From Oryzomonas sp. (GTDB lineage Bacteria; Desulfobacterota; Desulfuromonadia; Geobacterales; Pseudopelobacteraceae): a stretch of 64,000 bases of DNA. This document shows, one piece after another, positions 1-64,000 of the stretch. The stretch covers positions 1 to 64,000 of the forward strand of contig JARLHN010000032.1 of the NCBI GenBank assembly GCA_031292255.1, written 5' to 3'. Position numbers and translations under genes: made by a program. The notes beneath the pieces were generated by a model that saw nothing but the letters and a program-made list of their open reading frames with translations, was not told the origin of the DNA and ran no database searches. Position 1 is the first letter of the stretch. Each line of letters opens with the position of its first letter.

Positions 1-172
1 CGTCGAACTCCACAATCGCGGACGAGACTCTCCCCTCGCGGTCGCCAACGTTGTAACCAACAAAATGACGGGTTTTTCCGGTCCAGAGAGGTGTCGAAAC
101 CTCAAAAACTGTCCAGCTGTCGAGAATGATCTCAGGCGATTCAGCAATGGGCTTGACTCTCCAAATGGGCAT
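1..172 (-). CDS. hypothetical protein, 3' end outside the window
   Basis: An open frame starts at the ATG at 172 behind a good ribosome binding site (GGAGAGG, 6 bases upstream) and runs without a stop off the left edge, giving 57 residues. The protein starts MPIWRVKPIAESPEIILDSW and continues with T/V-rich beta-like segments (WTVFEVSTPLWTG, RHFVGYNVGDREGRVSSAIV). No named family is recognised. It has the same orientation as the next four genes and may be part of the same accessory block. Confidence rests on the SD and the codon-like composition. The function is unknown. Confidence 0.6.
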   Translation of the reverse strand, partial: MPIWRVKPIAESPEIILDSWTVFEVSTPLWTGKTRHFVGYNVGDREGRVSSAIVEFD

Positions 173-310
173 TTTTCACCTCTCCTATTTTTCTGGCTGC
201 AACAATTCCACCAGGCACTTGGCGATCCAGAAGATATTATTATCAAGCATATTGGCCGCTTCGACCTCGATATTGCTCAGAGACCCTCTATCCCTGTTTT
301 CCCCGTAGCT

Positions 311-493
311 TTAATAATCTCTGATCATCATTTCAAGATATCCGACCGTGTAGTCGGTTTTTGCCCCTGGGCGAGCTTTGACAAGCTCCAGAAGCTGCTG
401 GGCAACTGATACCTTGGACATTAGCAGCAGCCTTTCGGACTTGTTGCCGCCCGTATAGTCGTCGATCATGGCTTGCAGTTCGTCGATCGTCAT
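311..493 (-). CDS. small hypothetical protein (60 aa) coupled to the phosphatase
   Basis: This is a 60-residue, mostly helical, charged protein (starts MTIDELQAMIDDYTGG). Its ATG overlaps the TGA of the phosphatase gene by four bases (ATGA at 490-493), so it is probably translationally coupled to it. A decayed copy of its first twelve codons, ending in a TAA, lies at about 2075-2109 beside a decayed phosphatase copy. The two genes were therefore duplicated together, which supports both being real and functionally linked. No family is recognised. The length is too short for an enzyme, and a partner or accessory protein of the phosphatase is an inference only. Confidence 0.6.
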   Translation of the reverse strand: MTIDELQAMIDDYTGGNKSERLLLMSKVSVAQQLLELVKARPGAKTDYTVGYLEMMIRDY

Positions 494-1299
494 GGCCCCA
501 GCCTCACAAACTCCTCACTCTCTGTATCGAAAACCCACCAGCCATCCTCAATGTGAATATTGACGTGGTTGAGTTTCCGCATTGGCCCCTCGGTCATTGT
601 ATGGCCGAAAATCTGCTTAAACCGAGGATCCGTGTTTAGTCCCTCCCGCCGGCTGTCGAACCAGAAGATTCCACCAAAAGGATCGGATCCGCCCCTGGTC
701 GTCGCGATGTTGAACAAAGGCCCCTCACCGAAAAGTCCACTTGGGTCCGCGCTACGTCGAACCCGCTTCACCGCAAACTCCCGTTCAAACTCCTCGCAGA
801 TCCACGAGGCGATAGCCGATGAATCCCCGGAGCCCCATGGGGCGGAAGGAAGGGCGGCCGTCAGGGCGGTGGACACCCCAGCATGAGTGCAGAGCCAGTC
901 GCCGACGGCGTGGGCGGCCTTGATCTGGCCCTTCTTGCGGGCTATGTGATAACGGGCCTCGAAGATGTCTCGGTATTCGAGGCCTCTGGTCTCGTAGGTC
1001 CGGGCAAGATACTCGTTACCTCGCACCCACCGATCAGGATTGAATATGTGGCCATGTCGGGTAAAGCTGCTCCATGGCCGCTCCGGAGTGTATGGTAGGC
1101 AATGGTTGCCCCACACGAAGACACATTCGGAATCCAGTAAGAGATCGAGACAAGCCAGCTCGTCCTCGAACGGGACCTTTGGGTCCCTAGAATCGACAAT
1201 GTCGCCCAGGGCAACATGTTCTGCCTCGGGCTTGTAAGCGTGGAAGGCCTCCACCATTGCCAGGTCGCCATGTATGTCGCCGATTACAATGGCCATCAT
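490..1299 (-). CDS. PP2A-like metallophosphoesterase
   Basis: This is a calcineurin-like metallophosphatase of about 269 residues. The two-metal motifs are all visible in order: GDIHG near residue 6, a GD motif (ALGDIVDSRD), GNH (VWGNHCLPY), a later histidine (CTHAGVS) and the terminal GH (IFGHTMTEG). The chosen start is the ATG at 1299, because it overlaps the stop of the upstream membrane-protein gene (ATGA) and begins directly before the catalytic strand (MMAIVIGDIHG). A longer frame to 1338 would overlap that gene by 43 bases. Such phosphatases occur in phages and genomic islands. The substrate (protein phosphate, Ap4A or other) cannot be told. A truncated duplicate lies at 2075-2336. Confidence 0.85.
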   Translation of the reverse strand: MMAIVIGDIHGDLAMVEAFHAYKPEAEHVALGDIVDSRDPKVPFEDELACLDLLLDSECVFVWGNHCLPYTPERPWSSFTRHGHIFNPDRWVRGNEYLARTYETRGLEYRDIFEARYHIARKKGQIKAAHAVGDWLCTHAGVSTALTAALPSAPWGSGDSSAIASWICEEFEREFAVKRVRRSADPSGLFGEGPLFNIATTRGGSDPFGGIFWFDSRREGLNTDPRFKQIFGHTMTEGPMRKLNHVNIHIEDGWWVFDTESEEFVRLGP

Positions 1300-1544
1300 G
1301 GCATCCCCGTGAAGTGCAGGAAAATCGTTAACCCGCAAATCGTAACCGTAAAAATTAACCAGTAAACTGCCGCAGTAACCAGCGCTTCCTGATCTTTATC
1401 TGTTCGCGTACACGCCGCCATGCAGAAAATCAGCACACACACCACCACGGATATTCCGATAGCCCAGTACAAGACAGGCCTGAGGTATGGCCCCAGCATG
1501 AGATACGGGATGCTGATTGTAAAGCCTCGACTTGGCATATCCAC
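1296..1544 (-). CDS. small two-helix membrane protein (82 aa)
   Basis: This is an 82-residue hydrophobic protein with two predicted membrane helices (about residues 24-44, VLYWAIGISVVVCVLIFCMAA, and about 60-78, ending at GLTIFLHF), separated by a short charged loop (TRTDKDQEA). The stop overlaps the phosphatase start by four bases, so the two are likely co-translated. No family is recognised. The order membrane protein, phosphatase, 60-aa protein forms a tight three-gene unit. Whether it is a signalling, defence or maintenance unit cannot be read from the sequence. Confidence 0.6.
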   Translation of the reverse strand: MDMPSRGFTISIPYLMLGPYLRPVLYWAIGISVVVCVLIFCMAACTRTDKDQEALVTAAVYWLIFTVTICGLTIFLHFTGMP

Positions 1545-1615
1545 TCATTCAACCGTCAGTATCTGCTAATAGTGCGGCTTGTTGTTTTCCACACCAGTGG
1601 TGAGCCAGGCGAGGC

Positions 1616-1801
1616 TCATGCAAACAGCCCATATTCTATGCGTCCCAGGGTGTTCATAACCAACTCCGCCCCCTCAGGTGTTTTAAGCAACTCAGCAGGG
1701 ACCTTACCGCCAAGCGCCGGAATAGGCGAGTTGAACCATTGAATGGCCTTTTCCCGTGTCCCGAAAACTTCGATTGCACGTTCCAACACTTGCTCATCCA
1801 T
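1616..1801 (-). CDS. MbcA/ParS/Xre-type antitoxin, toxin-binding domain only
   Basis: This 61-residue protein matches the C-terminal toxin-binding domain of the MbcA/ParS/Xre (DUF2384) antitoxins. It shows the A-x-EVFG, KAIQWFNSPIPALGGK, P-x-ELL and GAELVMNTLGRIEYG pattern that normally docks onto RES-domain toxins. The usual N-terminal helix-turn-helix of about 60-80 residues is absent. The ATG at 1801 has its own SD (GGAG, about 9 bases upstream), so the short form looks genuine. The only reading frame overlapping its stop (ATGA) is 17 codons long and does not resemble a RES toxin, so no partner is visible. It could be an orphan antitoxin, an anti-toxin scavenger or a remnant of a degraded pair. 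Confidence 0.75.
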   Translation of the reverse strand: MDEQVLERAIEVFGTREKAIQWFNSPIPALGGKVPAELLKTPEGAELVMNTLGRIEYGLFA

Positions 1802-2074
1802 AATTTCATCTCCATTTTCTCATCATGTCCACTGCTGACGCCCGACAGAGAAGCTATATCCGCCGGCACTTCTAGTCTTCGCCTCGACGGCGATACATAT
1901 AATCCAGTCAGTACACGTAAGCTAAAATGATCGCAACAACCACGATCTCTATGATGTCAATGGTGACAATTCCATTTATTTATTTTGTCCCATCAGGATC
2001 TGCCGGCCAACCAGAAAACGGACGTAACATCAATGTAAATGACTGATATTAAAGATTAAGTGTGACAATTAATT
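1802..2074. other. AT-rich non-coding stretch with two GTGACAATT repeats
   Basis: No convincing gene is present. The segment is AT-rich compared with its flanks and carries the nine-base word GTGACAATT twice in direct orientation (1963-1971 and 2062-2070), the second extended to TGTGACAATTAATTA. This resembles the general look of TnsB-type binding sites in Tn7-like transposon ends, but no terminal repeat partner was identified on the other side of the tns genes. The end assignment is therefore speculative. Confidence 0.4.
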
Positions 2075-2336
2075 AGTCGTCGATCATGCTTTGTAGTTCG
2101 TAGATCGTCATGGCCCCAGCCTCACAAACCCCTCAGTTTACGTGTCTAAAACCCACCAGCCGTTCTCGATGTGGCCGGGTTTTCGTCGCAAACTCCCTAT
2201 CAAACTTCTCACAGACCCACGAGGCGATAACCGATGGATCCTCGGAGTTCCAGGGGCGGAAGGGAGTGCGGTCATCAGGGCAGTGGACACTCCGGCATGA
2301 GCGCAGAGCCGGTCGTCGACAGCGCGGGCTGCCCAA
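2075..2336 (-). pseudogene. decayed partial duplicate of the phosphatase and 60-aa gene
   Basis: This stretch is similar along its length to two separate pieces of 459-915. The part at 2075-2172 matches about 459-556 (the start of the 60-aa gene and the 3' end of the phosphatase). The part at about 2173-2336 matches about 760-915 (the middle of the phosphatase gene). The roughly 200 bases between are deleted. In one frame the fragment still encodes SVIASWVCEKFDREFATK, the counterpart of SAIASWICEEFEREFAVK in the intact gene. The copy of the small gene stops after 12 codons. The duplicate abuts tniQ, and its first 60 bases are read as the tniQ C-terminus. Confidence 0.8.
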
Positions 2337-3522
2337 GTAACGTCATAATATTGAGACGATTGAACCTCTTTGTCACCTCATTACAAAGCTCCGGATATCT
2401 GGATATTATTTCCCCCGGCGGACATTTGTAAACTTTGGCAATATCCTCTATACGCATTGAAGATGCTTTACTGGTTGCCACATCCCTAAGCAGGCCGTGC
2501 ATTTTGAGCCAGTTGACCTTATCAGGGTTGAATACCGGCAAACCGATGCCGGCAAACTCGGATGCGTCTTTACGAAACATTTTGTCCCCATCCATCGTCA
2601 ACACATCAAAGGGATCCATCTTAAATATTTTCGCTATCCAGAGAACCACGCCAAGTGTCGGCAGCATCTGGCCTGAAAGCAGCTTGCCAAACATCTTTTT
2701 TTTCAAAGAGACTTGCCGGTTTAATACCGGATCATGAATTTTTTTCATCCTGTACCCAATCAAATATCTAAGCAGAGAAGGTAATGTCGGCATATTTCGC
2801 TCAAATTCGATGGTGTTGTGCCATTCAAACAAACGGACAAAGAAATCGCTCCCTGTCTCATACGATCTTCTGGCCCTACAGTCCGCATTGCTGCCGAGCC
2901 AAGCGTTGCATTTTGAGCAAAAACCTACAACTGTCCTGAAGGTTAGGGGAGATGACACAACCCCGCAATACGGGCACGTTTTAAGAAGCTGGCTTCTATG
3001 AACTGGACACTTTTCGAAAACCTCCAGGCCCCATAAGAGCGGGTAATAAACTGTCTGATTTGCTGCACGTTGATCCTGAAGACAGTAAGGGCACCATACA
3101 TTAACACCTGATAAAAGCTTATAGTCGGAGAGAAGCCAGGAAAATGACTGCATTGTCAGGTTCTGGAGCCCCAGCCTGCCAGTGAGTTTTTCCAAAACAT
3201 CCACAAAGGTTGAGACATTCACACCCATTCCGTTCATTCCGGCAATAATTTCTTGACTACCGATAGTATTCTTGAGGTTGTAGCGACTCCCCGGGAAATA
3301 ATTGACGATTACTCTTCGCAACAACGCAGAAACAGACACCATATGTGCTGCGGCCAACCGGGCAAGATAGCTCGAGAGGCCTTCTACGAACGGGGTTCCG
3401 ACGCCGATGGGTTTGAGAGAGTAAAGATCCGTTGGTGTCAAGGACGTACCCGCATGCTTAGGAATGAATTCGTATAAGTCATCGTCACTATTTAAGACAG
3501 CCAAAAAATTATTATTCTTCAT
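2275..3522 (-). CDS. tniQ: TniQ/TnsD-family target-selection protein
   Basis: This is a 415-residue TniQ-family protein. The N-terminus has the family core (PFVEGLSSYLARLAAAH), followed by a zinc-binding region with CPYC, CPVH, a second CPYC and CSKC (about residues 140-215). In Tn7-like elements this protein selects the target, either directly through DNA binding (TnsD) or through a CRISPR effector (TniQ proper). At about 400 residues it is between the two usual sizes. The start overlaps the tnsC stop by four bases (3519-3522), so the two are coupled. The last 20 or so residues (after RFNRLNIM) are encoded by the decayed phosphatase duplicate, so the native C-terminus may be lost. Confidence 0.85.
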   Translation of the reverse strand: MKNNNFLAVLNSDDDLYEFIPKHAGTSLTPTDLYSLKPIGVGTPFVEGLSSYLARLAAAHMVSVSALLRRVIVNYFPGSRYNLKNTIGSQEIIAGMNGMGVNVSTFVDVLEKLTGRLGLQNLTMQSFSWLLSDYKLLSGVNVWCPYCLQDQRAANQTVYYPLLWGLEVFEKCPVHRSQLLKTCPYCGVVSSPLTFRTVVGFCSKCNAWLGSNADCRARRSYETGSDFFVRLFEWHNTIEFERNMPTLPSLLRYLIGYRMKKIHDPVLNRQVSLKKKMFGKLLSGQMLPTLGVVLWIAKIFKMDPFDVLTMDGDKMFRKDASEFAGIGLPVFNPDKVNWLKMHGLLRDVATSKASSMRIEDIAKVYKCPPGEIISRYPELCNEVTKRFNRLNIMTLLGQPALSTTGSALMPECPLP

Positions 3523-4613
3523 GTCTGGACCCCAACCGGATCGCGGACAGGTTTACGTTGGAAGGCGTACTTTCTTTTTTTTGACTTTGGCTTATCGTCC
3601 TCGGCAAGCTTTCTGGAAAAATCGATGCCAAGCCGTGCTTTCAGGGTGAGCATTGAATCATCCGGCGGCGTCAACAAAGCCTCGCCTTCTAATAGCTCAT
3701 TAGCCATTTTATTCCTTTGATCGTATGAATACATCGAGGCCAACAGATCGGCTTTGGTCAAAGCACTGCTTCCTTCCCCCACAACCAGCTTTATTGCCTT
3801 GTTGATCCAACCACTCAAGATGCCTACGCAGCCCAAGGAGCCAATATAGAAATCCTCTATCATGTCGGTCATTGTAAAATCGCATGGAATAGGAAGTTTA
3901 GCGGCAAACGATTTCACAATACCACCGAAAGCACGAAAGTCATTTATATCGTCAAACCGGTAGCGAGGGAAATGCACGTCGATGCTCCGTCTGCTTAATT
4001 GCCCACTTAGGTTGCGAAAAGAGAGTAGTTCATACGTGCCAATAAGTACGATCACCGTTCCGGTAAGATTGGCTAGCGACTTGATATAATCCAATTGTTC
4101 GTGGAGGCCGGTGGATGATGCGCCTTTTGCAATATGTTGTGCTTCATCAATGATCAGTACTTTGACACGCCTGTAGTGCAGAGCATTCTCGAAAGCGAGC
4201 CTCAACTCATGACCGGGCGAACGAATATCGGCGCGAGCTCTCCAAAAGAATGCGGAACAACGGGGGTCGCCGGTTTTATTCTGGGCAAGTGGATCGTGAA
4301 GCACCATCAAAGCCCTGCGGTAAAACTCTTTCCAACTGAACTGCCGAGCATCGGAATATGGAGCTTCTATCACCGCCGCTGGCATGTGGGAATTATCAAA
4401 CGTTTCATCTTCATCGCGGGACTCTTTGTCCAATGACTTGCAAATGAGATTGGCAAGTGTCGACTTGCCGACACCGGTCGGCCCGAACATAAAAACAATG
4501 TCGCCTGCATCCGCCTGACTTATGGCAAGATTCAGTCGAGTTACGACAAATTTCAGCCGTGGATGGTTGATCGTCATTTCTCCAAATTTTCTTACTGAAT
4601 CCAGCTTCTGCAT
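3519..4613 (-). CDS. tnsC: TnsC-like AAA+ ATPase, transposition regulator
   Basis: This is a 364-residue AAA+ ATPase. Walker A is GPTGVGKS (residues 44-51), Walker B is KVLIIDEAQH (about 151-160), and the sensor-like strand is VIVLIGTYEL. The C-terminal tail is basic (KPKSKKRKYAFQRK). In Tn7-like systems TnsC polymerises on target DNA and connects TniQ/TnsD with the TnsAB transposase. The start is the ATG at 4613 with SD GGAG five to seven bases before it. The gene begins 14 bases after the tnsAB stop and overlaps tniQ by four bases. The order tnsAB, tnsC, tniQ is the standard core of this element class. Confidence 0.9.
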   Translation of the reverse strand: MQKLDSVRKFGEMTINHPRLKFVVTRLNLAISQADAGDIVFMFGPTGVGKSTLANLICKSLDKESRDEDETFDNSHMPAAVIEAPYSDARQFSWKEFYRRALMVLHDPLAQNKTGDPRCSAFFWRARADIRSPGHELRLAFENALHYRRVKVLIIDEAQHIAKGASSTGLHEQLDYIKSLANLTGTVIVLIGTYELLSFRNLSGQLSRRSIDVHFPRYRFDDINDFRAFGGIVKSFAAKLPIPCDFTMTDMIEDFYIGSLGCVGILSGWINKAIKLVVGEGSSALTKADLLASMYSYDQRNKMANELLEGEALLTPPDDSMLTLKARLGIDFSRKLAEDDKPKSKKRKYAFQRKPVRDPVGVQT

Positions 4614-4627
4614 TAATTCGCTCCTTT

Positions 4628-7228
4628 CTAAATTTCTTCGAACACTTCAAAATCATTATCAAAATACGGCAATGCCGGGAAATCAGCTTCGTTCTCTACT
4701 CGTTCCGTTTTTACATCGCGTATCTTGCGAATTTCGGCCGCTTTACGCATTTCTTTCAATTCAGACTCGACATCCTGAGTTTCAGCAATAAACGCAGCAA
4801 CTTTTTGGGCATTGATAACCAGCTTTTTATTGTGGTTACTGCGTCGCCTTATGATTTCTTGGGTTATCATTGCAATTTCTTTTTCTGATCGGCCCTGTAG
4901 CCTAGCGTAGTACTGGGATGTGCAGCGCTGCCACTTATTCTTGACGAATGCGTAGGCAGTACCTATGTCAAAAGGGTCGTAACGTACAGGAACATCCAGG
5001 CCGGTGGCAGAGTGCAGTAATTCATGCCAGTAGTAGAAGTTGTTGATTTTGATTCCACGTGACCGGATCACTTTTGCATGACCTTTGGGAGTGGATGGCA
5101 GCGTGCCGATAATAAAGGATTCATCGTAACGCATGAGTTTCATGGGCCGTGCCCCATGCTTGGCAAGCCCACGCTCGAAAGCTTTTTGCGGCGACTCCCC
5201 CAAAGCGGGGTGATCCAAATCTTCATATACTTCAGCAAAGTAACGTCCGATCCTTTCTTTCAGTTTTGGCAGCGTCCAAACTGCCAAGTTAGCTGGATTC
5301 ACCGATTTGGTAACTTGACGCACATTAACCATGATCTTCGTATTGCCTAGCAAAGAATGGACAAACTGCGTATTGGTAACCCCAAAAAGACGCTCTAGAA
5401 CAGAACCGTAGCGGGGTTGGGCACCGGGACGGCTTTTCTTGACGATGCCGTGAAACGCCATGAGTTGTTCAAAATAGACGCTATTGAAGTCAGCACCTCC
5501 GTCAACCACTATATTTTGCGGCAGACGATTATAAATACGCACGCACTCCCGTATGACCATCATGCAGGAGCGGTAGCTCGGCGGTTCAAAGGATAGGATA
5601 TAGGCGAGGATGCATCTGGAGTTGGCGTCAACCATCAGAGTGAGCCAGGGCCTTCCCAGATTGTTACCAGTGACGGAGTCAACCAATTGGATATCCAGTT
5701 CCGTATGATCGAGGTGCACAATCTCGAAGGGTCGGTCGCCATGACGAGGAGTCGTCATTTCCAGCTCCCAGTGAAATACATCAAGCTGGTAAGCAGCGCG
5801 AAAACCCTTGCGACTGTTTTCTACTTTCTTTGCATCAAGTTTTTTCAGCACTTTAGTGACAGTTTTGAAACTAGCAGCAATAACATCCTTTTTTTCACAT
5901 TCATTGCAGTAGTGGCCGTAGAGGGTTATGGGGTTGATCTGAGTCGTTATGAGGTACTGTTCGTCGATGCAGACCTGCATCAGATTGTACGATTCCGCCG
6001 GCAGTTTAGGGAGGCGGTTGCCTCGTTCAGACTTCCTGTCCAAAAGCCCGAGATATCCGTAGCCATAACGGATTTCTGCCTCCCGATATCGTTTCAGCCA
6101 CGAATAAATTGTTGAGGATGGCCGGTCTGGAACGTCACCGGATAGGTATGGCAAAATTGCTGAATACTTTCTGTTTGCGTCTTCGTGAGCCATCGGGCCT
6201 TTGCCATGCAACAACTCGCAGATATCATTGTTGCTTAACCCTTTGCCAAGCCCCCTAATGGCCCCAATTTTCACCAACCCCTCGAATTCATTGTTTCCTA
6301 ATGGAGTGACGCCACCTTGTTCATTCTTCAGATATATGTTTTCATCGCCGCAATTTATGATCTGGAACAGCCTGCCATCCCATATGAGAGTTGATCCAGG
6401 TTCGACTGTTACTGAGGATTCGAAAGTCGGTGCGGTCGGCATGCTGATGCTTGAGTGTTCCCTGCTGGTATAGACAGGGGTTTTGTCATGCTCGTTGAGC
6501 GGGTGGACATGTAAATTGACGTAGAGCTCGTTGCGAGCTATCAACTGAAATATATCGTCAGCGGTAAAACGTTCTGAGTTTCCAATGAGCTCGGAGAGGA
6601 AAATGCCCTGCCTGCAGGACACAAGGGCCTTGAGGAACGATTCGGCTTCAGAGCCAACTGGATAGTCGGGTGCCTGGAGATAGTCACTTAAATATTCGAT
6701 GTTCCTTTGCCATACCCAGTTGATCTCCGCCGATGATCGGACCCTGAAGTTGAGACCGTATTTGCCGGCGTATTCTTCACCCGGCGGGCAGCGCCACTGC
6801 TTTTCATCATTGCGCACAAACCTTTCCGATTTCTCCGCCAAGCGCTCCAGCTCCTGCTCAACTTTGCACTCTTCCCAGTCAGCCGTACCGTCGTTCCTTA
6901 TGACGAAAAAATCTGGAGTAGTTAGCACGGTGGTTTGGCGTCCAGTACTAGCCCGGTAAGAGATTTTGATCGGCCCAGGTTGGTCGTAATATTCAAGGAC
7001 ATTGTCGTCGAACTCATATTCCCTTATGAATGCCAGCTCGACCTTATGGCTTTCGAATTGGACGGTGTGCCCCATCTTGCGGCTCAGGTAGCGGCCGGTG
7101 ACGTTGCTCTTGCCGCCTTGAACCCTCCGTGTGGGCTCGCTGGTACGTATCCGGGTAATCAGTGCAGCTGTGGTTGGATTAAACTGATTACGCGTCAGCC
7201 AGTCAGAGAATTGAATTTCGTCCATCAT
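4628..7228 (-). CDS. tnsAB: TnsA-TnsB fusion transposase
   Basis: One 866-residue chain contains both transposase activities. Residues 1 to about 230 are a TnsA endonuclease with the PD-ExK set (E64, D106 in TPDFFV, E120-K122 in EECK), which makes the 5' cuts. The middle and C-terminal part is a TnsB-like DDE recombinase with acidic residues near D505 (HLDHTE), D576 (VVDGGADF) and E612 (SVLERLFG), a DD35E-like spacing. The start is placed at the ATG pair at 7228, where the TnsA domain begins. Upstream in-frame codons cross a perfect dyad and encode no recognisable domain. Natural TnsAB fusions are known in several Tn7-like and CRISPR-associated families. No CRISPR gene is in view. Confidence 0.92.
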   Translation of the reverse strand: MMDEIQFSDWLTRNQFNPTTAALITRIRTSEPTRRVQGGKSNVTGRYLSRKMGHTVQFESHKVELAFIREYEFDDNVLEYYDQPGPIKISYRASTGRQTTVLTTPDFFVIRNDGTADWEECKVEQELERLAEKSERFVRNDEKQWRCPPGEEYAGKYGLNFRVRSSAEINWVWQRNIEYLSDYLQAPDYPVGSEAESFLKALVSCRQGIFLSELIGNSERFTADDIFQLIARNELYVNLHVHPLNEHDKTPVYTSREHSSISMPTAPTFESSVTVEPGSTLIWDGRLFQIINCGDENIYLKNEQGGVTPLGNNEFEGLVKIGAIRGLGKGLSNNDICELLHGKGPMAHEDANRKYSAILPYLSGDVPDRPSSTIYSWLKRYREAEIRYGYGYLGLLDRKSERGNRLPKLPAESYNLMQVCIDEQYLITTQINPITLYGHYCNECEKKDVIAASFKTVTKVLKKLDAKKVENSRKGFRAAYQLDVFHWELEMTTPRHGDRPFEIVHLDHTELDIQLVDSVTGNNLGRPWLTLMVDANSRCILAYILSFEPPSYRSCMMVIRECVRIYNRLPQNIVVDGGADFNSVYFEQLMAFHGIVKKSRPGAQPRYGSVLERLFGVTNTQFVHSLLGNTKIMVNVRQVTKSVNPANLAVWTLPKLKERIGRYFAEVYEDLDHPALGESPQKAFERGLAKHGARPMKLMRYDESFIIGTLPSTPKGHAKVIRSRGIKINNFYYWHELLHSATGLDVPVRYDPFDIGTAYAFVKNKWQRCTSQYYARLQGRSEKEIAMITQEIIRRRSNHNKKLVINAQKVAAFIAETQDVESELKEMRKAAEIRKIRDVKTERVENEADFPALPYFDNDFEVFEEI

Positions 7229-7245
7229 TTTCGCGCACCCCAACT

Positions 7246-7271
7246 CTGGTTCATTGAATGCAATGAACCAG
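7246..7271. promoter_or_regulatory. operator-like dyad O1 before tnsAB
   Basis: A perfect dyad CTGGTTCA-N10-TGAACCAG lies 18 bases upstream of the tnsAB start. The full inverted repeat is longer (13-base arms at 7244-7256 and 7261-7273). The N10 form recurs at 7376-7401 and 7958-7983. The position between the probable promoter and the ATG suggests repression of the transposase gene. Confidence 0.7.
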
Positions 7272-7375
7272 AGTATGCAAAAAAACTGGTGATCCATAAA
7301 ACAACACAACCAATCGATTGATGTTCCGCCCATTAAGCAATGTTTTGGAGTCCATATTTGCAACATGTTTAAAAT

Positions 7376-7401
7376 CTGCTTCAGTGAATCAGATGAATGA
7401 G
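7376..7401. promoter_or_regulatory. operator-like dyad O2, weaker copy
   Basis: CTGCTTCA-N10-TGAATGAG has the same spacing as O1, with one and two mismatches in its half-sites. It lies in the gap between the winged-helix gene stop (7415) and tnsAB. It is a weaker site and could help cooperative binding with O1, which starts 130 bases away. Confidence 0.5.
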
Positions 7402-7414
7402 GTGTGTAGAAAAA

Positions 7415-7975
7415 TTACTTGATGCGGTAGTAAACAAATTCGACGCCGCCGGTTTCCGCAGTTTCTTCCCTACGCAATAAAAAACCTTTCTCCCATAGTT
7501 GCTTAAGCTTTGTGCTTGCATTCGTTAGCTTCATGTCGAGGGCTTTGGCAACATCATTCGTTTTTACAAAATCATTAGACATCGCGAATTTCAGGGTTTC
7601 CCAATTACCTTTACTTGGTTCCGGTCCGATCAACTCCCAGTCGTCATCATCCCATATGACCATCGGTTGATCTTTTTTGTCAGCCCCATGCCCCCAATTA
7701 TCGCGCAGGTCTTCATTTGGGAAATCGACCAGACAAAACCCTTTGTCTCCCCTGTACCTGCGCGCAATCTCCATGACGCTTTCTCTCGGGAATGAGGCAT
7801 CAGTTCTGTCAACTCCCTTGAGGGATATGCGAAATATCCTGACTCCGGGGTTTGCCTCGACTACGCCCAATAGCTTTGAATGCACTTCCCGACCTTCAAT
7901 GTGCCCCCACCCATCTGGGGATGCCATTAGTTCTCGGAGAATTATGGTGACAACTTTCTGATTCATGTGATTCAT
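7415..7975 (-). CDS. STAS-like (DUF4325-type) plus winged-helix protein
   Basis: This is a 186-residue protein with two parts. Residues about 28-95 look like a STAS-like DUF4325 fold (strand RIFRISLKGVD, then TDASFPRESVMEIARRY, then GFCLVDFPNED). Residues about 122-186 form a winged-helix domain (VKTNDVAKALDMKLTNASTK, then LWEKGFLLRR and a wing YYRIK). The start is the ATG at 7975, 17 bases after the stop of the GHKL gene. A second ATG at 7966 is possible, and no strong SD decides between them. STAS-like proteins encoded next to GHKL ATPases resemble anti-anti-sigma and anti-sigma pairs. Here the STAS-like part carries its own DNA-binding domain, and dyad O3 overlies the start. Domain calls are from pattern only. 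Confidence 0.65.
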   Translation of the reverse strand: MNHMNQKVVTIILRELMASPDGWGHIEGREVHSKLLGVVEANPGVRIFRISLKGVDRTDASFPRESVMEIARRYRGDKGFCLVDFPNEDLRDNWGHGADKKDQPMVIWDDDDWELIGPEPSKGNWETLKFAMSNDFVKTNDVAKALDMKLTNASTKLKQLWEKGFLLRREETAETGGVEFVYYRIK

Positions 7976-7983
7976 TGAACCAG
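7958..7983. promoter_or_regulatory. operator-like dyad O3 over the start of the winged-helix gene
   Basis: CTGATTCA-N10-TGAACCAG differs from O1 by one base. It covers both candidate start codons (7975 and 7966) of the STAS-like/winged-helix gene. Binding here would block translation initiation or transcription into that gene, as expected for an autoregulated regulator gene. Confidence 0.65.
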
Positions 7984-7991
7984 ATTGGCAA

Positions 7992-8921
7992 TTATATGTC
8001 AAGGGTAAACGTGAAACAAATATGCGTCCCGCCAATATCAGGAAGGTCGCCAAAGCAAATTGGGGTTCTCAACGCATATTTCCCTTTGTCGGGAAAGAGG
8101 ACGATCCTGATATTGGACAGCCTGATATCTAAGCAGGCACCAAATTTAATCGCCCAATCAGCACTCGTTTTAAGGCCACAACCCCTTCCTTGACCATGAC
8201 GGGATACACCTCTCTTTAAGACTTCAATGAGTAATTTAGTGTCATTCAATCTATTTAACTTCGGAAATTCTGCAGTCAAAGTTGGCCTAAGGGTTTGTAG
8301 TATGCCTCTACCGCTATCTGATACAGCAATCCTTATTAATTTTCCGCCATTATATATTTCAACTCCTGAAAATCCATCAATATTTGTAGAGCTGTGTTGT
8401 AAAATATTATCGATAAGTTCACCTATAATAGTAAATACTGCTACATTTAATCGTCTGGCAAACTGACTATTTTTTATTGCGTTGACGATGGCATCAGCAA
8501 GTTGAGGGGTAACAGTTTGGTCAGGTCTGTCAGCATTAATATTTATCAACTTAATGACCCTGTCTGTCAAGATTCTGTCGTAGGATCGACCTACTGAAAT
8601 ACTGTTGACAGGACAGATCGAAACCGAAGAGCTGAGATGTTTAAAAAAACCATCACCATCGAATTGCTTAATTGTGTCTTCGGCATCAAAACAAAAAGAG
8701 ACATTGTGGTTATTTGCGCACAATTGGTTCACATATGACAGGAGAAATGTCATGGCATCAACTGTAAGTTCGCAATATGGCGCAAAATGGAACTCGAAGT
8801 CGCGTAACTCTGAGGGCGCTAATTGGTTTTCAGTACTCATAATTAGGTCAAGATCGGAAGACCTAAGAAGCTGGGGGCCAAAACAATAATGCATTACCGA
8901 CAAAGTCCCTTCCGACAACAT
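7992..8921 (-). CDS. GHKL-fold ATPase (histidine-kinase-like, no kinase domain)
   Basis: This is a 309-residue protein with a C-terminal GHKL (Bergerat) ATP-binding domain: N-box ELIDNILQHS (168-177), G1 box SDSGRGI (201-207) and G2 box RHGQGRGCGLK (241-251). There is no HisKA phospho-acceptor or receiver. The N-terminal half (about 1-130) is not recognised. Such stand-alone GHKL proteins act in partner-switching modules with STAS proteins. The next gene, 17 bases downstream, encodes a STAS-like winged-helix protein, and tnsAB follows. The true start is uncertain: ATGs at 8921, 8894 and 8840 are all in frame and none has a well-placed strong SD. Confidence 0.8.
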   Translation of the reverse strand: MLSEGTLSVMHYCFGPQLLRSSDLDLIMSTENQLAPSELRDFEFHFAPYCELTVDAMTFLLSYVNQLCANNHNVSFCFDAEDTIKQFDGDGFFKHLSSSVSICPVNSISVGRSYDRILTDRVIKLININADRPDQTVTPQLADAIVNAIKNSQFARRLNVAVFTIIGELIDNILQHSSTNIDGFSGVEIYNGGKLIRIAVSDSGRGILQTLRPTLTAEFPKLNRLNDTKLLIEVLKRGVSRHGQGRGCGLKTSADWAIKFGACLDIRLSNIRIVLFPDKGKYALRTPICFGDLPDIGGTHICFTFTLDI

Positions 8922-8938
8922 TATAATATTACAATATT

Positions 8939-9139
8939 TTAATGATTGAAATGTTCAGAAGTTGGACAGTATTCCGCAAAGGAGGGAGAAGGGCAATGTT
9001 TTTCATATTCGAGGCATAAAATCGCCCCAGTCCAGATGTTCTCATCAGAGTTCCTATCGCAAAACACCTCCATATCTCCAAAGATTGAACTCCCAAACCC
9101 TCCGCTGAACCATAACCATGTAAATGCCTTTGGAACCAT
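8939..9139 (-). CDS. possible small cysteine-rich protein (66 aa)
   Basis: A 66-codon frame ends 17 bases before the GHKL gene on the same strand. The product is acidic and rich in Cys/His toward its end (ILCLEYEKHCPSPSFAEYC, then PTSEHFNH), a pattern that could bind metal. It has no recognisable family and no SD. Its ATG lies inside an inverted repeat, and an in-frame TAA sits five codons upstream. It may be the first gene of the GHKL operon or simply chance. Confidence is low. Confidence 0.3.
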   Translation of the reverse strand: MVPKAFTWLWFSGGFGSSIFGDMEVFCDRNSDENIWTGAILCLEYEKHCPSPSFAEYCPTSEHFNH

Positions 9140-9166
9140 AAATTTAGAAAATTACAAATTTATGGT
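9135..9166. repeat. inverted repeat near the island/dcw boundary
   Basis: This is a perfect inverted repeat with 11-base arms (ACCATAAATTT at 9135-9145 and its complement at 9156-9166) and a 10-base spacer. It is AT-rich and has no T-run, so it is not a terminator. It lies between the minus-strand island genes and the mraZ promoter and could be an operator for the GHKL operon or part of a transposon end. Confidence 0.55.
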
Positions 9167-9203
9167 CCAGGTAACAAAAACCCCCACAACTTCAGGTTTT
9201 ATC

Positions 9204-9232
9204 TTGACAAACACCTTGACCACCGCTATATA
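9204..9232 (+). promoter_or_regulatory. sigma70-type promoter of the dcw operon
   Basis: TTGACA (9204-9209) and TATATA (9227-9232) are separated by 17 bases, a near-consensus sigma70 promoter. The predicted transcription start is at about 9238-9240, just before the three MraZ boxes. Confidence 0.8.
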
Positions 9233-9243
9233 TTTCCCATGCA

Positions 9244-9269
9244 GTGGAAAAATGTGGAATTAGGTGGAA
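9244..9269 (+). promoter_or_regulatory. three MraZ boxes (GTGGAA, 10-base period)
   Basis: GTGGAA occurs at 9244-9249, 9254-9259 and 9264-9269, exactly one helical turn apart. MraZ family regulators bind short TGG-containing direct repeats with this spacing before their own gene. The boxes lie downstream of the promoter and overlap the mraZ ribosome binding site (AGGTGGA), so bound MraZ would autorepress the dcw operon. Confidence 0.75.
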
Positions 9270-9270
9270 T

Positions 9271-9768
9271 ATGATCGACTCGATCGACATATTCGGGGGG
9301 GAAACCCCGAGCACCATCGACGGCAAGGGAAGAACCTGCATCCCGGCCAAATTCAGGGATGCCCTCGCCAACCTGTCGGAGGACACGCGCTTCATCATAA
9401 CCAAAGCCGCTCCCGTGGACCTGGGTGACGGCACCTTTGGCCGCGGCCTGTCCGTGTACCCCCTGGACACCTGGGCCGGGATCAAGAAGAAGATCCTTGC
9501 CAACGAAGGGGGCTTCACCTCAGCACAGTTGAACAGTATCAAACGTCAAATCGTCAACCCGGCGGAGGAGTGCAGCGCCGACAAGCTCGGCCGGGCGCTG
9601 ATCCCCTCGTCCCTGCGGCTGCACGCCGAATTGGAGCGGGACATCTGGTTCGTCGGCATGGGACAACGCTTCGATATCTGGAGCAAGGGAACCTACTGCC
9701 GCATCAACGCACAGGACGAGAAAAACTTCCCGCTGGATTCGGAAGCACTCGCCGCAATGGGCGTCTAA
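9271..9768 (+). CDS. mraZ: transcriptional regulator MraZ
   Basis: This is a 165-residue MraZ with two SpoVT/AbrB-like half-domains ([19 protein letters not shown] near residue 15 and [14 protein letters not shown] near residue 102). It is slightly longer than the usual 143-152 residues, mainly between the halves. The start is the ATG at 9271, preceded by AGGTGGAAT. An earlier in-frame GTG at 9244 is the first MraZ box and is unlikely to be used. It is the first gene of the dcw cluster and represses it by binding the upstream boxes. rsmH starts on the next base after the stop. Confidence 0.95.
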
Positions 9769-10743
9769 GTGGATACCTTCCATCATCTGTCCGTCATGCC
9801 GGACGAGGTCATGACATTCTTGCAACCCCGGCCGGGCGGAATCTACCTGGACGGCACCCTGGGCGGCGGCGGGCATGCGGCGCTGATCGCCCGGCAGTGC
9901 GGCCCCGGCAACGGGATGGTGATCGGGATCGATCAGGATCACGAGGCGCTGGAGGCGGCCGGTCGCAGGCTGGCCGAGTTCGGCGCCACGGTGCGCCTGG
10001 TCCATGGCAACTTCGCCGAACTCGACCGGCATCTCGACACGCTGGCGGTGACCGATCTGGACGGGTTCCTCCTCGACTTGGGGGTCTCCTCGCACCAACT
10101 GGACAGCGGGGGGCGCGGTTTCAGCTTTCAGCAGGACGCCCCGCTGGACATGCGCATGGACGCCGGCGGCGCGGAAACCGCCGCAGACCTGGTAAACAGC
10201 CTGCCGGAGCAGGAGCTGGAACGGATCATCCGCGACTATGGCGAGGAGCGATGGGCAAGGAGGATCGCAGCATTCATCGTCAAGGCCCGCGCCGAACAGG
10301 CGATCCTTACCACGCTGCAATTGGCGGACGTCATCAAAGGGGCCATTCCGCGGGCCAAATGGGAGGAGCGCATCCATCCCGCCACCCGCACCTTCCAGGC
10401 CCTGCGGATCGCCGTCAACCACGAACTGGAACGGCTGGAACAGGGACTGCGCGCGGCCCTCGACCGTTTAAAGCCTGGTGGACGCGGAGTGGTCATCTCG
10501 TTCCACTCCCTGGAGGACCGGATCGTCAAGCATATCTTCCGGGAGTACGCCACCGGCTGCATCTGTCCGCGCCAACTCCCGGTCTGCATCTGTGGCCGGA
10601 AACCGCGGGTGAAGATCCTGACCAGCCGACCGGTCACGGCAACGGAGACCGAGACCGACCGTAACCCGCGGGCGCGCAGCGCCAAACTGCGGACAGCGGA
10701 AAAACTGAATATAAGCGAGAAGTCAGCCTCTTCATTTTATTAA
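9769..10743 (+). CDS. rsmH: 16S rRNA (cytosine(1402)-N(4))-methyltransferase
   Basis: This is a 324-residue RsmH/MraW, which N4-methylates C1402 of 16S rRNA using S-adenosylmethionine. It shows the SAM-binding GTLGGGGH motif (about residues 29-36), the [15 protein letters not shown] segment, and the family C-terminal region with a CxC-rich stretch ([13 protein letters not shown]). Translation starts at a GTG directly after the mraZ stop, so expression depends on mraZ translation. The length is normal for the family. Confidence 0.96.
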
Positions 10744-10808
10744 ACGGGGCCGTCGCTTCGAACAAACGCATTTTCAGATTCACGATTCACAATGTAAGGA
10801 GGTACGGC

Positions 10809-11150
10809 ATGGCACAGGCAAGAACCGACTACGGCAAGGTCGTTGCCCCGCGCCCCTTGAGCGGAACCGAACTGGTCGCCCAACGGGTGGACATGTTCAG
10901 GTTCCTGATGGTCTGCATGGTCCTTTTCACAATAGTCTCGGTCTTCCATGTGTGGTCGCGCTGCAAGTTGATCGACCTGAATCTGCACATAGCCGAGACA
11001 AACCGTCAGCTCAAGGATGCGGAACAGGAGCAGAAGCGGCTCAAACTTGAGGCGGAATCCCTCAAGACACCGGCCCGTATCGAAACCATCGCCAAGAGCG
11101 ATCTCGCCATGGGGTTGCCCACAGAGCAACAGGTAATCGTCGTCAAATGA
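10809..11150 (+). CDS. ftsL: cell division protein FtsL
   Basis: This is a 113-residue bitopic membrane protein with a short cytoplasmic N-terminus, one membrane helix (about residues 30-50, MFRFLMVCMVLFTIVSVFHVW) and a periplasmic coiled coil (about 54-95, NLHIAETNRQLKDAEQEQ). FtsL forms the FtsQLB complex that activates FtsWI. A perfect SD (AAGGAGG) precedes the ATG. The stop overlaps the ftsI start by four bases. The identity rests on position between rsmH and ftsI and on topology, as FtsL sequences diverge strongly. Confidence 0.9.
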   Translation: MAQARTDYGKVVAPRPLSGTELVAQRVDMFRFLMVCMVLFTIVSVFHVWSRCKLIDLNLHIAETNRQLKDAEQEQKRLKLEAESLKTPARIETIAKSDLAMGLPTEQQVIVVK

Positions 11151-13123
11151 GGGATGACCGGGAAAAATGGGCCCGTGTCCGGATCGTCATGATCGGGACA
11201 ATATTCGGCCTGTTGTTCCTGAGCGTCACCATCCGGGCGTTCTATCTGCAGATACTCCAGCACGAGGAGCTGGTCAAGAAGGCCGAACGGCAGCACCAGC
11301 ATATCGTGCAACTCACCCCGGGACGAGGCATCATCATGGACCGCAACGGCACGCCGCTGGCGGTGTCTGTGGACATGGATTCCTGCTATGCGGAGCCACG
11401 CCATATCAAGGATATGGACGGTACGGCCGGGGTGCTGGCGCCGTTTCTCGGGACGTCGAAGCAGGAACTGCTAAAAAAACTCACCAGCGACAAAGGGTTT
11501 GTCTGGATCGAGCGGCGCCTTACGCCGGAGGTCGCGGCCCGCATCAAGAACCTCAAGCTGACCGGTATTGGCTTTGTCTCCGAGTCGAAACGATTCTATC
11601 CCAATTGCGAGGTTGCCTCCCACGTGGTAGGATTTACCGGCGTGGACCCGGTCGGACTGGAAGGGGTGGAACGCAGGTACGATTCCGTCATCCTGGGCAA
11701 CACCGGCTACATGGTGACCGAGCGTGATGCCCTGGGGCGCGACATAGCCCTCAAGGATACGGTCATCAAAAATGCTTCGCCGGGCAAGAACATCATTCTT
11801 ACCCTGGACAAGAACATCGAATACATCGCGGAAAAAGAGTTGGCCAAGGCGGTTACGGAGAGCGGCGCCAAAAACGGCATGGCCCTGGTCATGGAGCCGG
11901 ATACCGGCAGGGTTCTCGCCATGGCCAACTATCCCTCCTTCAACCCCAACGCCTATGCCCATTATTCCCAGGCCATGCTGCGCAACCGTGCCGTCGCCGA
12001 CAGTTTCGAGCCCGGATCGACCTTCAAGATCTTCCTGATCTCGGCGGCGCTGGAAGAGAAGGTCATCAGGCCCACGGACATCATCAACTGCGAGAACGGC
12101 CACTATACCATTGCCGACCGGACCATCCACGACACCCATAATTATGCCCGGTTGTCCGTGAGCGACGTTCTCAAGTATTCAAGCAACATCGGCGCTGCCA
12201 AGATCGGCGCCAAACTGGGCGATGAGCGTCTTTTCCACTATCTGAGGAATTTTGGATTCGGTGAGCGCACCGGTGTGGACCTTCCCGGAGAGTCTCCCGG
12301 CAATCTCCGGGACAAGCGCCGCTGGTACGGGGTTGATCTGGCCACCATCTCCTTCGGTCAGGGGGTCACGGCCTCGGCCATCCAACTGGCCGGCGCGGTT
12401 TCCGCCGTTGCCAACGGCGGCACGCTCATGAAGCCCTATATCGTCGAGCGAATCCTGGACGACAGCGGCCACGAGGTGCAGAGATTCGATCCGCAGGCGG
12501 TCCGCCGCGTTATCTCCGGGGATACGGCCAAGAAGGTCACCAGGATGATGGAGAGCGTCACCGGCGCCGGCGGGACCGGCTTCAATGCCGCCATAGACGG
12601 TTTTCTCGTGGCCGGCAAGACCGGCACGGCCCAAAAGGCTGACCCGGTAACCCACGGCTACTCCGCAACCCGAAGGACCGCCTCCTTTATCGGTTTCGTA
12701 CCGGCCGACAATCCCAAACTGACCATCCTGGTGGTGGTTGACGAGCCGAAGACCAGCCCCTACGGCGGCGTTGTGGCAGCCCCGGCTTTTCGCGCCATTG
12801 CCGTGAATGCGCTTGCCTACCTGAAAATCACGCCCAAGGGGGAGAGCGGCAAGGCGACCAGGACCATCGAGGCCCAATCGCCCCCTCCCCCGAAGACGGT
12901 TGCCGTGTCGGAGGGAGACGACGCCCCGGATGCATCTGCCGAGGTCGCCGTCATGCCGGATTTCCGGGGCATGAGCATGCGCCGGGTCATGCAGGTGATG
13001 GAGAAGCGCGGCATCAATATCAGGTTGATGGGAAGCGGGCAGGCCGTGGAACAGAATCCGCCCCCCGGCCAGACGATCCGGGGAGCAGACGAGGTTTGGG
13101 TCAAATTCGCGCCTTCCGCATGA
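11147..13123 (+). CDS. ftsI: peptidoglycan transpeptidase FtsI (PBP3) with PASTA domain
   Basis: This is a 658-residue class B penicillin-binding protein that crosslinks septal peptidoglycan. It has an N-terminal anchor helix (about 10-30), a PBP dimerisation domain (RGIIMDRNGTPLAVS), and the transpeptidase motifs SxxK (STFK near residue 291), SSN (near 345) and KTGT (near 491). Unlike the E. coli protein it ends with one PASTA domain (about 598-655, VMPDFRGMSMRRVMQ then NPPPGQTI), which may sense muropeptides or lipid II. The start overlaps ftsL (ATGA). A hairpin followed by six T residues separates it from murE. Confidence 0.96.
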   Translation: MRDDREKWARVRIVMIGTIFGLLFLSVTIRAFYLQILQHEELVKKAERQHQHIVQLTPGRGIIMDRNGTPLAVSVDMDSCYAEPRHIKDMDGTAGVLAPFLGTSKQELLKKLTSDKGFVWIERRLTPEVAARIKNLKLTGIGFVSESKRFYPNCEVASHVVGFTGVDPVGLEGVERRYDSVILGNTGYMVTERDALGRDIALKDTVIKNASPGKNIILTLDKNIEYIAEKELAKAVTESGAKNGMALVMEPDTGRVLAMANYPSFNPNAYAHYSQAMLRNRAVADSFEPGSTFKIFLISAALEEKVIRPTDIINCENGHYTIADRTIHDTHNYARLSVSDVLKYSSNIGAAKIGAKLGDERLFHYLRNFGFGERTGVDLPGESPGNLRDKRRWYGVDLATISFGQGVTASAIQLAGAVSAVANGGTLMKPYIVERILDDSGHEVQRFDPQAVRRVISGDTAKKVTRMMESVTGAGGTGFNAAIDGFLVAGKTGTAQKADPVTHGYSATRRTASFIGFVPADNPKLTILVVVDEPKTSPYGGVVAAPAFRAIAVNALAYLKITPKGESGKATRTIEAQSPPPPKTVAVSEGDDAPDASAEVAVMPDFRGMSMRRVMQVMEKRGINIRLMGSGQAVEQNPPPGQTIRGADEVWVKFAPSA

Positions 13124-13127
13124 TCGT

Positions 13128-13164
13128 CACAACCTGCACACGTCGGCAGGTTGTGTCATTTTTT
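13128..13164 (+). terminator. terminator-like hairpin between ftsI and murE
   Basis: A perfect 10-base stem (CACAACCTGC at 13128-13137 with its complement at 13146-13155) has an 8-base loop and is followed by TCATTTTTT. It has the form of an intrinsic terminator or attenuator inside the dcw cluster. The murE SD (GGAG) follows the T-run at once, so read-through would still translate murE. Confidence 0.6.
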
Positions 13165-13174
13165 GGAGAATCGC

Positions 13175-14716
13175 ATGAAACTTGCCAACATCCTTGCCCC
13201 GACGCCGGACGCTGAGCTTCACGGCAGCGGAACAGCCGAGATCACGGCCCTGAGCTGCGACTCGCGCCGTGTCCGGCCGGGAACGCTCTTCTTCGCCCTG
13301 CGGGGCACGGCGGCCGATGGGCATCGTTTCATCCCGCAGGCGGTCGAGGATGGCGCTGCCGCGGTAGTGCTCGAAGATGCCGCATTTGCCCCCGCCGGCA
13401 TCCCCTGGGTCAGGGTGGCGGACGGCCGTTCGGTCATGGCTCGCATGGCGGCGGCGTTCTACGGCGATCCCACCGCAGACGTGCCGCTGATCGGTATTAC
13501 CGGCACCAACGGCAAGACCACTACCACCTACCTGATCGAGGCGATCCTGGCAGCGGCGGGCATGCCGGCAGCGGTACTCGGCACCATCAGCTACCGCTTC
13601 GGCGCAACCACCATATCGGCATCCCACACCACACCGGAATCCACTGAATTGCAGGCCGCGTTCCGCCAGTTGGCCGATGCCGGCGCCAAGGCCTTCGTGA
13701 TGGAGGTTTCATCACACGCCCTGGAGCAGAAACGGGCCGACGGCTGCCACTTCGACGTGGGTGTCTTCAGCAACCTGACCCGCGACCACCTGGACTATCA
13801 CGGCAGCATGGAGCACTATCTGCACTCAAAGGAGCGCCTCTTTGCCGAACTGCTGCAACCCACTGCCGCCAAACCGCGCCGCAGGGCCGCGATCAACATG
13901 GACGACAGCTACGGCGCACAGGTGGCGGGGCGGGCCGCCTGCCCGGTGATCAGCTACGGGATAGATTATCCCGGCGACGTGCGGCCGGTGGAGGTGGCCA
14001 TCACCGTTAACGGCATCAGCGGGACCCTGGCGACTCCCAAGGGCGAATTTTTCTTTGCTTCCAAGCTGCTGGGGCGTTTCAACCTTTCCAACATTCTGGC
14101 GGCCGTGACAGCCGGCATCGCCCTGGATTTGCCCCTTACGGCCATCAAGTCCGGCATCGAGGGGCACACCATTGTCCCGGGACGCCTGGAGCGGGTTGAC
14201 AACAGCTTCGGCATCACATGCCTGGTTGACTATGCCCACACCGACGACGCCCTGCACAACGTGCTCGCGGCCCTGAGGGAAATAGCAACGGCCCGAATCA
14301 TTACCGTCTTCGGCTGCGGCGGCGACCGCGATCCGGGCAAACGCCCGATCATGGGGCAGATCGCGGCACAGATGAGCGACCTGGCCATCGCCACCTCGGA
14401 CAACCCACGTACCGAGGAGCCGCCCACCATACTGGCGCAGATCAGGGCCGGCATCACGCCCCTCGGCATACGGGAATATTCGTCTGAGGAACTGGAGGCA
14501 CGGCCGGCATTCGACGAGAAGGGTTTCGTCGTGCTGGAAAACCGGAGGGCCGCCATCCGCCTGGCGACAAGGGTGGCACAGCAAGGCGACATCCTGCTCT
14601 TGGCCGGCAAAGGGCATGAGGATTACCAGATTATCGGCACTACCAAGCACCACTTTGACGACCGCGAGGAGGCTATTGCGGCATTTGGGGAGAAAAGGCC
14701 GGGATGTTTACCGTAG
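13175..14716 (+). CDS. murE: UDP-MurNAc-tripeptide synthetase MurE (meso-DAP adding)
   Basis: This is a 513-residue Mur ligase that adds meso-diaminopimelate to UDP-MurNAc-L-Ala-D-Glu. The ATP loop is [11 protein letters not shown] (about residue 109), and the DNPR motif (SDNPRTEEP, about residue 410) is specific for meso-DAP rather than lysine. The start is the ATG at 13175 behind TTGGAGAATCGC. An upstream ATG at 13151 falls inside the preceding hairpin/T-run and is rejected. It overlaps murF by 13 bases in another frame. Confidence 0.96.
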   Translation: MKLANILAPTPDAELHGSGTAEITALSCDSRRVRPGTLFFALRGTAADGHRFIPQAVEDGAAAVVLEDAAFAPAGIPWVRVADGRSVMARMAAAFYGDPTADVPLIGITGTNGKTTTTYLIEAILAAAGMPAAVLGTISYRFGATTISASHTTPESTELQAAFRQLADAGAKAFVMEVSSHALEQKRADGCHFDVGVFSNLTRDHLDYHGSMEHYLHSKERLFAELLQPTAAKPRRRAAINMDDSYGAQVAGRAACPVISYGIDYPGDVRPVEVAITVNGISGTLATPKGEFFFASKLLGRFNLSNILAAVTAGIALDLPLTAIKSGIEGHTIVPGRLERVDNSFGITCLVDYAHTDDALHNVLAALREIATARIITVFGCGGDRDPGKRPIMGQIAAQMSDLAIATSDNPRTEEPPTILAQIRAGITPLGIREYSSEELEARPAFDEKGFVVLENRRAAIRLATRVAQQGDILLLAGKGHEDYQIIGTTKHHFDDREEAIAAFGEKRPGCLP

Positions 14717-16098
14717 CAGAGATAGCCGCCGCCACAGGCGGTCGCATCATGGGCAGCGCAGAGGCCGGCGTGTCGGGTGTGTCCACCGACTCGCGCAGCG
14801 TCGCGGCGGGAGAGTTGTTCGTACCGCTCAGGGGTGAACGCTTCGATGGGCACGACTTCATCGCCGAGGTGGCTGCAAGGGGCATAACGGCGATACTGGC
14901 CGACGAGAAGTGGCTCGCCCACCATGCGATCCCGGCCGGTTGCTCCGGCGTCGTTGTCAAGGATACGTTGCGGGCGCTGGGCGATCTGGCCGCAGCCTAT
15001 CGGCGTCGCTTCGACATCCCGGTCATCGCCGTGACCGGCAGCAACGGCAAGACCACCACCAAGGAAATGTTGGCCACCATCCTGGAACAAACCGGGCCGG
15101 GCCTGAAAACCGAGGGCAACCTGAACAACCTGATCGGTGTGCCCCAAATGCTGTTCCGCCTGCGGCCGGAACATCGCTGGGCGGTGCTGGAGCTGGGCAT
15201 GAGCGAACCGGGAGAAATAGACCGCCTGGCAGAGATTGCCCGGCCCCGGACCGGCATCGTGCTGAACGCCCTCCCGGCGCATCTGCAGAGCATGGGCACG
15301 GTCGAGGCCGTGGCCGGCGCCAAGGGGGAGTTACTTCACCGCATCAGCGACGGCGGCCTGGCCGTGGTGAACGGCGACGATCCGCGAATCAGCAGCTTGG
15401 GGCAAAACGCTTCGGCACGGCGTATCAGCTTCGGAATCAACCGCGGCGAGGTCCGGGCCAAGGAGATCGAGCACCTGGGGATGGAGGGTGAATCGTTTCA
15501 GGTCGTCACTCCCCGTGGAGAAATCCGGGTACACCTCAGGGCATTCGGCCTGCACAATGTCTCCGATGCCCTGGCCGCCGCGGCGGCCCTGCTGGACAGT
15601 GTGCCGCTTGCTGTCATCGCCGATGGGCTGGCCGCATTCAGGCCGTACAAAGGGCGATTCCAACTGGAGCGGCTCGGAGAGATCACCCTTGTGGACGACA
15701 GCTACAACGCCAATCCGGCTTCCATGAAAGCGGCGCTGGAGACGCTGACCCAGATCGCCCCCGAGGGGCACCGGGTCGCCCTGCTGGGAGACATGCTGGA
15801 ACTGGGCGGCCACGAGGCCGAGGCTCACGAGGGGGTCGGCGCGATCGCGGGGCGAAACGTGGACCGGCTCTTTCTGCTCGGCAGCCTGATGAGCCGCCAT
15901 GCCGCCCCGGCGGCCATCCAGGCCGGCCTGCCGCCGGAAGCGGTCCGTTGCGGCCGGGACCACGACGAACTTGCCGAGTTGGCAAACCAATCGCTTCTGC
16001 CCGGTGACGTGATCTTGATCAAGGGCTCACGGGGCATGACCATGGAACGGACAGCGGCTATCCTGAGACAATTCATGTCACAGAAAGAAAAGAGATAA
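14704..16098 (+). CDS. murF: UDP-MurNAc-pentapeptide synthetase MurF
   Basis: This is a 464-residue Mur ligase that adds D-Ala-D-Ala to complete the UDP-MurNAc-pentapeptide. The N-terminal domain binds the UDP precursor (GVSTDSRSVAAGELFVPLRG), followed by the ATP loop AVTGSNGKTTTKEM (about residues 110-123), the MELGMSEPGEI-like motif (ELGMSEPGEIDRL), and the C-terminal motif DDSYNANPASMKAAL. The gene overlaps the murE 3' end by 13 bases and is followed by mraY after three bases, so translation is probably coupled. Confidence 0.96.
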   Translation: MFTVAEIAAATGGRIMGSAEAGVSGVSTDSRSVAAGELFVPLRGERFDGHDFIAEVAARGITAILADEKWLAHHAIPAGCSGVVVKDTLRALGDLAAAYRRRFDIPVIAVTGSNGKTTTKEMLATILEQTGPGLKTEGNLNNLIGVPQMLFRLRPEHRWAVLELGMSEPGEIDRLAEIARPRTGIVLNALPAHLQSMGTVEAVAGAKGELLHRISDGGLAVVNGDDPRISSLGQNASARRISFGINRGEVRAKEIEHLGMEGESFQVVTPRGEIRVHLRAFGLHNVSDALAAAAALLDSVPLAVIADGLAAFRPYKGRFQLERLGEITLVDDSYNANPASMKAALETLTQIAPEGHRVALLGDMLELGGHEAEAHEGVGAIAGRNVDRLFLLGSLMSRHAAPAAIQAGLPPEAVRCGRDHDELAELANQSLLPGDVILIKGSRGMTMERTAAILRQFMSQKEKR

Positions 16099-16101
16099 AC
16101 C

Positions 16102-17178
16102 ATGCTGTATCACATCTTTTACCCGCTGGCCGGCAACATCAAACTATTCAACATATTCCGATACCTGACCTTCCGGACCATCTATGCGATGATCACGGCC
16201 CTGGTGGTCTGTTTCGTGCTTGGCCCCTGGATCATCCGCAAACTGGAGAGCCTGCAGGCCCGCCAGGTGATCCGCACCGACGGCCCGGAATCACACCTGC
16301 AGAAACAGGGCACCCCCACCATGGGGGGGGTTATGATCCTGACCGCCATCGTCATTCCCACACTACTGTGGGCCGACCTCTCCAACCAATATGTCTGGAC
16401 GGCCCTGTTCATCACCATCGGCTACGGCGTGATCGGATTCGTGGACGATTACAAAAAGGTGGTGGAAAAGAACACCAAAGGGCTTTCAGCGCGCCAGAAG
16501 ATGTTCTGGCAGGTGATGTTGGCCGGAGCGGTGGCGACGTTTTTGTTCCTCAAGCCGGGCTTCAGCGAGGAACTCTACTTCCCCTTCGTCAAACACTTTC
16601 ACCCCGATCTGTGGCTGTTCTTCATCCCGTTCGCGATCCTCGTGATCGTGGGGGCCAGTAATGCCGTCAATCTGACCGACGGCCTGGACGGCCTGGCTAT
16701 CGGCCCGGTGGCCATCAATGCCGCCACCTATATGCTCTTTGCCTATATTGCCGGCCACGCCACCCTGTCGGCCTACCTGCAGGTCCCCCGCGTGCCGGGC
16801 GCCGGCGAATTGGCCGTCATGTGCGGCGCCATGGTAGGCGCCGGCCTCGGGTTTCTCTGGTACAACTCCTACCCGGCCGAGGTCTTTATGGGCGATGTCG
16901 GCTCCCTATCCCTCGGGGGCACGCTGGGTATCATTGCCGTGCTGACCAAGCAGGAAATCCTGTTGGTGATCGTGGGAGGCGTGTTCGTGGTCGAAGCCCT
17001 GTCGGTCATCTTCCAGGTGGGTTCCTACAAATACCGCGGCAAGCGCATATTCCGCATGGCACCGATCCATCATCACTTCGAGCTGAAGGGTGTGGCGGAA
17101 CCCAAGATCATCGTGCGATTTTGGATCATTACTATCATCCTGGCCCTGGTGGCGATCTCGACGTTAAAGATGCGCTAA
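16102..17178 (+). CDS. mraY: phospho-N-acetylmuramoyl-pentapeptide transferase MraY
   Basis: This is a 358-residue polytopic inner-membrane enzyme with ten helices expected. It joins phospho-MurNAc-pentapeptide to undecaprenyl phosphate to make lipid I. Family signatures are [10 protein letters not shown] (about residue 73), FVDDYKKV with the catalytic aspartates (about 114), [15 protein letters not shown] (about 189), and the histidine-rich [12 protein letters not shown] near the C-terminus. The length is typical. A 181-base gap follows before murD, the largest between the mur genes. Confidence 0.97.
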
Positions 17179-17359
17179 ATCCAATATGCCGTAGCGGTAA
17201 GGAGAAAGGCTGGAGAAAATATTCAATTGAATGCATGTTGGTTTTTGAATAGCCGGGCGAATTAATTTCTCCTATTTAAGAGGCAAGAAGCACATAGACT
17301 TATGGTATGATGTTCCAAAATTTTCTTCGTGGCTTTGTGGCAGATATAAAGGTTTTACT
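17179..17359 (+). other. mraY-murD intergenic region
   Basis: This 181-base gap lacks a gene. It contains an AT-rich stretch and, at about 17322-17342, a half copy of the CACAAAG/CACAGAG repeat (TTCGTGGCTTTGTGGCAG) that occurs as full inverted pairs at 43691-43814 and 56511-56634. A TATGGTATGAT stretch at about 17299-17309 could be an internal promoter element, but no clear -35 was found. Confidence 0.4.
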
Positions 17360-18700
17360 ATGGAACTGAATGACAAAAATATCCTCGTTGTCGGACTGGC
17401 CAAAACCGGCGTAGCCTGTGCCCGCTTCCTGGCCGGACGGGGCGCCCGCGTCACCGTGACCGACCTGCGTGAAGAAGCGGCCCTGGCGGCCCAATTGACG
17501 GAGTTGGCGGCCTGGGACATCCGGAAGGTACTGGGGCGCCATGATGAGGCGGATTTCACCGGCGCCGACCTGATCGTCGTCTCACCCGGAGTGCCTCAGG
17601 ATCACCCCCTGCTGGTGAAGGCCGGAAGCACGGGCCGGGAGATCGTCAGCGAGATCGAGCTGGCGGCACGTTTCATCGATGTACCGCTGGTAGCCATCAC
17701 CGGCACCAACGGCAAAACCACCACCACCACCCTGGCCGGCGAGATATTCAGAGGCAACGGCTACCGCACCTTTGTAGGCGGCAACATCGGCAATCCGCTG
17801 ATCGAGCTGGTCGAGTCGGGCGAACTGGTGGACCAGGTGGTTGCCGAGATCAGCTCGTTTCAACTGGAATGGACCACCACCTTTTGCCCACAGGTGGCTG
17901 CCCTGTTGAACCTGAGCGAGGATCATCTCGACCGCTATGCAAGCTATCAGGAGTATATCAACGCCAAGCTGCGCATCTTCGAGAACCAGGGAGAGTCGGA
18001 CTTCGCCGTGGTCAACCGGGACGACGAATTGGTCTGGGGATATGCCCGGGAGTTGAAGGCGCAGTTGTTCCCCTTCAGCCGCAAGCAGGAACTGGAGGAG
18101 GGGATCTTTCACCAGGGCGGCGTGATCGTCTACCGCCACAACGGCCGCGAAGAGAGCTTCCCCACCAAGGCCATCCGCCTCCAGGGGGTTCACAATCTGG
18201 AGAACATCATGGCCGCCCTGGCCTGCACGCTGCTCTCCGGATGCCGCCCGGACGACAGCTTCGAGACTGTTCAGGGGTTTGGAGCTCTGCACCACCGCAT
18301 GGAGTTCGTTGCCGAGGTGAACGGCGTCCGCTATTACGAGGACAGCAAGGCCACCAACGTGGGGAGCGTGGAAAAGGCGCTGGAAAGCTTCGACGCGATC
18401 ACCCTGATCGCGGGGGGCAAGGACAAGGGCGGTTCTTATGCCCCCCTGGCGCCCCTGGTAAGGGAACGGGTACTGCATCTGGTCCTGATCGGCGAGGCGG
18501 CTTCACGCATGCAGGCCGAACTGGGGCATCTGACCGACACCCGTCTGGCAGCGACACTGGAGGAGGCGGTCACCCTGGCAGCGCAGATCACGAGGCCCGG
18601 GGGAACGGTCCTGATGTCGCCTGCCTGCTCCAGCTTCGACATGTTCCGCGACTACGAGGAGCGGGCTCAATGCTATATTGCCGCGGTAAAAGGATTATAG
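17360..18700 (+). CDS. murD: UDP-MurNAc-L-alanine--D-glutamate ligase MurD
   Basis: This is a 446-residue Mur ligase that adds D-glutamate to UDP-MurNAc-L-Ala. The N-terminal nucleotide-fold motif is [20 protein letters not shown], the ATP loop is [14 protein letters not shown] (about residue 113), the central motif is [10 protein letters not shown], and the C-terminal signatures are [11 protein letters not shown] and [12 protein letters not shown]. The SD is weak (AAAGG, 8 bases before the ATG). ftsW starts one base after the stop. Confidence 0.96.
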
Positions 18701-18701
18701 C

Positions 18702-19826
18702 ATGTTCAAAAAACTCGACGAATACGACCTGGTGATCATGCTGATGGCAATCGCCCTGACCTGTTTCGGGGTGGTCATGGTCTATTCGGCGTCGTCGGTC
18801 ATGGCTGCCAAGCGCTTTCACGACGGTTTCTTCTTCCTCAAGCGCCAGGGGCTTTTCGCCCTGCTGGGCTTTGGCATCATGCTGCTGGTGATGCGGGTAG
18901 ACTACCACACCTGGAAGCGGGTGGCCGTACCGGGGCTCCTGCTCTGTCTGGTGCTGCTCTGTCTGGTGCTGATTCCGGGCATCGGCGGCAGGGCCGGCGG
19001 CTCCTCCCGCTGGATCAAGCTGCCCGGCTTCAACCTGCAGCCGTCGGAGATGGCCAAACTGGCCCTGATCATGTACATGGCCTATTCCCTGGAGAAGAAA
19101 CAGGACAAGGTCAAATCCCTGACCGCCGGCTTCATCCCCTACATGATCGTGCTCATGTTTCTGATCGGCTGCCTGGTGCTCCAACCGGACCTCGGGGGAG
19201 CGCTGACCCTGGCCTTTGTGGCCATGGTGATGCTCTTTGCGGCCGGCACGCGGCTGGTGTATATCTTTTCCATGCTGCTCCTGGCCATGCCGTTTCTGGT
19301 GTACAAATTGAGCAGGGGTTACCATAAAGGGCGGATGGAGGCGTTCCTCAACCCCTGGAGCGACCCGGAGGGGAAAGGCTTCCAGATCATCCAGTCCTGG
19401 CTGGCCCTCGGAACCGGCGGGGTCTTCGGCCAGGGGCTGGGCGAAGGAAAACAGAAATTGTTCTACCTTCCCGAGGCCCACACCGACTTCATCCTCTCCG
19501 TGGTGGGCGAAGAGTTGGGATTTGTGGGGGTGGTGGTGATCATCGGCATGTTTTTCCTGCTGGTGCAGCGCGCCATGCGCATTGCCGTGGCCGCGCCCGA
19601 CACCTTCGGCCGCTTCCTGGCCCTGGGGATCGCCGTGCTGTTCGGCATCGAGGCCACGGTTAACATGGGGGTCGTAACCGGACTGCTCCCCACCAAGGGG
19701 CTGGCGCTTCCTTTTATCAGTTATGGAGGCAGCTCGCTGCTGATAAGCCTCTTCGCCGTGGGCATCCTGCTCAATATCTCCTCTGGACTGAAGATCTCGG
19801 CCATCAACCTGAAGGAGGAACCGTGA
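18702..19826 (+). CDS. ftsW: septal peptidoglycan glycosyltransferase FtsW
   Basis: This is a 374-residue SEDS-family membrane protein that polymerises glycan strands from lipid II with FtsI. About ten helices are visible. SEDS signatures include YSASSVMA, the periplasmic loop region GGRAGGSSRWIKLPGFNLQPSEMAK, and LPEAHTDFILSVVGEELGFVG. The catalytic aspartate of the family fits the HTDF motif (about residue 263). The stop overlaps the murG GTG start by four bases, so lipid II synthesis and polymerisation genes are translationally linked. Confidence 0.95.
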   Translation: MFKKLDEYDLVIMLMAIALTCFGVVMVYSASSVMAAKRFHDGFFFLKRQGLFALLGFGIMLLVMRVDYHTWKRVAVPGLLLCLVLLCLVLIPGIGGRAGGSSRWIKLPGFNLQPSEMAKLALIMYMAYSLEKKQDKVKSLTAGFIPYMIVLMFLIGCLVLQPDLGGALTLAFVAMVMLFAAGTRLVYIFSMLLLAMPFLVYKLSRGYHKGRMEAFLNPWSDPEGKGFQIIQSWLALGTGGVFGQGLGEGKQKLFYLPEAHTDFILSVVGEELGFVGVVVIIGMFFLLVQRAMRIAVAAPDTFGRFLALGIAVLFGIEATVNMGVVTGLLPTKGLALPFISYGGSSLLISLFAVGILLNISSGLKISAINLKEEP

Positions 19827-20938
19827 GACTATTGATTGCCGGCGGCGGCACCGGCGGCCACCTCTTCCCCGGCATCGCGGTGGCCGAGGAGTTCCTCGCC
19901 CGCGACCCGGCCAACGAGGTGCTGTTCGTCGGCACCGAACGGGGCATCGAGGCCCGCGCCGTACCGGCTGCCGGCTACCGGCTGGAACTTATTTCGGCGG
20001 CCGGCATCCGCGGCAAAGGAGGTCTGAGCCAGATCAGGGGGGCATCCATGATGCTCTACGGCTATGCCCAATCGCGCAAGATCCTGAAAGAATGGCGCCC
20101 CGAGATGGTTTTGGGAGTGGGGGGCTATGCCTCGCTGCCCATGGTGCTGGCGGCCCGCGGCATGCAGATACCGTGCTCCATCCATGAGCAGAATGCCATC
20201 CCCGGCTTCACCAATCGTTTGCTGGCCAGATTCGCCGACCGGGTATTCATCACCCTGGACGAGTCGGCCGGATTTTTTCCCAAGAGGAAGACGCTCCTGA
20301 CCGGCAACCCGTTGCGGCGACAGATACTGGATGTGGTGGAAAGACAGGATCCCTCCTCCCTTGCGGACAGCCCTCTTCATCAGGGGGGAAACGGGGGGGC
20401 GGCGCCTTTCCGTCTCTTCATCTTCGGCGGCAGTCAAGGTGCCCACGCCATCAACATGGCCATGCTGGCGGCGCTGCCCCATCTGGAGCGATACGCCGGC
20501 AGGCTGGAGATCACTCACCAGACCGGCGAAAAGGATGCGTCAGAAGTTGCCGAAGCATACCGCACGCTCGGCTTCAACGCCTCCGTGACGCCATTCATTC
20601 AGGACATGGCCGCAGCCTACCGGCGGGCCGACCTGGTGATCTGTCGGGCAGGGGCTACCACCATCGCCGAGGTGGCGGCCTGCGGCAAGGCCTGCCTGTT
20701 CATCCCCTTCCCTCACGCGGTGGATGACCACCAGCGCAGAAATGCCGAAGCATTCCTCAAAAAGGGTGCTGGTTTCATGCTCCTGGAGAGGGAGTTGTCG
20801 GGCGAGCGGCTTGCCGGGATCATCCACGAATTGGCCGAAAACCCGGAAACGGTGCAGAGCGCCGGGGCACTGGCCTTAGGCTTGGCCCGGCTGGAGGCGG
20901 CCAAAATCATTGTGGACGAGATGGTGAAGAAGTTATAA
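19823..20938 (+). CDS. murG: UDP-GlcNAc--lipid I transferase MurG
   Basis: This is a 371-residue GT-B glycosyltransferase that adds GlcNAc to lipid I, forming lipid II at the inner membrane. The glycine loop GGGTGGHLFPG starts at residue 7. Further motifs are GVGGYASLPMVLAA, HEQNAIPGFTNRLL, GGSQGAHAIN and RAGATTIAEVAA. It starts with GTG inside the ftsW stop. The linker between the two lobes (residues about 174-194) is longer than usual, and its DNA (20341-20402) resembles one arm of the local G/C palindromic repeat, suggesting an in-frame insertion. Confidence 0.95.
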   Translation: MRLLIAGGGTGGHLFPGIAVAEEFLARDPANEVLFVGTERGIEARAVPAAGYRLELISAAGIRGKGGLSQIRGASMMLYGYAQSRKILKEWRPEMVLGVGGYASLPMVLAARGMQIPCSIHEQNAIPGFTNRLLARFADRVFITLDESAGFFPKRKTLLTGNPLRRQILDVVERQDPSSLADSPLHQGGNGGAAPFRLFIFGGSQGAHAINMAMLAALPHLERYAGRLEITHQTGEKDASEVAEAYRTLGFNASVTPFIQDMAAAYRRADLVICRAGATTIAEVAACGKACLFIPFPHAVDDHQRRNAEAFLKKGAGFMLLERELSGERLAGIIHELAENPETVQSAGALALGLARLEAAKIIVDEMVKKL

Positions 20939-21026
20939 AAATACTTTACTGTTCCCAGTGTTTCTGAATCTTTTCCTGCAAGGTCCGGTTAGGGAATTGC
21001 CTTGACTGAAGCATGTCATAAAGTGC

Positions 21027-21049
21027 CCCCCTCCCCTTGCGGGAGGGGG
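21027..21049. repeat. GC-rich REP-like palindrome
   Basis: Arms CCCCCTCCC (21027-21035) and GGGAGGGGG (21041-21049) flank the five-base loop CTTGC. A near-identical copy is at 42688-42710, and related copies are at 41227-41345 and 54767-54791. Confidence 0.75.
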
Positions 21050-21108
21050 AGTTCACAGCAAGATTCAATCCGGACGCAACTGACTTTCTGTGGCAAAAAG
21101 GTGTTCCC

Positions 21109-22482
21109 ATGTACGGTAAAATAGAAAAAATCCACTTCGTCGGTATCGGCGGCATCGGCATGAGCGGCATCGCCGAGGTGCTCCTCAACCTGGGCTACAA
21201 GGTATCCGGCTCCGACCTGCGAAGTTCCGAGATCACCGAACGCCTCGTTGCCTTGGGTGCCGAGATCGGCATCGGCCACAAGGCCGAAAACCTGAAAAAC
21301 AGCAACGTGGTGGTTATATCCTCGGCGGTGCACGACGACAACCCCGAGGTGGTCGAGGCCAAGCGGCTGCATGTGCCGGTCATCCCCAGGGCCGAGATGC
21401 TGGCCGAGCTTATGCGCATGAAATACGGCATCGCCATCGCCGGCACCCACGGCAAGACCACCACCACCTCCATGGCCGCCTCGATCCTGGGCCATGCCGG
21501 CATAGACCCGACCATCGTCATCGGCGGCAAGTTGAACGCCATAGGCACCAACGCACGGCTCGGGCAGGGGCAGTTCCTGGTGGCCGAGGCCGACGAATCG
21601 GACGGTTCCTTCCTGGTGCTCTCTCCCACCATTGCCGTAGTGACCAATATCGACGCCGACCACCTGGACCACTATTCCGGCATCGGCGAGATCAAGGACA
21701 CCTTCGTGGAGTTCATCAACAAGGTGCCGTTCTACGGCTTGGCCGTGCTCTGCCTGGACGACACGAACATCCGCGAGATCCTGCCGCGGGTCAAGAAGCG
21801 CTACATGACCTACGGCCTTTCCTCCCAGGCCGACATACGCGCTACCCACGTCAGGCACGACGGCTTCACCACTTCCTTCGTGGCCCACTACAAAGGGTAC
21901 CGGCTGGGGGAGATATCCTTTCCCATGCCCGGCGCCCACAATGTGCTGAACGCCATGGCCTGCATCGCGGTGGCCCTGGAGTTGGACATACCGTTTACCG
22001 CCATCCAGGAAGGGTTCGCCGCTTTCGGGGGGGTGGGCAGGCGCTTCACGGTCAAGGGCGAGCCCAGGGGAGTCATGGTGGTTGACGACTACGGCCACCA
22101 TCCGGCCGAGATCAAAGCCACCCTGGCGGCGGCGCGCCAGGGGTGGCCGGAACGGCGCATCGTCGCCGCCTTCCAGCCACACCGTTACAGCCGCACCCAC
22201 GAGCTGTTCAGCGAATTCGTCACTGCATTCTACGACGCCGACGTGCTGATCCTGACCGATGTGTATGCTGCCGGCGAGCAGCCGATCGAAGGCGCAAACG
22301 CAGAGCGGCTTTCCCAGGAGATCCGCCGCCACGGCCAGAAGGACGTCACCTACATCGCCGACCGGGAATCGATCCCCGAGCACCTGGCCGGGATCGTCAG
22401 GGATGGGGACATCGTCATCACCCTCGGGGCCGGGAGCATCTGGCAACAGGGGGAGGCGCTGGTCAAGCGGCTGGAGGAATGA
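21109..22482 (+). CDS. murC: UDP-MurNAc--L-alanine ligase MurC
   Basis: This is a 457-residue Mur ligase that adds the first amino acid of the stem peptide. The N-terminal [16 protein letters not shown] nucleotide fold, the ATP loop [11 protein letters not shown] (about residue 110), EADESDGSF and the C-terminal [10 protein letters not shown] and FQPHRYSRT motifs are all present. The start is the ATG at 21109 with AAAGGTG upstream. A frame starting at 21037 would begin inside the palindromic repeat and is rejected. murB follows directly. Confidence 0.96.
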
Positions 22483-22492
22483 TTTGAACCTT

Positions 22493-23374
22493 ATGGAGAT
22501 CAGCATACGCGGCCAACTGCTGTATAACGAGCCCATGAGCAGGCACACCTCTCTAAGGGTGGGGGGGGCGGCCGACCTGTACGCCGAGCCGGAGGACGCG
22601 GACGACCTGCTGACACTGGTGCGCGCTCTTAAGGATCGGCAGGTCCCCTGGCTGGCAATCGGCCGGGGCTACAACCTGCTGGTGCGGGACGGAGGCATAC
22701 GGGGAGCGGTGATCTCCCTGGCGCGCTTCAACAGGATCAGCGAGGCGGGCGAGCGGCTGATCCGTGCTGAGGCCGGGGCGGAAAATCTTGCGCTGGTGCG
22801 CTTCGCCCAGGAACGGGGTCTGGGCGGCATCGGTTTCATCTCCGGCATCCCCGGTTCGGTGGGGGGAGCGGTCAAGATGAATGCCGGAGCCTATGGCTCG
22901 GGGATCATGGAACGGCTGGAATCCCTGACCCTGCTGCAAGAGGGTACCGTTGCCGAGTACCCCAGGGAACAGCTCCAGTACGGCTATCGCCACCTTACTC
23001 TGCCGACGGGCGCAATCGTGCTGGCCGCCCTGTTCAAACTCGTGCCGTGCGAACCGCAGCAGACCGAGGAGGATATCCGCAAGGATGCGGAGCTTCGGGG
23101 TTCAAAGCACAATGTGGGTTTTCCCAGCGCCGGGTCGTTCTTCAAGAACCCTTCCGGCCAAGCCGCCTGGCGGCTGATCGACCATGCCGGCTTGCGCGGC
23201 ACCACGGTGGGAGGTGCACAGGTGTCGGAGGTGCACAGCAACTTCCTGATCAACCGCGGCGGGGCAACGGCGGCCGATTTTTTGGAACTGGCCCGCCTAG
23301 TCAGGGAAGCGGTTTTCAATGCCTCGGGCGTAAAGCTTGAGGAAGAGGTCAGGATCGTAGGAGAGGAGCCATGA
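22493..23374 (+). CDS. murB: UDP-N-acetylenolpyruvoylglucosamine reductase MurB
   Basis: This is a 293-residue FAD-dependent reductase that converts UDP-GlcNAc-enolpyruvate to UDP-MurNAc with NADPH. FAD-binding motifs are [29 protein letters not shown] and [22 protein letters not shown]. The catalytic serine lies in [10 protein letters not shown], and the C-terminal part carries [14 protein letters not shown]. The ATG at 22493 is used here. An in-frame TTG at 22484 is better spaced from the SD (GGAGG at 22474-22478) and would add three residues. The stop overlaps ddl (ATGA). Confidence 0.94.
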
Positions 23375-24294
23375 AAGAGAAAAAGATCGGCGTATTGATG
23401 GGGGGACTCTCGGCGGAGCGGGAGGTGTCGCTGAACAGCGGCGCCGCCGTCCACCAGGCCCTGCTTGCCCAGGGGTATGACGCCGTGGCCATCGACGTCG
23501 GGCGCAATCTGGCGGCGGTGCTTGAACGGGAGGGTGTGCAGGCGGCCTTCATCGCACTGCACGGCCGCTACGGCGAGGACGGTTGCATACAAGGAATGCT
23601 GGAACTGATGCAGATCCCCTATACCGGTTCCGGTGTCCTGGCCAGCGCCCTGGCCATGCACAAACTCTTCAGCAAGCAAACCTTCGCAGCCGAGGGCATT
23701 CTGACAGCTCCCTTCCGCCATTTCCGGCGGGGCGAGCCGGTGCGTCCCGCCGAACTCCCGTTTGGCCTGCCGCTGGTGGTCAAACCGGCGCAGGAGGGTT
23801 CGTCGGTGGGGGTCTCCATCGTCAGGGAGGAAAAACAGTTGGCGCCTGCCCTTGAGCTGGCCTTTCGTCATGACAGCGATATCTTGGTCGAGCAGTACAT
23901 CAAGGGGCAGGAGGTACAGGTCGGCATCCTGGACGACCGCCCCATCGGCGCCATCGAGATCGTGCCCAAGGGTGAATTCTACGATTACGAGGCCAAATAT
24001 ACCGACGGCATGGCCGAGCACATCTTTCCGGCGCGCCTGGCCCCGGCACTGTACGAAAAGGCGCTGCAAACCGGTCTGGCGGCCCACCGCTCCCTGGGGT
24101 GCAGCGGTTACAGCCGGGTTGACCTGCTCATCACCGCACATGAGGAATGTTACGTTCTGGAGGTCAACACCCTGCCCGGCATGACCGCCCTTTCCCTTTT
24201 GCCGGAAATCGCCGCCAAAGGCGCCGGGCTTTGCTTTGAAGCGCTGGTGGCACGTATCATCGAATCGGCGACACTTTCGACCGGGACGAACTGA
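23371..24294 (+). CDS. ddl: D-alanine--D-alanine ligase
   Basis: This is a 307-residue ATP-grasp enzyme that makes D-Ala-D-Ala for MurF. Motifs are [14 protein letters not shown] at the N-terminus, [14 protein letters not shown] (about residue 68), [28 protein letters not shown] and, for Mg2+/product binding, [12 protein letters not shown] near residue 265. The start overlaps the murB stop. ftsQ follows two bases after the stop. No second ddl copy is in the window. Confidence 0.96.
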
Positions 24295-24296
24295 AG

Positions 24297-25121
24297 ATGA
24301 ACGATTTTGCCGCCTCGACATACCACCGCAAAAAGGTGGCCACCAACAAGGCCAAGGTCCAGCGCCAACCGCTCGACCTGAAGAAATACCTGCGCCCGCT
24401 GGGCAAGGTTGCCCTCGGCCTGGGCGGTGCGGTATTGGTCTGTGCGGCGTTTTTCGGCATGTACCGGGCATTTGCTTCCGCAACCCTGTTCCGCCTCAAC
24501 AACGTGGAGGTCGCCAACTCCAAGCGGCTGACCCGGAACGAGATCCTGGCCATCGCTGGCGTCGAGCCGGGTTGCAACCTGCTGCGCATGAACCTGAAAA
24601 CGATGGGCGAGCACCTCATGCAGAACCCCTGGATCGAATCGGTCCACATCCGGCGTTACTTCCCGGACGGCCTGTCCATAGCCGTCACCGAGCGTGAACC
24701 GCTGGCCGTGGTCAACATGGGGTTCATCTATTATCTGGACGCCAAGGGTAACGTCTTCAAGGTGCTCAACCAGGGCGACCGCCTGGACTACCCGGTCGTC
24801 ACCGGCTTCAGCGAAGAGGACCTGAACACCGATCCCGCAGGGACCCGGGAGGCCCTCAAAGCCACCTGCGACCTGCTCATGATTTTGCGCGAAAAAGGTG
24901 CATTTATCCTTGCAGATGTATCTGAGATTCATTACGATAAGGGCTACGGATTCACCATGTTTACCTCCTCCGGTGCGCTTCCGGTGAAGATCGGTTCCGG
25001 CGATTTTTCCGCAAAGGTGGATCGCTTTGCCCGCATCTACCGGGAACTCATGGCCCAGCGGTCCACGCTGCACTACATCGACCTCGATTATAACGACAAG
25101 ATCGTGGTAAAGAAAAGTTAA
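24297..25121 (+). CDS. ftsQ: cell division protein FtsQ
   Basis: This is a 274-residue bitopic protein with a basic cytoplasmic tail, one membrane helix (about residues 40-62, VALGLGGAVLVCAAFFGMYRAF), a POTRA domain (about 65-135, LFRLNNVEVANSKRLTRNEI then NPWIESVHIRRYFPDGLSI) and the FtsQ beta domain. It recruits FtsL/FtsB to the division site. The position between ddl and ftsA is canonical. Confidence 0.94.
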   Translation: MNDFAASTYHRKKVATNKAKVQRQPLDLKKYLRPLGKVALGLGGAVLVCAAFFGMYRAFASATLFRLNNVEVANSKRLTRNEILAIAGVEPGCNLLRMNLKTMGEHLMQNPWIESVHIRRYFPDGLSIAVTEREPLAVVNMGFIYYLDAKGNVFKVLNQGDRLDYPVVTGFSEEDLNTDPAGTREALKATCDLLMILREKGAFILADVSEIHYDKGYGFTMFTSSGALPVKIGSGDFSAKVDRFARIYRELMAQRSTLHYIDLDYNDKIVVKKS

Positions 25122-25152
25122 TACTCTATCTTCATATCAGGCAGGGGGGCGC

Positions 25153-26391
25153 ATGTCAGCAACCAAAAGAGATAATCTGATTGTCGGTCTCGATATCGGC
25201 ACGACCAAAATCTGTGCCATCGTAGGCAATGTCACGGATGACGGCATCGACATCGTCGGCATCGGCACCAGTCCGTCCAGCGGCTTGCGCAAAGGTGTTG
25301 TAATCAACATCGAGAGCACGGTCGCCTCCATCCGCAAGGCTATCGACGAGGCCGAACTGATGGCCGGCTGCGAGATCAAGTCGGTGTACGCCGGCATCGC
25401 CGGAGGCCACATCAAGGGGATCAACTCCCAGGGGGTGATCGCCATCAAGAACCGGGAGGTTGCCCAGGAGGACGTGCGCCGGGTTATCGATGCAGCCAAG
25501 GCCATCGCCATCCCCATGGATCGCGAGGTGATCCACATCCTGCCGCAGGAATTCATCATCGACGAACAGGACGGCATCCGCGAGCCCCTCGGCATGAGCG
25601 GCGTACGACTGGAGGCCAAGGTGCACATCGTCACCGGTGCCGTGGCCAGCGCCCAGAACATAGTCAAATCCTGCAACCGGGCCGGTCTGGACGTGGCCGA
25701 CATCGTCCTTGAACAGCTGGCATCCTCGGAAGCCGTCCTGTCGGCCGACGAAAAGGAGCTTGGGGTCTGCCTGGTGGATATCGGCGGCGGCACCACCGAT
25801 ATCGCCATCTTCGCCGAAGGGGCCATCAAATACACGTCGGTGCTCTCCCTGGGCGGCAACCACCTGACCAACGACATCGCCGTCGGCCTGCGCACCCCCA
25901 TGGCCGAGGCGGAAAAGATCAAGCAGAAGTACGGCTGTTGTCTCTCGTCGCTGGTGGGCAAAGATGACAAGATCGAGGTGCCCAGCGTCGGCGGCCGCAA
26001 GCCGCGGGAGCTTTCCCGCACCGTGCTGTGCGAAATCCTCGGCCCCCGCGTGGAGGAAATTTTCACCCTGGTGAACCGCGAAATCATCAAATCCGGCCTG
26101 GAGGATGCCATCGCATCGGGCGTGGTCATCACCGGCGGTTCCAGCATCCTGGAGGGGATGCCCGAACTGGCCGAGCAGATCTTCAACCTGCCGGTGCGCC
26201 GAGGCATGCCCCAACGGATCGGCGGCTTGGTGGACGTCGTCAATTCTCCGGTCTACGCAACCGGCGTCGGCCTGATTGTCTATGGTAGCCGCAACTTCGG
26301 CGCACGGGAATTTCCCACCACCAAGTCGGAGGACAGTATCTTCAGCAACGCCGTACGGCGGATGAAGACCTGGTTCAGGGAGTTCTTCTGA
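25153..26391 (+). CDS. ftsA: cell division protein FtsA
   Basis: This is a 412-residue actin-like ATPase that tethers FtsZ to the membrane. The nucleotide motifs GLDIGTTKICAIVG (about residue 13), DIGGGTTDIAIF (about 211) and GVVITGGSSILEG (about 318) are clear. The last 15 residues (SNAVRRMKTWFREFF) form the amphipathic membrane-targeting helix. The SD is AGGGGGG. A 299-base gap separates it from ftsZ. Confidence 0.96.
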   Translation: MSATKRDNLIVGLDIGTTKICAIVGNVTDDGIDIVGIGTSPSSGLRKGVVINIESTVASIRKAIDEAELMAGCEIKSVYAGIAGGHIKGINSQGVIAIKNREVAQEDVRRVIDAAKAIAIPMDREVIHILPQEFIIDEQDGIREPLGMSGVRLEAKVHIVTGAVASAQNIVKSCNRAGLDVADIVLEQLASSEAVLSADEKELGVCLVDIGGGTTDIAIFAEGAIKYTSVLSLGGNHLTNDIAVGLRTPMAEAEKIKQKYGCCLSSLVGKDDKIEVPSVGGRKPRELSRTVLCEILGPRVEEIFTLVNREIIKSGLEDAIASGVVITGGSSILEGMPELAEQIFNLPVRRGMPQRIGGLVDVVNSPVYATGVGLIVYGSRNFGAREFPTTKSEDSIFSNAVRRMKTWFREFF

Positions 26392-26690
26392 TACTCTGCA
26401 TGACATGAATAACCTTATTGATCGAGTGGTTAGGCTGGCAGTTCGTCAATCATTAGTACCCGCAACTTCCGAGTGTCGTCGCTCTCGCCACCGTCTTTTT
26501 CCGCGATGCATCACGAAATCTGTCCGACGCGGCCTGACGTTCCCTCATGAGCCTAACAACCCGGATTTAATGACGGTTCGTTATTGCGAATATTTTAATG
26601 TTTTTTCCTTTGATTCTTGCGGGAATTACGGTTACATTTTGGTGTCACTGGGCGAGAAGCATCCGCCATTTACTTAAAGGGGGAAACACA
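26392..26690 (+). promoter_or_regulatory. ftsA-ftsZ intergenic leader
   Basis: This 299-base gap contains no convincing gene. It is AT-richer toward ftsZ, with T-runs and TTATTGCGAATATTTTAATG at about 26581-26600, and the ftsZ SD AAGGGGG at 26677-26683. Internal ftsZ promoters are common in this position in other bacteria, but no clear -35/-10 pair can be named here. Confidence 0.35.
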
Positions 26691-27860
26691 ATGTTCGAAT
26701 TCGATGAAACCATTGAACAAAGTGCCGTAATCAAGGTAATCGGAGTGGGCGGTGGCGGCGGTAATGCCATCAACACGATGATCGCCAATAACATACATAA
26801 AGTCGATTTTATCGTTGCCAATACCGATGCCCAGGCATTGCGCCACTCCAAGGCACCGGTCAAGGTGCAACTGGGTGCGCAGTTGACCAAAGGGCTTGGG
26901 GCCGGCGCCAACCCCAATGTCGGCCGTGACGCTGCCCTCGAAGACCGGGACAAGATGACCGAGATGCTCAAGGGCTCCGACATGGTCTTTATCGCCGCCG
27001 GCATGGGCGGCGGCACCGGCACCGGCGCGGCAGCGGTCATTGCCGAGGCTGCCAGAGAGGCCGGAGCGCTGACCGTCGGCATTGTCACCAAACCATTCTC
27101 CCGCGAAGGCAAGCAGCGCATGGCAAAGGCCGAAGAGGGAATCCGCGAGCTGAAAAAGCATGTGGACTCCCTGATCATCATCCCCAATGATCGCCTCCTC
27201 AATATCGCTCCCCGCTCTCTCGGCATCCTGGATGCCTTCAAACCGTCCGATGACGTCCTGCGTCAGGCGGTGCAGGGCATCTCCGACCTGATTACCACCT
27301 CGGGCTTCATCAATGTTGACTTTGCCGATGTCAAGTCCATCATGAGCGAGCGCGGCATGGCCATGATGGGTATCGGCATCGCCAGCGGCGAAAACCGCGC
27401 CGTGGAAGCGGCCAAGTGCGCCATCTCCAGCCCGCTGCTCGAAGACATCGATGTTTCCGGCGCCAAAGGCGTGCTGGTCAATATCACCGGGTCATCCGCC
27501 ATGACCATGGACGACTTCGACGCGGTCAACAAGACCGTCCACGAAAAGGTCCACGAAGACGCCAACATCATCATAGGTGTCGTCATCGACGAGGAAATGG
27601 TGGAAGAGATCAAGGTCACCGCCATTGTCACCGGCTTCGGCGACCGCTTCGACATGGAAAGAGGCCGCGACCTGCGCCACAACGTCACCCCGCTCTCCGA
27701 GAAGAGCACGGTCAACAAGAAGTGGCTGGACATCCCCACCCATATCCGCGACCGCCAGCATAATGAGGGCGCCACCCGCATCAGGCCGACCGTCTCCTTT
27801 ATCGAGGACGACGAGGACCAGTACGACATCCCGACTTTCCTGCGGAAGTCGGTGGACTAA
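26691..27860 (+). CDS. ftsZ: cell division protein FtsZ
   Basis: This is a 389-residue tubulin-like GTPase that forms the Z ring. The glycine loop GVGGGGGNAINTM (about residue 18), the tubulin signature GGGTGTGAAAVIA (about 104), the T7 loop NVDFADVKSIM with its catalytic Asp, and the C-terminal conserved peptide DIPTFLRKSVD for FtsA binding are present. The start is the ATG at 26691 with a strong SD. A longer frame to 26598 runs into non-coding leader. A terminator follows at once. Confidence 0.98.
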   Translation: MFEFDETIEQSAVIKVIGVGGGGGNAINTMIANNIHKVDFIVANTDAQALRHSKAPVKVQLGAQLTKGLGAGANPNVGRDAALEDRDKMTEMLKGSDMVFIAAGMGGGTGTGAAAVIAEAAREAGALTVGIVTKPFSREGKQRMAKAEEGIRELKKHVDSLIIIPNDRLLNIAPRSLGILDAFKPSDDVLRQAVQGISDLITTSGFINVDFADVKSIMSERGMAMMGIGIASGENRAVEAAKCAISSPLLEDIDVSGAKGVLVNITGSSAMTMDDFDAVNKTVHEKVHEDANIIIGVVIDEEMVEEIKVTAIVTGFGDRFDMERGRDLRHNVTPLSEKSTVNKKWLDIPTHIRDRQHNEGATRIRPTVSFIEDDEDQYDIPTFLRKSVD

Positions 27861-27877
27861 ATAGAACGAGTACCCGG

Positions 27878-27905
27878 AGGGGAGGCGATGGCGCCTCCCC
27901 TTTTT
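27878..27905 (+). terminator. intrinsic terminator of the dcw operon
   Basis: A ten-base stem (AGGGGAGGCG at 27878-27887, complement at 27892-27901) with loop ATGG is followed by TTTTT. It ends the ftsZ transcript 9 bases before the 3' end of the convergent small gene. Confidence 0.9.
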
Positions 27906-27913
27906 CATACAAG

Positions 27914-28093
27914 CTAACTGTTGTACTCCGGGCAATACATCATCACCAGCCTGGCCCGGTTTTCGAGACAGAGCGGACACAGCTCGCCCTCATCCTGCCA
28001 CACCTCGCCCGCCAGCCATTCCCCTGCCTCGGCATAGTCGGAACGCTCATCGGCCTCATCAAACTCCTTCTTGCATATGGTGCAATTTTTCAA
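27914..28093 (-). CDS. small zinc-ribbon-like protein (59 aa)
   Basis: This is a 59-residue acidic protein with two CxxC knuckles (NCTIC near residue 4 and LCPLC near 39) and a later Cys (MYCPEY), a likely one-zinc ribbon. It starts with TTG, which overlaps the TGA of the radical SAM gene by four bases (TTGA). The SD GGGAGAGG lies inside the radical SAM 3' end. The coupling suggests that the two proteins work together. No named family is recognised. It is easily missed because of its TTG start and length. Confidence 0.7.
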   Translation of the reverse strand: MKNCTICKKEFDEADERSDYAEAGEWLAGEVWQDEGELCPLCLENRARLVMMYCPEYNS

Positions 28094-29784
28094 GGCTTCC
28101 TCTCCCTTCCCCCCATGGCTCGTTCATACTCTTCCCTGAGTACGTCCATATCAGCCGTCCCGATGACGCTCCAGGGCAAGATTGCGTCTTCGGGGATATG
28201 GCGGCACACATACCCGTCCGTATCTATCCCGCACTGCTTGGCCGCCTTCTTGAGGGAATTCCCCGCCGTCATGGCGGCCAGCACGCCGGAAAGCCGCCGA
28301 TCGCCCCGGGACAGCAGTGCCTGGAGGTAGGACTCCCGCAGGCTCTCCACCTTGAGGCGCACGTTGGGCATGCCGCGCACAGCCGTTTCCAGCAGCTTCA
28401 CCTTACGCTCCAGTGAAGTGAGCGGCTCCATCCCGCACCACTGGAAGGGAGTAAACGGCTTGGGGATGAAGGGATTGACCGAGAGGACGATCTCGCCGAT
28501 CCGCTTGTTGGACCGCGCCCGCTCCAGCACCCGCCCGCGGATGGCCGCCACGAGCCGGAGCAGTTCATCAAGATCGTCCCCGGTCTCCGTCGGCAGACCG
28601 ATGATAAAATACAGCTTCAGGTTGAGGATGTCCCGGGAGATCAGCAGGTCGCAGGCATCCAGGATTTGTGCCTCGCTCAGGTTCTTGCGGATCAGGTTCC
28701 GCAGACGCTGGGAACCGCCCTCCGGCGCCAGTGAGACGGTCTTGTGGCCGCTCGTTGTCAGGGCATCCAGCATGGCGTTGTCCAGCCGGTCGATGCGTAG
28801 CGACGACACCGAGACCTTGGCCCCCTTGCCGACGATGTAGTTGCACAGGCGGCCGATATCCCGGTAGTCCGACACCGCCGCCCCCACCAGCCCGATCTTC
28901 GAACGGTGCAAAAGCCCCTCATCCACCGCGGCCCTGACGCTCTCGAAAGGCTGCTGACGAAACGGGCCATAGATGAAACCCGCGCTGCAGAAACGGCAGC
29001 CGCGCGGACAACCCCGGCTCACCTCCACCAGAAACATGTCTCCGAATTCCGTGTTGTCGGTCAGAATCAGGGACGCAGCCGGACGGTGCCGTTCCAGTGC
29101 AGGGCAGGCACGGACGACCGGCAGCGGTGCGCCCGGGGCGCTGTCGAACCCGGTCAGCCGCCCCTCGGCATCGTACCGCGGCCGGTAAAGGCCCGGTACA
29201 TAGAAACCGGGCAGGGCGGACAGGGCGGACAACAGCCCGGCCCGGCCCCCCTGCTGCGGCGACATCAGGCATGACACCAGGAGCGGGATGAGTTCCTCAC
29301 CCTCGCCGATGCAGATCACGTCAAGGAAGTCGGCAACCGGTTCGGGGTTGATGAAAAACGCAGCCCCGCCTGCAATAACCAGGGGGTCGGCATCGATGCG
29401 GGCAGAAGCAGAAAGCGGGATACGCGCCAACTCCAGCATAAGGGGAATGTGGAGGTAGTCAGGCTCGAAGGAGGTTGAAAAGGCGATGACATCGAAATCC
29501 GACAGGGGGCGCTGGCCCTCCAGGGAGAGGAGCGGCGTGCCGCTGCGCCGGTATTCCCCCAGGTCCTCCCGGTCGGGCAGAAAAGCCCGCTCACAAAGAA
29601 TGCCGGGCGATTCCGCCAGGAGCCCGAAGACCGTCTGGAACCCCAGGCTGCTCATGGCGGTTTGGTAGGAGTTGGGGTAGACCAGGCAGACGGCAAGTTG
29701 TCCGCCCCTGCCGCGCGCCTCGGGCCGCAGGCTGGTCTCAGCCTGATGCAGGGCGCGCAGTTTTTGTCTGATCTTCCAGGTCAT
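28090..29784 (-). CDS. B12-binding-type radical SAM protein
   Basis: This is a 564-residue protein with an N-terminal cobalamin-binding-like domain (about residues 25-170, LAVCLVYPNSYQTAMSSLGF, then DFDVIAFSTSFEPDYLHIP) and a radical SAM core with the cluster motif RGCPRGCRFC (about residue 255) and the typical FIIGLPTETGDDLDEL segment. It resembles the large radical SAM proteins fused or paired with a DUF2344 partner in tRNA or tetrapyrrole-related loci, but the substrate is unknown. The start is the ATG at 29784. TATACT lies six bases before it and there is no SD, so the mRNA may be leaderless. Confidence 0.85.
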   Translation of the reverse strand: MTWKIRQKLRALHQAETSLRPEARGRGGQLAVCLVYPNSYQTAMSSLGFQTVFGLLAESPGILCERAFLPDREDLGEYRRSGTPLLSLEGQRPLSDFDVIAFSTSFEPDYLHIPLMLELARIPLSASARIDADPLVIAGGAAFFINPEPVADFLDVICIGEGEELIPLLVSCLMSPQQGGRAGLLSALSALPGFYVPGLYRPRYDAEGRLTGFDSAPGAPLPVVRACPALERHRPAASLILTDNTEFGDMFLVEVSRGCPRGCRFCSAGFIYGPFRQQPFESVRAAVDEGLLHRSKIGLVGAAVSDYRDIGRLCNYIVGKGAKVSVSSLRIDRLDNAMLDALTTSGHKTVSLAPEGGSQRLRNLIRKNLSEAQILDACDLLISRDILNLKLYFIIGLPTETGDDLDELLRLVAAIRGRVLERARSNKRIGEIVLSVNPFIPKPFTPFQWCGMEPLTSLERKVKLLETAVRGMPNVRLKVESLRESYLQALLSRGDRRLSGVLAAMTAGNSLKKAAKQCGIDTDGYVCRHIPEDAILPWSVIGTADMDVLREEYERAMGGRERKP

Positions 29785-29820
29785 GGTGGGAGTATACAGG
29801 CGGGGCTCGGGATCAGGCAA
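29785..29820 (-). promoter_or_regulatory. putative promoter giving a leaderless radical SAM mRNA
   Basis: On the minus strand TTGCCT (29815-29820) and TATACT (29791-29796) are separated by 18 bases. The ATG begins six bases after the -10, where transcription would be expected to start. Confidence 0.5.
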
Positions 29821-29824
29821 ATAA

Positions 29825-29849
29825 AAAGCGCCGCAGGAAGCGGCGCTTT
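29825..29849 (-). terminator. intrinsic terminator after sfrA
   Basis: A ten-base stem with a five-base loop (29825-29834 and 29840-29849) is followed on the minus strand by TTTTTAT. It separates sfrA from the downstream radical SAM gene. Confidence 0.85.
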
Positions 29850-29873
29850 CAATCTACCTATGTAATTTTGTTA

Positions 29874-32471
29874 TCAGGCCTTTTCCAGTTTGACCCCCAC
29901 TGTGCCGCCAGTTCCCTGGGTGAGCAGGTTCACCTGGGCCTCCCGGAAGTGGGCTGGAGCGAACAGCGTTCCCTCCGGTGTCTTGTCGGTCACCCTGGCC
30001 GTGAGGATAATGCTGCCCAAGGCGGAGGAGAGCTTTACCACGTTACCGGTGATGACTCCCGCCTTCTGCGCGTCTGCGGTCGCTATCTCCACATATGCCT
30101 CGCCGGCAACGGCCATATTGTTGTCCGACCAAGTGGAGAAGGTGCCGTTGTGGCGCAGCACCGGCCCGATGACAAGGGTCAGGGGATGGGCCGCGTCGCG
30201 ACGGGCGGGTGGAGCGGGCGCCACGGGCGCAAACGTTGCCGGTTTGTCGCTGAAGGCGATCCGGTTCTTGACCCTCCCCATGCGGCAACCTTCGTGGTCG
30301 CACTGCTCACTGTAGAGGCCGCTCAGACGGGCGATCTCATGGTGCAGCTCTTCCGCCGACGTGGCCGTGATATTATGTACCGGCGACACCAGATCGTGAA
30401 GCTTCGCCAGGATCTCGCCGTCGGTGCGGGCATCCCCCATCGGAGCCACGGCCCGGGGGAAACACTGCACCCGGTTGTCCACGGTGGTGAAGGAGCCGGA
30501 TTTTTCCGCCCCGCTGACGGCGGGCAGCACTATGTGGGCCAGACGGGCGGTTTCAGTCAGGAACAGGTCCTGCACCACCAGCAGCTCCAGCTTCTGCAGG
30601 GCCTTCAGGACGCGGTTGTGGTCAGGCATGAAATGCAGCGGGTCGCTCCCCATGACGTACAGTGCCCGGATCTCGCCCTTTTCGATCCCTTCGACGATCT
30701 GGAAGAGATCCTTGCCGGCCGTGCCGGGAACGGCGGCTTTCCAATCCGCGCCGAACCGGGCGGCGGCGTGTTCGTAGCTGTGATAGCCGGGCAGATACTC
30801 GGGGCAGACACCCATGTCCAGCATCCCCTGTGTGTTGTTCTTCTCGTCCAGCGGATAGATGCCCGCTCCGCCCGTACTTGCCGCCCCGGTTAGGAGCGCC
30901 AGGTTGACCGCACCGGTCACGGCGTTTACCGCGTCAACGGAACGCATGAACTCGGCTCCGTAGATGACGGCCACACGGCCATTGGCGCCGATCAGGCGGG
31001 CCGCCTCGCGCAGGTCGGCCTCGGCTACGCCGCTTGCCTCGGCGATCTGCTCGAAGGATATCCCGTCGAGGGCCGTGCTGAAAGCAGCGAATTCCCTGGT
31101 ATCGGCATCGATGAATGCCTTGTTTTCAAACCCTTCCGCAAGGATAGCCTTGTTCAGACCTGCCACCAGCCAGGCTTCGCCGCCGGGACGGTACTGCAGA
31201 AAACTGTTGGCGTAACTGTTGATCCACGTGGTGCGCGCACCGGCCACCACTACCTTGGCGTCGTTTTTGGTGGCGGCCTGGATCACCCTGTAGGCAAAAC
31301 CGGCCGATTCCGATTTGAGGTCACTTCCCAGGACCACGACTGCCGTGGCCTGTTCGATCGCGTCCATGGGGAAGGTCCCGCCGCTGTATCCCAACATCCG
31401 CCACTGGATGAGCTGGGCTGGGAAATAGCCGAGACGCGCCTCGGAGTCGATGTTGTTGGTGCCCACGGCACCGCGCAGGAATTTCTGGAAGAGATAGCTT
31501 TCCTCGTTGGTCACCCTCGGCGACCCTATACCGGCCACGCCGGCCCCGCCGCCGTTGGAGACGATATCCTTCAGCCGGGCCGCAACCGTGCCCAGGGCCT
31601 GATCCCAGCCGACCTTCCGCTGGTTGCCGGCGCTGTCCTTGAGGAGCGGCGCGGTCAGCCTGCCGGAGGAATTGAAGGCTGCATAGCCGAAGCGGCCATT
31701 GATACACAGATTGCCGCGGTTGAACCCATCGTCGGAACTGGTGACCCGTTCGACGCGGCCGTCGCGGGAATGGTATTCGATCTCGCAGCCGGACGAGCAG
31801 AAAGCGCAGATGCTCCTGGTCGTGTCGAAGGTCCAGGGACGGCCACGGAATTTGAACGGCTTGCTGATCAGCGTGCCGGTGGGGCAGGCATTGACGCAGT
31901 TGCCGCAGAAATCGCAGTCCAGCGGCTTCCCGTCCACCGTACCGATCAGGGAGCGGTCGCCGCAGTTCTTGACCTCAATGGCATCGGCCCCCACTATTTC
32001 GTGGCAGACCTTGACGCATTTTTCGCACAGAATGCAGCGGGTGGCGCAATTCTCGATCAAGGGCCAGTCATAGATGATCGGCAGGGGCTCCAGCTCGGCA
32101 GCGTAATCGTTTTTGTCCACCTTGAGGCCATAGCAGGTATCCTGCAGGTCGCATTCGCCGCCGGCATCGCACACCGGGCAGTCCAGCGGGTGATTGACCA
32201 ACATGAGTTCCAGGGTCTTCCTGCGGGCCTGCTCCAGCTTCGGCGACGTGGTGGTGACAGTGATGCCGTCCTTGACCGGCGTATTGCAGGCGGTCATGAA
32301 CCGGTCAACCCCCTCGATTTCCACAATGCAGATGCGGCAGGCACCGGTGGTGGAAACCTTTTTCAGCCAGCAGAGCGTCGGAATCTTGATCCCCAGCTCC
32401 ATGGCCGCATCAAGGATGGTCGTCCCAGCGGGGACCTGTATCTGCCTGCCGTCAATCGTCAGCGTAACCAT
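29874..32471 (-). CDS. sfrA: SfrA-type NADPH:acceptor oxidoreductase alpha subunit (NuoG-like)
   Basis: This is an 865-residue NuoG-like iron-sulfur/molybdopterin-fold protein. It has an N-terminal 2Fe-2S domain (GACRIC, about residue 44), the His-Cys4 cluster region (NHPLDCPVC then GECDLQD), two 4Fe-4S sets (CILCEKCVKVC and CDFCGNCVNACP), then the molybdopterin oxidoreductase fold starting with ICAFCSSGCEI. In Geobacter, SfrA and SfrB form a cytosolic NADPH-dependent oxidoreductase first isolated as a soluble Fe(III) reductase. sfrB lies directly upstream. A NuoG paralogue is the alternative, but the pairing favours SfrA. The start at 32471 has SD TTTGGAG. Confidence 0.85.
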   Translation of the reverse strand: MVTLTIDGRQIQVPAGTTILDAAMELGIKIPTLCWLKKVSTTGACRICIVEIEGVDRFMTACNTPVKDGITVTTTSPKLEQARRKTLELMLVNHPLDCPVCDAGGECDLQDTCYGLKVDKNDYAAELEPLPIIYDWPLIENCATRCILCEKCVKVCHEIVGADAIEVKNCGDRSLIGTVDGKPLDCDFCGNCVNACPTGTLISKPFKFRGRPWTFDTTRSICAFCSSGCEIEYHSRDGRVERVTSSDDGFNRGNLCINGRFGYAAFNSSGRLTAPLLKDSAGNQRKVGWDQALGTVAARLKDIVSNGGGAGVAGIGSPRVTNEESYLFQKFLRGAVGTNNIDSEARLGYFPAQLIQWRMLGYSGGTFPMDAIEQATAVVVLGSDLKSESAGFAYRVIQAATKNDAKVVVAGARTTWINSYANSFLQYRPGGEAWLVAGLNKAILAEGFENKAFIDADTREFAAFSTALDGISFEQIAEASGVAEADLREAARLIGANGRVAVIYGAEFMRSVDAVNAVTGAVNLALLTGAASTGGAGIYPLDEKNNTQGMLDMGVCPEYLPGYHSYEHAAARFGADWKAAVPGTAGKDLFQIVEGIEKGEIRALYVMGSDPLHFMPDHNRVLKALQKLELLVVQDLFLTETARLAHIVLPAVSGAEKSGSFTTVDNRVQCFPRAVAPMGDARTDGEILAKLHDLVSPVHNITATSAEELHHEIARLSGLYSEQCDHEGCRMGRVKNRIAFSDKPATFAPVAPAPPARRDAAHPLTLVIGPVLRHNGTFSTWSDNNMAVAGEAYVEIATADAQKAGVITGNVVKLSSALGSIILTARVTDKTPEGTLFAPAHFREAQVNLLTQGTGGTVGVKLEKA

Positions 32472-32712
32472 ACGTAACTCCAAAGTTTAATTGCAATTTT
32501 TTCTCTTAGCAGGCTATTAAAAAACTCAGGTTGTTCAAAAATAGTCAGATCGTCGCACCCGCAGAATGCCCAGCGGAGGCGTAGCAGCGCTACGCCGCAC
32601 AATTTCACTTGTGAAATTGGACCGCGAAGGCGCCCGAAGGGTGAGGCCGCAGGCCGAAGTCACAAAAGGGCTTTCGAGGACGGCGGCGAGATGGCTGTTT
32701 TTCAACGACCTC
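32472..32712. repeat. structured repeat element between sfrB and sfrA
   Basis: This 241-base gap holds two clear palindromes: GGCGTAGC-AGC-GCTACGCC (32578-32596) and a 20-base palindrome with arms CAATTTCAC/GTGAAATTG (32600-32619). A 20-base piece (32616-32635) recurs identically at 56687-56706. Hairpins of the GGCGTAGC type also occur at 45989-46006 and 52342-52360. It is a dispersed repeat rather than a gene. Confidence 0.7.
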
Positions 32713-34734
32713 TTAGACCGCCACCATGGCCATGCGATAGCAACGCAGGCACCTGTCTGCCTCGGCTTGCGCCGCGCTGTCGCTGAAGCCCAGCTCGACC
32801 TCGCTGTAGTTATTGAGGCTGGCCCGCTCTTTGCCGTGGACCTCTTTCTGGTGGGCACGCGCGGCCGAATCGAGCCATGCGACCTTCTCACCCTTGTCGT
32901 ATACGCCCAGGTAGGTCAACAGGTCGTCGAAGATGTCGTCTTCGGTGAGATAGGCCTTGCCTTCCTCCAGCCAGCGCTGGATGACCCGTGCGGCGCGGTG
33001 GGCGTTGCCGACGCAGGCCACCACGGTCAGGGGGCCGATCTCGGCGTCGCCGCCGGCAAAAACGCCGTCGCAATCGGTCATCAGCGAGCGTGAGAGCGGG
33101 TTGCCCATGCCGTCCTTGAGGTCCTTGCCGGCCGCATCCTTGAGCGGCAGGTACTTGGTGACCACGGTGTTCCACTTGGTGATGTCGATGCCCATGTCAG
33201 TGGGGATGAACCCCAGGTCGGGGTCCTGGCCGATGGCCGGGATGACCGTATCGCATTCGATGACGAATTCACTGCCCGGCATCGGTTCGGGACGGCGGCG
33301 GCCCGAGGCGTCGGGCTCTCCCAACGCCATGCGGACACACTCCACACCGGTTACCTCGCTCTTGTCGTTGACGATGATCCGGGTAGGAAGCACCTGGAAC
33401 TCGAACTTGACCCCCTCCTCGTCGGCGCCGTCCACCTCCCACACATCGGCCGGCATCTCCTTGCGGGAGCGGCGGTAGACCAGGTAGGAATCCTCGGCCC
33501 CCTCGCGCAGGGCGACCCGGACGCAGTCGATGGCGGTATTGCCCCCCCCGACCACAACGACCTTCTTGCCCATGCCGGTCGGCTTGCCCATATAGGCCTC
33601 GCGAAGGAAGTCGATCCCCCCCTTGAGGAAGCCCTTGTACCCCTTGTCCTCCCCTTCCACGCCCATGGGCTTGGAGCGGTGGGCACCGGGAGCTATGAAC
33701 ACGGAGTCATGTTTTTTCTTCAGTTCCGCCAGGGAGACGTCCGTGCCGATACGGCAGTTATAGACGATCTCGACCCCCAGGGACTGGATGATGTCGATGT
33801 CACGCTGAAGGACTGTTCGCGGCATGCGATAGGCCGGGATGCCGACCGCGATCATGCCGCCGCCGTAACCTTCCGGCAGAGCCTCATAGATAGTGCAGGG
33901 ATACCCTTCCAGTGCCAGGTAATAGGCGGCAGCAAGGCCGGCCGGGCCGGCACCTACGATGCCTACCGTCTTGCTCTTCTTCGGCTTGGTCTGCATGGGG
34001 GGCGTCAGCTTGTGCAGACGCTCATAATCCGAGGCAGACCGCTTGAGCACCATGATATTGATTGCCTCGTCCACGTTTTTGCGACGGCAGGCGGTCTCGC
34101 AGGGGTGCGGGCAAACCCGTCCGCAGACGGCTGGGAGCGGCATATTTTCGCGGATGGCGACCAGGGAATCGGAAAAGCGGAGGTTCTTGATCTCCTCGAT
34201 GTACCTGGGTATGTCGATATGGGACGGGCACTTGTCCATGCAGGGGGCGGTGATCTTGTGGATGTACCCGTCGAGGCTCTTGACCGCGCGGCGCTCGTGC
34301 AGGCGGGACACGAAGTCGGCGCGGTAATGCTGCACCGCGTCGAAGACCGGCACCGTGGCACTCTGGCAGAGGGTGCACTTGCAATTCCTGAGCAACTCCG
34401 CCAGGTCCCCGACCATATCCAGATCAGCCTCGGCAGCCTTGCCGGCCACCACGTTCTGCAATAAGTCCATGAGCACCTTGGTGCCCTTCTTGCCCGGCGT
34501 ACACTTGCCGCAACAGTACAAGGTCTGGACTCGTTTCATGTATTCGGCCGTCATGGCCGGAACATCTACGTCCTTATCGAACAGGATGATGCCGTCCCAC
34601 CCCATGAACGCCTTCAACGGACGCTCACCGTCAAAGGCCACCGGCAGCTTGAAGGCGACCGCCTGCGGTTCACCTGAAACATTCCTGTTGTCAACGACGT
34701 TTCTGCCCCACGTGGAAAAGACTACTGAAGCCAC
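32713..34734 (-). CDS. sfrB: SfrB-type NADPH:acceptor oxidoreductase beta subunit
   Basis: This is a 673-residue protein with three parts. The N-terminus resembles the NuoF C-terminal 4Fe-4S region (LYCCGKCTPGKKGTKVLMDL, about residue 88). A dihydropyrimidine-dehydrogenase/GltD-type FeS region follows (CMDKCPSHIDIPRY then CGRVCPHPCETACRR). The C-terminus carries FAD and NADPH folds (VGIVGAGPAGLAAAYYLA and KVVVVGGGNTAIDCVRVAL) and ends in a Cys-containing tail (CLRCYRM). It is the NADPH/FAD subunit partner of SfrA. The GTG at 34734 is chosen because GGAGG lies 5 bases before it. The longer ATG frame to 34785 has no SD. Confidence 0.85.
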   Translation of the reverse strand: MASVVFSTWGRNVVDNRNVSGEPQAVAFKLPVAFDGERPLKAFMGWDGIILFDKDVDVPAMTAEYMKRVQTLYCCGKCTPGKKGTKVLMDLLQNVVAGKAAEADLDMVGDLAELLRNCKCTLCQSATVPVFDAVQHYRADFVSRLHERRAVKSLDGYIHKITAPCMDKCPSHIDIPRYIEEIKNLRFSDSLVAIRENMPLPAVCGRVCPHPCETACRRKNVDEAINIMVLKRSASDYERLHKLTPPMQTKPKKSKTVGIVGAGPAGLAAAYYLALEGYPCTIYEALPEGYGGGMIAVGIPAYRMPRTVLQRDIDIIQSLGVEIVYNCRIGTDVSLAELKKKHDSVFIAPGAHRSKPMGVEGEDKGYKGFLKGGIDFLREAYMGKPTGMGKKVVVVGGGNTAIDCVRVALREGAEDSYLVYRRSRKEMPADVWEVDGADEEGVKFEFQVLPTRIIVNDKSEVTGVECVRMALGEPDASGRRRPEPMPGSEFVIECDTVIPAIGQDPDLGFIPTDMGIDITKWNTVVTKYLPLKDAAGKDLKDGMGNPLSRSLMTDCDGVFAGGDAEIGPLTVVACVGNAHRAARVIQRWLEEGKAYLTEDDIFDDLLTYLGVYDKGEKVAWLDSAARAHQKEVHGKERASLNNYSEVELGFSDSAAQAEADRCLRCYRMAMVAV

Positions 34735-34967
34735 TCGTACCTCCGAAAACCGGACCCCTTGAATCCAGGGGTTAAGCTCTTGCAATTATTGTCCAAATCT
34801 ACAATGAAAATGTGTATACAGTATGCATGAGTAGCATAATAATGTTCCAGAAATCAAGGGAAAAAAAATCTTTGCCTCCCCTTGCCTTTCAAGCGGTTTC
34901 ACCTTTGCGCCATTCTGTGCTATAGAGAGGTGACTGTCGGCACTTCACGCAACGGAAGGATATCGCC

Positions 34968-36098
34968 ATGACTTCTCTCGACAAAGCATTTCGATCTCTT
35001 TTTGAAACCAATATGGGCATTCGCGACAGCGAACGGGTCCTGGTATTCGGCGATACGATCCGGCCCGACGAAGCGATCTCCCCTGGCGACCGGGACCGGC
35101 GGTTGCGCCTGAATGCCACCGCCCGCCAGGCGGCGGCATTCGCGGAAAAAACTTATGGCAGCGGCGCTTTCGTGGAGTTCGCCGCCACTCCCGCCTCGGG
35201 CGCCGAGCCGCCCCGGGAACTCTGGCTGGCGACCTTCGGCGAGGAAACCATCGTTTTGTTGGAACAATCGGGATTGCTGGCAAAGCTCCTGGCAAAACAG
35301 GCCTCCCCCGATGAGATCGCCGCCGGCCGGGAGATCATCCTGGCCCGCAAAGAGGCAGTGGCGGACATCATCATCGCCCTTTCCAACAACTCCACCAGCC
35401 ACACCCGCTACCGCGCCCTGGCCTGCGACGCCGGCTCGCGTGTCGCCAGCCTGCCGCACTTCGACCCGGACATGTTCCACAGCTCCATGACCGTGGACTG
35501 GCAAACCCTGGCGGCCCGCACCGCCCGGTTGGTGGCAGCGGTCAACCGGGCGGAGTGGGTACGTGTCGCCTGCCCCAACGGCACCGACATGATGATCTGC
35601 AAGCAGGGACGTCAGGCCGGTGGCGACGATGGCCTGTTGACCGCTGCCGGCAGCTTCGGCAACCTGCCGGCCGGTGAGGCGTACCTGGCGCCGCTGGAGG
35701 GGAAAAGCCACGGCGTCATGGTGGTCGAGTGGGGCTCGACCTGCAAATTGGACGAACCGCTGCGGCTCTTCGTGGAGAACGGCAGCGTGGCAAGCATCGA
35801 AGGGACAGACCCGCTTCGCGCCAAGCTGGAAGCCAAATTCGCCGAGAACACCAACTGCCGCAATGTCGCCGAACTGGGCATCGGCACCAACGAAAAGGCC
35901 AGCCGGCCGGACAACGTGCTGGAGGCCGAGAAGATTCTCGGCACGATCCACATCGCCCTGGGGGACAACTCCGGCTTCGGCGGCCAGGTCAGCGCGCCCT
36001 TCCACGAGGATTACGTCTTTTACCGCCCCACCCTCACATTGGTCATGGCGGATGGCGGCGAGCAGGTCATCATTGATGACGGGCACATGCTTGTTTGA
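34968..36098 (+). CDS. M29-family aminopeptidase
   Basis: This is a 376-residue protein that matches the M29 thermophilic-type metallo-aminopeptidases, which use two metal ions and act in the cytoplasm on peptides. Family segments are GNLPAGEAYLAPLEG (about residue 230), NVAELGIGTNEKASRP (about 299), LGTIHIALGDNSGFGG and FHEDYVFYRPTLTL, which supply the Glu/His/Asp ligands. The SD is AAGGA. It is divergent from sfrB across a 233-base region containing the promoters of both. Confidence 0.85.
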   Translation: MTSLDKAFRSLFETNMGIRDSERVLVFGDTIRPDEAISPGDRDRRLRLNATARQAAAFAEKTYGSGAFVEFAATPASGAEPPRELWLATFGEETIVLLEQSGLLAKLLAKQASPDEIAAGREIILARKEAVADIIIALSNNSTSHTRYRALACDAGSRVASLPHFDPDMFHSSMTVDWQTLAARTARLVAAVNRAEWVRVACPNGTDMMICKQGRQAGGDDGLLTAAGSFGNLPAGEAYLAPLEGKSHGVMVVEWGSTCKLDEPLRLFVENGSVASIEGTDPLRAKLEAKFAENTNCRNVAELGIGTNEKASRPDNVLEAEKILGTIHIALGDNSGFGGQVSAPFHEDYVFYRPTLTLVMADGGEQVIIDDGHMLV

Positions 36099-36159
36099 TT
36101 CTTATTTGGTCCTCTGCGAGGTACGCACCCGATGGAGCCTGGAGCCTCAACCACGCCTG

Positions 36160-36196
36160 TGACGCACCATGCGCGGATGCTCGGCATGGTGCGTCA
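36160..36196. repeat. hairpin before mqnD
   Basis: A perfect 13-base inverted repeat (TGACGCACCATGC at 36160-36172 and its complement at 36184-36196) has an 11-base loop and no T-run. It may be a dispersed REP-like element or a leader structure. Confidence 0.6.
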
Positions 36197-36277
36197 TGGG
36201 CAACGACTGGCTCCGGCATGCCGCTCCATCGGCCATTCAGTCATCACGGATTCAGGTATCAACCATAAGGAGCCATT

Positions 36278-37111
36278 ATGACCACTTCCCTGACCCTCGG
36301 TTTTTCCCCCTGCCCCAACGACACCTTCATGTTCTACCCGCTCGTCCACGGCCTGGTGGACACCGTCGGCATCTCCTACAAGGAACGGCTGGAGGACGTG
36401 GAAACCCTCAACCAATTGGCCATCAAGGGAGAACTGGACGTCACCAAGGTCTCCTACCACGCTCTGGGGCATATCCGCGACAAATACGCCCTGCTCCGCT
36501 CGGGCAGCGCCCTGGGCCGGGGCTGCGGGCCACTGCTGGTGGCAAAGGACTCAATCGATCCATCCGGCCTGCGGGGCAGGACCATCGCCGTTCCGGGACA
36601 CCTCACCACGGCGCTGCTCCTGCTGCGCCTGTTCGACCCCGCCTTGAAGAACTTCGTGGTGATGCCCTTCAACGAGATCATGGATGCCGTTTTGATCGGC
36701 AACGTCGACGCCGGCGTGATCATCCACGAATCCCGCTTTACCTACCAGGGTTTCGGCCTGCACAAGATGCTCGACCTGGGCGAATGGTGGGAGAGGGAGA
36801 GCGGCTTGCCGATCCCCTTGGGCGGCATCGTTGCCAAACGTTCCCTGGGCGCGGTGACCATCGACGCCATCGAGCGCGCCCTGCGGGACGGGGTGGCCTA
36901 TTCCCGCGCCAATCCCGCCTCTGCGGCCCATTACATCCATGAGCACGCCCAGGAGATGAACGAAGACGTCTGCTCGGCTCACATCGGCCTGTACGTCAAC
37001 GATTTCTCCAGCGACCTGGGCGACGAGGGGGTCAAGGCCATTCAATGCCTTTTGGAGCGGGCGGAAAAAGCCGGCATCATCCCGGCCTCCACGGCGCCGC
37101 TCTTCATTTGA
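36278..37111 (+). CDS. mqnD: 1,4-dihydroxy-6-naphthoate synthase (futalosine pathway)
   Basis: This is a 277-residue MqnD, the late enzyme of the futalosine route to menaquinone that converts cyclic dehypoxanthinyl futalosine to 1,4-dihydroxy-6-naphthoate. The N-terminal FSPCPNDTFMFYPLVHG signature and VTKVSYHALGHI and NVDAGVIIHESRFTY segments fit the periplasmic-binding-protein-like fold of the family. The SD AAGGAG is well placed. mqnB lies 14 kb away in the same window, so the pathway genes are scattered. Confidence 0.92.
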   Translation: MTTSLTLGFSPCPNDTFMFYPLVHGLVDTVGISYKERLEDVETLNQLAIKGELDVTKVSYHALGHIRDKYALLRSGSALGRGCGPLLVAKDSIDPSGLRGRTIAVPGHLTTALLLLRLFDPALKNFVVMPFNEIMDAVLIGNVDAGVIIHESRFTYQGFGLHKMLDLGEWWERESGLPIPLGGIVAKRSLGAVTIDAIERALRDGVAYSRANPASAAHYIHEHAQEMNEDVCSAHIGLYVNDFSSDLGDEGVKAIQCLLERAEKAGIIPASTAPLFI

Positions 37112-37184
37112 TTCACCTCTTTACAAACAGCGTGAGCATGATTATCCTGCATCCGTAAAATTTCACCGTGCAGGAGGAACATGT

Positions 37185-37718
37185 ATGGCGGAAGAACAGA
37201 AGGAAAAATGGCAGGGGTGGCTGGCGCTCTCCATGGCCATCGTGGCGGTCATGGCCGCGCTGACCACGCTCTATATGGGGAAATACTCGTCCCGCGCCAT
37301 CATGGCCCAAGGACAGGAGAGCGATCAGTGGGCCTTTTACCAGGCCAAGGGCATCAAGCAGCACAGTTTTGAGATGAGCAAGAGGGCGCTGGAGTTGCAG
37401 TACCATTCCCAGAAGGGACTGCCGCCCCAGGTTGCCGCAGACTACGAGAAAACGCTCGCAAAATACGGCGAGGAGATCAAGCGCTACGACGGGGATAAAA
37501 AGGAGATCAAGGACAAGGCGGAGGGTCTCGCCAAAATAAAACTCAAGGCCCAGGAGATGAGCGGGAACTTCGCCTATGCCCTCATATTCCTCCAGATAGC
37601 CATAATGCTCTCATCCCTGGCCAGCCTGACCAAGCGGCACTACCTCTGGTACATCGCCCTGGGGTGCAACCTCGGCTGGCTGTACTTCTTTCTGGATGCC
37701 TGGATGCTTTTTAGTTGA
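37185..37718 (+). CDS. DUF4337-type membrane protein
   Basis: This 177-residue protein has one N-terminal membrane helix (about 12-31), a helical, lysine-rich middle (about 60-120) and two C-terminal helices (about 128-147 and 152-172). The layout and sequence fit the DUF4337 family of unknown function. The SD AGGAGG is 7-8 bases before the ATG at 37185. A strong bidirectional terminator follows. Confidence 0.75.
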   Translation: MAEEQKEKWQGWLALSMAIVAVMAALTTLYMGKYSSRAIMAQGQESDQWAFYQAKGIKQHSFEMSKRALELQYHSQKGLPPQVAADYEKTLAKYGEEIKRYDGDKKEIKDKAEGLAKIKLKAQEMSGNFAYALIFLQIAIMLSSLASLTKRHYLWYIALGCNLGWLYFFLDAWMLFS

Positions 37719-37740
37719 CCGCGTCTCCTCCCCGGCGCAG

Positions 37741-37771
37741 AAAAGGCCGTCCGGTCTTCGGGCGGCCTTTT
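37741..37771. terminator. bidirectional terminator between DUF4337 gene and nuoN
   Basis: A 13-base stem (37741-37753 and 37759-37771, one G-T pair) with loop GTCTT has A-run and T-run ends on both sides, so it can terminate both convergent transcripts. Confidence 0.88.
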
Positions 37772-37790
37772 CCCATTTATTGCCGGTCTC

Positions 37791-39188
37791 TCACCCCATA
37801 ATCCGTGCCAGCAGGTCGAGTAGCGGGGAGGGGTAGACTCCCATGACAACCGTTACCAGGGTAGGAATGGCCAGTGCCAATGCTTCGGAACCCGTAAGCC
37901 GCCGGGCCGCCGCTTCCGCCCCGTCAACGGGCCGCATATAGAGCGCGACCACCACCCGCAGATAGAAGAATACCGCCACCAGTGCCGTGAGGACGCCGAC
38001 CATGGCCAAGGCGATTTCGCCCGCCCGCAGCGCAGCGCTGAAGACCGCAAACTTGGCCATGAAACCGGCCGCCGGGGGGATACCGGCCAAGGAGAACAAC
38101 GCCACTGCCAGGACCGCTCCGGCCAGCGGATTGCGGTACCCCAGGCCGCGGTACTGCTCGATTGCGTCCCGATCCGATCCATCCGACAGAATGGACACCG
38201 CGCCGAAGGAGGCCAACCCTGCTGCCGCATAGGCCACGACGTAGAAGATCGCGGCCCGCCCCCCACCGGCCGGCAGGGCCACAAAGGCCAGGGCAACGTA
38301 CCCCATCTGTGCCACCGACGACCAGGCCAGCAGGCGCTTGATGCTGGTCTGCACCAGCGCCGCCAGGTTGCCGCAGACCATGGTGGCGAGCGACAGGCAC
38401 CAGAGGATGTCGTGACCGCCGCGCCATCCGGCCATAAGCGGCAGGATGAGGAGCACGGCCGCAACCGAGGCCCCCTTGGATGCGGTGGAGAGCAGCGCCG
38501 TCACCGGGGCAGGTGCTCCCTGGTACACATCAGGCGTCCAAAGATGGGCAGGGACCAGGGAGAGCTTGAAGGCCAATCCCACGAGGATCAGGCAGACACC
38601 AGCCAGGAACAGCGGCTCAAGGGAAGCGGGTTGCCGAGCCAGCTCAGACAGCCTGAGCGTCCCGCGGCTGCAATAGACCAGGGCGATCCCCATGGCCAGG
38701 ACAGCCGCCGACAGGGTGCCGTTGAGAAGGTACTTCAGCCCCGCCTCCCCTCCCCGGACCGAATCCCGCTCAATGGCGACCAGAAGGTAAAAGGCGAATG
38801 TAAATGCCTCCAGGCCGAGGAACAGCATCAGCAGGTCGCTGGCGGCGCAGGCCGCACCCATTCCGGCCAGGGCGAAAAGGAGGGTAGCCGGATACTCCTC
38901 CCCCACGATGCCGCGCCTTTTATTATAGCCGGTGGCCATCAGCAGGGCCACCAGACCGGCACTGTCGAGAAAGACGGCAAAGAAACGGGCAAAGGGGGTA
39001 ATGGCAAGGCCCGGCATGACGACTGTTGCGGGCACGGCAATCGTCCACGCGAGGGCAGAGACAACCACAGTGATGGCAAGCCCGTACAGGTAGCCGCCCG
39101 GACGCACCGCGCCGGCCAGCAATACCAGCACACTGCCGCCGGCCAGGATAATCAGAGGCATGAGTGCCATCATGTCGGCCTTAGTCAT
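37791..39188 (-). CDS. nuoN: NADH-quinone oxidoreductase subunit N
   Basis: This is a 465-residue antiporter-like membrane subunit of complex I with about 14 helices. Family segments include GLEAFTFAFYLLVAIER, KYLLNGTLSAAVLAMG, FKLSLVPAHLWTPDVYQGAPAP with the conserved Lys/His region, and LLAWSSVAQMGYVAL. The ATG at 39188 overlaps the nuoM stop by four bases. It is the last gene of the nuo unit and ends before the bidirectional terminator. Confidence 0.93.
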   Translation of the reverse strand: MTKADMMALMPLIILAGGSVLVLLAGAVRPGGYLYGLAITVVVSALAWTIAVPATVVMPGLAITPFARFFAVFLDSAGLVALLMATGYNKRRGIVGEEYPATLLFALAGMGAACAASDLLMLFLGLEAFTFAFYLLVAIERDSVRGGEAGLKYLLNGTLSAAVLAMGIALVYCSRGTLRLSELARQPASLEPLFLAGVCLILVGLAFKLSLVPAHLWTPDVYQGAPAPVTALLSTASKGASVAAVLLILPLMAGWRGGHDILWCLSLATMVCGNLAALVQTSIKRLLAWSSVAQMGYVALAFVALPAGGGRAAIFYVVAYAAAGLASFGAVSILSDGSDRDAIEQYRGLGYRNPLAGAVLAVALFSLAGIPPAAGFMAKFAVFSAALRAGEIALAMVGVLTALVAVFFYLRVVVALYMRPVDGAEAAARRLTGSEALALAIPTLVTVVMGVYPSPLLDLLARIMG

Positions 39189-40678
39189 GGCACTCCCCCC
39201 GTCAGAAGCCGCACCGGCCCATGGATCAGCTCCAGAAGCGGCGCGGGGTGCACCCCCATCCACACCACCAGCAGGGCCAACACGGCCAGAACGCAAATTT
39301 CCCGGCGATCCAGATCCGCCAGCGGCAAGGGCCGGCGTTCCACCTGGAAGACCACCTCCTGCACCAGCCGCACCATGTAGACCAGGGTCAGGACGATGCC
39401 GACGAAGGCCAGACCCGCCGCCAGCGGTGCCTTGGTAAAGGTGCCGGCCAGCACAAGGAACTCGCCCACGAAATTGTTCAGTCCCGGCAGGCCGACCGAG
39501 GCCATGGAGAAGATCAGAAAGAAGAACGACCAGAGCGGGATCTTGCCCCACAACCCGCCGAAAGCGCCGATCTCCCTGGTGTGCGCCCGCTCGTCCAGCA
39601 TCCCGACCATGGCGAACAGTGCACCAGTGGTCACCCCGTGGTTGGCCATCTGAATGATGGAGCCGGACAGGGCCACCGGCTCCCAGGCGGCGATGCCGAT
39701 GGCCACGTACCCCATGTGGCCGATGCTGGAATAGGCGATCAGTCGCTTCATGTCCTCCTGGGCAAAGGCCACCAGCGAGGCGTAAATGATGCCGGCGATG
39801 GCCAGGGTGTAGATCAGGGGCGTCAAGGTCTGGGCCGCCTGGGGGAAGAGCGGGTAGCCGAAGCGGATCAGGCCGTAGCTCCCGGTCTTGAGCAGAAGCC
39901 CGGCCAGGATCACGCTCCCCGCGGTGGGGGCGTCGGTGTGTGCATCCGGCAGCCAGGTGTGCAACGGAAAGAGCGGGAACTTGATGGCAAAGGCCAGGAA
40001 AAAGGCGGCGAACAGCCAGAGCTGGGTGCCGGCAGGCAGGGGGGTCGCGATCAGCTCAAACAGCCCGAAGGTGGTCACGCCGCTCTGGCGGGCATGGAGC
40101 AGGTGCAGGGCGATGATCGCCAGGAGCATCAAGAGCGAGCCGAACATGGTGAAGAGGAAGAACTTGACCGTGGAGTAGATGCGCCGGCCATGCCCCCAGA
40201 TGCCGATCAGGAAGAACATGGGGATCAGCATCACCTCCCAGAACAGGTAGAACAAGGCCAGGTCCAGCGCCAGGAAGACCCCCATGATGCCGGTTTCCAT
40301 GGCCAGGAGCAGCGCCAGGAACAGGCCGACCTTTTCGCCGACGGCCCGCCATGACACCGCCAAGGCGATGCAGAAGCTGAAGGCGGTCAGCATGACCATC
40401 AGGAGCGATAGGCCGTCCAGGCCCAGGGTGTAGCGGATGCCGAAAGCGGAGATCCAGGGGGCGTCCTCCACCAGCAGGTAACCGGGCAGGGCCGGTTTCA
40501 GCGCCGCCAGCCCCTGCCACGATGCGTACAGCCATAGCGCCAGCAAAAGCTCCCCGCTCATCACGCCCAGGGCCAGCGACCGTGCGGCCGCGGGGCACTT
40601 CCAGGCCGGCAGCATCAGCAGGCAGCCCGCCAGAGGGAAGAAGACCAAAACGGTGAGCAGGTGCAGGTCGGCCATCAT
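39185..40678 (-). CDS. nuoM: NADH-quinone oxidoreductase subunit M
   Basis: This is a 497-residue antiporter-like complex I subunit. Motifs are LALFYLFWEVMLIPMFFLIG with the conserved Glu, IKFPLFPLHTWLPDAHTDAPTAGSV and KRLIAYSSIGHMGYVAIG. The start at 40678 (or the adjacent ATG at 40675) overlaps the nuoL stop, indicating coupled translation. Proton translocation in the membrane arm is its established role. Confidence 0.95.
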   Translation of the reverse strand: MMADLHLLTVLVFFPLAGCLLMLPAWKCPAAARSLALGVMSGELLLALWLYASWQGLAALKPALPGYLLVEDAPWISAFGIRYTLGLDGLSLLMVMLTAFSFCIALAVSWRAVGEKVGLFLALLLAMETGIMGVFLALDLALFYLFWEVMLIPMFFLIGIWGHGRRIYSTVKFFLFTMFGSLLMLLAIIALHLLHARQSGVTTFGLFELIATPLPAGTQLWLFAAFFLAFAIKFPLFPLHTWLPDAHTDAPTAGSVILAGLLLKTGSYGLIRFGYPLFPQAAQTLTPLIYTLAIAGIIYASLVAFAQEDMKRLIAYSSIGHMGYVAIGIAAWEPVALSGSIIQMANHGVTTGALFAMVGMLDERAHTREIGAFGGLWGKIPLWSFFFLIFSMASVGLPGLNNFVGEFLVLAGTFTKAPLAAGLAFVGIVLTLVYMVRLVQEVVFQVERRPLPLADLDRREICVLAVLALLVVWMGVHPAPLLELIHGPVRLLTGGVP

Positions 40679-42657
40679 GGCAGCGTCACCCAAACAAGAT
40701 AAGCCAGTACCACGCACACCCCGCCTGCCAGTCCGAACAGGGATGTGGCCACCCGGCCGGTGCACCAGCCGGCAGGCAACCCGCCCAGGCGGGCAATGAA
40801 ACGGGCCAAACCGTCCAACGCGCCGTCGATGCCTGCCTCATCCCCTTGTTTCCAGAAAAAACGCGCCACGTATTTGAACGGGTTTATGATCAGCGCCCCG
40901 TAAAGGTTGTCCAGGCGCCAGCCGTTCAGCAGGAACCCGGCGCCGGGAAGCCCTGCCTCCTCGCGGGCCAGGGCTTCGGCCCGGCGGCTGCCGGTGTAGC
41001 GGAACCACGCCAGCCCAAGTCCCGTCAGGCTGAGAATGGCGGCGACGATCTGCAGGACGATCTCCCCGCCCTGGGATGCCTTCTCACCCCCGCCAAAACC
41101 GGGGATGGAACCGAGGAAACCGTCAAGAATACCCTGATGCCCCAGGTAGGAGGGAAGATTCAGCATGCCGCCGCACAGGCCCAGCAGGGCCAGCGGGACA
41201 AGCGCGAGGGTCATGATCTTCGGGAGTTCCAAGTGTTCCCCCTCCCTTGACGGGAGGGGGTGAGGGGGTGGGTGAAGTATATTGGCGGCGGAGTTGTCGC
41301 TTCCCCCCCTCCCTAACCCTCCCCCGCCAGGGGGGAGGGGATTTTTTTGTTCTCCGTGAAAAACCACGAAGACCATGCGGAAGGTATAAAAAGAGGTCAG
41401 AAATGCCGTAATGAGGCCCAGCAGCAGCAGACCGCCGTACAGGGGACCACCCTGGGCGGCCACCCCTGCCAGGATGGCGTCCTTGCTGAAGAAACCGCCG
41501 GTCAGGGGAAACCCGGCCAGGCAGAGCGCACCAGCCAAAAACGGCCAGTAGACAGCAGGCAGCTTTGCCCTGAGCCCACCCATGCGGAAGATGTCCTGCC
41601 GGTGGTGCAGGGCGGTGATGGCGCAGCCCGCCCCCAGGAACAGCAGCGCCTTGAAGAAGGCGTGGGTAAGCAGGTGGAAGGCGGCGCCGGTCAGTGCCCC
41701 GGCCCCCACGCCGAGCACCATGTAGCCGATCTGGCTGATGGTCGAGTACGCCAGGATGCGCTTCAGGTCGCGCTGGCAGCAGGCGCAGGTGGCGGCATAG
41801 AAGGCGGTGATGCCGCCGGTCAGGGCGATGGCGGCCCGCACCGTCCCGGAGCCGCCGATCAGCGGGAACATGCGCGCCAGCAGGTAGACCCCGGCCGTGA
41901 CCATGGTGGCGGCGTGGATCTGGGCCGAGACCGGCGTGGGACCGGCCATGGCGTCCGGGAGCCAGACGGACAGCGGCAACTGGGCCGATTTTCCGGAAGC
42001 TCCGGCCAGCAACAGCAGGCCGAGGGTCGTGACGACGGCCGCGGGGATGAGCGTGCCCATGGTGTTCAAATGGGTTATGGAGACGGAGCCCGAGAGTTGG
42101 TACATCCAGACGATGGCGATACCGAAGGCGGTGTCGCCGATGCGGGTGGTAATGAAGGCCTTGCGCCCGGCGGTGGCATTCTGCTCCTCCGTGTACCAGA
42201 AGCCGATCAGGGCGTAGGAGCAGAAGCCGACCCCCTCCCACCCCAGGTAGAGGAGCGGCAGGTTTTCGGCCAGCACCAGCACCAGCATGGCGAAAACAAA
42301 GATGTTCAGCAGGGCAAAGTAGCGGGCATGGGCCGGGTCGTCCTGCATGTAGCCCACTGAGTAGAGATGGATCAGGCCGCAGACAAAAGTGATCATCAGG
42401 GTCAGCGACAGGGAGAGTTGGTCCAGGTACAGGGCAATGGGAGCCTGGAATTCGAAAGCGGCCAGCCAAGAGCCGAACTCCACCCGCACCGGGCCGTTGA
42501 AGCCGGCAAAGGCCAGCACGGCGCAGGCGAACGCGCTCCAGATCACTCCGCAGGCCACCACCTCGCCCACGCGGCGCGGCAGCGTCCGGCCGAGCAGGGC
42601 GTTGAAAATGCCGCCCATGAGCGGCAACAGGAGTATGAAGGCGAGGTAGAGTTTCAT
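40675..42657 (-). CDS. nuoL: NADH-quinone oxidoreductase subunit L with repeat insertion
   Basis: This is a 660-residue complex I membrane subunit that includes the long lateral helix region at the C-terminus. Motifs are LLYLGWEGVGFCSYALIGFWY, GKSAQLPLSVWLPDAMAGPTPVSA and LKRILAYSTISQIGYMVLG. Residues about 438-477 are Pro/Gly/Arg-rich and foreign in look (NPLPPGGGGLGRGG, then PPPHPLPSREGE). Their DNA (41227-41345) is a composite of two GC-rich palindromes also found between genes, inserted without breaking the frame. The insertion lies in a loop after the segment FRMVFVVFHGEQ. The SD AAGG precedes the ATG. Confidence 0.94.
   Translation of the reverse strand: MKLYLAFILLLPLMGGIFNALLGRTLPRRVGEVVACGVIWSAFACAVLAFAGFNGPVRVEFGSWLAAFEFQAPIALYLDQLSLSLTLMITFVCGLIHLYSVGYMQDDPAHARYFALLNIFVFAMLVLVLAENLPLLYLGWEGVGFCSYALIGFWYTEEQNATAGRKAFITTRIGDTAFGIAIVWMYQLSGSVSITHLNTMGTLIPAAVVTTLGLLLLAGASGKSAQLPLSVWLPDAMAGPTPVSAQIHAATMVTAGVYLLARMFPLIGGSGTVRAAIALTGGITAFYAATCACCQRDLKRILAYSTISQIGYMVLGVGAGALTGAAFHLLTHAFFKALLFLGAGCAITALHHRQDIFRMGGLRAKLPAVYWPFLAGALCLAGFPLTGGFFSKDAILAGVAAQGGPLYGGLLLLGLITAFLTSFYTFRMVFVVFHGEQKNPLPPGGGGLGRGGSDNSAANILHPPPHPLPSREGEHLELPKIMTLALVPLALLGLCGGMLNLPSYLGHQGILDGFLGSIPGFGGGEKASQGGEIVLQIVAAILSLTGLGLAWFRYTGSRRAEALAREEAGLPGAGFLLNGWRLDNLYGALIINPFKYVARFFWKQGDEAGIDGALDGLARFIARLGGLPAGWCTGRVATSLFGLAGGVCVVLAYLVWVTLP
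41227..41345. repeat. composite GC-rich palindromic element inside nuoL
   Basis: Two inverted repeats (CCCCCTCCC-TTGAC-GGGAGGGGG at about 41228-41250 and a related one at about 41308-41341) are separated by about 60 bases. The intergenic relatives at 21027-21049 and 42688-42710 share the arms. The length keeps the nuoL frame open. Confidence 0.75.
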
Positions 42658-42687
42658 CGGACCTTTCGTTTAAAATCGCCCTAAACT

Positions 42688-42710
42688 CCCCCTCCCCTTG
42701 CGGGAGGGGG
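42688..42710. repeat. GC-rich REP-like palindrome
   Basis: The arms CCCCCTCCC and GGGAGGGGG and the loop CTTGC are identical to the copy at 21027-21049. It lies in the nuoK-nuoL gap. Confidence 0.78.
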
Positions 42711-42733
42711 CACTTAAAAACAATTTGCTTATC

Positions 42734-43042
42734 CTACCCCTTCATCTCGCTGAATTGATCCGTATCCACCGTTTTGCGCCGCCGGTGCAGATAGACCACC
42801 ATGGCCAGGGCCAGGGATACTTCGGCCGAGGTGAGGGCCATGATGAAGATGGCGAACAGTTGGCCGTCCGCACTGCCCCAGCGGGCCGAGCCCCCCACGA
42901 AGGCCAGCATGACGGCGTTCAGCATGACCTCGATGCAGACCAGCATCATGATCAGGTTGGCGCGCCAGGCCAGAAGTCCGCCCATGCCCAGGAAAAAGAG
43001 CAGGCCGTCCAGGAGCAGGATATGTTCGAGGGGGACGATCAT
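42734..43042 (-). CDS. nuoK: NADH-quinone oxidoreductase subunit K
   Basis: This is a 102-residue subunit with three membrane helices. The two buried glutamates of the family fit CIEVMLNAVML (about residue 38) and TSAEVSLALAMVVYLHRR (about 73). The length and motif order are standard. It sits upstream of nuoL across a short gap with a palindromic repeat. Confidence 0.94.
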   Translation of the reverse strand: MIVPLEHILLLDGLLFFLGMGGLLAWRANLIMMLVCIEVMLNAVMLAFVGGSARWGSADGQLFAIFIMALTSAEVSLALAMVVYLHRRRKTVDTDQFSEMKG

Positions 43043-43187
43043 ACTTCATTCTCCGGGGAAGGCCCCCATGACACGGCAAAAAACTTCGGATGCCAGGCGC
43101 GCGAGGAACGGCATGCGAGGCATAGCGGCGCTACGTTGAGCGCTACGTGACGAGTGCAACGCCGCAGACGGACTTTTGGCGAAGACG
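43043..43187. repeat. repeat-like nuoJ-nuoK gap
   Basis: This 145-base gap contains tandem GC-rich inverted pieces (CATAGCGGCGCTACG and GAGCGCTACGTGACG at about 43120-43155), similar in style to the GGCGTAGC hairpins elsewhere. No gene is seen. It breaks the usual tight nuoJ-nuoK junction. Confidence 0.45.
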
Positions 43188-43676
43188 TCATTTCTGCCGT
43201 CCCAGATACAGCGCACCAACCAAAGCGAACAACAGTTGCAGTGAGATCAGCTCCACCGCCAGGCCGTGGTCCTGAAACAGGTGCCGGGCGACCTCACGGA
43301 TCGGCAGGGACGCGGCTGCGGGCGAGGCAGTGGAGCCGTGGCGGGCAACGATGACGATTGCCAGGCATGCGGCGCTCACCCCGACCAGCGCCAGGGCCGG
43401 CAACCATTCGCGCCAATGGGGCGACACCCCCTTTTCCGGGTGCCCCAGGTCGAGCATCATGATCACGAACAGAAACAGCACCATGATGGCGCCGGCGTAG
43501 AGGATCACCTCAAAGGCCGCCACCAGGGGCGCCATCAGCAGGTAAAAGATCACCGCGATGGAGAACAGGGAAGTGACCAGGTACAGGATGGCATGCACCG
43601 GGTGTTTCTCGGTAATTGCCAGGATCGTCCCGATAACGGCCACCCCGGCCAGTATGTAGAAGAGGGTCTGTTCCAT
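43188..43676 (-). CDS. nuoJ: NADH-quinone oxidoreductase subunit J
   Basis: This is a 162-residue membrane subunit with five helices. It carries the family signature VILYAGAIMVLFLFVIMMLDLG (about residue 55). The start is taken as the ATG at 43676 (MEQTLFYILAG). An in-frame GTG at 43697 would add seven residues, but both have weak SDs. The gap upstream to nuoI contains a CACAGAG inverted repeat. Confidence 0.92.
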   Translation of the reverse strand: MEQTLFYILAGVAVIGTILAITEKHPVHAILYLVTSLFSIAVIFYLLMAPLVAAFEVILYAGAIMVLFLFVIMMLDLGHPEKGVSPHWREWLPALALVGVSAACLAIVIVARHGSTASPAAASLPIREVARHLFQDHGLAVELISLQLLFALVGALYLGRQK

Positions 43677-43690
43677 ATTTTCAATTCGTT

Positions 43691-43814
43691 TTGCCACGGA
43701 GTCATAGAGACGCAGAGAAGTTCAACGGCAAAAGGTAACTATACCCGAAAAAGGCTCCCTGCTTTTCTCTGTATTCTGTTCTTGCTTCCCCTGTGTCTCT
43801 GTGGCTCTGTGGCA
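43691..43814. repeat. CACAGAG-type inverted repeat element
   Basis: Two imperfect inverted arms of about 27 bases (43691-43718, TTGCCACGGAGTCATAGAGA..., and 43788-43814) flank about 70 bases. A relative with CACAAAG arms lies at 56511-56634, and a half copy at about 17322-17342. Confidence 0.6.
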
Positions 43815-43830
43815 GATTCGTTCTTGAACA

Positions 43831-44361
43831 TTACGGCATCAATGTTCTGATATCCGCCGGCGGTGCCTCCTCCAGCCCCTCGCCTCGCGGCTGGGTCACG
43901 GCGATGCCGGCGTGGCGGTAAAAGTTGTAGGAATCGTCCTTGCCGCAGCCGTCGATCAGCAAGTCCTCCTTTTCAGCGACCAGGTCCATGATATCCCGCT
44001 TGCAGATCTCGTAATCGGGCGTCATCTGGATGGCCAGCGTAGGACAAGCTTCGGCGCACAGGCCGCAGAAGATGCAGCGGGAGAAGTTGATCCGGAACCA
44101 TGCGGCATAGCGGCGGCCATCCTCCCGTTCGGCGGCCTGCATGGAGATACAGTCCACCGGGCAGGCGGCGGAACAGAGGTAACAGGCCACACAGCGCTCG
44201 CCGCCGTCCGGGTCGCGGGTCAGCACGATGCGCGCCCGGTAGCGCGGGTACGGGGTGCGCTTTTCCTCGGGATACTGAATGGTGACCGGCCGTCGCAGCA
44301 TGTGCGACAGGGTGATGCTGAAGCCGCCCAGAATGGCCTTTATGTCGGAGAATATCGGCAT
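43831..44361 (-). CDS. nuoI: NADH-quinone oxidoreductase subunit I
   Basis: This is a 176-residue peripheral subunit with two 4Fe-4S ferredoxin motifs ([12 protein letters not shown], about residue 57, and [12 protein letters not shown], about 96) that carry electrons toward the quinone site. It lies between nuoJ and the ankyrin gene. A terminator for the upstream ankyrin gene lies just before its start, so nuoI-nuoN may need their own promoter. Confidence 0.94.
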
Positions 44362-44374
44362 GGATGCGCTTTCC

Positions 44375-44406
44375 CAAAAAAAGAGACGCCCGGGTAGGGC
44401 GTCTCT
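44375..44406 (-). terminator. terminator after the ankyrin gene
   Basis: A ten-base stem (44382-44391 and 44397-44406) with a five-base loop is followed on the minus strand by seven T residues. It lies between the ankyrin gene and nuoI and would split the nuo unit. Confidence 0.85.
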
Positions 44407-44424
44407 GCACGGGGTCGGAATGGA

Positions 44425-44847
44425 TCAGGCGTTGCCGTGTTTGGCCCGCTCGGCCTTCTTGAGCAGCGCCGAAGCCAGGGGGTGGCTGTTGTTTTCGGCA
44501 TAGCGGCTGGCGGTATTGCCGGTGGGCGTCTTGAGTCCTGCATCGGCACCGCCGTCCAGCAGGGCCTGCACGGTCTGGTTGCAGCCGTAAATGGCAGCCA
44601 GCATCAGGGGAGTATGCCCTTCCAGGTCGCGGACATCAACGTCGGCGCCCTTGTCGAGCAGCATCTTGACAATTTCGGTATGGCCGTTGGCGGCGGCGTA
44701 ATGGAGGGCCATTTTGCCTTTGTCGCTGCTGGCGGTCAAGTCCGCGCCCCGGTGCAGCAGGTCCTGAACAAAGTCCTTCTGCCCCTCTTTCGCGGCATTG
44801 ATCAGAGGGGTGTGGCCGTGACGGTCTTTGGCGTTCACACTTTCCAT
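44425..44847 (-). CDS. ankyrin-repeat protein (140 aa)
   Basis: This is a 140-residue protein made of about four ankyrin repeats (DRHGHTPLINAAKEGQKDFV, DKGKMALHYAAANGHTEIV, DLEGHTPLMLAAIYGCNQTV, TPTGNTASRYAENN), with no signal peptide, so it is probably a cytoplasmic protein-binding module. The ATG at 44847 has SD GGGAGGAG. It lies between nuoH and nuoI with its own terminator. A partner cannot be named; its location suggests, but does not prove, a link to the complex I module. Confidence 0.88.
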   Translation of the reverse strand: MESVNAKDRHGHTPLINAAKEGQKDFVQDLLHRGADLTASSDKGKMALHYAAANGHTEIVKMLLDKGADVDVRDLEGHTPLMLAAIYGCNQTVQALLDGGADAGLKTPTGNTASRYAENNSHPLASALLKKAERAKHGNA

Positions 44848-44906
44848 GTTCGACTCCTCCCGTGGTTGATTTATGTTCCGGACGGCAATGTCCGCAGTTT
44901 CATCGG

Positions 44907-45959
44907 TTATGCAGCCTTCAGCACCAGCCACCAACCGGTGACCAGGATATTCGCCAACGCCAGCGGCGTCAACACCTTCCATCCCAGGTGCATGAGTTGA
45001 TCATAGCGCAGACGGGGCAGGGTTCCGCGCATCCAGATGAAAAAAAAGGCAAAGGCCAGGGTCTTGAGGGAAAACCATATCACCGGGGCCAGAAAGGGCC
45101 CGTGCCACCCTCCCAGGAAGAAGGTCGTGGCCAGCCCGCCCAGCACGATAATGTTGATGTACTCGCCCACAAAGAACAGGCCGAAGCGCATGCCGGAATA
45201 TTCGGTGTGAAAACCGGCCACCAGTTCACCCTCGGCCTCGGGGATGTCGAAGGGGATGCGCTTGCACTCTGCCGTGATGCTGATCAGAAAGATGAGAAAG
45301 GCCAGCGGCTGGTAGACGATGAACGGGATGGGGGACTGGGCGGCGACGATGTCTGCCAGGCTCAAGGAGCGGGCCAGCATGACCACCGGCACCAGCGACA
45401 ACCCCATGGACAGTTCGTAGGAGATCAACTGGGCCAGGCCACGGATCCCCCCCAGCAGAGAATATTTGGAGTTGGAGGCCCAGCCGCCGATGGCGACCCC
45501 ATACACCGCGATGGAGGAGAGCGCCAGAAAGAACAGCAGCCCGACGTTCAGATCGGCCACCAGCATCGGCACTTGATGGCCGGCAATGGCAACCGGAGCG
45601 CCGAACGGGATGACGGCAAAGGTCAGGATGGCCGGAATTGCGGCCATGGCCGGTGCCAGATAGAACAACCATTTGTCGGCGGCTGCCGGGATGAAATCTT
45701 CTTTGGTGAGGAGCTTGATCAGGTCTGCGAGAGGTTGGAGAAGTCCGAACGGGCCGACGCGGTTTGGTCCCTTACGGTCCTGGATCCAGGCCAAGATCTT
45801 CCGTTCGGCAAATACCAAGTAGGCGGCCAAGGTGAGAATAACGAAGAAGACGATCCCCAGTTTTGCCGCAAACAGCGCTATGTCCACAGTCGATGCCGTC
45901 ATCGGAACCTGGTCGGTAACTATGTAGTTTCCGTCCGAAAAAGGTCCTTTTCCGCCCAT
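44907..45959 (-). CDS. nuoH: NADH-quinone oxidoreductase subunit H
   Basis: This is a 350-residue subunit with about eight helices that links the Q-site to the proton channels. Signatures are ERKILAWIQDRKGPNRVGPFGLLQPLADLIKL (in part), ELSMGLSLVPVVML and the acidic loop ITAECKRIPFDIPEAEGELVAGFHTEYSGM. The start may be at 45959 or the in-frame ATG at 45902, where the first helix region begins. It is the first nuo gene here. nuoA-G are not upstream. Confidence 0.93.
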   Translation of the reverse strand: MGGKGPFSDGNYIVTDQVPMTASTVDIALFAAKLGIVFFVILTLAAYLVFAERKILAWIQDRKGPNRVGPFGLLQPLADLIKLLTKEDFIPAAADKWLFYLAPAMAAIPAILTFAVIPFGAPVAIAGHQVPMLVADLNVGLLFFLALSSIAVYGVAIGGWASNSKYSLLGGIRGLAQLISYELSMGLSLVPVVMLARSLSLADIVAAQSPIPFIVYQPLAFLIFLISITAECKRIPFDIPEAEGELVAGFHTEYSGMRFGLFFVGEYINIIVLGGLATTFFLGGWHGPFLAPVIWFSLKTLAFAFFFIWMRGTLPRLRYDQLMHLGWKVLTPLALANILVTGWWLVLKAA

Positions 45960-46224
45960 GCGGCGTCAATCTTCGGGCTTGCTTGTGCGGCGTACCGATG
46001 TACGCCTCCGCGCAATCCCTTGATTTCCTTGCCTGGACAAAAAAGTCCTCCTTTCCGGATGGAAACTATGTAAGAGGACAACAACGGAATTGATACCCTT
46101 ATATCACAAAAATGTGTCGAACGTCACCGACTAAATTACCGACAAATAACTACGCAGGAGAAATAAGCGCTTGAACAGCCATGACGCGGCGAACTATAAT
46201 GCCTTCACCAAGGAGAGCGATGAC
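45960..46224. other. divergent nuoH-engB intergenic region
   Basis: This 265-base region between divergent genes must hold both promoters, but no consensus pair is obvious. It contains a hairpin GGCGTAC-CGAT-GTACGCC (45989-46006) of the dispersed GGCGTA type near the nuoH side and an AT-rich stretch near 46080-46150. Confidence 0.5.
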
Positions 46225-46824
46225 ATGGATGTACACCAGACCGAATTCATCAAGAGCGCCGTAAAGCCGAAGGATTACCCTGAGATAACCCTGCCCGAGG
46301 TGGCTTTCGTGGGCCGTTCCAATGTCGGCAAATCATCGCTCATCAACGTGCTGGTCAACCGCAAAAGCCTGGTACGGACCAGTTCCACCCCCGGCAGGAC
46401 ACAGTTGATCAACTTTTTCGACGTTAACGGCCGTCTGGTCCTCGTGGACCTGCCCGGCTACGGCTACGCCAAGGCGCCGCCCGAGCTGCGCAAACAGTGG
46501 CAACCGATGATCGAGACCTATCTGGCTCAGCGCGAGAACCTGCGGGCTGTGGTCCTGATCCTGGATATCCGCCGCATCCCCACGGACGGGGACCTGCAGA
46601 TGCTGCGCTGGCTCGATACCTACGGCATCCCGCCGATCATCGTGGCGACGAAGTGCGACAAGCTCTCGAAAAACGAGCAAGCCCGACAGGCAGGCCTGAT
46701 CGCGGCGGCTATCGGCCGCGGCCGGGAGGAATTGCTCCCCTTCTCGGCCCTGTCGAAAGCCGGGCGCGAAGGGATATGGCAGGCGATCACGGAGTTGGCC
46801 GGCCTGGACAGCGCCGCTACCTGA
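46225..46824 (+). CDS. engB: ribosome biogenesis GTPase EngB/YsxC
   Basis: This is a 199-residue P-loop GTPase needed for 50S assembly. G1 is [10 protein letters not shown] (about residue 31), G2 region [13 protein letters not shown]3 DLPGYGYAK, and G4 TKCDKL (about 143). The start is the ATG at 46225 ([11 protein letters not shown]) with SD AAGGAGAG. A longer frame to 46171 lacks a good SD. Its 3' end overlaps acyP on the opposite strand by eight bases. Confidence 0.93.
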
Positions 46825-47089
46825 TGGAGAAGTCCCGGAATTCACCGCTGCAGACCTCCTGGCGGAGGTCGAGCCGTTCCACCACGGCCGCGGACGGCCC
46901 CTGACGGCACCAGTCAACCAGGACATTCACGGCGTTCTCATCGCCCTCGAACACGCCGGCGACGGAACCGTCCGGCAGGTTCCGGACCCAGCCGCTGACG
47001 CCAAGCTCCATGGCGCGCAAGCTGGTGTAGTGGCGAAACGCCACCCCTTGAACACGGCCGTAAACCGTGACGGAAACCCTGATATTCAT
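46817..47089 (-). CDS. acyP: acylphosphatase
   Basis: This is a 90-residue acylphosphatase. The catalytic motif [12 protein letters not shown] with its essential Arg (about residue 21) and the Asn motif [11 protein letters not shown] (about 37-45) are present. It hydrolyses carboxyl-phosphate bonds in the cytosol. The start at 47089 has a GGGGG SD. It is convergent with engB, sharing the last eight bases. Confidence 0.9.
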
Positions 47090-47141
47090 ACCGTATCCCC
47101 CTTGAATATGTGAACATATTTCAACCCCGAAGGCACAACCC

Positions 47142-47966
47142 ATGGCGCATCAAACAACGAAAACGGCAACGGAAAAGACGGCCAAACCGACCATGCCGGA
47201 CATGCAGAAACGTCCCGACAGCCGCAGGATACCTATCGCAAAGGTAGGCGTCAAGGACATCTCCTATCCCATCGTGGTGATGGACAAGAACCATTCGCTG
47301 CAACACACCGTGGCGCGTATCAACATGTACGTGGACCTGCCTCACCATTTCAAAGGCACCCACATGAGCCGCTTCGTGGAGATTCTCAACCGGCACCGCG
47401 AGCAGATCGGCCTGGACAAGCTCGAAACGATCCTGGACGAGATGAAGGCCCGTCTTGGGTCTGCCAGCGCCCACCTGGAGATCCAGTTCCCCTACTTCAT
47501 CGATAAGAAGGCGCCGGTTTCGGGCGCCAGGAGTCTGATGGAGTACAGCTGCGAGTTCAAGGCATCCATGACCGACACCCTGGATTTCATGCTGGTGGTC
47601 AAGGTGCCGCTTACCTCGCTCTGCCCGTGCAGCAAAGAGCTCTCGCGAGCCGGCGCCCACAACCAACGCAGCATCATGACCGTGCGGGTGCGCTACCGCG
47701 AGTTCATTTGGATCGAGGACTTGGTGGAGTTGATCGAACAATGCGGCAGCAGCCCGCTCTATTCGCTGCTTAAACGGGAGGATGAGAAGTTTGTGACCGA
47801 GCAGGCCTACGATAATCCTCGCTTTGTGGAGGACATGGTACGGGAGGCATATTCCCGGCTGGTAGCCGAGGAAAGGGTTATTTGGTTCTCGGTGGAGACG
47901 GAGAATTTCGAGTCTATCCACAACCACTCGGCTTATGCAGCCGTAGAGTTCGACCGCAGGGCATGA
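47142..47966 (+). CDS. folE2: GTP cyclohydrolase FolE2
   Basis: This is a 274-residue type IB GTP cyclohydrolase, the zinc-independent form that opens the folate/pterin pathway. Family segments are GVKDISYPIVV, LPHHFKGTHMSRFVEIL and TSLCPCSKELS with the catalytic Cys (about residue 162), plus NHSAYAAVEF at the end. The stop overlaps the next gene by four bases. Confidence 0.93.
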   Translation: MAHQTTKTATEKTAKPTMPDMQKRPDSRRIPIAKVGVKDISYPIVVMDKNHSLQHTVARINMYVDLPHHFKGTHMSRFVEILNRHREQIGLDKLETILDEMKARLGSASAHLEIQFPYFIDKKAPVSGARSLMEYSCEFKASMTDTLDFMLVVKVPLTSLCPCSKELSRAGAHNQRSIMTVRVRYREFIWIEDLVELIEQCGSSPLYSLLKREDEKFVTEQAYDNPRFVEDMVREAYSRLVAEERVIWFSVETENFESIHNHSAYAAVEFDRRA

Positions 47967-48646
47967 CCAGGGGGCTGATCATCTTTGCCCGGGAACCGCG
48001 TGCCGGCACGGTAAAAACCCGTCTGGCCCGGGATCTGCACAGCCATCGAGCCGCAACGGACCTATATGCTGCCATGCTGGCCGATGTGCTGGCATCGGCC
48101 GCCACCCTGGACGATACCCGACTGCTGCTCTTCTGGGCGCTGAAAAGTGGCGCTGTTCCCGCCTCCCCCCCCCTGTCGCGACTGGAGATGTTCGATCAAC
48201 AGGGGCGGGATCTGGGCGAACGCATGGCAAACGCCTTTGGCAGAGCCTTTGCCAATGGTTGCGAAACCTGCTGCATCATTGGCAGCGATGCTCCCGACCT
48301 CCCTCCGGACTTCATCCGGCAGGCATTTGGCTTTTTGGAGCGGGATGAAGCCGAGGCCGTCTTCGGCCCGGCCGAAGACGGCGGCTATTATTTGCTCGGT
48401 CTGCGGCATGTGCCGCAACAGCTGTTCGAGGAGATCGCCTGGAGCGGCCCCGAGGTCTTGCGGACCAGCCTCGAACGTGCCCGTCTCTGCGGGCTCAGAA
48501 CAGCCCTCCTGCCGCTGTGGCGGGATATCGACACCTCTAAGGATCTGGATGCGTTCCTGGAACGGCCGGCCCGCCATACGGCGCCGCGCACCCTGGCCTT
48601 GGCGCAGCGCCTGAAAGGAAATACGAGCACATGTCCTACCATCTGA
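47963..48646 (+). CDS. DUF2064/TIGR04282-type nucleotidyl- or glycosyltransferase
   Basis: This 227-residue protein has the GT-A-like DUF2064 fold. It shows IIFAREPRAGTVKTRLARDL at the N-terminus, GSDAPDLPPDF (about residue 109), and AEDGGYYLLGL (about 137). Family members are annotated in arsenosugar-type glycosyltransfer, but the true substrate is uncertain. The ATG overlaps the folE2 stop (ATGA). The start of the kinase gene lies inside its 3' end (16-base overlap). Confidence 0.85.
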   Translation: MTRGLIIFAREPRAGTVKTRLARDLHSHRAATDLYAAMLADVLASAATLDDTRLLLFWALKSGAVPASPPLSRLEMFDQQGRDLGERMANAFGRAFANGCETCCIIGSDAPDLPPDFIRQAFGFLERDEAEAVFGPAEDGGYYLLGLRHVPQQLFEEIAWSGPEVLRTSLERARLCGLRTALLPLWRDIDTSKDLDAFLERPARHTAPRTLALAQRLKGNTSTCPTI

Positions 48647-50667
48647 TGGCAATACTGGTCATGTTCGTCATCTCGATCTTCGGCTATATCTACGGCCGTA
48701 GACAATGGGCACGCCACGTAACGGCAGAAAGGGAGGTGCTCCGCTTCCGGGAACGCTACCGAAAACTGGTGGATACGGTCGAAGGGGTCGTCTGGGAAGC
48801 GGAGACTGCCGTTGATACGCTCCGCTTCACGTTTGTCAGTGCTCGGGCCGAACGGCTGTTGGGCTACCCGGTGACGGAATGGCTGTCCGATCCGGACTTC
48901 TGCCATAACCATATTCACCCGGAAGACCACGACCGGGTGATGGACTCCTGCCGGGTGATGGTGAGGGAAAAAAGATCCCGGCAATTCGATTTCCGCATGA
49001 TCGGCGCCAATGGGTGCACCCTATGGCTGAGGAATACCGCATCGGTGATTACCGAAGACGGTCATAGTCCGATCTTGCTTGGCTTGATGGTCGATATCAC
49101 CGAACGCCGGGAAATGTTGGATTCGGTTCGGGAAAGCGAGGCCAAGTTCCGTTCGTATATCGAGTTTGCGCCCATTGGCGTGTCGGTTGCTGACCTCGCT
49201 GGGCGGTACGTCGAGGTAAACCGTACCGGAGCTGCGATGCTGGGGTATTCCGAAGCGGAACTCATTGGTATGTCCATCACGGATCTTATGCCCCTCGAAT
49301 CCCGGGAAACAGGGCTGCGAAATTTCGAGAAGCTAAAAGAGGAAGGCTCCGCCATGCGCGAGTCGCTCATGGTACGCAAGGATGGAAGCCTGGCCTGGGT
49401 GTCCCTTCAGGCCGTCAAACTCGACTCAGACCGCTTCATCGGGTTCTTTCAGGACATTACCGAACGGAAACAAACGGAACAGGCCCTTATTTCGGCCAAG
49501 GAGGCCGCCGATGCGGCCAATGCAGCCAAGAGCCAGTTTCTGGCCAACATGAGCCACGAACTCCGTACCCCCCTGAACGGCATCATCGGCATGAGCGGAC
49601 TCCTGATGGATACGGACCTGACCCCGGAGCAGCTCGAATACGCCAGGATTGCCCTCAAAAGCAGCAAGGAGTTGTTGGACCAGATCGACGAGCTTTTGGA
49701 CTTTGCCCGCATCGAGGCCGGAAAACTCCTGTTTGAAAAGAGCGACTTCAACCTGCGGACCGTCATGAAGGATACCATGCAGATACTTTCGCTGCAGGCC
49801 GAGGAGAAGAGCCTGCAGCTGGCCTGGCAGGTAGAGCCGGATGTGCCGCTGCACCTCCGGGGCGATCCGGGCCGCCTTGCCCAGATCATTAGAAACATCG
49901 TGGGCAACGGCATCAAATTCACCCGGCAGGGAGGCGTGACGGTCCATGTGAATCGAGTGGCCGAAGAGACACAGTCGGTAACCCTCCGCTTCGCCGTAAC
50001 CGATACCGGGATCGGCATCCCCCCGGAGTACCAGGGCAGCATCTTCACCCCGTTCGTACAGGTTGACGACTCAAGTACAAACCAATACAGGGGCACCGGG
50101 CTGGGGCTGGCAATCAGCAGCCAACTGACTGAACTGATGGGCGGCTCCATCGATGTTGCAAGCAGCGAAGGTTCGGGTTCAACATTCCACGTCACCCTGC
50201 CGTTTGAAAAACAGGGGCAGAAGCCCGTTACCGTAAAGGAGGACGAGACAGAAGCCATCATCGTCAACCATGACGCCAGCGCACCCCAACGCGCCCGCAT
50301 CCTGTTGGCTGAAGACCATGCCACCAACCGGCGGGTCATCAGGATGATACTCAACAAGCTGGGCTATGAGACAGATGCCGTGGCCAATGGTTTCGATGCG
50401 GTCAAGGCCCTGGAAAAGGCCTCCTATGACCTGGTGCTGATGGACTGCCAGATGCCGGAAATGAACGGCTACGATGCCACCGCCGTCATCCGCGACCCGA
50501 AATCGGGCGTACTCAACCACGCGACGCCGGTGATAGCCTTGACAGCCAATGCCATGGCCGGTGAGCGGGAAAAATGCATCGAAGTGGGCATGGATGACTA
50601 CCTGTCAAAACCGGTATTGGTCCAGGATCTGGAAACAATCCTGAAAAAATGGCTGGGAAACAAATAA
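48631..50667 (+). CDS. hybrid sensor histidine kinase (PAS-PAS-HisKA-HATPase-REC)
   Basis: This is a 678-residue hybrid kinase. One N-terminal helix (about 4-22) anchors it. Two PAS domains follow (about 40-165 and 170-285). The HisKA box is FLANMSHELRTPLNG with H309, and the HATPase has DTGIGIPPEYQ and GTGLGLAIS. The C-terminal receiver (about 555-675) has phospho-Asp D605 in LVLMDCQMPEMNG and a conserved Lys (LSKPV). The internal receiver suggests a phosphorelay with a separate Hpt or regulator not seen nearby. The signal is unknown. Confidence 0.93.
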   Translation: MSYHLMAILVMFVISIFGYIYGRRQWARHVTAEREVLRFRERYRKLVDTVEGVVWEAETAVDTLRFTFVSARAERLLGYPVTEWLSDPDFCHNHIHPEDHDRVMDSCRVMVREKRSRQFDFRMIGANGCTLWLRNTASVITEDGHSPILLGLMVDITERREMLDSVRESEAKFRSYIEFAPIGVSVADLAGRYVEVNRTGAAMLGYSEAELIGMSITDLMPLESRETGLRNFEKLKEEGSAMRESLMVRKDGSLAWVSLQAVKLDSDRFIGFFQDITERKQTEQALISAKEAADAANAAKSQFLANMSHELRTPLNGIIGMSGLLMDTDLTPEQLEYARIALKSSKELLDQIDELLDFARIEAGKLLFEKSDFNLRTVMKDTMQILSLQAEEKSLQLAWQVEPDVPLHLRGDPGRLAQIIRNIVGNGIKFTRQGGVTVHVNRVAEETQSVTLRFAVTDTGIGIPPEYQGSIFTPFVQVDDSSTNQYRGTGLGLAISSQLTELMGGSIDVASSEGSGSTFHVTLPFEKQGQKPVTVKEDETEAIIVNHDASAPQRARILLAEDHATNRRVIRMILNKLGYETDAVANGFDAVKALEKASYDLVLMDCQMPEMNGYDATAVIRDPKSGVLNHATPVIALTANAMAGEREKCIEVGMDDYLSKPVLVQDLETILKKWLGNK

Positions 50668-50699
50668 TACAACTCACCGGAAAGGGCGCCAAAACAGAC

Positions 50700-51464
50700 A
50701 TGGAACCGATTCTCATCATCACGGCAGTTCCGCAGGAAATGGCCCTGCTGGAGCACGCCCTGGTCAACGCCGTCCGGCAGACGACAACCGCATTCGAGTA
50801 TGCGGAGGGCACCATCGGCACGCTGCACGTAACGCTCTGCGCCGGCGGAATCGGCAAGATCAACGCCGCCGCCGCCGCTGCCACCCTGATCGAGCTTCAG
50901 CGACCGCGTTTGGTGATTAATACCGGTTGCGCCGGGGCCTATCCGGGGAGCGGACTTTCCGTCGGCGACCTTGCCGTCGCCAGCGACGAAATCCTGGGAG
51001 ATGATGGCGTTCAGACACAGGGGGGGTGGCGGGATCTGCGTTTCATGGGGCTGGCCTCCTTCGTGCGAGGCAAACATACCTACCACAACGAACTTCCCCT
51101 TTCCAAACACGCCGCTGAAAAGGCGATGCAACTTGCCGATTATTGCGGGGTGATCCTGATGCGGGGGCGCTTCGTGACCGTTTCGACTTGCAGCGGGACC
51201 CGACAACGCGGCGAGACCCTGGCGCGGCATTTCAACGCCATTGCCGAAAGCATGGAAGGTGCTGCCGTGGCCCAGATCTGCGTACGCTCGGGTGTGGATT
51301 GTCTGGAGATCCGTGGCATCAGCAACCTGGTGACCGATCGGGACATGAGCGCTTGGGACATCCCGCGGGCCGTGGAATCGGCGCAACGCTTCGTGCTTAA
51401 ATACCTGGAAGACCTGGACCGGACCGAGCCGGGTACCTTCGTACAGGTGGCGCCCGAGCTGTAA
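50700..51464 (+). CDS. mqnB: futalosine hydrolase MqnB
   Basis: This is a 254-residue nucleoside-phosphorylase-fold hydrolase that cleaves futalosine to dehypoxanthine futalosine and hypoxanthine in the menaquinone pathway. Signatures are INTGCAGAYPGSGLSVGDL (about residue 79), AESMEGAAVAQIC (about 182) and EIRGISNLVTDRD. MTA/SAH nucleosidases are the alternative family members, but the sequence style and the presence of mqnD favour MqnB. The ATG at 50700 gives the family N-terminus. An earlier in-frame ATG at 50649 overlaps the kinase gene. Confidence 0.87.
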   Translation: MEPILIITAVPQEMALLEHALVNAVRQTTTAFEYAEGTIGTLHVTLCAGGIGKINAAAAAATLIELQRPRLVINTGCAGAYPGSGLSVGDLAVASDEILGDDGVQTQGGWRDLRFMGLASFVRGKHTYHNELPLSKHAAEKAMQLADYCGVILMRGRFVTVSTCSGTRQRGETLARHFNAIAESMEGAAVAQICVRSGVDCLEIRGISNLVTDRDMSAWDIPRAVESAQRFVLKYLEDLDRTEPGTFVQVAPEL

Positions 51465-51465
51465 T

Positions 51466-51515
51466 ATCGAAGCCGCCGCCATTATGCTTCGATCCTAGTG
51501 TCCCGTGCGGGACAC
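51466..51515. terminator. two hairpins between convergent mqnB and yggS
   Basis: Two inverted repeats lie in the 58-base convergent gap: ATCGAAGC/GCTTCGAT (51466-51473, 51486-51493) and GTGTCCCG/CGGGACAC (51498-51505, 51508-51515). There is no T-run, so termination is possible but not clear. Confidence 0.4.
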
Positions 51516-51522
51516 CAGGGCG

Positions 51523-52206
51523 TCACCGCTCCCCAAAGATGGCGGTGCCGACCCGTACCAGGGTTGCCCCTTCCTGGATGGCAGCCTCAAAGTCACCGGA
51601 CATGCCCATGGAAAGCTCCTTCATCTCAACGCCTGGAACAGCTTCCCCGGCGATCAAATCCGACAGCCGTTTCAATTCCGCAAAATAGGGGCGAGCCGCC
51701 TCGGGGTCGTCGAAAAAGGGGGGCATGGTCATCAACCCCCGCACCCTGACGTTGGGCAGCAGGGCGATGTCGCGCACCAGTTGCAACGCCCCGGTTTCGG
51801 TCGTGCCCGACTTGCTGGCCTCGCCGGCGATGTTCACCTGTACCAGTACGTCACAGCACCGCCCAAGCCTGCCCCAATGGCGGCTTATCTCCTCTGCCAG
51901 GGAGAGGCGGTCAACCGAGTGGACCAGCGTCACCAGCCCGGCCAGGTATTTGGCCTTGTTGCTCTGCAGATGGCCGATGAAGTGCCATTCCAGCGGCTCC
52001 GGTATTCCGGCCGCCTTCGCGGTCAACTCCTGGACGTAGTTCTCGCCGAAGATGACCTGTCCTGCCCGGCATGCCGCCACAACATCCTCCGGGGGGCGGG
52101 TCTTGGAAACCGCCACCAGACGCACCGTCCGTGGATCACGGCCTGCCTCGGCGGCTGCCTCTTCGATCCGCGACCGTATCTGGTTGAGTCGTTGTGCAAT
52201 CGACAT
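51523..52206 (-). CDS. yggS: PLP homeostasis protein YggS/PipY
   Basis: This is a 227-residue alanine-racemase-fold protein that binds pyridoxal phosphate. K35 in VAVSKTRP is the PLP lysine. FGENYVQEL, WHFIGHLQSNKAK and the terminal MGMSGDFEAAIQEGATLVRVGTAIFG (given in parts: MGMSGDFEAAI, VRVGTAIFG) fit the family. It helps keep free PLP low. It stands alone, flanked by repeat DNA upstream. Confidence 0.93.
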   Translation of the reverse strand: MSIAQRLNQIRSRIEEAAAEAGRDPRTVRLVAVSKTRPPEDVVAACRAGQVIFGENYVQELTAKAAGIPEPLEWHFIGHLQSNKAKYLAGLVTLVHSVDRLSLAEEISRHWGRLGRCCDVLVQVNIAGEASKSGTTETGALQLVRDIALLPNVRVRGLMTMPPFFDDPEAARPYFAELKRLSDLIAGEAVPGVEMKELSMGMSGDFEAAIQEGATLVRVGTAIFGER

Positions 52207-52317
52207 GGTTGGTTTTCCTGTTCCGGGCGGATTACCACAGCCGGAATCAAAAATAATAAGAACTCGTTCGTAAATAATTTTGTTCAGGTATCGCGCCCGG
52301 CTTTGGGGGAGATTTTC

Positions 52318-52383
52318 CTGGCCCGATTGAGTAAAACCGCAGGCGTAGCCCGGCTACGTCGAGGATTTTACGATTGAGGGACA
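52318..52383. repeat. structured dispersed repeat
   Basis: An inner hairpin GGCGTAGC-CCG-GCTACGTC (52342-52360) is enclosed by an outer GTAAAA/TTTTAC pair (52331-52336 and 52366-52371). It belongs to the same style of repeat as 32578-32596. Confidence 0.55.
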
Positions 52384-52412
52384 GGGAAAGATGCCCCAAA
52401 GACGGGATGCGA

Positions 52413-52991
52413 TCAGGGCAGCGCCTCGACCGTTTGCAGCACCTCGTATAGCTCGGCCATCGGCAGGCCGACCACATTGGTGTACGATCCGCAGATGGAG
52501 CGGACGAAATGTACGGCGCCCCCCTGGATAGCGTAGGCCCCCGCCTTATCCCTGGGGCAGCCGCTGTCCACATAGTCCAGGACCTCTTTCTCCGTGAGGT
52601 TGCGGAAGGCCACCTCGGTATGCACGCTCCGGCTCAGATGGATGCCGCTCACCTTGTCGAAGACCGTAAAGCCGGTAATGACCACGTGGTTCCTGCCGGA
52701 CAGGGCGGTCAACATGCGGAAGGCATCGGCATCATCCGCAGGCTTTCCCATGATGGCATCGTCCAGAACCACCACGGTGTCGGCACCGATGAAGAAGCGG
52801 CCGGCCGTTGTCCGCGCCACGGTATCGGCCTTCCCGCGTGACAGGCGGATGACGTGCTCGGACGGTTTTTCACCGGGCAGGATATTCTCACAGATATCCG
52901 CCGCCACCACCGTGAATTCGATGCCGGCCAAGGCCAGCAGCTCCGAGCGGCGCGGCGAGGCAGAGGCCAGAATGATTGCTCCATGTTTCAT
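52413..52991 (-). CDS. maf: Maf/YceF-type nucleotide pyrophosphatase
   Basis: This is a 192-residue Maf protein, a cytosolic house-cleaning pyrophosphatase for dTTP/UTP or modified nucleotides. ASASPRRSELL at the N-terminus, GADTVVVLDDAIMGKP (about residue 69) and DKAGAYAIQGGA (about 147) are the family motifs. It lies four bases downstream of a small membrane protein gene and is probably in one operon with it and the GlcD-type oxidase. Confidence 0.93.
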   Translation of the reverse strand: MKHGAIILASASPRRSELLALAGIEFTVVAADICENILPGEKPSEHVIRLSRGKADTVARTTAGRFFIGADTVVVLDDAIMGKPADDADAFRMLTALSGRNHVVITGFTVFDKVSGIHLSRSVHTEVAFRNLTEKEVLDYVDSGCPRDKAGAYAIQGGAVHFVRSICGSYTNVVGLPMAELYEVLQTVEALP

Positions 52992-52995
52992 ACGG

Positions 52996-53280
52996 TCACT
53001 TCTCCGATGGCGTATCCGAAGGGGGGGCTTTAAGCCCGTTGCGGGCTTTTTGCTCCGCCTCCAGATCCTGCCTTTGTTTTTGCCAGTCTCTTCTGCGGAC
53101 CTTCATCAGGATGAAAACACCGGAGATTATGACGATCCCCAACAGGATACTGGTTTCCACGCCGTTGACGATGCCGTAGATGAGCGACGCCACCCCCATC
53201 ATGAGCAGCATGGTTTCCAGCGACAGTATCCGCCCGACGAGGGAGATTTCCTGACGTTCCTTACCGCTATTGTGCGGCAT
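52996..53280 (-). CDS. small membrane protein (94 aa)
   Basis: This 94-residue protein has two membrane helices (about residues 23-40 and 44-61) and a charged, Lys/Gln-rich cytoplasmic tail. No family is recognised. The start overlaps the GlcD-type gene stop by 14 bases, and maf begins four bases after its stop, so it is embedded in an operon. Confidence 0.7.
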   Translation of the reverse strand: MPHNSGKERQEISLVGRILSLETMLLMMGVASLIYGIVNGVETSILLGIVIISGVFILMKVRRRDWQKQRQDLEAEQKARNGLKAPPSDTPSEK

Positions 53281-54670
53281 GCGGATTCTCCTCCCAGGGG
53301 AACATCTTGCCCGGATTAAGAATGTTGTTGGGATCGAGTGCGTGCTTGACGGCTTTCATGACCGCAATCTGGTCCGGGGTCAACTCCAACTCGATATAGG
53401 GCGCCTTGGAAAGCCCCACACCGTGTTCGCCCGACATGGTTCCCCCCAGATCGAGGGCGGCTTGGAAGATCTCCCTGATCGCTCCCTCGGCCCGTTCCGA
53501 CATGCCGGGTATCTGTTTGTCAATCATCACGTTGACGTGGATGTTGCCGTCTCCGGCATGGCCGAAATTGACGATGGGCACGTCGAATTTCTGCTGGATG
53601 GCCTCGATCCGCCTGATCACATCGGGAACCTTGCTGCGGGGCACGACGATGTCCTCGTTGGCCTTGTCGGGATTAACGTCCCTGAGCGACGGCGACACCA
53701 GGCGGCGCACCTTCCAGAGCTGCTCCGACTCGGCGGCGTTTGCGGCGGCACGGAACTGGACCAGACCCAATGGTTTGATTATATCATGAATCTGGCCTGC
53801 CTGTTTCTCGATCAACTCCCGGTCCCCGTCCACCTCGATCAGCAGCACGGCGCGCCCCTCGGGAGGGATGCCCAGGTTGAAACGGCGCTCGACGCATTGC
53901 AGGGTGGCATGGTCCATGAATTCCAGCGTGGTGGGGATGATCTTGCCGCCGATTATGGCCGAAACAGCCTTTGCGGCCCCATCGATGGAATCGAAGATCG
54001 TCAGCATCGTCTTTTTGGCGTCGGGATAGGGGAGCAGTTTGAAGATGATGCGGGTAATGACCCCCAGCGTCCCTTCGCTGCCGCACAGGAGCTTGGTCAT
54101 ATCGTAACCGACCACCCCTTTGTAGGTCTCACCGCCGGTACGGATGATGACGCCGGTAGGCAGGACGACCTCCAGCCCCATGACGAAATCCTTGGTGCAG
54201 CCGTACTTGACGGCACGCGGCCCCCCGGCGTTCTCGGCCACGTTGCCCCCCAGGGTGGAAAATTTGAGCGAGGCAGGGTCGGGCGGGTAAAACAGACCCA
54301 GTTTTTCCACCTCCTGCTGAAACAACTCCGTGACAACCCCCGGCTCCACCTCGGCAATCAGGTTCTCGGTATCGATGCGCAGGATGCGGTTCATGCGCGT
54401 GGTAACCAGTACGACGCCGCCCGCCTTGGGAAGGGCGCCGCCCGAAAAACCGCTGCCGGCACCCCGGGGGAAGACCGGGAAGCGTTCGCGGTTTGCCAGT
54501 TTGAGCACGGCGGACACCTCAGAGGCCGTTGCGGGATGTACGACGGCTGACGGCAGGAATTCCATCTGGGTGGCATCATAAGAGTAGCAGAGCATATCCT
54601 GCTTATCGGTAAGGACGTTGTCCCTCCCCACGATAGCGGCGAGTTCGTCAAGAATCCGTGAGTCAAGCAT
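53267..54670 (-). CDS. FAD-linked oxidase, GlcD-like (glycolate/lactate dehydrogenase)
   Basis: This is a 467-residue PCMH/VAO-type flavoprotein. The FAD-binding domain has FPRGAGSGFSGGALP (about residue 70) and GGNVAENAGGPRAVKYG (about 137). The C-terminal half has NFGHAGDGNIHVN and SGEHGVGLSK, typical of D-lactate/glycolate oxidase subunits. The substrate, an alpha-hydroxy acid, is probable but unproved. No GlcE/GlcF partner is adjacent. The ATG at 54670 has SD AAGGTG; a longer frame to 54706 lacks support. Confidence 0.88.
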   Translation of the reverse strand: MLDSRILDELAAIVGRDNVLTDKQDMLCYSYDATQMEFLPSAVVHPATASEVSAVLKLANRERFPVFPRGAGSGFSGGALPKAGGVVLVTTRMNRILRIDTENLIAEVEPGVVTELFQQEVEKLGLFYPPDPASLKFSTLGGNVAENAGGPRAVKYGCTKDFVMGLEVVLPTGVIIRTGGETYKGVVGYDMTKLLCGSEGTLGVITRIIFKLLPYPDAKKTMLTIFDSIDGAAKAVSAIIGGKIIPTTLEFMDHATLQCVERRFNLGIPPEGRAVLLIEVDGDRELIEKQAGQIHDIIKPLGLVQFRAAANAAESEQLWKVRRLVSPSLRDVNPDKANEDIVVPRSKVPDVIRRIEAIQQKFDVPIVNFGHAGDGNIHVNVMIDKQIPGMSERAEGAIREIFQAALDLGGTMSGEHGVGLSKAPYIELELTPDQIAVMKAVKHALDPNNILNPGKMFPWEENPHAAQ

Positions 54671-54718
54671 CGGCACACCTTTCGGAGAATTCCAATTCCA
54701 AATCAAAGCGGCATCTTG

Positions 54719-54849
54719 ATGTCATCGTAACTATTCAGCACAGTGCTGCAATCTGCACGTCTTTAACCTCCCCTCCCGCAAGGGGGGGGAGACTTTTCAG
54801 AATCATTTTAGTCACGTTCAGAATATGCTGAATAGTTACATGTCATCTT
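54719..54849. repeat. MITE-like element with REP core
   Basis: A 14-base inverted repeat, GTAACTATTCAGCA (54727-54740) and its complement (54826-54839), is extended on both sides by GATG-type matches and encloses a GC-rich REP-like palindrome (54767-54791). The length is about 130 bases with no gene. Confidence 0.7.
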
Positions 54850-54999
54850 TGATTTGAAACCGGAATAAGTTCATTTGAAATCTACGATACATGATTACCC
54901 CTCTCCGACGCAAGGCAGATTTGCGGCGATAGAGCCAACAATCCTGTTGATTACGCATACTTCATGCCGTAGAATGGGTTTCATTTAGGAGGAGACCAC

Positions 55000-56427
55000 G
55001 TGACCGACCTGCTGCTGATAACCGATGTGCCGCGCCTCAGGAAGATCTTCAACCGGCTCTCGGATGACAAGGGCATCACGCTGCGCACGGCATCCAACCT
55101 TGAAAAGGGAGGCGAGGAGTTGATCGCCAGGAAGCCGGCCATGGTCTTTGTCCAGACCCACCTCTCCGGGCTTTCCGCGGACATACTGCTGATGCACCTC
55201 AAAAAGCAGCTCGGCAGGAAGCGTAGCCGCTTCGTACTGCTTTGCTCTCCCTCCCAGGTCAGCGCCGATACCATCAAGCTCTACCACGGGCACATCGACA
55301 CCTCGCTTGACGAGAGGACGTTGCTGGACGCTGTCCGGCGTACGGTTGCCACCCTCACCCCCCAAAAAGGCCGAAGCGGGCTGGAAGCAGCCCTGGAGGT
55401 GGAGGATATCGTTGCCACGTCCGCCGCTGCCCAAGCCGCTCCGGCTGCGACGCAGAGTGCCGAGCCTGCTATCGAACCCGATCGGGAACCGCCGCCAACC
55501 CCGGACATCCTGGCCATTACCGGGCCGTCAGTCGATCCTGCCGAGCCGTCCCTGGTGGATCAGGGCATCACCTATGCCCCCCGCTCACGGGTCAACGTCT
55601 ACTCGGAGTTTACCAGTTCCTTCGACAGCGCCGTTGAGAGCATGCAGGAACCGGAACCGCCCCAGGAACCGGCTCGTCACCCGTTTTCGGGATGGGATAT
55701 GGAACACCTTGAGACGATCGAACCTGAAAAAAAGCTCTCCAAGCGTTTTTCCTTCCTGCTCTGGATAGCACCGGTCCTGGTCGCTGCCGTGGTCGTTACG
55801 GTGATCCAGAACCGCAAACCCCAGCAGAAGCCGGTCGCCGTCATCACAGTAAACCCACTACAGCAGGCGAAACCACTCCCTCAGCAGGCCGCCCCGGCAC
55901 TGTCCACGGCTGCCTCTTCACCGAAGCCGGCCGTTTTTCCCGCGCCCCCCGCCGCCCCCCCGGGAACGGGCAAGGATGCCTCGATGCAATTGAGCGACAA
56001 GGCCGTCCTGTCCGACATCGCCGGGGATCACAGCCGCAAGGAGAAGCCCGGTTCGGCCCAGGCAAGCGCCCGCCCCACCAGATTACCGGAGTTCATCCCC
56101 AGCTACGGCAAGGACAAGCAATACAGCGCCGCCAATCCTGGGTGGGAGCGCTACAAAGGACAGGTTACCGAGTTCAAGGTGTTCCGCGAGAAGGGGTCCA
56201 TCAAGGCTATCCAGGTAATCGACCGGGGCGGGCAGGGCGTGCCCGAATCATTCATGAAAGGCGTACTCCGCCAGGTGGCAAAAAAACCGGCCTTTATCCT
56301 GGAATCATCCGAGAAAAAGGACGGCTACGAGATCCAGCGCGGCAGCATAGCCGACAATCTCAAGGTGGTCTATTACCGGGACGAGCATGGGGGCCACCTG
56401 CGCGCCTTTGTCATGACGTGGCAGTAA
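55000..56427 (+). CDS. hypothetical protein with receiver-like N-terminus and one membrane helix
   Basis: This is a 475-residue protein of unknown function. Residues 1-110 look like a degenerate receiver fold (LLLITDVPRLRKIFNRLSDD, KPAMVFVQTHLSGLSADIL), but the catalytic Asp region is altered. A Pro/Ala-rich linker follows, then one membrane helix (about 250-270), another Pro/Ala-rich region (280-330), and a C-terminal beta-rich domain (about 370-475, YKGQVTEFKVFREKGSIKAI). The start is GTG with SD AGGAGG. It may be an envelope or motility-related scaffold. No homologous family is named with confidence. Confidence 0.65.
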   Translation: MTDLLLITDVPRLRKIFNRLSDDKGITLRTASNLEKGGEELIARKPAMVFVQTHLSGLSADILLMHLKKQLGRKRSRFVLLCSPSQVSADTIKLYHGHIDTSLDERTLLDAVRRTVATLTPQKGRSGLEAALEVEDIVATSAAAQAAPAATQSAEPAIEPDREPPPTPDILAITGPSVDPAEPSLVDQGITYAPRSRVNVYSEFTSSFDSAVESMQEPEPPQEPARHPFSGWDMEHLETIEPEKKLSKRFSFLLWIAPVLVAAVVVTVIQNRKPQQKPVAVITVNPLQQAKPLPQQAAPALSTAASSPKPAVFPAPPAAPPGTGKDASMQLSDKAVLSDIAGDHSRKEKPGSAQASARPTRLPEFIPSYGKDKQYSAANPGWERYKGQVTEFKVFREKGSIKAIQVIDRGGQGVPESFMKGVLRQVAKKPAFILESSEKKDGYEIQRGSIADNLKVVYYRDEHGGHLRAFVMTWQ

Positions 56428-56747
56428 TACCGGTTTCGAATCAAAGGTGACATCAAGGCGGCGTGGATTGGGGCGACGTAGGCGTACAGATAATTCTAAT
56501 AAAAACATTTGAGCCACAAAGAACACAAAGTAATATCAACAAGTTGCCCCACCAAAGTCATTCAACAAGTTGGTTCGAGTCTTTATCTTCATAAGCATTT
56601 GTATTTGCTTTGTGCTCTTTGTGTCTTTGTGGTTAATACTTGCAGTTTATAGGCCAAGACGTTGAGAAGACGAATTTGCAGAGCTGATTGGACCGCGAAG
56701 GCGCCCTGGAGGCCTCGTCAAGATAGCGCCTTGGTATGGAATTGGTA
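56428..56747. repeat. repeat-rich intergenic region
   Basis: This 320-base gap between convergent genes carries a CACAAAG-type inverted repeat (56511-56530 with 56608-56634) and a 20-base segment (56687-56706) identical to 32616-32635. No gene is seen. Confidence 0.65.
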
Positions 56748-57584
56748 TTACTGGTTGGAGAGCTTCAAATAACACTCCGCCTTGTAGAGACTGGCATCGG
56801 CCGCCAGGGGCGAGCCGGGGTTGGCTGTCAGGAAACGGTCGAACAAATCCAGGGCTGTGCGGAAATCGTCCTGACGATAGGCCTTGACCGCCTGGTTGAA
56901 CAGCTTCTGTCCGGTCTCCTCGCCTGATAAGGGAGCAGTAGATGCGCCCGGGGCTCTTTCAGCCGCCCGTTCCTCGCCAACTGTCCGTTTCGCCTTCTGT
57001 GGCCTCTCACTCACATTCTTATACTGCTCAGGCGCTCGCTTTCTCCGAACCCCGGCCTTCTTTTCGCGATCGATCTCCAATTTCTTCAGGTCACTGGGGG
57101 AAAGCTCCATCGTCTGGTCGCCTGAGGGAGCCTTGCCGGTTGCCGGCCGCTCTTTATGCTTGGACGGCAGCACCGCGGACGGCGCGGCCTGAACGGCACT
57201 AGACGCTTTTTTTCCGGCATGCCGCGCGGCCTTTTTCCTGGCGGATGGGGTCGGCCTTGCCTCGGGAGTTTCAGCCGCCGGCCCTTTGCCGACCGGAACC
57301 CTGAGGGTTGAGCCTGCATAGATGAGATTCGGGTTTTTCACATCGTTGAAGAGCAGTATCTGTGGATAGTAGGTACCGTGCCCACTGAACCTGCGTGAAA
57401 TACCGGAGAGCGTGTCCCCCTTCTCCACCGGCACCTCCCGGACCAGGATACCCTCCTTGCCCTGGCCCTGTTCCTCCGGGCCCGCCGGCTTGGGCGAATA
57501 GAGGTACTGCTGCTCACCCCAGACCGGCACGGCAAACGAAAAAATCAGCGCTGCTACAGCAGTTCCCCACGGGCATCGCGCCAT
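56748..57584 (-). CDS. exported LysM/TPR protein
   Basis: This is a 278-residue protein with a signal peptide (about residues 1-24, WGTAVAALIFSFAVPVWG), one LysM domain (about 52-98, VPVEKGDTLSGISRRFSG then NLIYAGSTLRVPV) for peptidoglycan binding, a basic low-complexity middle, and a TPR-like C-terminus (about 225-278, AVKAYRQDDFRTALDLFDRF). The start lies two bases after the stop of the long upstream protein, so the two are in one operon and probably act together in the envelope. A TolA/YbgF-like scaffold role is inference. Confidence 0.78.
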   Translation of the reverse strand: MARCPWGTAVAALIFSFAVPVWGEQQYLYSPKPAGPEEQGQGKEGILVREVPVEKGDTLSGISRRFSGHGTYYPQILLFNDVKNPNLIYAGSTLRVPVGKGPAAETPEARPTPSARKKAARHAGKKASSAVQAAPSAVLPSKHKERPATGKAPSGDQTMELSPSDLKKLEIDREKKAGVRRKRAPEQYKNVSERPQKAKRTVGEERAAERAPGASTAPLSGEETGQKLFNQAVKAYRQDDFRTALDLFDRFLTANPGSPLAADASLYKAECYLKLSNQ

Positions 57585-57585
57585 G

Positions 57586-60519
57586 TCAGTACCTGTTCCC
57601 CAGTTGATCTTCATAGGTCAGGACATTCTTGACCTGAATATTCGTCCCAACCCCGATGCCGTGCTTGACCCTGAACGAGACCTTGATGGCCCTCTTTTCT
57701 CCCGCGCCCAATTCCTTGAACTTCCAGAGGATATTCCCATTGGAGATGGAGCTGTTGGAAGGATCGGCGCCAACCAGCTCAAGCTGCTCGGGCCAGGTGC
57801 TCTGGAGTTCCACTGTCCGGGCCAGGTTGGAGCCGCCATTTGTGATAACCATGTCAAAGGATGCCACCTCTCCGGGCTTGAGCCGACCGTCACGGGCTGT
57901 GACAGCCATCTTCAGCACCGGACGGGAATAGAACAGGTGGGCAGAGGCGGAAGCCGAGCGAGCGGTGTCGCCTTCGGGCGTGAGGCTGAGCAGCACGTTG
58001 TCTTCCGTGCCGTCGCTGACGCTCCGCGGGGTTTTGAACTCTACAATGATAGAGGCCTCTTCCTTGGGTCCCAGTGGGCCGATCTCGGTGATGGCCGGCT
58101 CATTCGCCTGGTGGATGCCGTCGCGGTTGATATCGTGGTAGATGACCACCGTTTCCTGGGGCGACTTCAGAGTGGCGGCAATTCGATATTTCTCACTCAA
58201 GTTGCCGGTATTGGTCACAACGAACGGGATCGACGTGGTCTGGCCCGGAATGACCACCAGCCGTTCGGAAGCAGTGTGGATCGCGACGCCGTGCTGCGGG
58301 TCAATATAGGCCACGTTGGAGACAAAGGTAGCCGAAGTCTTGAGCGGGTTATCAACCAGTTCCGCACGGGTTGTCAGTTCCTGGCCGGCCAGGGAATCAT
58401 CCTTCAGGCGAAAGGCGACACTGAACTCCCGGCTTTCGCCGGACCTTATCTGCAGGCCGTCGCTGACCATCACGGATTTCATCCCCTGCTTGAACCCGGT
58501 GGCGGAATAATCGAGCGGTTCGAGTTGCGGGGGATAATTCAGGTTAAGGGTTACATCCTTGGCAGCCATGGTCCCGATGTTGAGGACGATAATGCGGTAG
58601 GCGACCTGCCCACCCGGCAAGAGGTGAGTCTTATCGGCCTTCAGCACGGCCCGCAGGAGCGGAGCGGAGGCGGTCATGGCGACTTCCCGCGACTGGCTCG
58701 CCTCGGCCATCAGGGTAGATGAGGCCTTGACGGGATACGTAATCTTCAGGCCATCAATGCTGGCCGGCGGGATCTCGAAACTCACGACCCCTCGAAATAC
58801 CTCGCCAGGGGCCAGTTTCGGCGTTTCCTTGATAGTCTTTTCGGGTGTGTCGGCTGCGGCGAATTCGGCCCTGAATCCAGCCGGGAAGGCAGATTCAAAC
58901 GCAAAGGAATCGCTGCCGTTGCCCCGGTTGATAACTTCGAACGGTATGCTGGTCCGGCGCGCGACCTCGTATGCCGTGGGTCGGGCCAGCAGGTTGAATT
59001 CGAAGCCAACGTACTGCCCCACCTCGAATCTCAGGACCTGGGCGTTTTCTTGGTGCTCATCTTGAGCGGCCTGGGGCGGCAGAGCGACCGCAACCCCCAA
59101 CTCCTTCAGCTTGGCGGCGGCAGTGATTGCGGCACCGCTGGCGGGATAGTTCTCGATGATCGACTTGTACTGGGCAATGGCCTTTTCCCGCAGCATCGCC
59201 TTTCCAGTACGCGCCTTTTCCTCTGCCTGGCGACTTTGAGCCTGGAGCAGCTCTTCCGCCTTGGCGGCAGCCGCTTGCTGCTGCGCCGCGCTCGCTTCGG
59301 CGGCGCTGGCGGCCTCGGCGGCTGCACGCTCTTCTTCGGCCTTCTTTTTCGCCAGATGTTCGCGTTCGGCCGCTACCGCCGCCTGACGTTGCAGCGCAGC
59401 CTTTTCAGCCGCCAGCTTTTCCAGCTCAGCCGTTTCTGCGGCCTTCTCGGCAGCCATACGCTCCTGATCGGACTTCCGCTTTGCAAGGCGTTCTTTTTCA
59501 GCCTGCTGACGGGTAAGCTGTTCCTTGGCCTCCTGTTCCGAGGCCAGCCGTTCCTGCTCCGCCTTTTCCGAGGCTATGCGCTCCTGCTCGGACGTCAGCT
59601 TTGCAAGGCGCTCTTTTTCAGCCTGCTGGCGGGCAAGCTGTTCCTTGGCCTCCTGTTCCGAGGCCATCCGTTCCTGCTCCGCCTTTTCCGAAGCTATGCG
59701 CTCCTGCTCGGACTTCAGCTTTGCAAGGCGCTCTTTTTCAGCCTGCTGCTTGGCTAACTGTTCCCCGGCAGCCTGTTCCTTTGCCTGCTGTTCCTGTTCG
59801 ATCTTCTCGGTGGCTTGGCGCTCCTGATCCGCCTGCTGCTTGGCAAGACGTTCCTTCTCGGCCTGCTGCTTGGCAAGTTGCTCCCTGGCCGCCTGTTCCT
59901 TTGCCTGCTGCTCCTGTTCGACCTTCTCGGCACCCTGGCGTTCCTGATCCGCCTGCTGCTTGGCAAGCTCGGCCTTTGCCGCCTGTTCTTTCGCCTGCTG
60001 CTCCTGTTCTGCCTTCAGGGCGGCTTGGCGTTTTTGCTCGGCCTGCTGCTCGGCAGACTGCACGGCGGGCTGTTCCGCTTCCGGCTGCACCGTCGGGGCT
60101 TGGGCCTGTTTGGCAGCCGCTTCGCCGATCGGCAGCGTTTCTCCCTTGTCGTAGCGGTCCACTAAAGCGAGGAGTTCATCCTCCACGGTCGCCCTCAAGG
60201 GGTTATCGGGGTATTCCTTGGCGAACTGCGACATATAGCGGGCAGCATCCCGCTGATCGCCGTTTTTGTAATAGGAGCGGGCCAGCCAGAAGATGGTCAT
60301 ATCACGCAGGGGGGAGTCGGGATACTTTTGCAGCACCTCGTTCATCCTCTTGATAGCGGTGGCGTAATTCTTTTGTTGGTAGGCGTTGAAGCCCGACATG
60401 AAGATCTGCGAGTCTTCGGTTTCCAGACAGAACCCGGGAGGGACAATGAGAGATGAAATAATTGCCACTACGAGGAAAAACCGAAACAGGATATTGCGGC
60501 AAAATTTCATTGAAATCAC
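57586..60519 (-). CDS. 977-aa exported TPR/coiled-coil/DUF11-like protein
   Basis: This protein has a signal peptide (about residues 8-31), a TPR region (about 35-110, YQQKNYATAIKRMNEVLQKY), a very long charged coiled coil (about 130-460) built of AEQE-, AKQQ- and KERLA-type repeats, and a C-terminal half (about 490-977) of tandem immunoglobulin-like, DUF11-type beta domains. The coiled coil resembles TolA domain II. DNA units of 120 bases repeat nearly exactly at about 59487-59727. The start is the GTG at 60519, with AGAGG eight bases before it. It may bridge inner and outer membranes or form a cell-surface structure. The function is not known. Confidence 0.7.
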   Translation of the reverse strand: MISMKFCRNILFRFFLVVAIISSLIVPPGFCLETEDSQIFMSGFNAYQQKNYATAIKRMNEVLQKYPDSPLRDMTIFWLARSYYKNGDQRDAARYMSQFAKEYPDNPLRATVEDELLALVDRYDKGETLPIGEAAAKQAQAPTVQPEAEQPAVQSAEQQAEQKRQAALKAEQEQQAKEQAAKAELAKQQADQERQGAEKVEQEQQAKEQAAREQLAKQQAEKERLAKQQADQERQATEKIEQEQQAKEQAAGEQLAKQQAEKERLAKLKSEQERIASEKAEQERMASEQEAKEQLARQQAEKERLAKLTSEQERIASEKAEQERLASEQEAKEQLTRQQAEKERLAKRKSDQERMAAEKAAETAELEKLAAEKAALQRQAAVAAEREHLAKKKAEEERAAAEAASAAEASAAQQQAAAAKAEELLQAQSRQAEEKARTGKAMLREKAIAQYKSIIENYPASGAAITAAAKLKELGVAVALPPQAAQDEHQENAQVLRFEVGQYVGFEFNLLARPTAYEVARRTSIPFEVINRGNGSDSFAFESAFPAGFRAEFAAADTPEKTIKETPKLAPGEVFRGVVSFEIPPASIDGLKITYPVKASSTLMAEASQSREVAMTASAPLLRAVLKADKTHLLPGGQVAYRIIVLNIGTMAAKDVTLNLNYPPQLEPLDYSATGFKQGMKSVMVSDGLQIRSGESREFSVAFRLKDDSLAGQELTTRAELVDNPLKTSATFVSNVAYIDPQHGVAIHTASERLVVIPGQTTSIPFVVTNTGNLSEKYRIAATLKSPQETVVIYHDINRDGIHQANEPAITEIGPLGPKEEASIIVEFKTPRSVSDGTEDNVLLSLTPEGDTARSASASAHLFYSRPVLKMAVTARDGRLKPGEVASFDMVITNGGSNLARTVELQSTWPEQLELVGADPSNSSISNGNILWKFKELGAGEKRAIKVSFRVKHGIGVGTNIQVKNVLTYEDQLGNRY
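59487..59727. repeat. 120-base tandem repeats in the coiled-coil gene
   Basis: Two near-identical 120-base units (40 codons each) lie in tandem, with more divergent copies on both sides up to about 60050. They encode the KERLAK/SEQERIASEKAEQER pattern. Such repeats can expand or shrink in frame. Confidence 0.7.
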
Positions 60520-60810
60520 GGAATTAACCTCTTCTTAGCCGACACGCGATGCAATGGCGCACGGAGAGCTGCAATATGTCAGGTAAAATAGGCTTTTAGA
60601 TAGCATCTCTCCGTGGCCTTGTCAACGAAAGAAAAGGTTATTTCCATGTGTTAGGCGGTTCCTTGCGGCAGAAAGCTGAACACGACTCTGCCGGTCGGGA
60701 ATATAATTTTAAGGATAGGAGCCGATCATTTAGGCAGATGCATTCAAAGGTTTGTGCAACGCTCACTTAAAAAGTTGAGCTTTGCATTCATCCCGTAAGC
60801 CGCTAGTATT
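60520..60810. other. intergenic region before uvrC
   Basis: This 291-base region between divergent genes holds no recognised gene. Both promoters should be here, but no consensus pair could be fixed with confidence. Confidence 0.35.
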
Positions 60811-62667
60811 ATGCCCATGAACCTGGATGACAAAATACGGCAACTTCCCACCTCGCCCGGCGTGTACCTGATGCGCGACGGGAAGGGAGAGATCATCTAC
60901 ATCGGCAAGGCCCGCAACCTGCGCCAGAGGGTACGCACTTATTTCGGCGCAACCGGCGATGGGCGCTACCACGTCAGGTTCTTGGTGGCCAGGGTGGCTG
61001 ACATCGAGGTGATGCTGACCGACACCGAAAAAGAGGCGCTGCTTCTGGAGAACACCCTCATCAAGCAGCACCATCCCCGTTACAATCTGGACCTGAAGGA
61101 CGACAAAACCTATTTTTCCCTGCGCCTCGACCCGCGGGAAGAATTCCCCCGCTTCAGCATCGTGCGCAAGGTACCCCGCGACGGCGCCCGCTACTTCGGT
61201 CCCTATTCATCAGCCACGGCGGCCCGTGAGGTGCTGCGCCAGCTTACCCGCATATTTCCGCTGCGCCATTACCCGTTCAAGACCTGCATGGCCCGCAAGC
61301 GCCCCTGCCTCTACCATCAGATCGGCCAATGCAGCGCACCCTGCCACGGCCTGATCTCCGTTGCCGACTATGCCGCCCTCGTGGAGGGGGCCACCCTGTT
61401 CCTGGAGGGGAAGGGAAAGCAGTTGGTGGCGGAATTCAAGCGGCGCATGACCGAGGCGGCCAACGCCATGCGCTACGAGGAGGCGGCCCGCTGGCGCAAC
61501 CTGCTCCGTTCCATCGAAGTCACGGTGGAAAAGCAGAAGGTCGTCATGCGGGAGGGCGGGGACAGCGACGTTTTGGGATATTTTCGCGATGGGACGCGGC
61601 TGGAGCTGGCGCTCCTGTTCATCCGCGGCGGCGTGCTGAGCGGCAGCCGCCTGTTCCATCTGACCTGGGAGTTGGACGATGCCGAGGGGGTGGCCTCGTT
61701 CCTGCGCCAGTTCTACAGCGGCGAGGCGTTCATCCCTGACGAGATCCTGCTGCCGCTGGAGGTAGAGGCAGCCGGAGCGTTGGCCGAACTGCTGGGCGAG
61801 GCCAGGGGAAAAAAGGTCGTCATTGCCCGGCCCCAGCGGGGCATCAAGCGGGAGTTGGTGGAGCTGGCCGGCAAGAATGCCGCGGCCGCCTTGCGCGAGC
61901 GGGATGAGGCCGCCGCCTCGGCCGAAGCGGTGCTGGAGGAACTGCGGCAATGCCTGCACCTGTCGCGCCTCCCGAAACGGATCGAGTGTTACGATATCTC
62001 CACCATCCAGGGACGCCACTCCGTCGGGAGCGGCGTCGCCTTTGCCGGCGCCAGGCCGGACAAGGCCAACTACCGCCGCTACCGCATCCGCGACGTGCAG
62101 GGGCAGGACGATTTCGCCATGCTGTCCGAAGTTTTTTCCCGCCGGTTCCGTGATGAGAAGGTAGCCAAGGAGGGGCTCCCGGACCTGGTGGTGGTGGACG
62201 GCGGCATCGGCCAGTTGAACGCGGCCCTGGAGATCGTCGCCGGCCTGGGGCTGGCCGGACGTTTCGACCTGGTATCCCTGGCCAAGAGCCGCACAGCTCG
62301 GGAAGCGGAGTCGCCCATTATTACCAGAAGCAACGAGCGGGTCTTCCTGCCGGGACGCAAGAACCCGGTGGTGCTGCGCCAAAACTCGGCCCCGCTGCTG
62401 CTCCTGGCTGCCATCCGCGACGAAGCTCACCGTTTTGCCATCGAGTATCACCGAACCCTGCGCGGCAAGGCGGGCGTCACCTCGGGCATCGAGCGGATTC
62501 CCGGCATCGGCGCCAAGCGGCGCACCGCCCTGCTCAAGCGCTTCGGCAGTCTGCAACGGCTCAAAGAGGCGAGCGTGGAGGAGATCGCCGGTGTGGAGGG
62601 GATGAACCCCACCATCGCCGCAACGATCTTCGCGGAATTGCACGGGGAAGACACCGCCCATGACTGA
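60811..62667 (+). CDS. uvrC: excinuclease ABC subunit C
   Basis: This is a 618-residue UvrC of normal length. It has the N-terminal GIY-YIG nuclease ([20 protein letters not shown], about residue 17), the Cys-rich region [22 protein letters not shown], the UVR motif [19 protein letters not shown], the RNase H-like 5' nuclease ([20 protein letters not shown]) and C-terminal HhH motifs ([16 protein letters not shown]). It makes the dual incisions in nucleotide excision repair. miaA starts within its last eight bases. Confidence 0.96.
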
Positions 62668-63607
62668 CGCCCCTTCCCCCTTCAACCTCCTCACCATCCT
62701 CGGCCCCACCGCCTCGGGCAAAACCCGCCTGGCCGTGGCACTTGCCGGGGAGCTGAACGGCGAGATCATCTCGGCCGATTCGCGCCAGGTGTTCCGCGGC
62801 ATGGATATCGGCACCGGCAAGGACCTGCACGAGTACGGCACGATTCCCTGCCACCTGATCGACATACAGGATGCCGGAGGGGAGTTCAGCGTCTTCGCCT
62901 TTCAGCGCCTGTTCATCGAGGCGTTCGAGTCGATCACGGCCCGCGGCCGCCTGCCGCTTTTGTGCGGCGGCACCGGCATGTATCTGGACGCGGCCCTGCG
63001 CGGCTACCGGCTGGTGGAGGCGCCAGCGGACGAAGCCCTGCGGGCGGAACTGGCCGCACGAAGCGACGCCGAACTGGCGGCCATGCTGCGGGAGTTGCGG
63101 CCGGGGCAGCACAACACCACCGACCTCGCGGACCGGCAGCGCACCATCCGCGCCATTGAGATCGCCCGTCACGAGCGGGACCGTACGACGGAACCGGAAC
63201 CGTTCCCCCAGATGCGGCCCCTGGTGATCGGCATCCGTTGGGAACGGGCTGAATTGCGGCGCAGGATCACGGAGCGCCTCAGGCAGAGGCTGGACAGCGG
63301 CATGATCGAGGAGGTGCAACGGCTCCACGATGGGGGAATCGCCTGGGAACGCCTGGATTACTACGGCTTGGAGTACCGCTACGCAGGGGCTTTTCTGCGG
63401 GGGGAAACGACACGAAACGACCTGTTCCAGAAGCTGAACAGCGCCATCCACGACTTTGCCAAGCGCCAGGAGACTTGGTTCCGCAGGATGGAACGGAATG
63501 GGGTGTCCATCCACTGGGTGGACGGGGCGGGCGATCCGCTTGGCGAGGCGCGGCGGATCGTCGGGAAAGACATCGCACGCGGATCAAATCTGATAACTTC
63601 GGATTAA
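62660..63607 (+). CDS. miaA: tRNA dimethylallyltransferase
   Basis: This is a 315-residue MiaA that adds dimethylallyl to A37 of tRNAs. The P-loop is [11 protein letters not shown] (residue 15), followed by [17 protein letters not shown], and [13 protein letters not shown] (about residue 100). [13 protein letters not shown] and YYGLEYRYA are family segments in the C-terminal half. The start overlaps uvrC by eight bases. Some Geobacter have two MiaA-like genes, so this could be either the main or the second copy. Confidence 0.9.
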
Positions 63608-63691
63608 AATCAGATTATTATCAGAATTGATCCGATGTTTATCCGCGTGAAGCAGATTTCAATTTTTCTCCGCAACCGGAAATTACAGTAA

Positions 63692-63719
63692 AAAAGGCCC
63701 TCCAAACGAAGGGCCTTTT
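63692..63719. terminator. bidirectional terminator between miaA and ndk
   Basis: A ten-base stem AAAAGGCCCT/AGGGCCTTTT (63692-63701 and 63710-63719) with an eight-base loop can serve both convergent genes. Confidence 0.88.
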
Positions 63720-63745
63720 CTGATCAATTCCGGGAAAAGGTCGGA

Positions 63746-64000
63746 TTACACCAGTTCCAGGGCGCTGAAGAAGTAGGGAATCTCGAAGGCGGCCGTCTCG
63801 GGTGCATCGGAACCGTGGGCCGAGTTTTCCTCGATATTGACGGCGAAATCCTTGCGAATGGTGCCCGGCTCGGCGTTGGCCGGATTGGTGGCCCCCATCA
63901 GGGTGCGCCAGTCGGCGATGGCATTTTCCTTTTCAAGCACAAGAACGATCACCGGGCTGCGCGACATGAAGCTGCACAGGTCGTTGAAAAAGGGGCGCTC
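63746..64000 (-). CDS. ndk: nucleoside diphosphate kinase, 5' end outside the window
   Basis: This is the C-terminal 84 codons of Ndk, open to the right edge. Family segments are [30 protein letters not shown] and the active-site His loop [16 protein letters not shown]. It transfers the gamma phosphate among NTPs and NDPs. The in-frame ATG at 63967 is internal (Met of SFMSRSP) and not the start. Confidence 0.95.

What the first reader, a model, noticed from the sequence alone, without database searches (positions are those of the whole stretch)
7246..7983. Three equal-spaced dyads link a GHKL/STAS-winged-helix pair with a Tn7-like transposase gene
CTGGTTCA-N10-TGAACCAG occurs perfectly at 7246-7271 (18 bases before tnsAB), with one mismatch at 7958-7983 (over the winged-helix gene start), and as a weaker copy at 7376-7401. 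Same length, same spacing and relevant positions argue for one regulator acting on both genes. The winged-helix protein is the obvious candidate, with the GHKL ATPase as its control partner. I know of no described Tn7-like element controlled by a GHKL/STAS-type switch.
Basis: partly seen in the sequence, partly recalled or inferred. Interest (0 to 1): 0.85.

Follow-up and report, generated by a model that had tools for sequence, protein, structure and literature searches.

The report
Defence-type repressor switch on transposon genes
A two-gene switch of the kind that bacteria use to turn on anti-virus defences sits inside a Tn7-like jumping element, and its likely DNA binding sites lie in front of the jumping genes, so the element may time its moves with a borrowed alarm system.

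Summary
The three dyads are real: in the 3.72-Mb genome only two sites fit CTGGTTCA-N10-TGAACCAG within one mismatch, both here. The gene pair is a CapK/CapS-type switch (EMBO J 2026, PMC13373217). The winged-helix protein matches two solved CapS proteins (E 6e-41, 1.7e-36) and keeps the phosphorylated serine and DNA-contacting residues. The dyads are CapS operators by comparison: a matrix made only from the six sites of window and closest relative has its best site at a capS junction in 14 of 16 other CapKS loci (0.35 expected), at spacing 10 only. All three sites recur in place in a relative with 70% identical TnsAB; five relatives that keep tnsAB without CapKS lack the dyad. The pair lies inside the transposon: ends, 5-bp duplication and empty site were found. 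My searches found no report of CapKS controlling transposition genes. Most likely CapS represses capS and tnsAB until CapK phosphorylates it. The trigger is uncertain: the tryptophan that CapK needs for ssDNA sensing is leucine here, against tryptophan in 13 of 13 other complete CapKs compared. New variant of a known kind. Binding, phosphorylation and transposition were not tested.

The parts
9177..9181 (.). Target-site duplication AAAAC, right copy; the left copy is on contig C37:1336-1340
   Evidence: Junctions and the empty site of G443 printed
9100..9176 (.). Right end of the Tn7-like element, ending in ...TTTATGGTCCAGGTAACA, with repeats of the end motif TGAACCATAA (0-1 mismatch) at 9106, 9132 and 9160
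   Evidence: the left end starts at C37:1335 with TGTGACTTGAACCATAAA
7992..8894 (-). capK-like gene: STAS-like N-terminal part plus GHKL kinase/ATPase, no N-terminal HTH (alternative start at 8921)
   Evidence: HATPase_c E 2.8e-6; alignment with 14 other CapK; start chosen by alignment
7997..8002 (-). Possible -35 TTGACA of capS; a -10-like TTCAAT lies 17 bases on at 7974-7979, inside site 1
   Evidence: Read by eye from the sequence; similar in several relatives; the consensus scan does not list it
7415..7966 (-). capS-like gene: STAS domain plus winged helix, ATG at 7966 by alignment (the open frame also has ATG 7975); phospho-acceptor Ser codon at 7793-7795
   Evidence: PDB 9z72 E 6e-41 and 9z71 E 1.7e-36
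7376..7401 (.). Operator site 2, just after the capS stop codon (weaker copy)
   Evidence: same place in G425
7246..7271 (.). Operator site 3, 17 bases before tnsAB: CTGGTTCA-N10-TGAACCAG; perfect arms extend over 7243-7274
4628..7228 (-). tnsAB: fused TnsA endonuclease and TnsB DDE transposase, 866 aa
   Evidence: Pfam Tn7_TnsA-like_N and Mu-transpos_C; PDB 9bw1 1012 bits with the family profile
3519..4613 (-). tnsC: AAA ATPase (TniB/AAA_22)
   Evidence: Walker A motif position
2275..3522 (-). tniQ
   Evidence: Pfam TniQ E 1e-12

Best explanation
The GHKL/winged-helix pair is a CapK/CapS-type phospho-switch carried inside a Tn7-like transposon. There they hold down capS and the tnsAB-tnsC-tniQ operon. 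When CapK is activated it phosphorylates the STAS serine of CapS, the dimer falls apart, and the transposase genes are expressed. Shown here by sequence: homology, conserved residues, operator identity across the family, gene order, transposon borders. Inferred from the experiments of PMC13373217 on the E. roggenkampii pair: binding, repression, phosphorylation and derepression. In that pair the trigger is single-stranded DNA from DNA damage; whether it is the trigger here is open.
For: CapS homology to solved structures; the phospho-acceptor Ser, the DNA-contacting Asn and Lys and the Gly-Gly of the wing are invariant in 11 of 11 CapS; the kinase Asn is kept in 15 of 15 CapK. The geometry equals the published wide palindrome, TTAA-N10-TTAA against TTCA-N10-TGAA, with the same TGG flank on one side. 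Unpicked test: 14 of 16 other CapKS loci have their best site at a capS junction, 0.35 expected, 0 to 4 of 16 at other spacers from 4 to 16. Window and G425 keep 44 of 48 arm bases, 18 of 30 spacer bases and 76 of 142 bases outside. No dyad with up to 3 mismatches in 14-20 kb around the tnsAB of five relatives without CapKS. One CapS in the genome.
Against: No binding, expression or phosphorylation data. CapK lacks the N-terminal HTH of the published CapK, and the Trp required for ssDNA activation is Leu (13 of 13 other complete CapK have Trp). Only one other genome (G425, a 6.7-kb contig) shows the same arrangement, and there the start of capK is cut off. Two of 16 loci fail the operator test. 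The end motif of the transposon shares TGAACCA with the operator half-site. No clear tnsAB promoter was found.
Confidence: 0.8

Rival explanations
1. The dyads are TnsAB binding sites: the transposase represses its own operon, and the GHKL/winged-helix pair is mere cargo.
For: The half-site TGAACCA(G) shares seven bases with the end motif TGAACCATAA, found at both transposon ends, and transposase binding near tnsA at the element end is known for Tn7 (recalled).
Against: The same operator is at capS junctions in 14 of 16 CapKS loci, most of which show no Tn7-like gene nearby. G457, with TnsAB 68-69% identical and the same end motif (TGTACCCTGAACCATAAATTT, L030:1234), has no dyad within 3 mismatches.
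Confidence: 0.06
2. The dyad before tnsAB acts as an RNA hairpin that limits translation of tnsAB.
For: The leader folds into a long hairpin (window z -5.3, G425 z -3.4). One outer pair differs on both sides between the two genomes (C-G against G-C, read), which fits an RNA stem as well as a longer DNA palindrome.
Against: Any palindrome folds so. In G425 the inner stem is broken by a mismatch and the spacer is not conserved. The same motif sits over capS starts and before other operons in relatives.
Confidence: 0.04
3. CapS represses capS and tnsAB, but CapK no longer answers to DNA damage (Trp to Leu); the switch is locked, or it listens to another signal.
For: W68A abolishes ssDNA-stimulated kinase activity in the published CapK; the aligned residue is Leu here, and 13 of 13 other complete CapK have Trp. 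Related VapK proteins keep an aromatic residue, Phe, there.
Against: The catalytic Asn and the N and G boxes are kept. The change is known from one genome, since the capK start is missing in G425.
Confidence: 0.4
4. CapS controls only capKS; the site before tnsAB is a chance or relic copy without effect.
For: Only two genomes show the arrangement.
Against: The site before tnsAB is the best site of the window and is conserved 16 of 16 in its arms in G425, while the surroundings keep about half of their bases.
Confidence: 0.07

Closest known systems
CapK+CapS (PMC13373217; PDB 9z71-9z73)
   Same: capK before capS; STAS-wHTH repressor with the phospho-acceptor Ser; GHKL kinase; wide N10 palindromes at capS and before the target operon
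   Different: Target is a Tn7-like transposase operon, not an immune or stress operon; the paper's main text has no mention of transpos, Tn7 or mobile. CapK lacks the HTH and the ssDNA-stacking Trp. Half-site TTCA instead of TTAA
VapKSC (same paper)
   Same: HTH-less GHKL kinase with a STAS partner
   Different: VapS has no winged helix and binds a VapC toxin; here the STAS protein has a winged helix and the next gene is tnsAB
CvkR, MerR-type repressor of type V-K CASTs (PMC9938897, passages seen)
   Same: Element-borne repressor of transposition genes
   Different: MerR family, no kinase partner, other motif, no effector site recognised
RtaC/RtbC, Xre-family regulators of I-F3 CASTs (PMC11406308, passages seen)
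   Same: Co-opted regulator of RNA-guided Tn7-like transposition
   Different: Xre proteins; no phospho-switch
CapW/BrxR and CapH+CapP (described in PMC13373217)
   Same: DNA-damage-responsive controllers of adjacent immune operons
   Different: WYL repressor; protease plus repressor
Tn7-like elements with fused TnsA-TnsB, the group of I-B2 and I-D CASTs (PMC11406308 passages; PDB 9bw1)
   Same: TnsAB fusion aligned over its length with 9bw1; tnsC and tniQ follow
   Different: CapKS at the right end; cas genes were not searched for, and part of the element is not assembled

Membership tests
CapS | STAS plus wHTH protein homologous to solved CapS | tested here: met
   E 6e-41 and 1.7e-36 over 162-178 residues
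CapS | Conserved phospho-acceptor Ser; DNA-contacting Asn, Lys and Gly-Gly | tested here: met
   Invariant in 11 of 11
CapS | Palindromic operators at the capK-capS gap and before the downstream operon | tested here: met
CapS | Binds DNA as a dimer and is released by phosphorylation | not testable with these tools
   Needs experiment
CapK | GHKL domain with catalytic Asn, gene directly before capS | tested here: met
   15 of 15 keep the Asn; HATPase_c E 2.8e-6
CapK | N-terminal STAS domain | tested here: inconclusive
   Aligns with other CapK; structure model of moderate confidence, weak fold matches only
CapK | N-terminal HTH domain | tested here: not met
   Absent in the window and also in the Deferrisomatales, Reyranella, Sphingobium, G406, G616 and G633 CapK; its deletion had no effect in the paper. 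So CapK-like rather than CapK in the strict sense
CapK | Trp that stacks on ssDNA | tested here: not met
   Leu in the window, Trp in 13 of 13 other complete ones, G425 cut off
CapKS | Downstream immune or stress operon | tested here: not met
   Next genes are tnsAB, tnsC, tniQ
VapKSC | VapC-like gene after a STAS protein without wHTH | tested here: not met
   wHTH present; next gene is tnsAB
Tn7-like transposon | TnsA, TnsB, TnsC, TniQ; TGT...ACA ends; 5-bp duplication | tested here: met
CRISPR-associated transposon | cas genes and CRISPR array in the element | not tested
   Not searched; the element is split over two contigs
LexA-regulated operon | LexA box at the sites (motif recalled) | tested here: not met
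   No hit at the sites with up to 1 mismatch; 15 in 64 kb against 17.4 expected

The most novel reading that the evidence does not exclude
A Tn7-like transposon has taken over a defence-island alarm switch, so that its own transposition genes are released by a kinase signal (DNA damage or ssDNA, or a retuned signal given the Trp-to-Leu change), letting it move when the host is under phage or genotoxic attack.
Probability: 0.45. Interest if true: 0.8.

Novelty: new variant of a known kind. Interest (0 to 1): 0.64.

Why it matters
CapKS is described in front of immune and stress operons. Here the same operator code and gene pair stand before a transposase operon. If true, a Tn7-like element would have inducible, phosphorylation-based control of transposase supply in addition to target choice, and a defence regulator would have been turned to the service of the mobile element that carries it. 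It is directly testable with the published reporter design.

Tried and rejected
LexA-type box as the dyad's identity (motif recalled, from no call): no hit at the three sites. Consensus promoter and terminator scan: 2 promoter-like sites against 4.9 in shuffles, none at the operators, and 0 terminators. CapK profile against PDB sequences: no hit at E 0.01. The CapK model is of moderate quality (mean pLDDT 62.6); its PDB matches are weak, 0 at E 0.001 or better, though mainly GHKL folds, SpoIIAB among them. P0001 against phage records: no match. The phylum sample with the CapS profile gave the window and G305 only, 2 of 395 at E 1e-20. Weak hits L013-L018 (24-32% identity) were left out of the operator tests. 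Of 43 plasmid records with a CapS, 8 were opened.

The first matrix test used 21 training sites from 13 loci that I picked by eye, partly for their palindrome form, so, which needs no picking, carries the argument. Two of its 16 loci failed (L065, L066; CapS about 30-32% identical to the window's); L066 has a strong site at 2240 that is not at a capS junction. In one search the best place of L075 (G475, no CapKS) is 131 bases before its tnsAB start, but it scores 9.8, at noise level, and its letters do not resemble the dyad.

Full report
Observation. The three dyads are at the stated coordinates and are the only matches with up to 3 mismatches in 64 kb, 0.20 expected. In the genome only 7246 and 7958 are within one mismatch; 16 places are within three. 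There is one CapS in the genome. The gap between the first dyad and the tnsAB start codon is 17 bases. The 7246 site extends to perfect 14-bp arms.

The element. On the minus strand lie capK (8894-7992), capS (7966-7415), tnsAB (7228-4628), tnsC and tniQ. The same-genus genomes G441-G445 have no match to this TnsAB, and in five of five homology to the mraZ side begins at window 9175-9178. The other flank lies on contig C37. The transposon begins at C37:1335 with TGTGACTTGAACCATAAA and ends at window 9176 with TTTATGGTCCAGGTAACA; AAAAC flanks both ends and occurs once at the empty site of G443. CapKS is therefore inside the element, between tnsAB and its right end. The stretch between C37:1 and C12:1 is not assembled.

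What the pair is. P0001 matches two solved proteins: 9z72/9z73 (E 6e-41) and 9z71 (E 1.7e-36). That these are the V. cholerae and E. roggenkampii CapS is inferred: the chain counts fit the paper, and the aligned letters of 9z71 fit WP_001567865.1, the paper's E. roggenkampii CapS, which I fetched in L063. Of PMC13373217 I read the abstract, the introduction, the results up to ssDNA activation of CapK, the VapKSC section, the discussion and the bioinformatics methods. It shows that CapS represses, and that CapK, activated by ssDNA, phosphorylates Ser54 and so frees the adjacent operon. 'transpos', 'Tn7' and 'mobile' have 0 occurrences in its main text; its supplements were not searched. The serine and the DNA-contacting residues are kept in 11 of 11 CapS, and the kinase Asn in 15 of 15 CapK.

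What the dyads are. The published wide site is TTAA-N10-TTAA in TGGTTAAACAGCTTTATTTAATGA; here it is TGGTTCA-N10-TGAACCA. G406 and G616 have CTGGTTCA-N10-TGAA[GT]CAG at the capS start and CTGGTTCA-N10-TGAAACAG after its stop. A half-site matrix from the six sites of window and G425 was run over 16 other CapKS loci: the best site of the whole locus was at a capS junction in 14 of 16 (0.35 expected); with the other spacers from 4 to 16 it was 0 to 4 of 16. In reverse, a matrix from 21 hand-picked sites of 13 other loci ranked the three window sites 1, 2 and 3 (26.2, 26.2, 22.0; next 13.2). Window and G425 keep 44 of 48 arm bases, 18 of 30 spacer bases and 76 of 142 others.

Who has it. In 277 genomes of the class, this tnsAB family is in 8 (E 1e-60). 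CapKS is upstream in 2 (window, G425). It was not found in the 14-20 kb around tnsAB in 5 (G457, G419, G630, G475, G467), which also lack any dyad with up to 3 mismatches. The eighth (G616) has only 1 kb upstream of tnsAB. CapS is in 7 of the 277 (E 0.001): 2 beside tns and 5 beside operons with ubiquitin-like E1/E2/JAB genes (Pfam for G652, G406, G633 and G616; G626 by an E1 ORF 71% identical to that of G652). Elsewhere the pair precedes CBASS genes in a Deferrisomatales and a Reyranella genome and, by annotation, on a Vibrio plasmid, and multiubiquitin/ThiF operons on others. In the CapS tree the two tns-linked proteins form one clade (98/98) within a supported group of nine with defence-linked CapS (98/100). 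This fits one co-option; the root is not known.

A likely route. In G633 the CapKS-controlled operon lies directly beside tnsA-like and tnsB-like ORFs (read by eye) and genes with Pfam matches for TnsC and TniQ/TnsD. In G652 a TnsD gene lies about 4 kb after capS. Defence genes are common Tn7-like cargo (PMC8649781: start of abstract and passages seen). A cargo regulator could so have come to lie before the transposase (inference).

Mechanism. Site 1 covers the capS start and a -10-like TTCAAT, 17 bases from TTGACA (by eye; the consensus scan does not list it). Sites 2 and 3 lie between capS and tnsAB, site 3 directly before it. All three also hold TTCA-N-TGAA, the spacing of the published narrow palindrome, so dimers may stack as the paper proposes. 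CapK phosphorylation would release them. The weak step is the input: the Trp needed for ssDNA activation is Leu in this CapK; the lysines K237 and K239 of the published protein are not conserved in the family anyway. DNA damage raising transposase expression is known elsewhere by the SOS route, for ISCR (PMC13393415, title and start of abstract in a listing only).

Rivals. TnsAB autoregulation is made unlikely by the dyads at CapKS loci beside defence operons, and by G457, which has the end motif but no dyad. The hairpin reading is weak because spacer and inner stem are not conserved, though one outer pair changes on both sides.

Novelty. Searches for GHKL with winged helix or DUF4325, for STAS-like regulators with CBASS or Tn7-like, for CapK/CapS with transposition, for Tn7-like with DNA damage or repressor, for Xre and CAST regulators, for CapW/CapH with transposon, and for Tn7-like with CBASS and kinase listed no paper on a Tn7-like element under a GHKL/STAS switch, as far as titles, abstracts and the passages I opened show. 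The library lacks most subscription papers. Known element-borne repressors are CvkR (PMC9938897, passages) and RtaC/RtbC (PMC11406308, passages). The system is a new variant of a known kind.

Noticed in passing
window 7992-8894 (capK): The position of the ssDNA-stacking Trp of CapK is Leu here, against Trp in 13 of 13 other complete CapK; G425 is cut off there.
   Followed up: partly
L089 (G633) 444-11419; L085 (G652) 9039-16510: CapKS-controlled ubiquitin-like operons lie next to other Tn7-like genes: tnsA- and tnsB-like ORFs, TnsC and TniQ in G633; a TnsD gene about 4 kb away in G652.
   Followed up: partly
window 7958-8002 and relatives: In several CapKS loci TTGACA and a -10-like hexamer end about 7 bases before the capS ATG, so capS may be read from a leaderless transcript.
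   Followed up: no
L063 (E. roggenkampii plasmid), 7 bases before the last base of the capS stop codon: A further wide palindrome, CCGCTTAA-N10-TTAACCAG, overlaps the capS stop codon, besides the published one 67 bases after it; the parts of the paper that I read name two sites.
   Followed up: no
window 9106-9176; C37:1319-1335; L030:1234: The transposon end motif TGAACCATAA shares TGAACCA with the CapS half-site; G457, which lacks CapKS, has the same end motif.
   Followed up: partly
window 456-919 and 2074-2333: A metallophosphoesterase gene and decayed fragments of a second copy (80-86% identical stretches) flank the end of tniQ; the tniQ frame runs into the fragment.
   Followed up: no
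L030 12036-18736 (G457): Where CapKS would be, G457 has divergent genes: a sigma-54-activator-like ORF (RtcR-like by eye) and type I restriction-modification-like ORFs.
   Followed up: no
L066 (Acinetobacter plasmid) 2240: A strong CapS-type site (score 23.0) lies far from the distant CapS of this record; it may belong to another operon.
   Followed up: no
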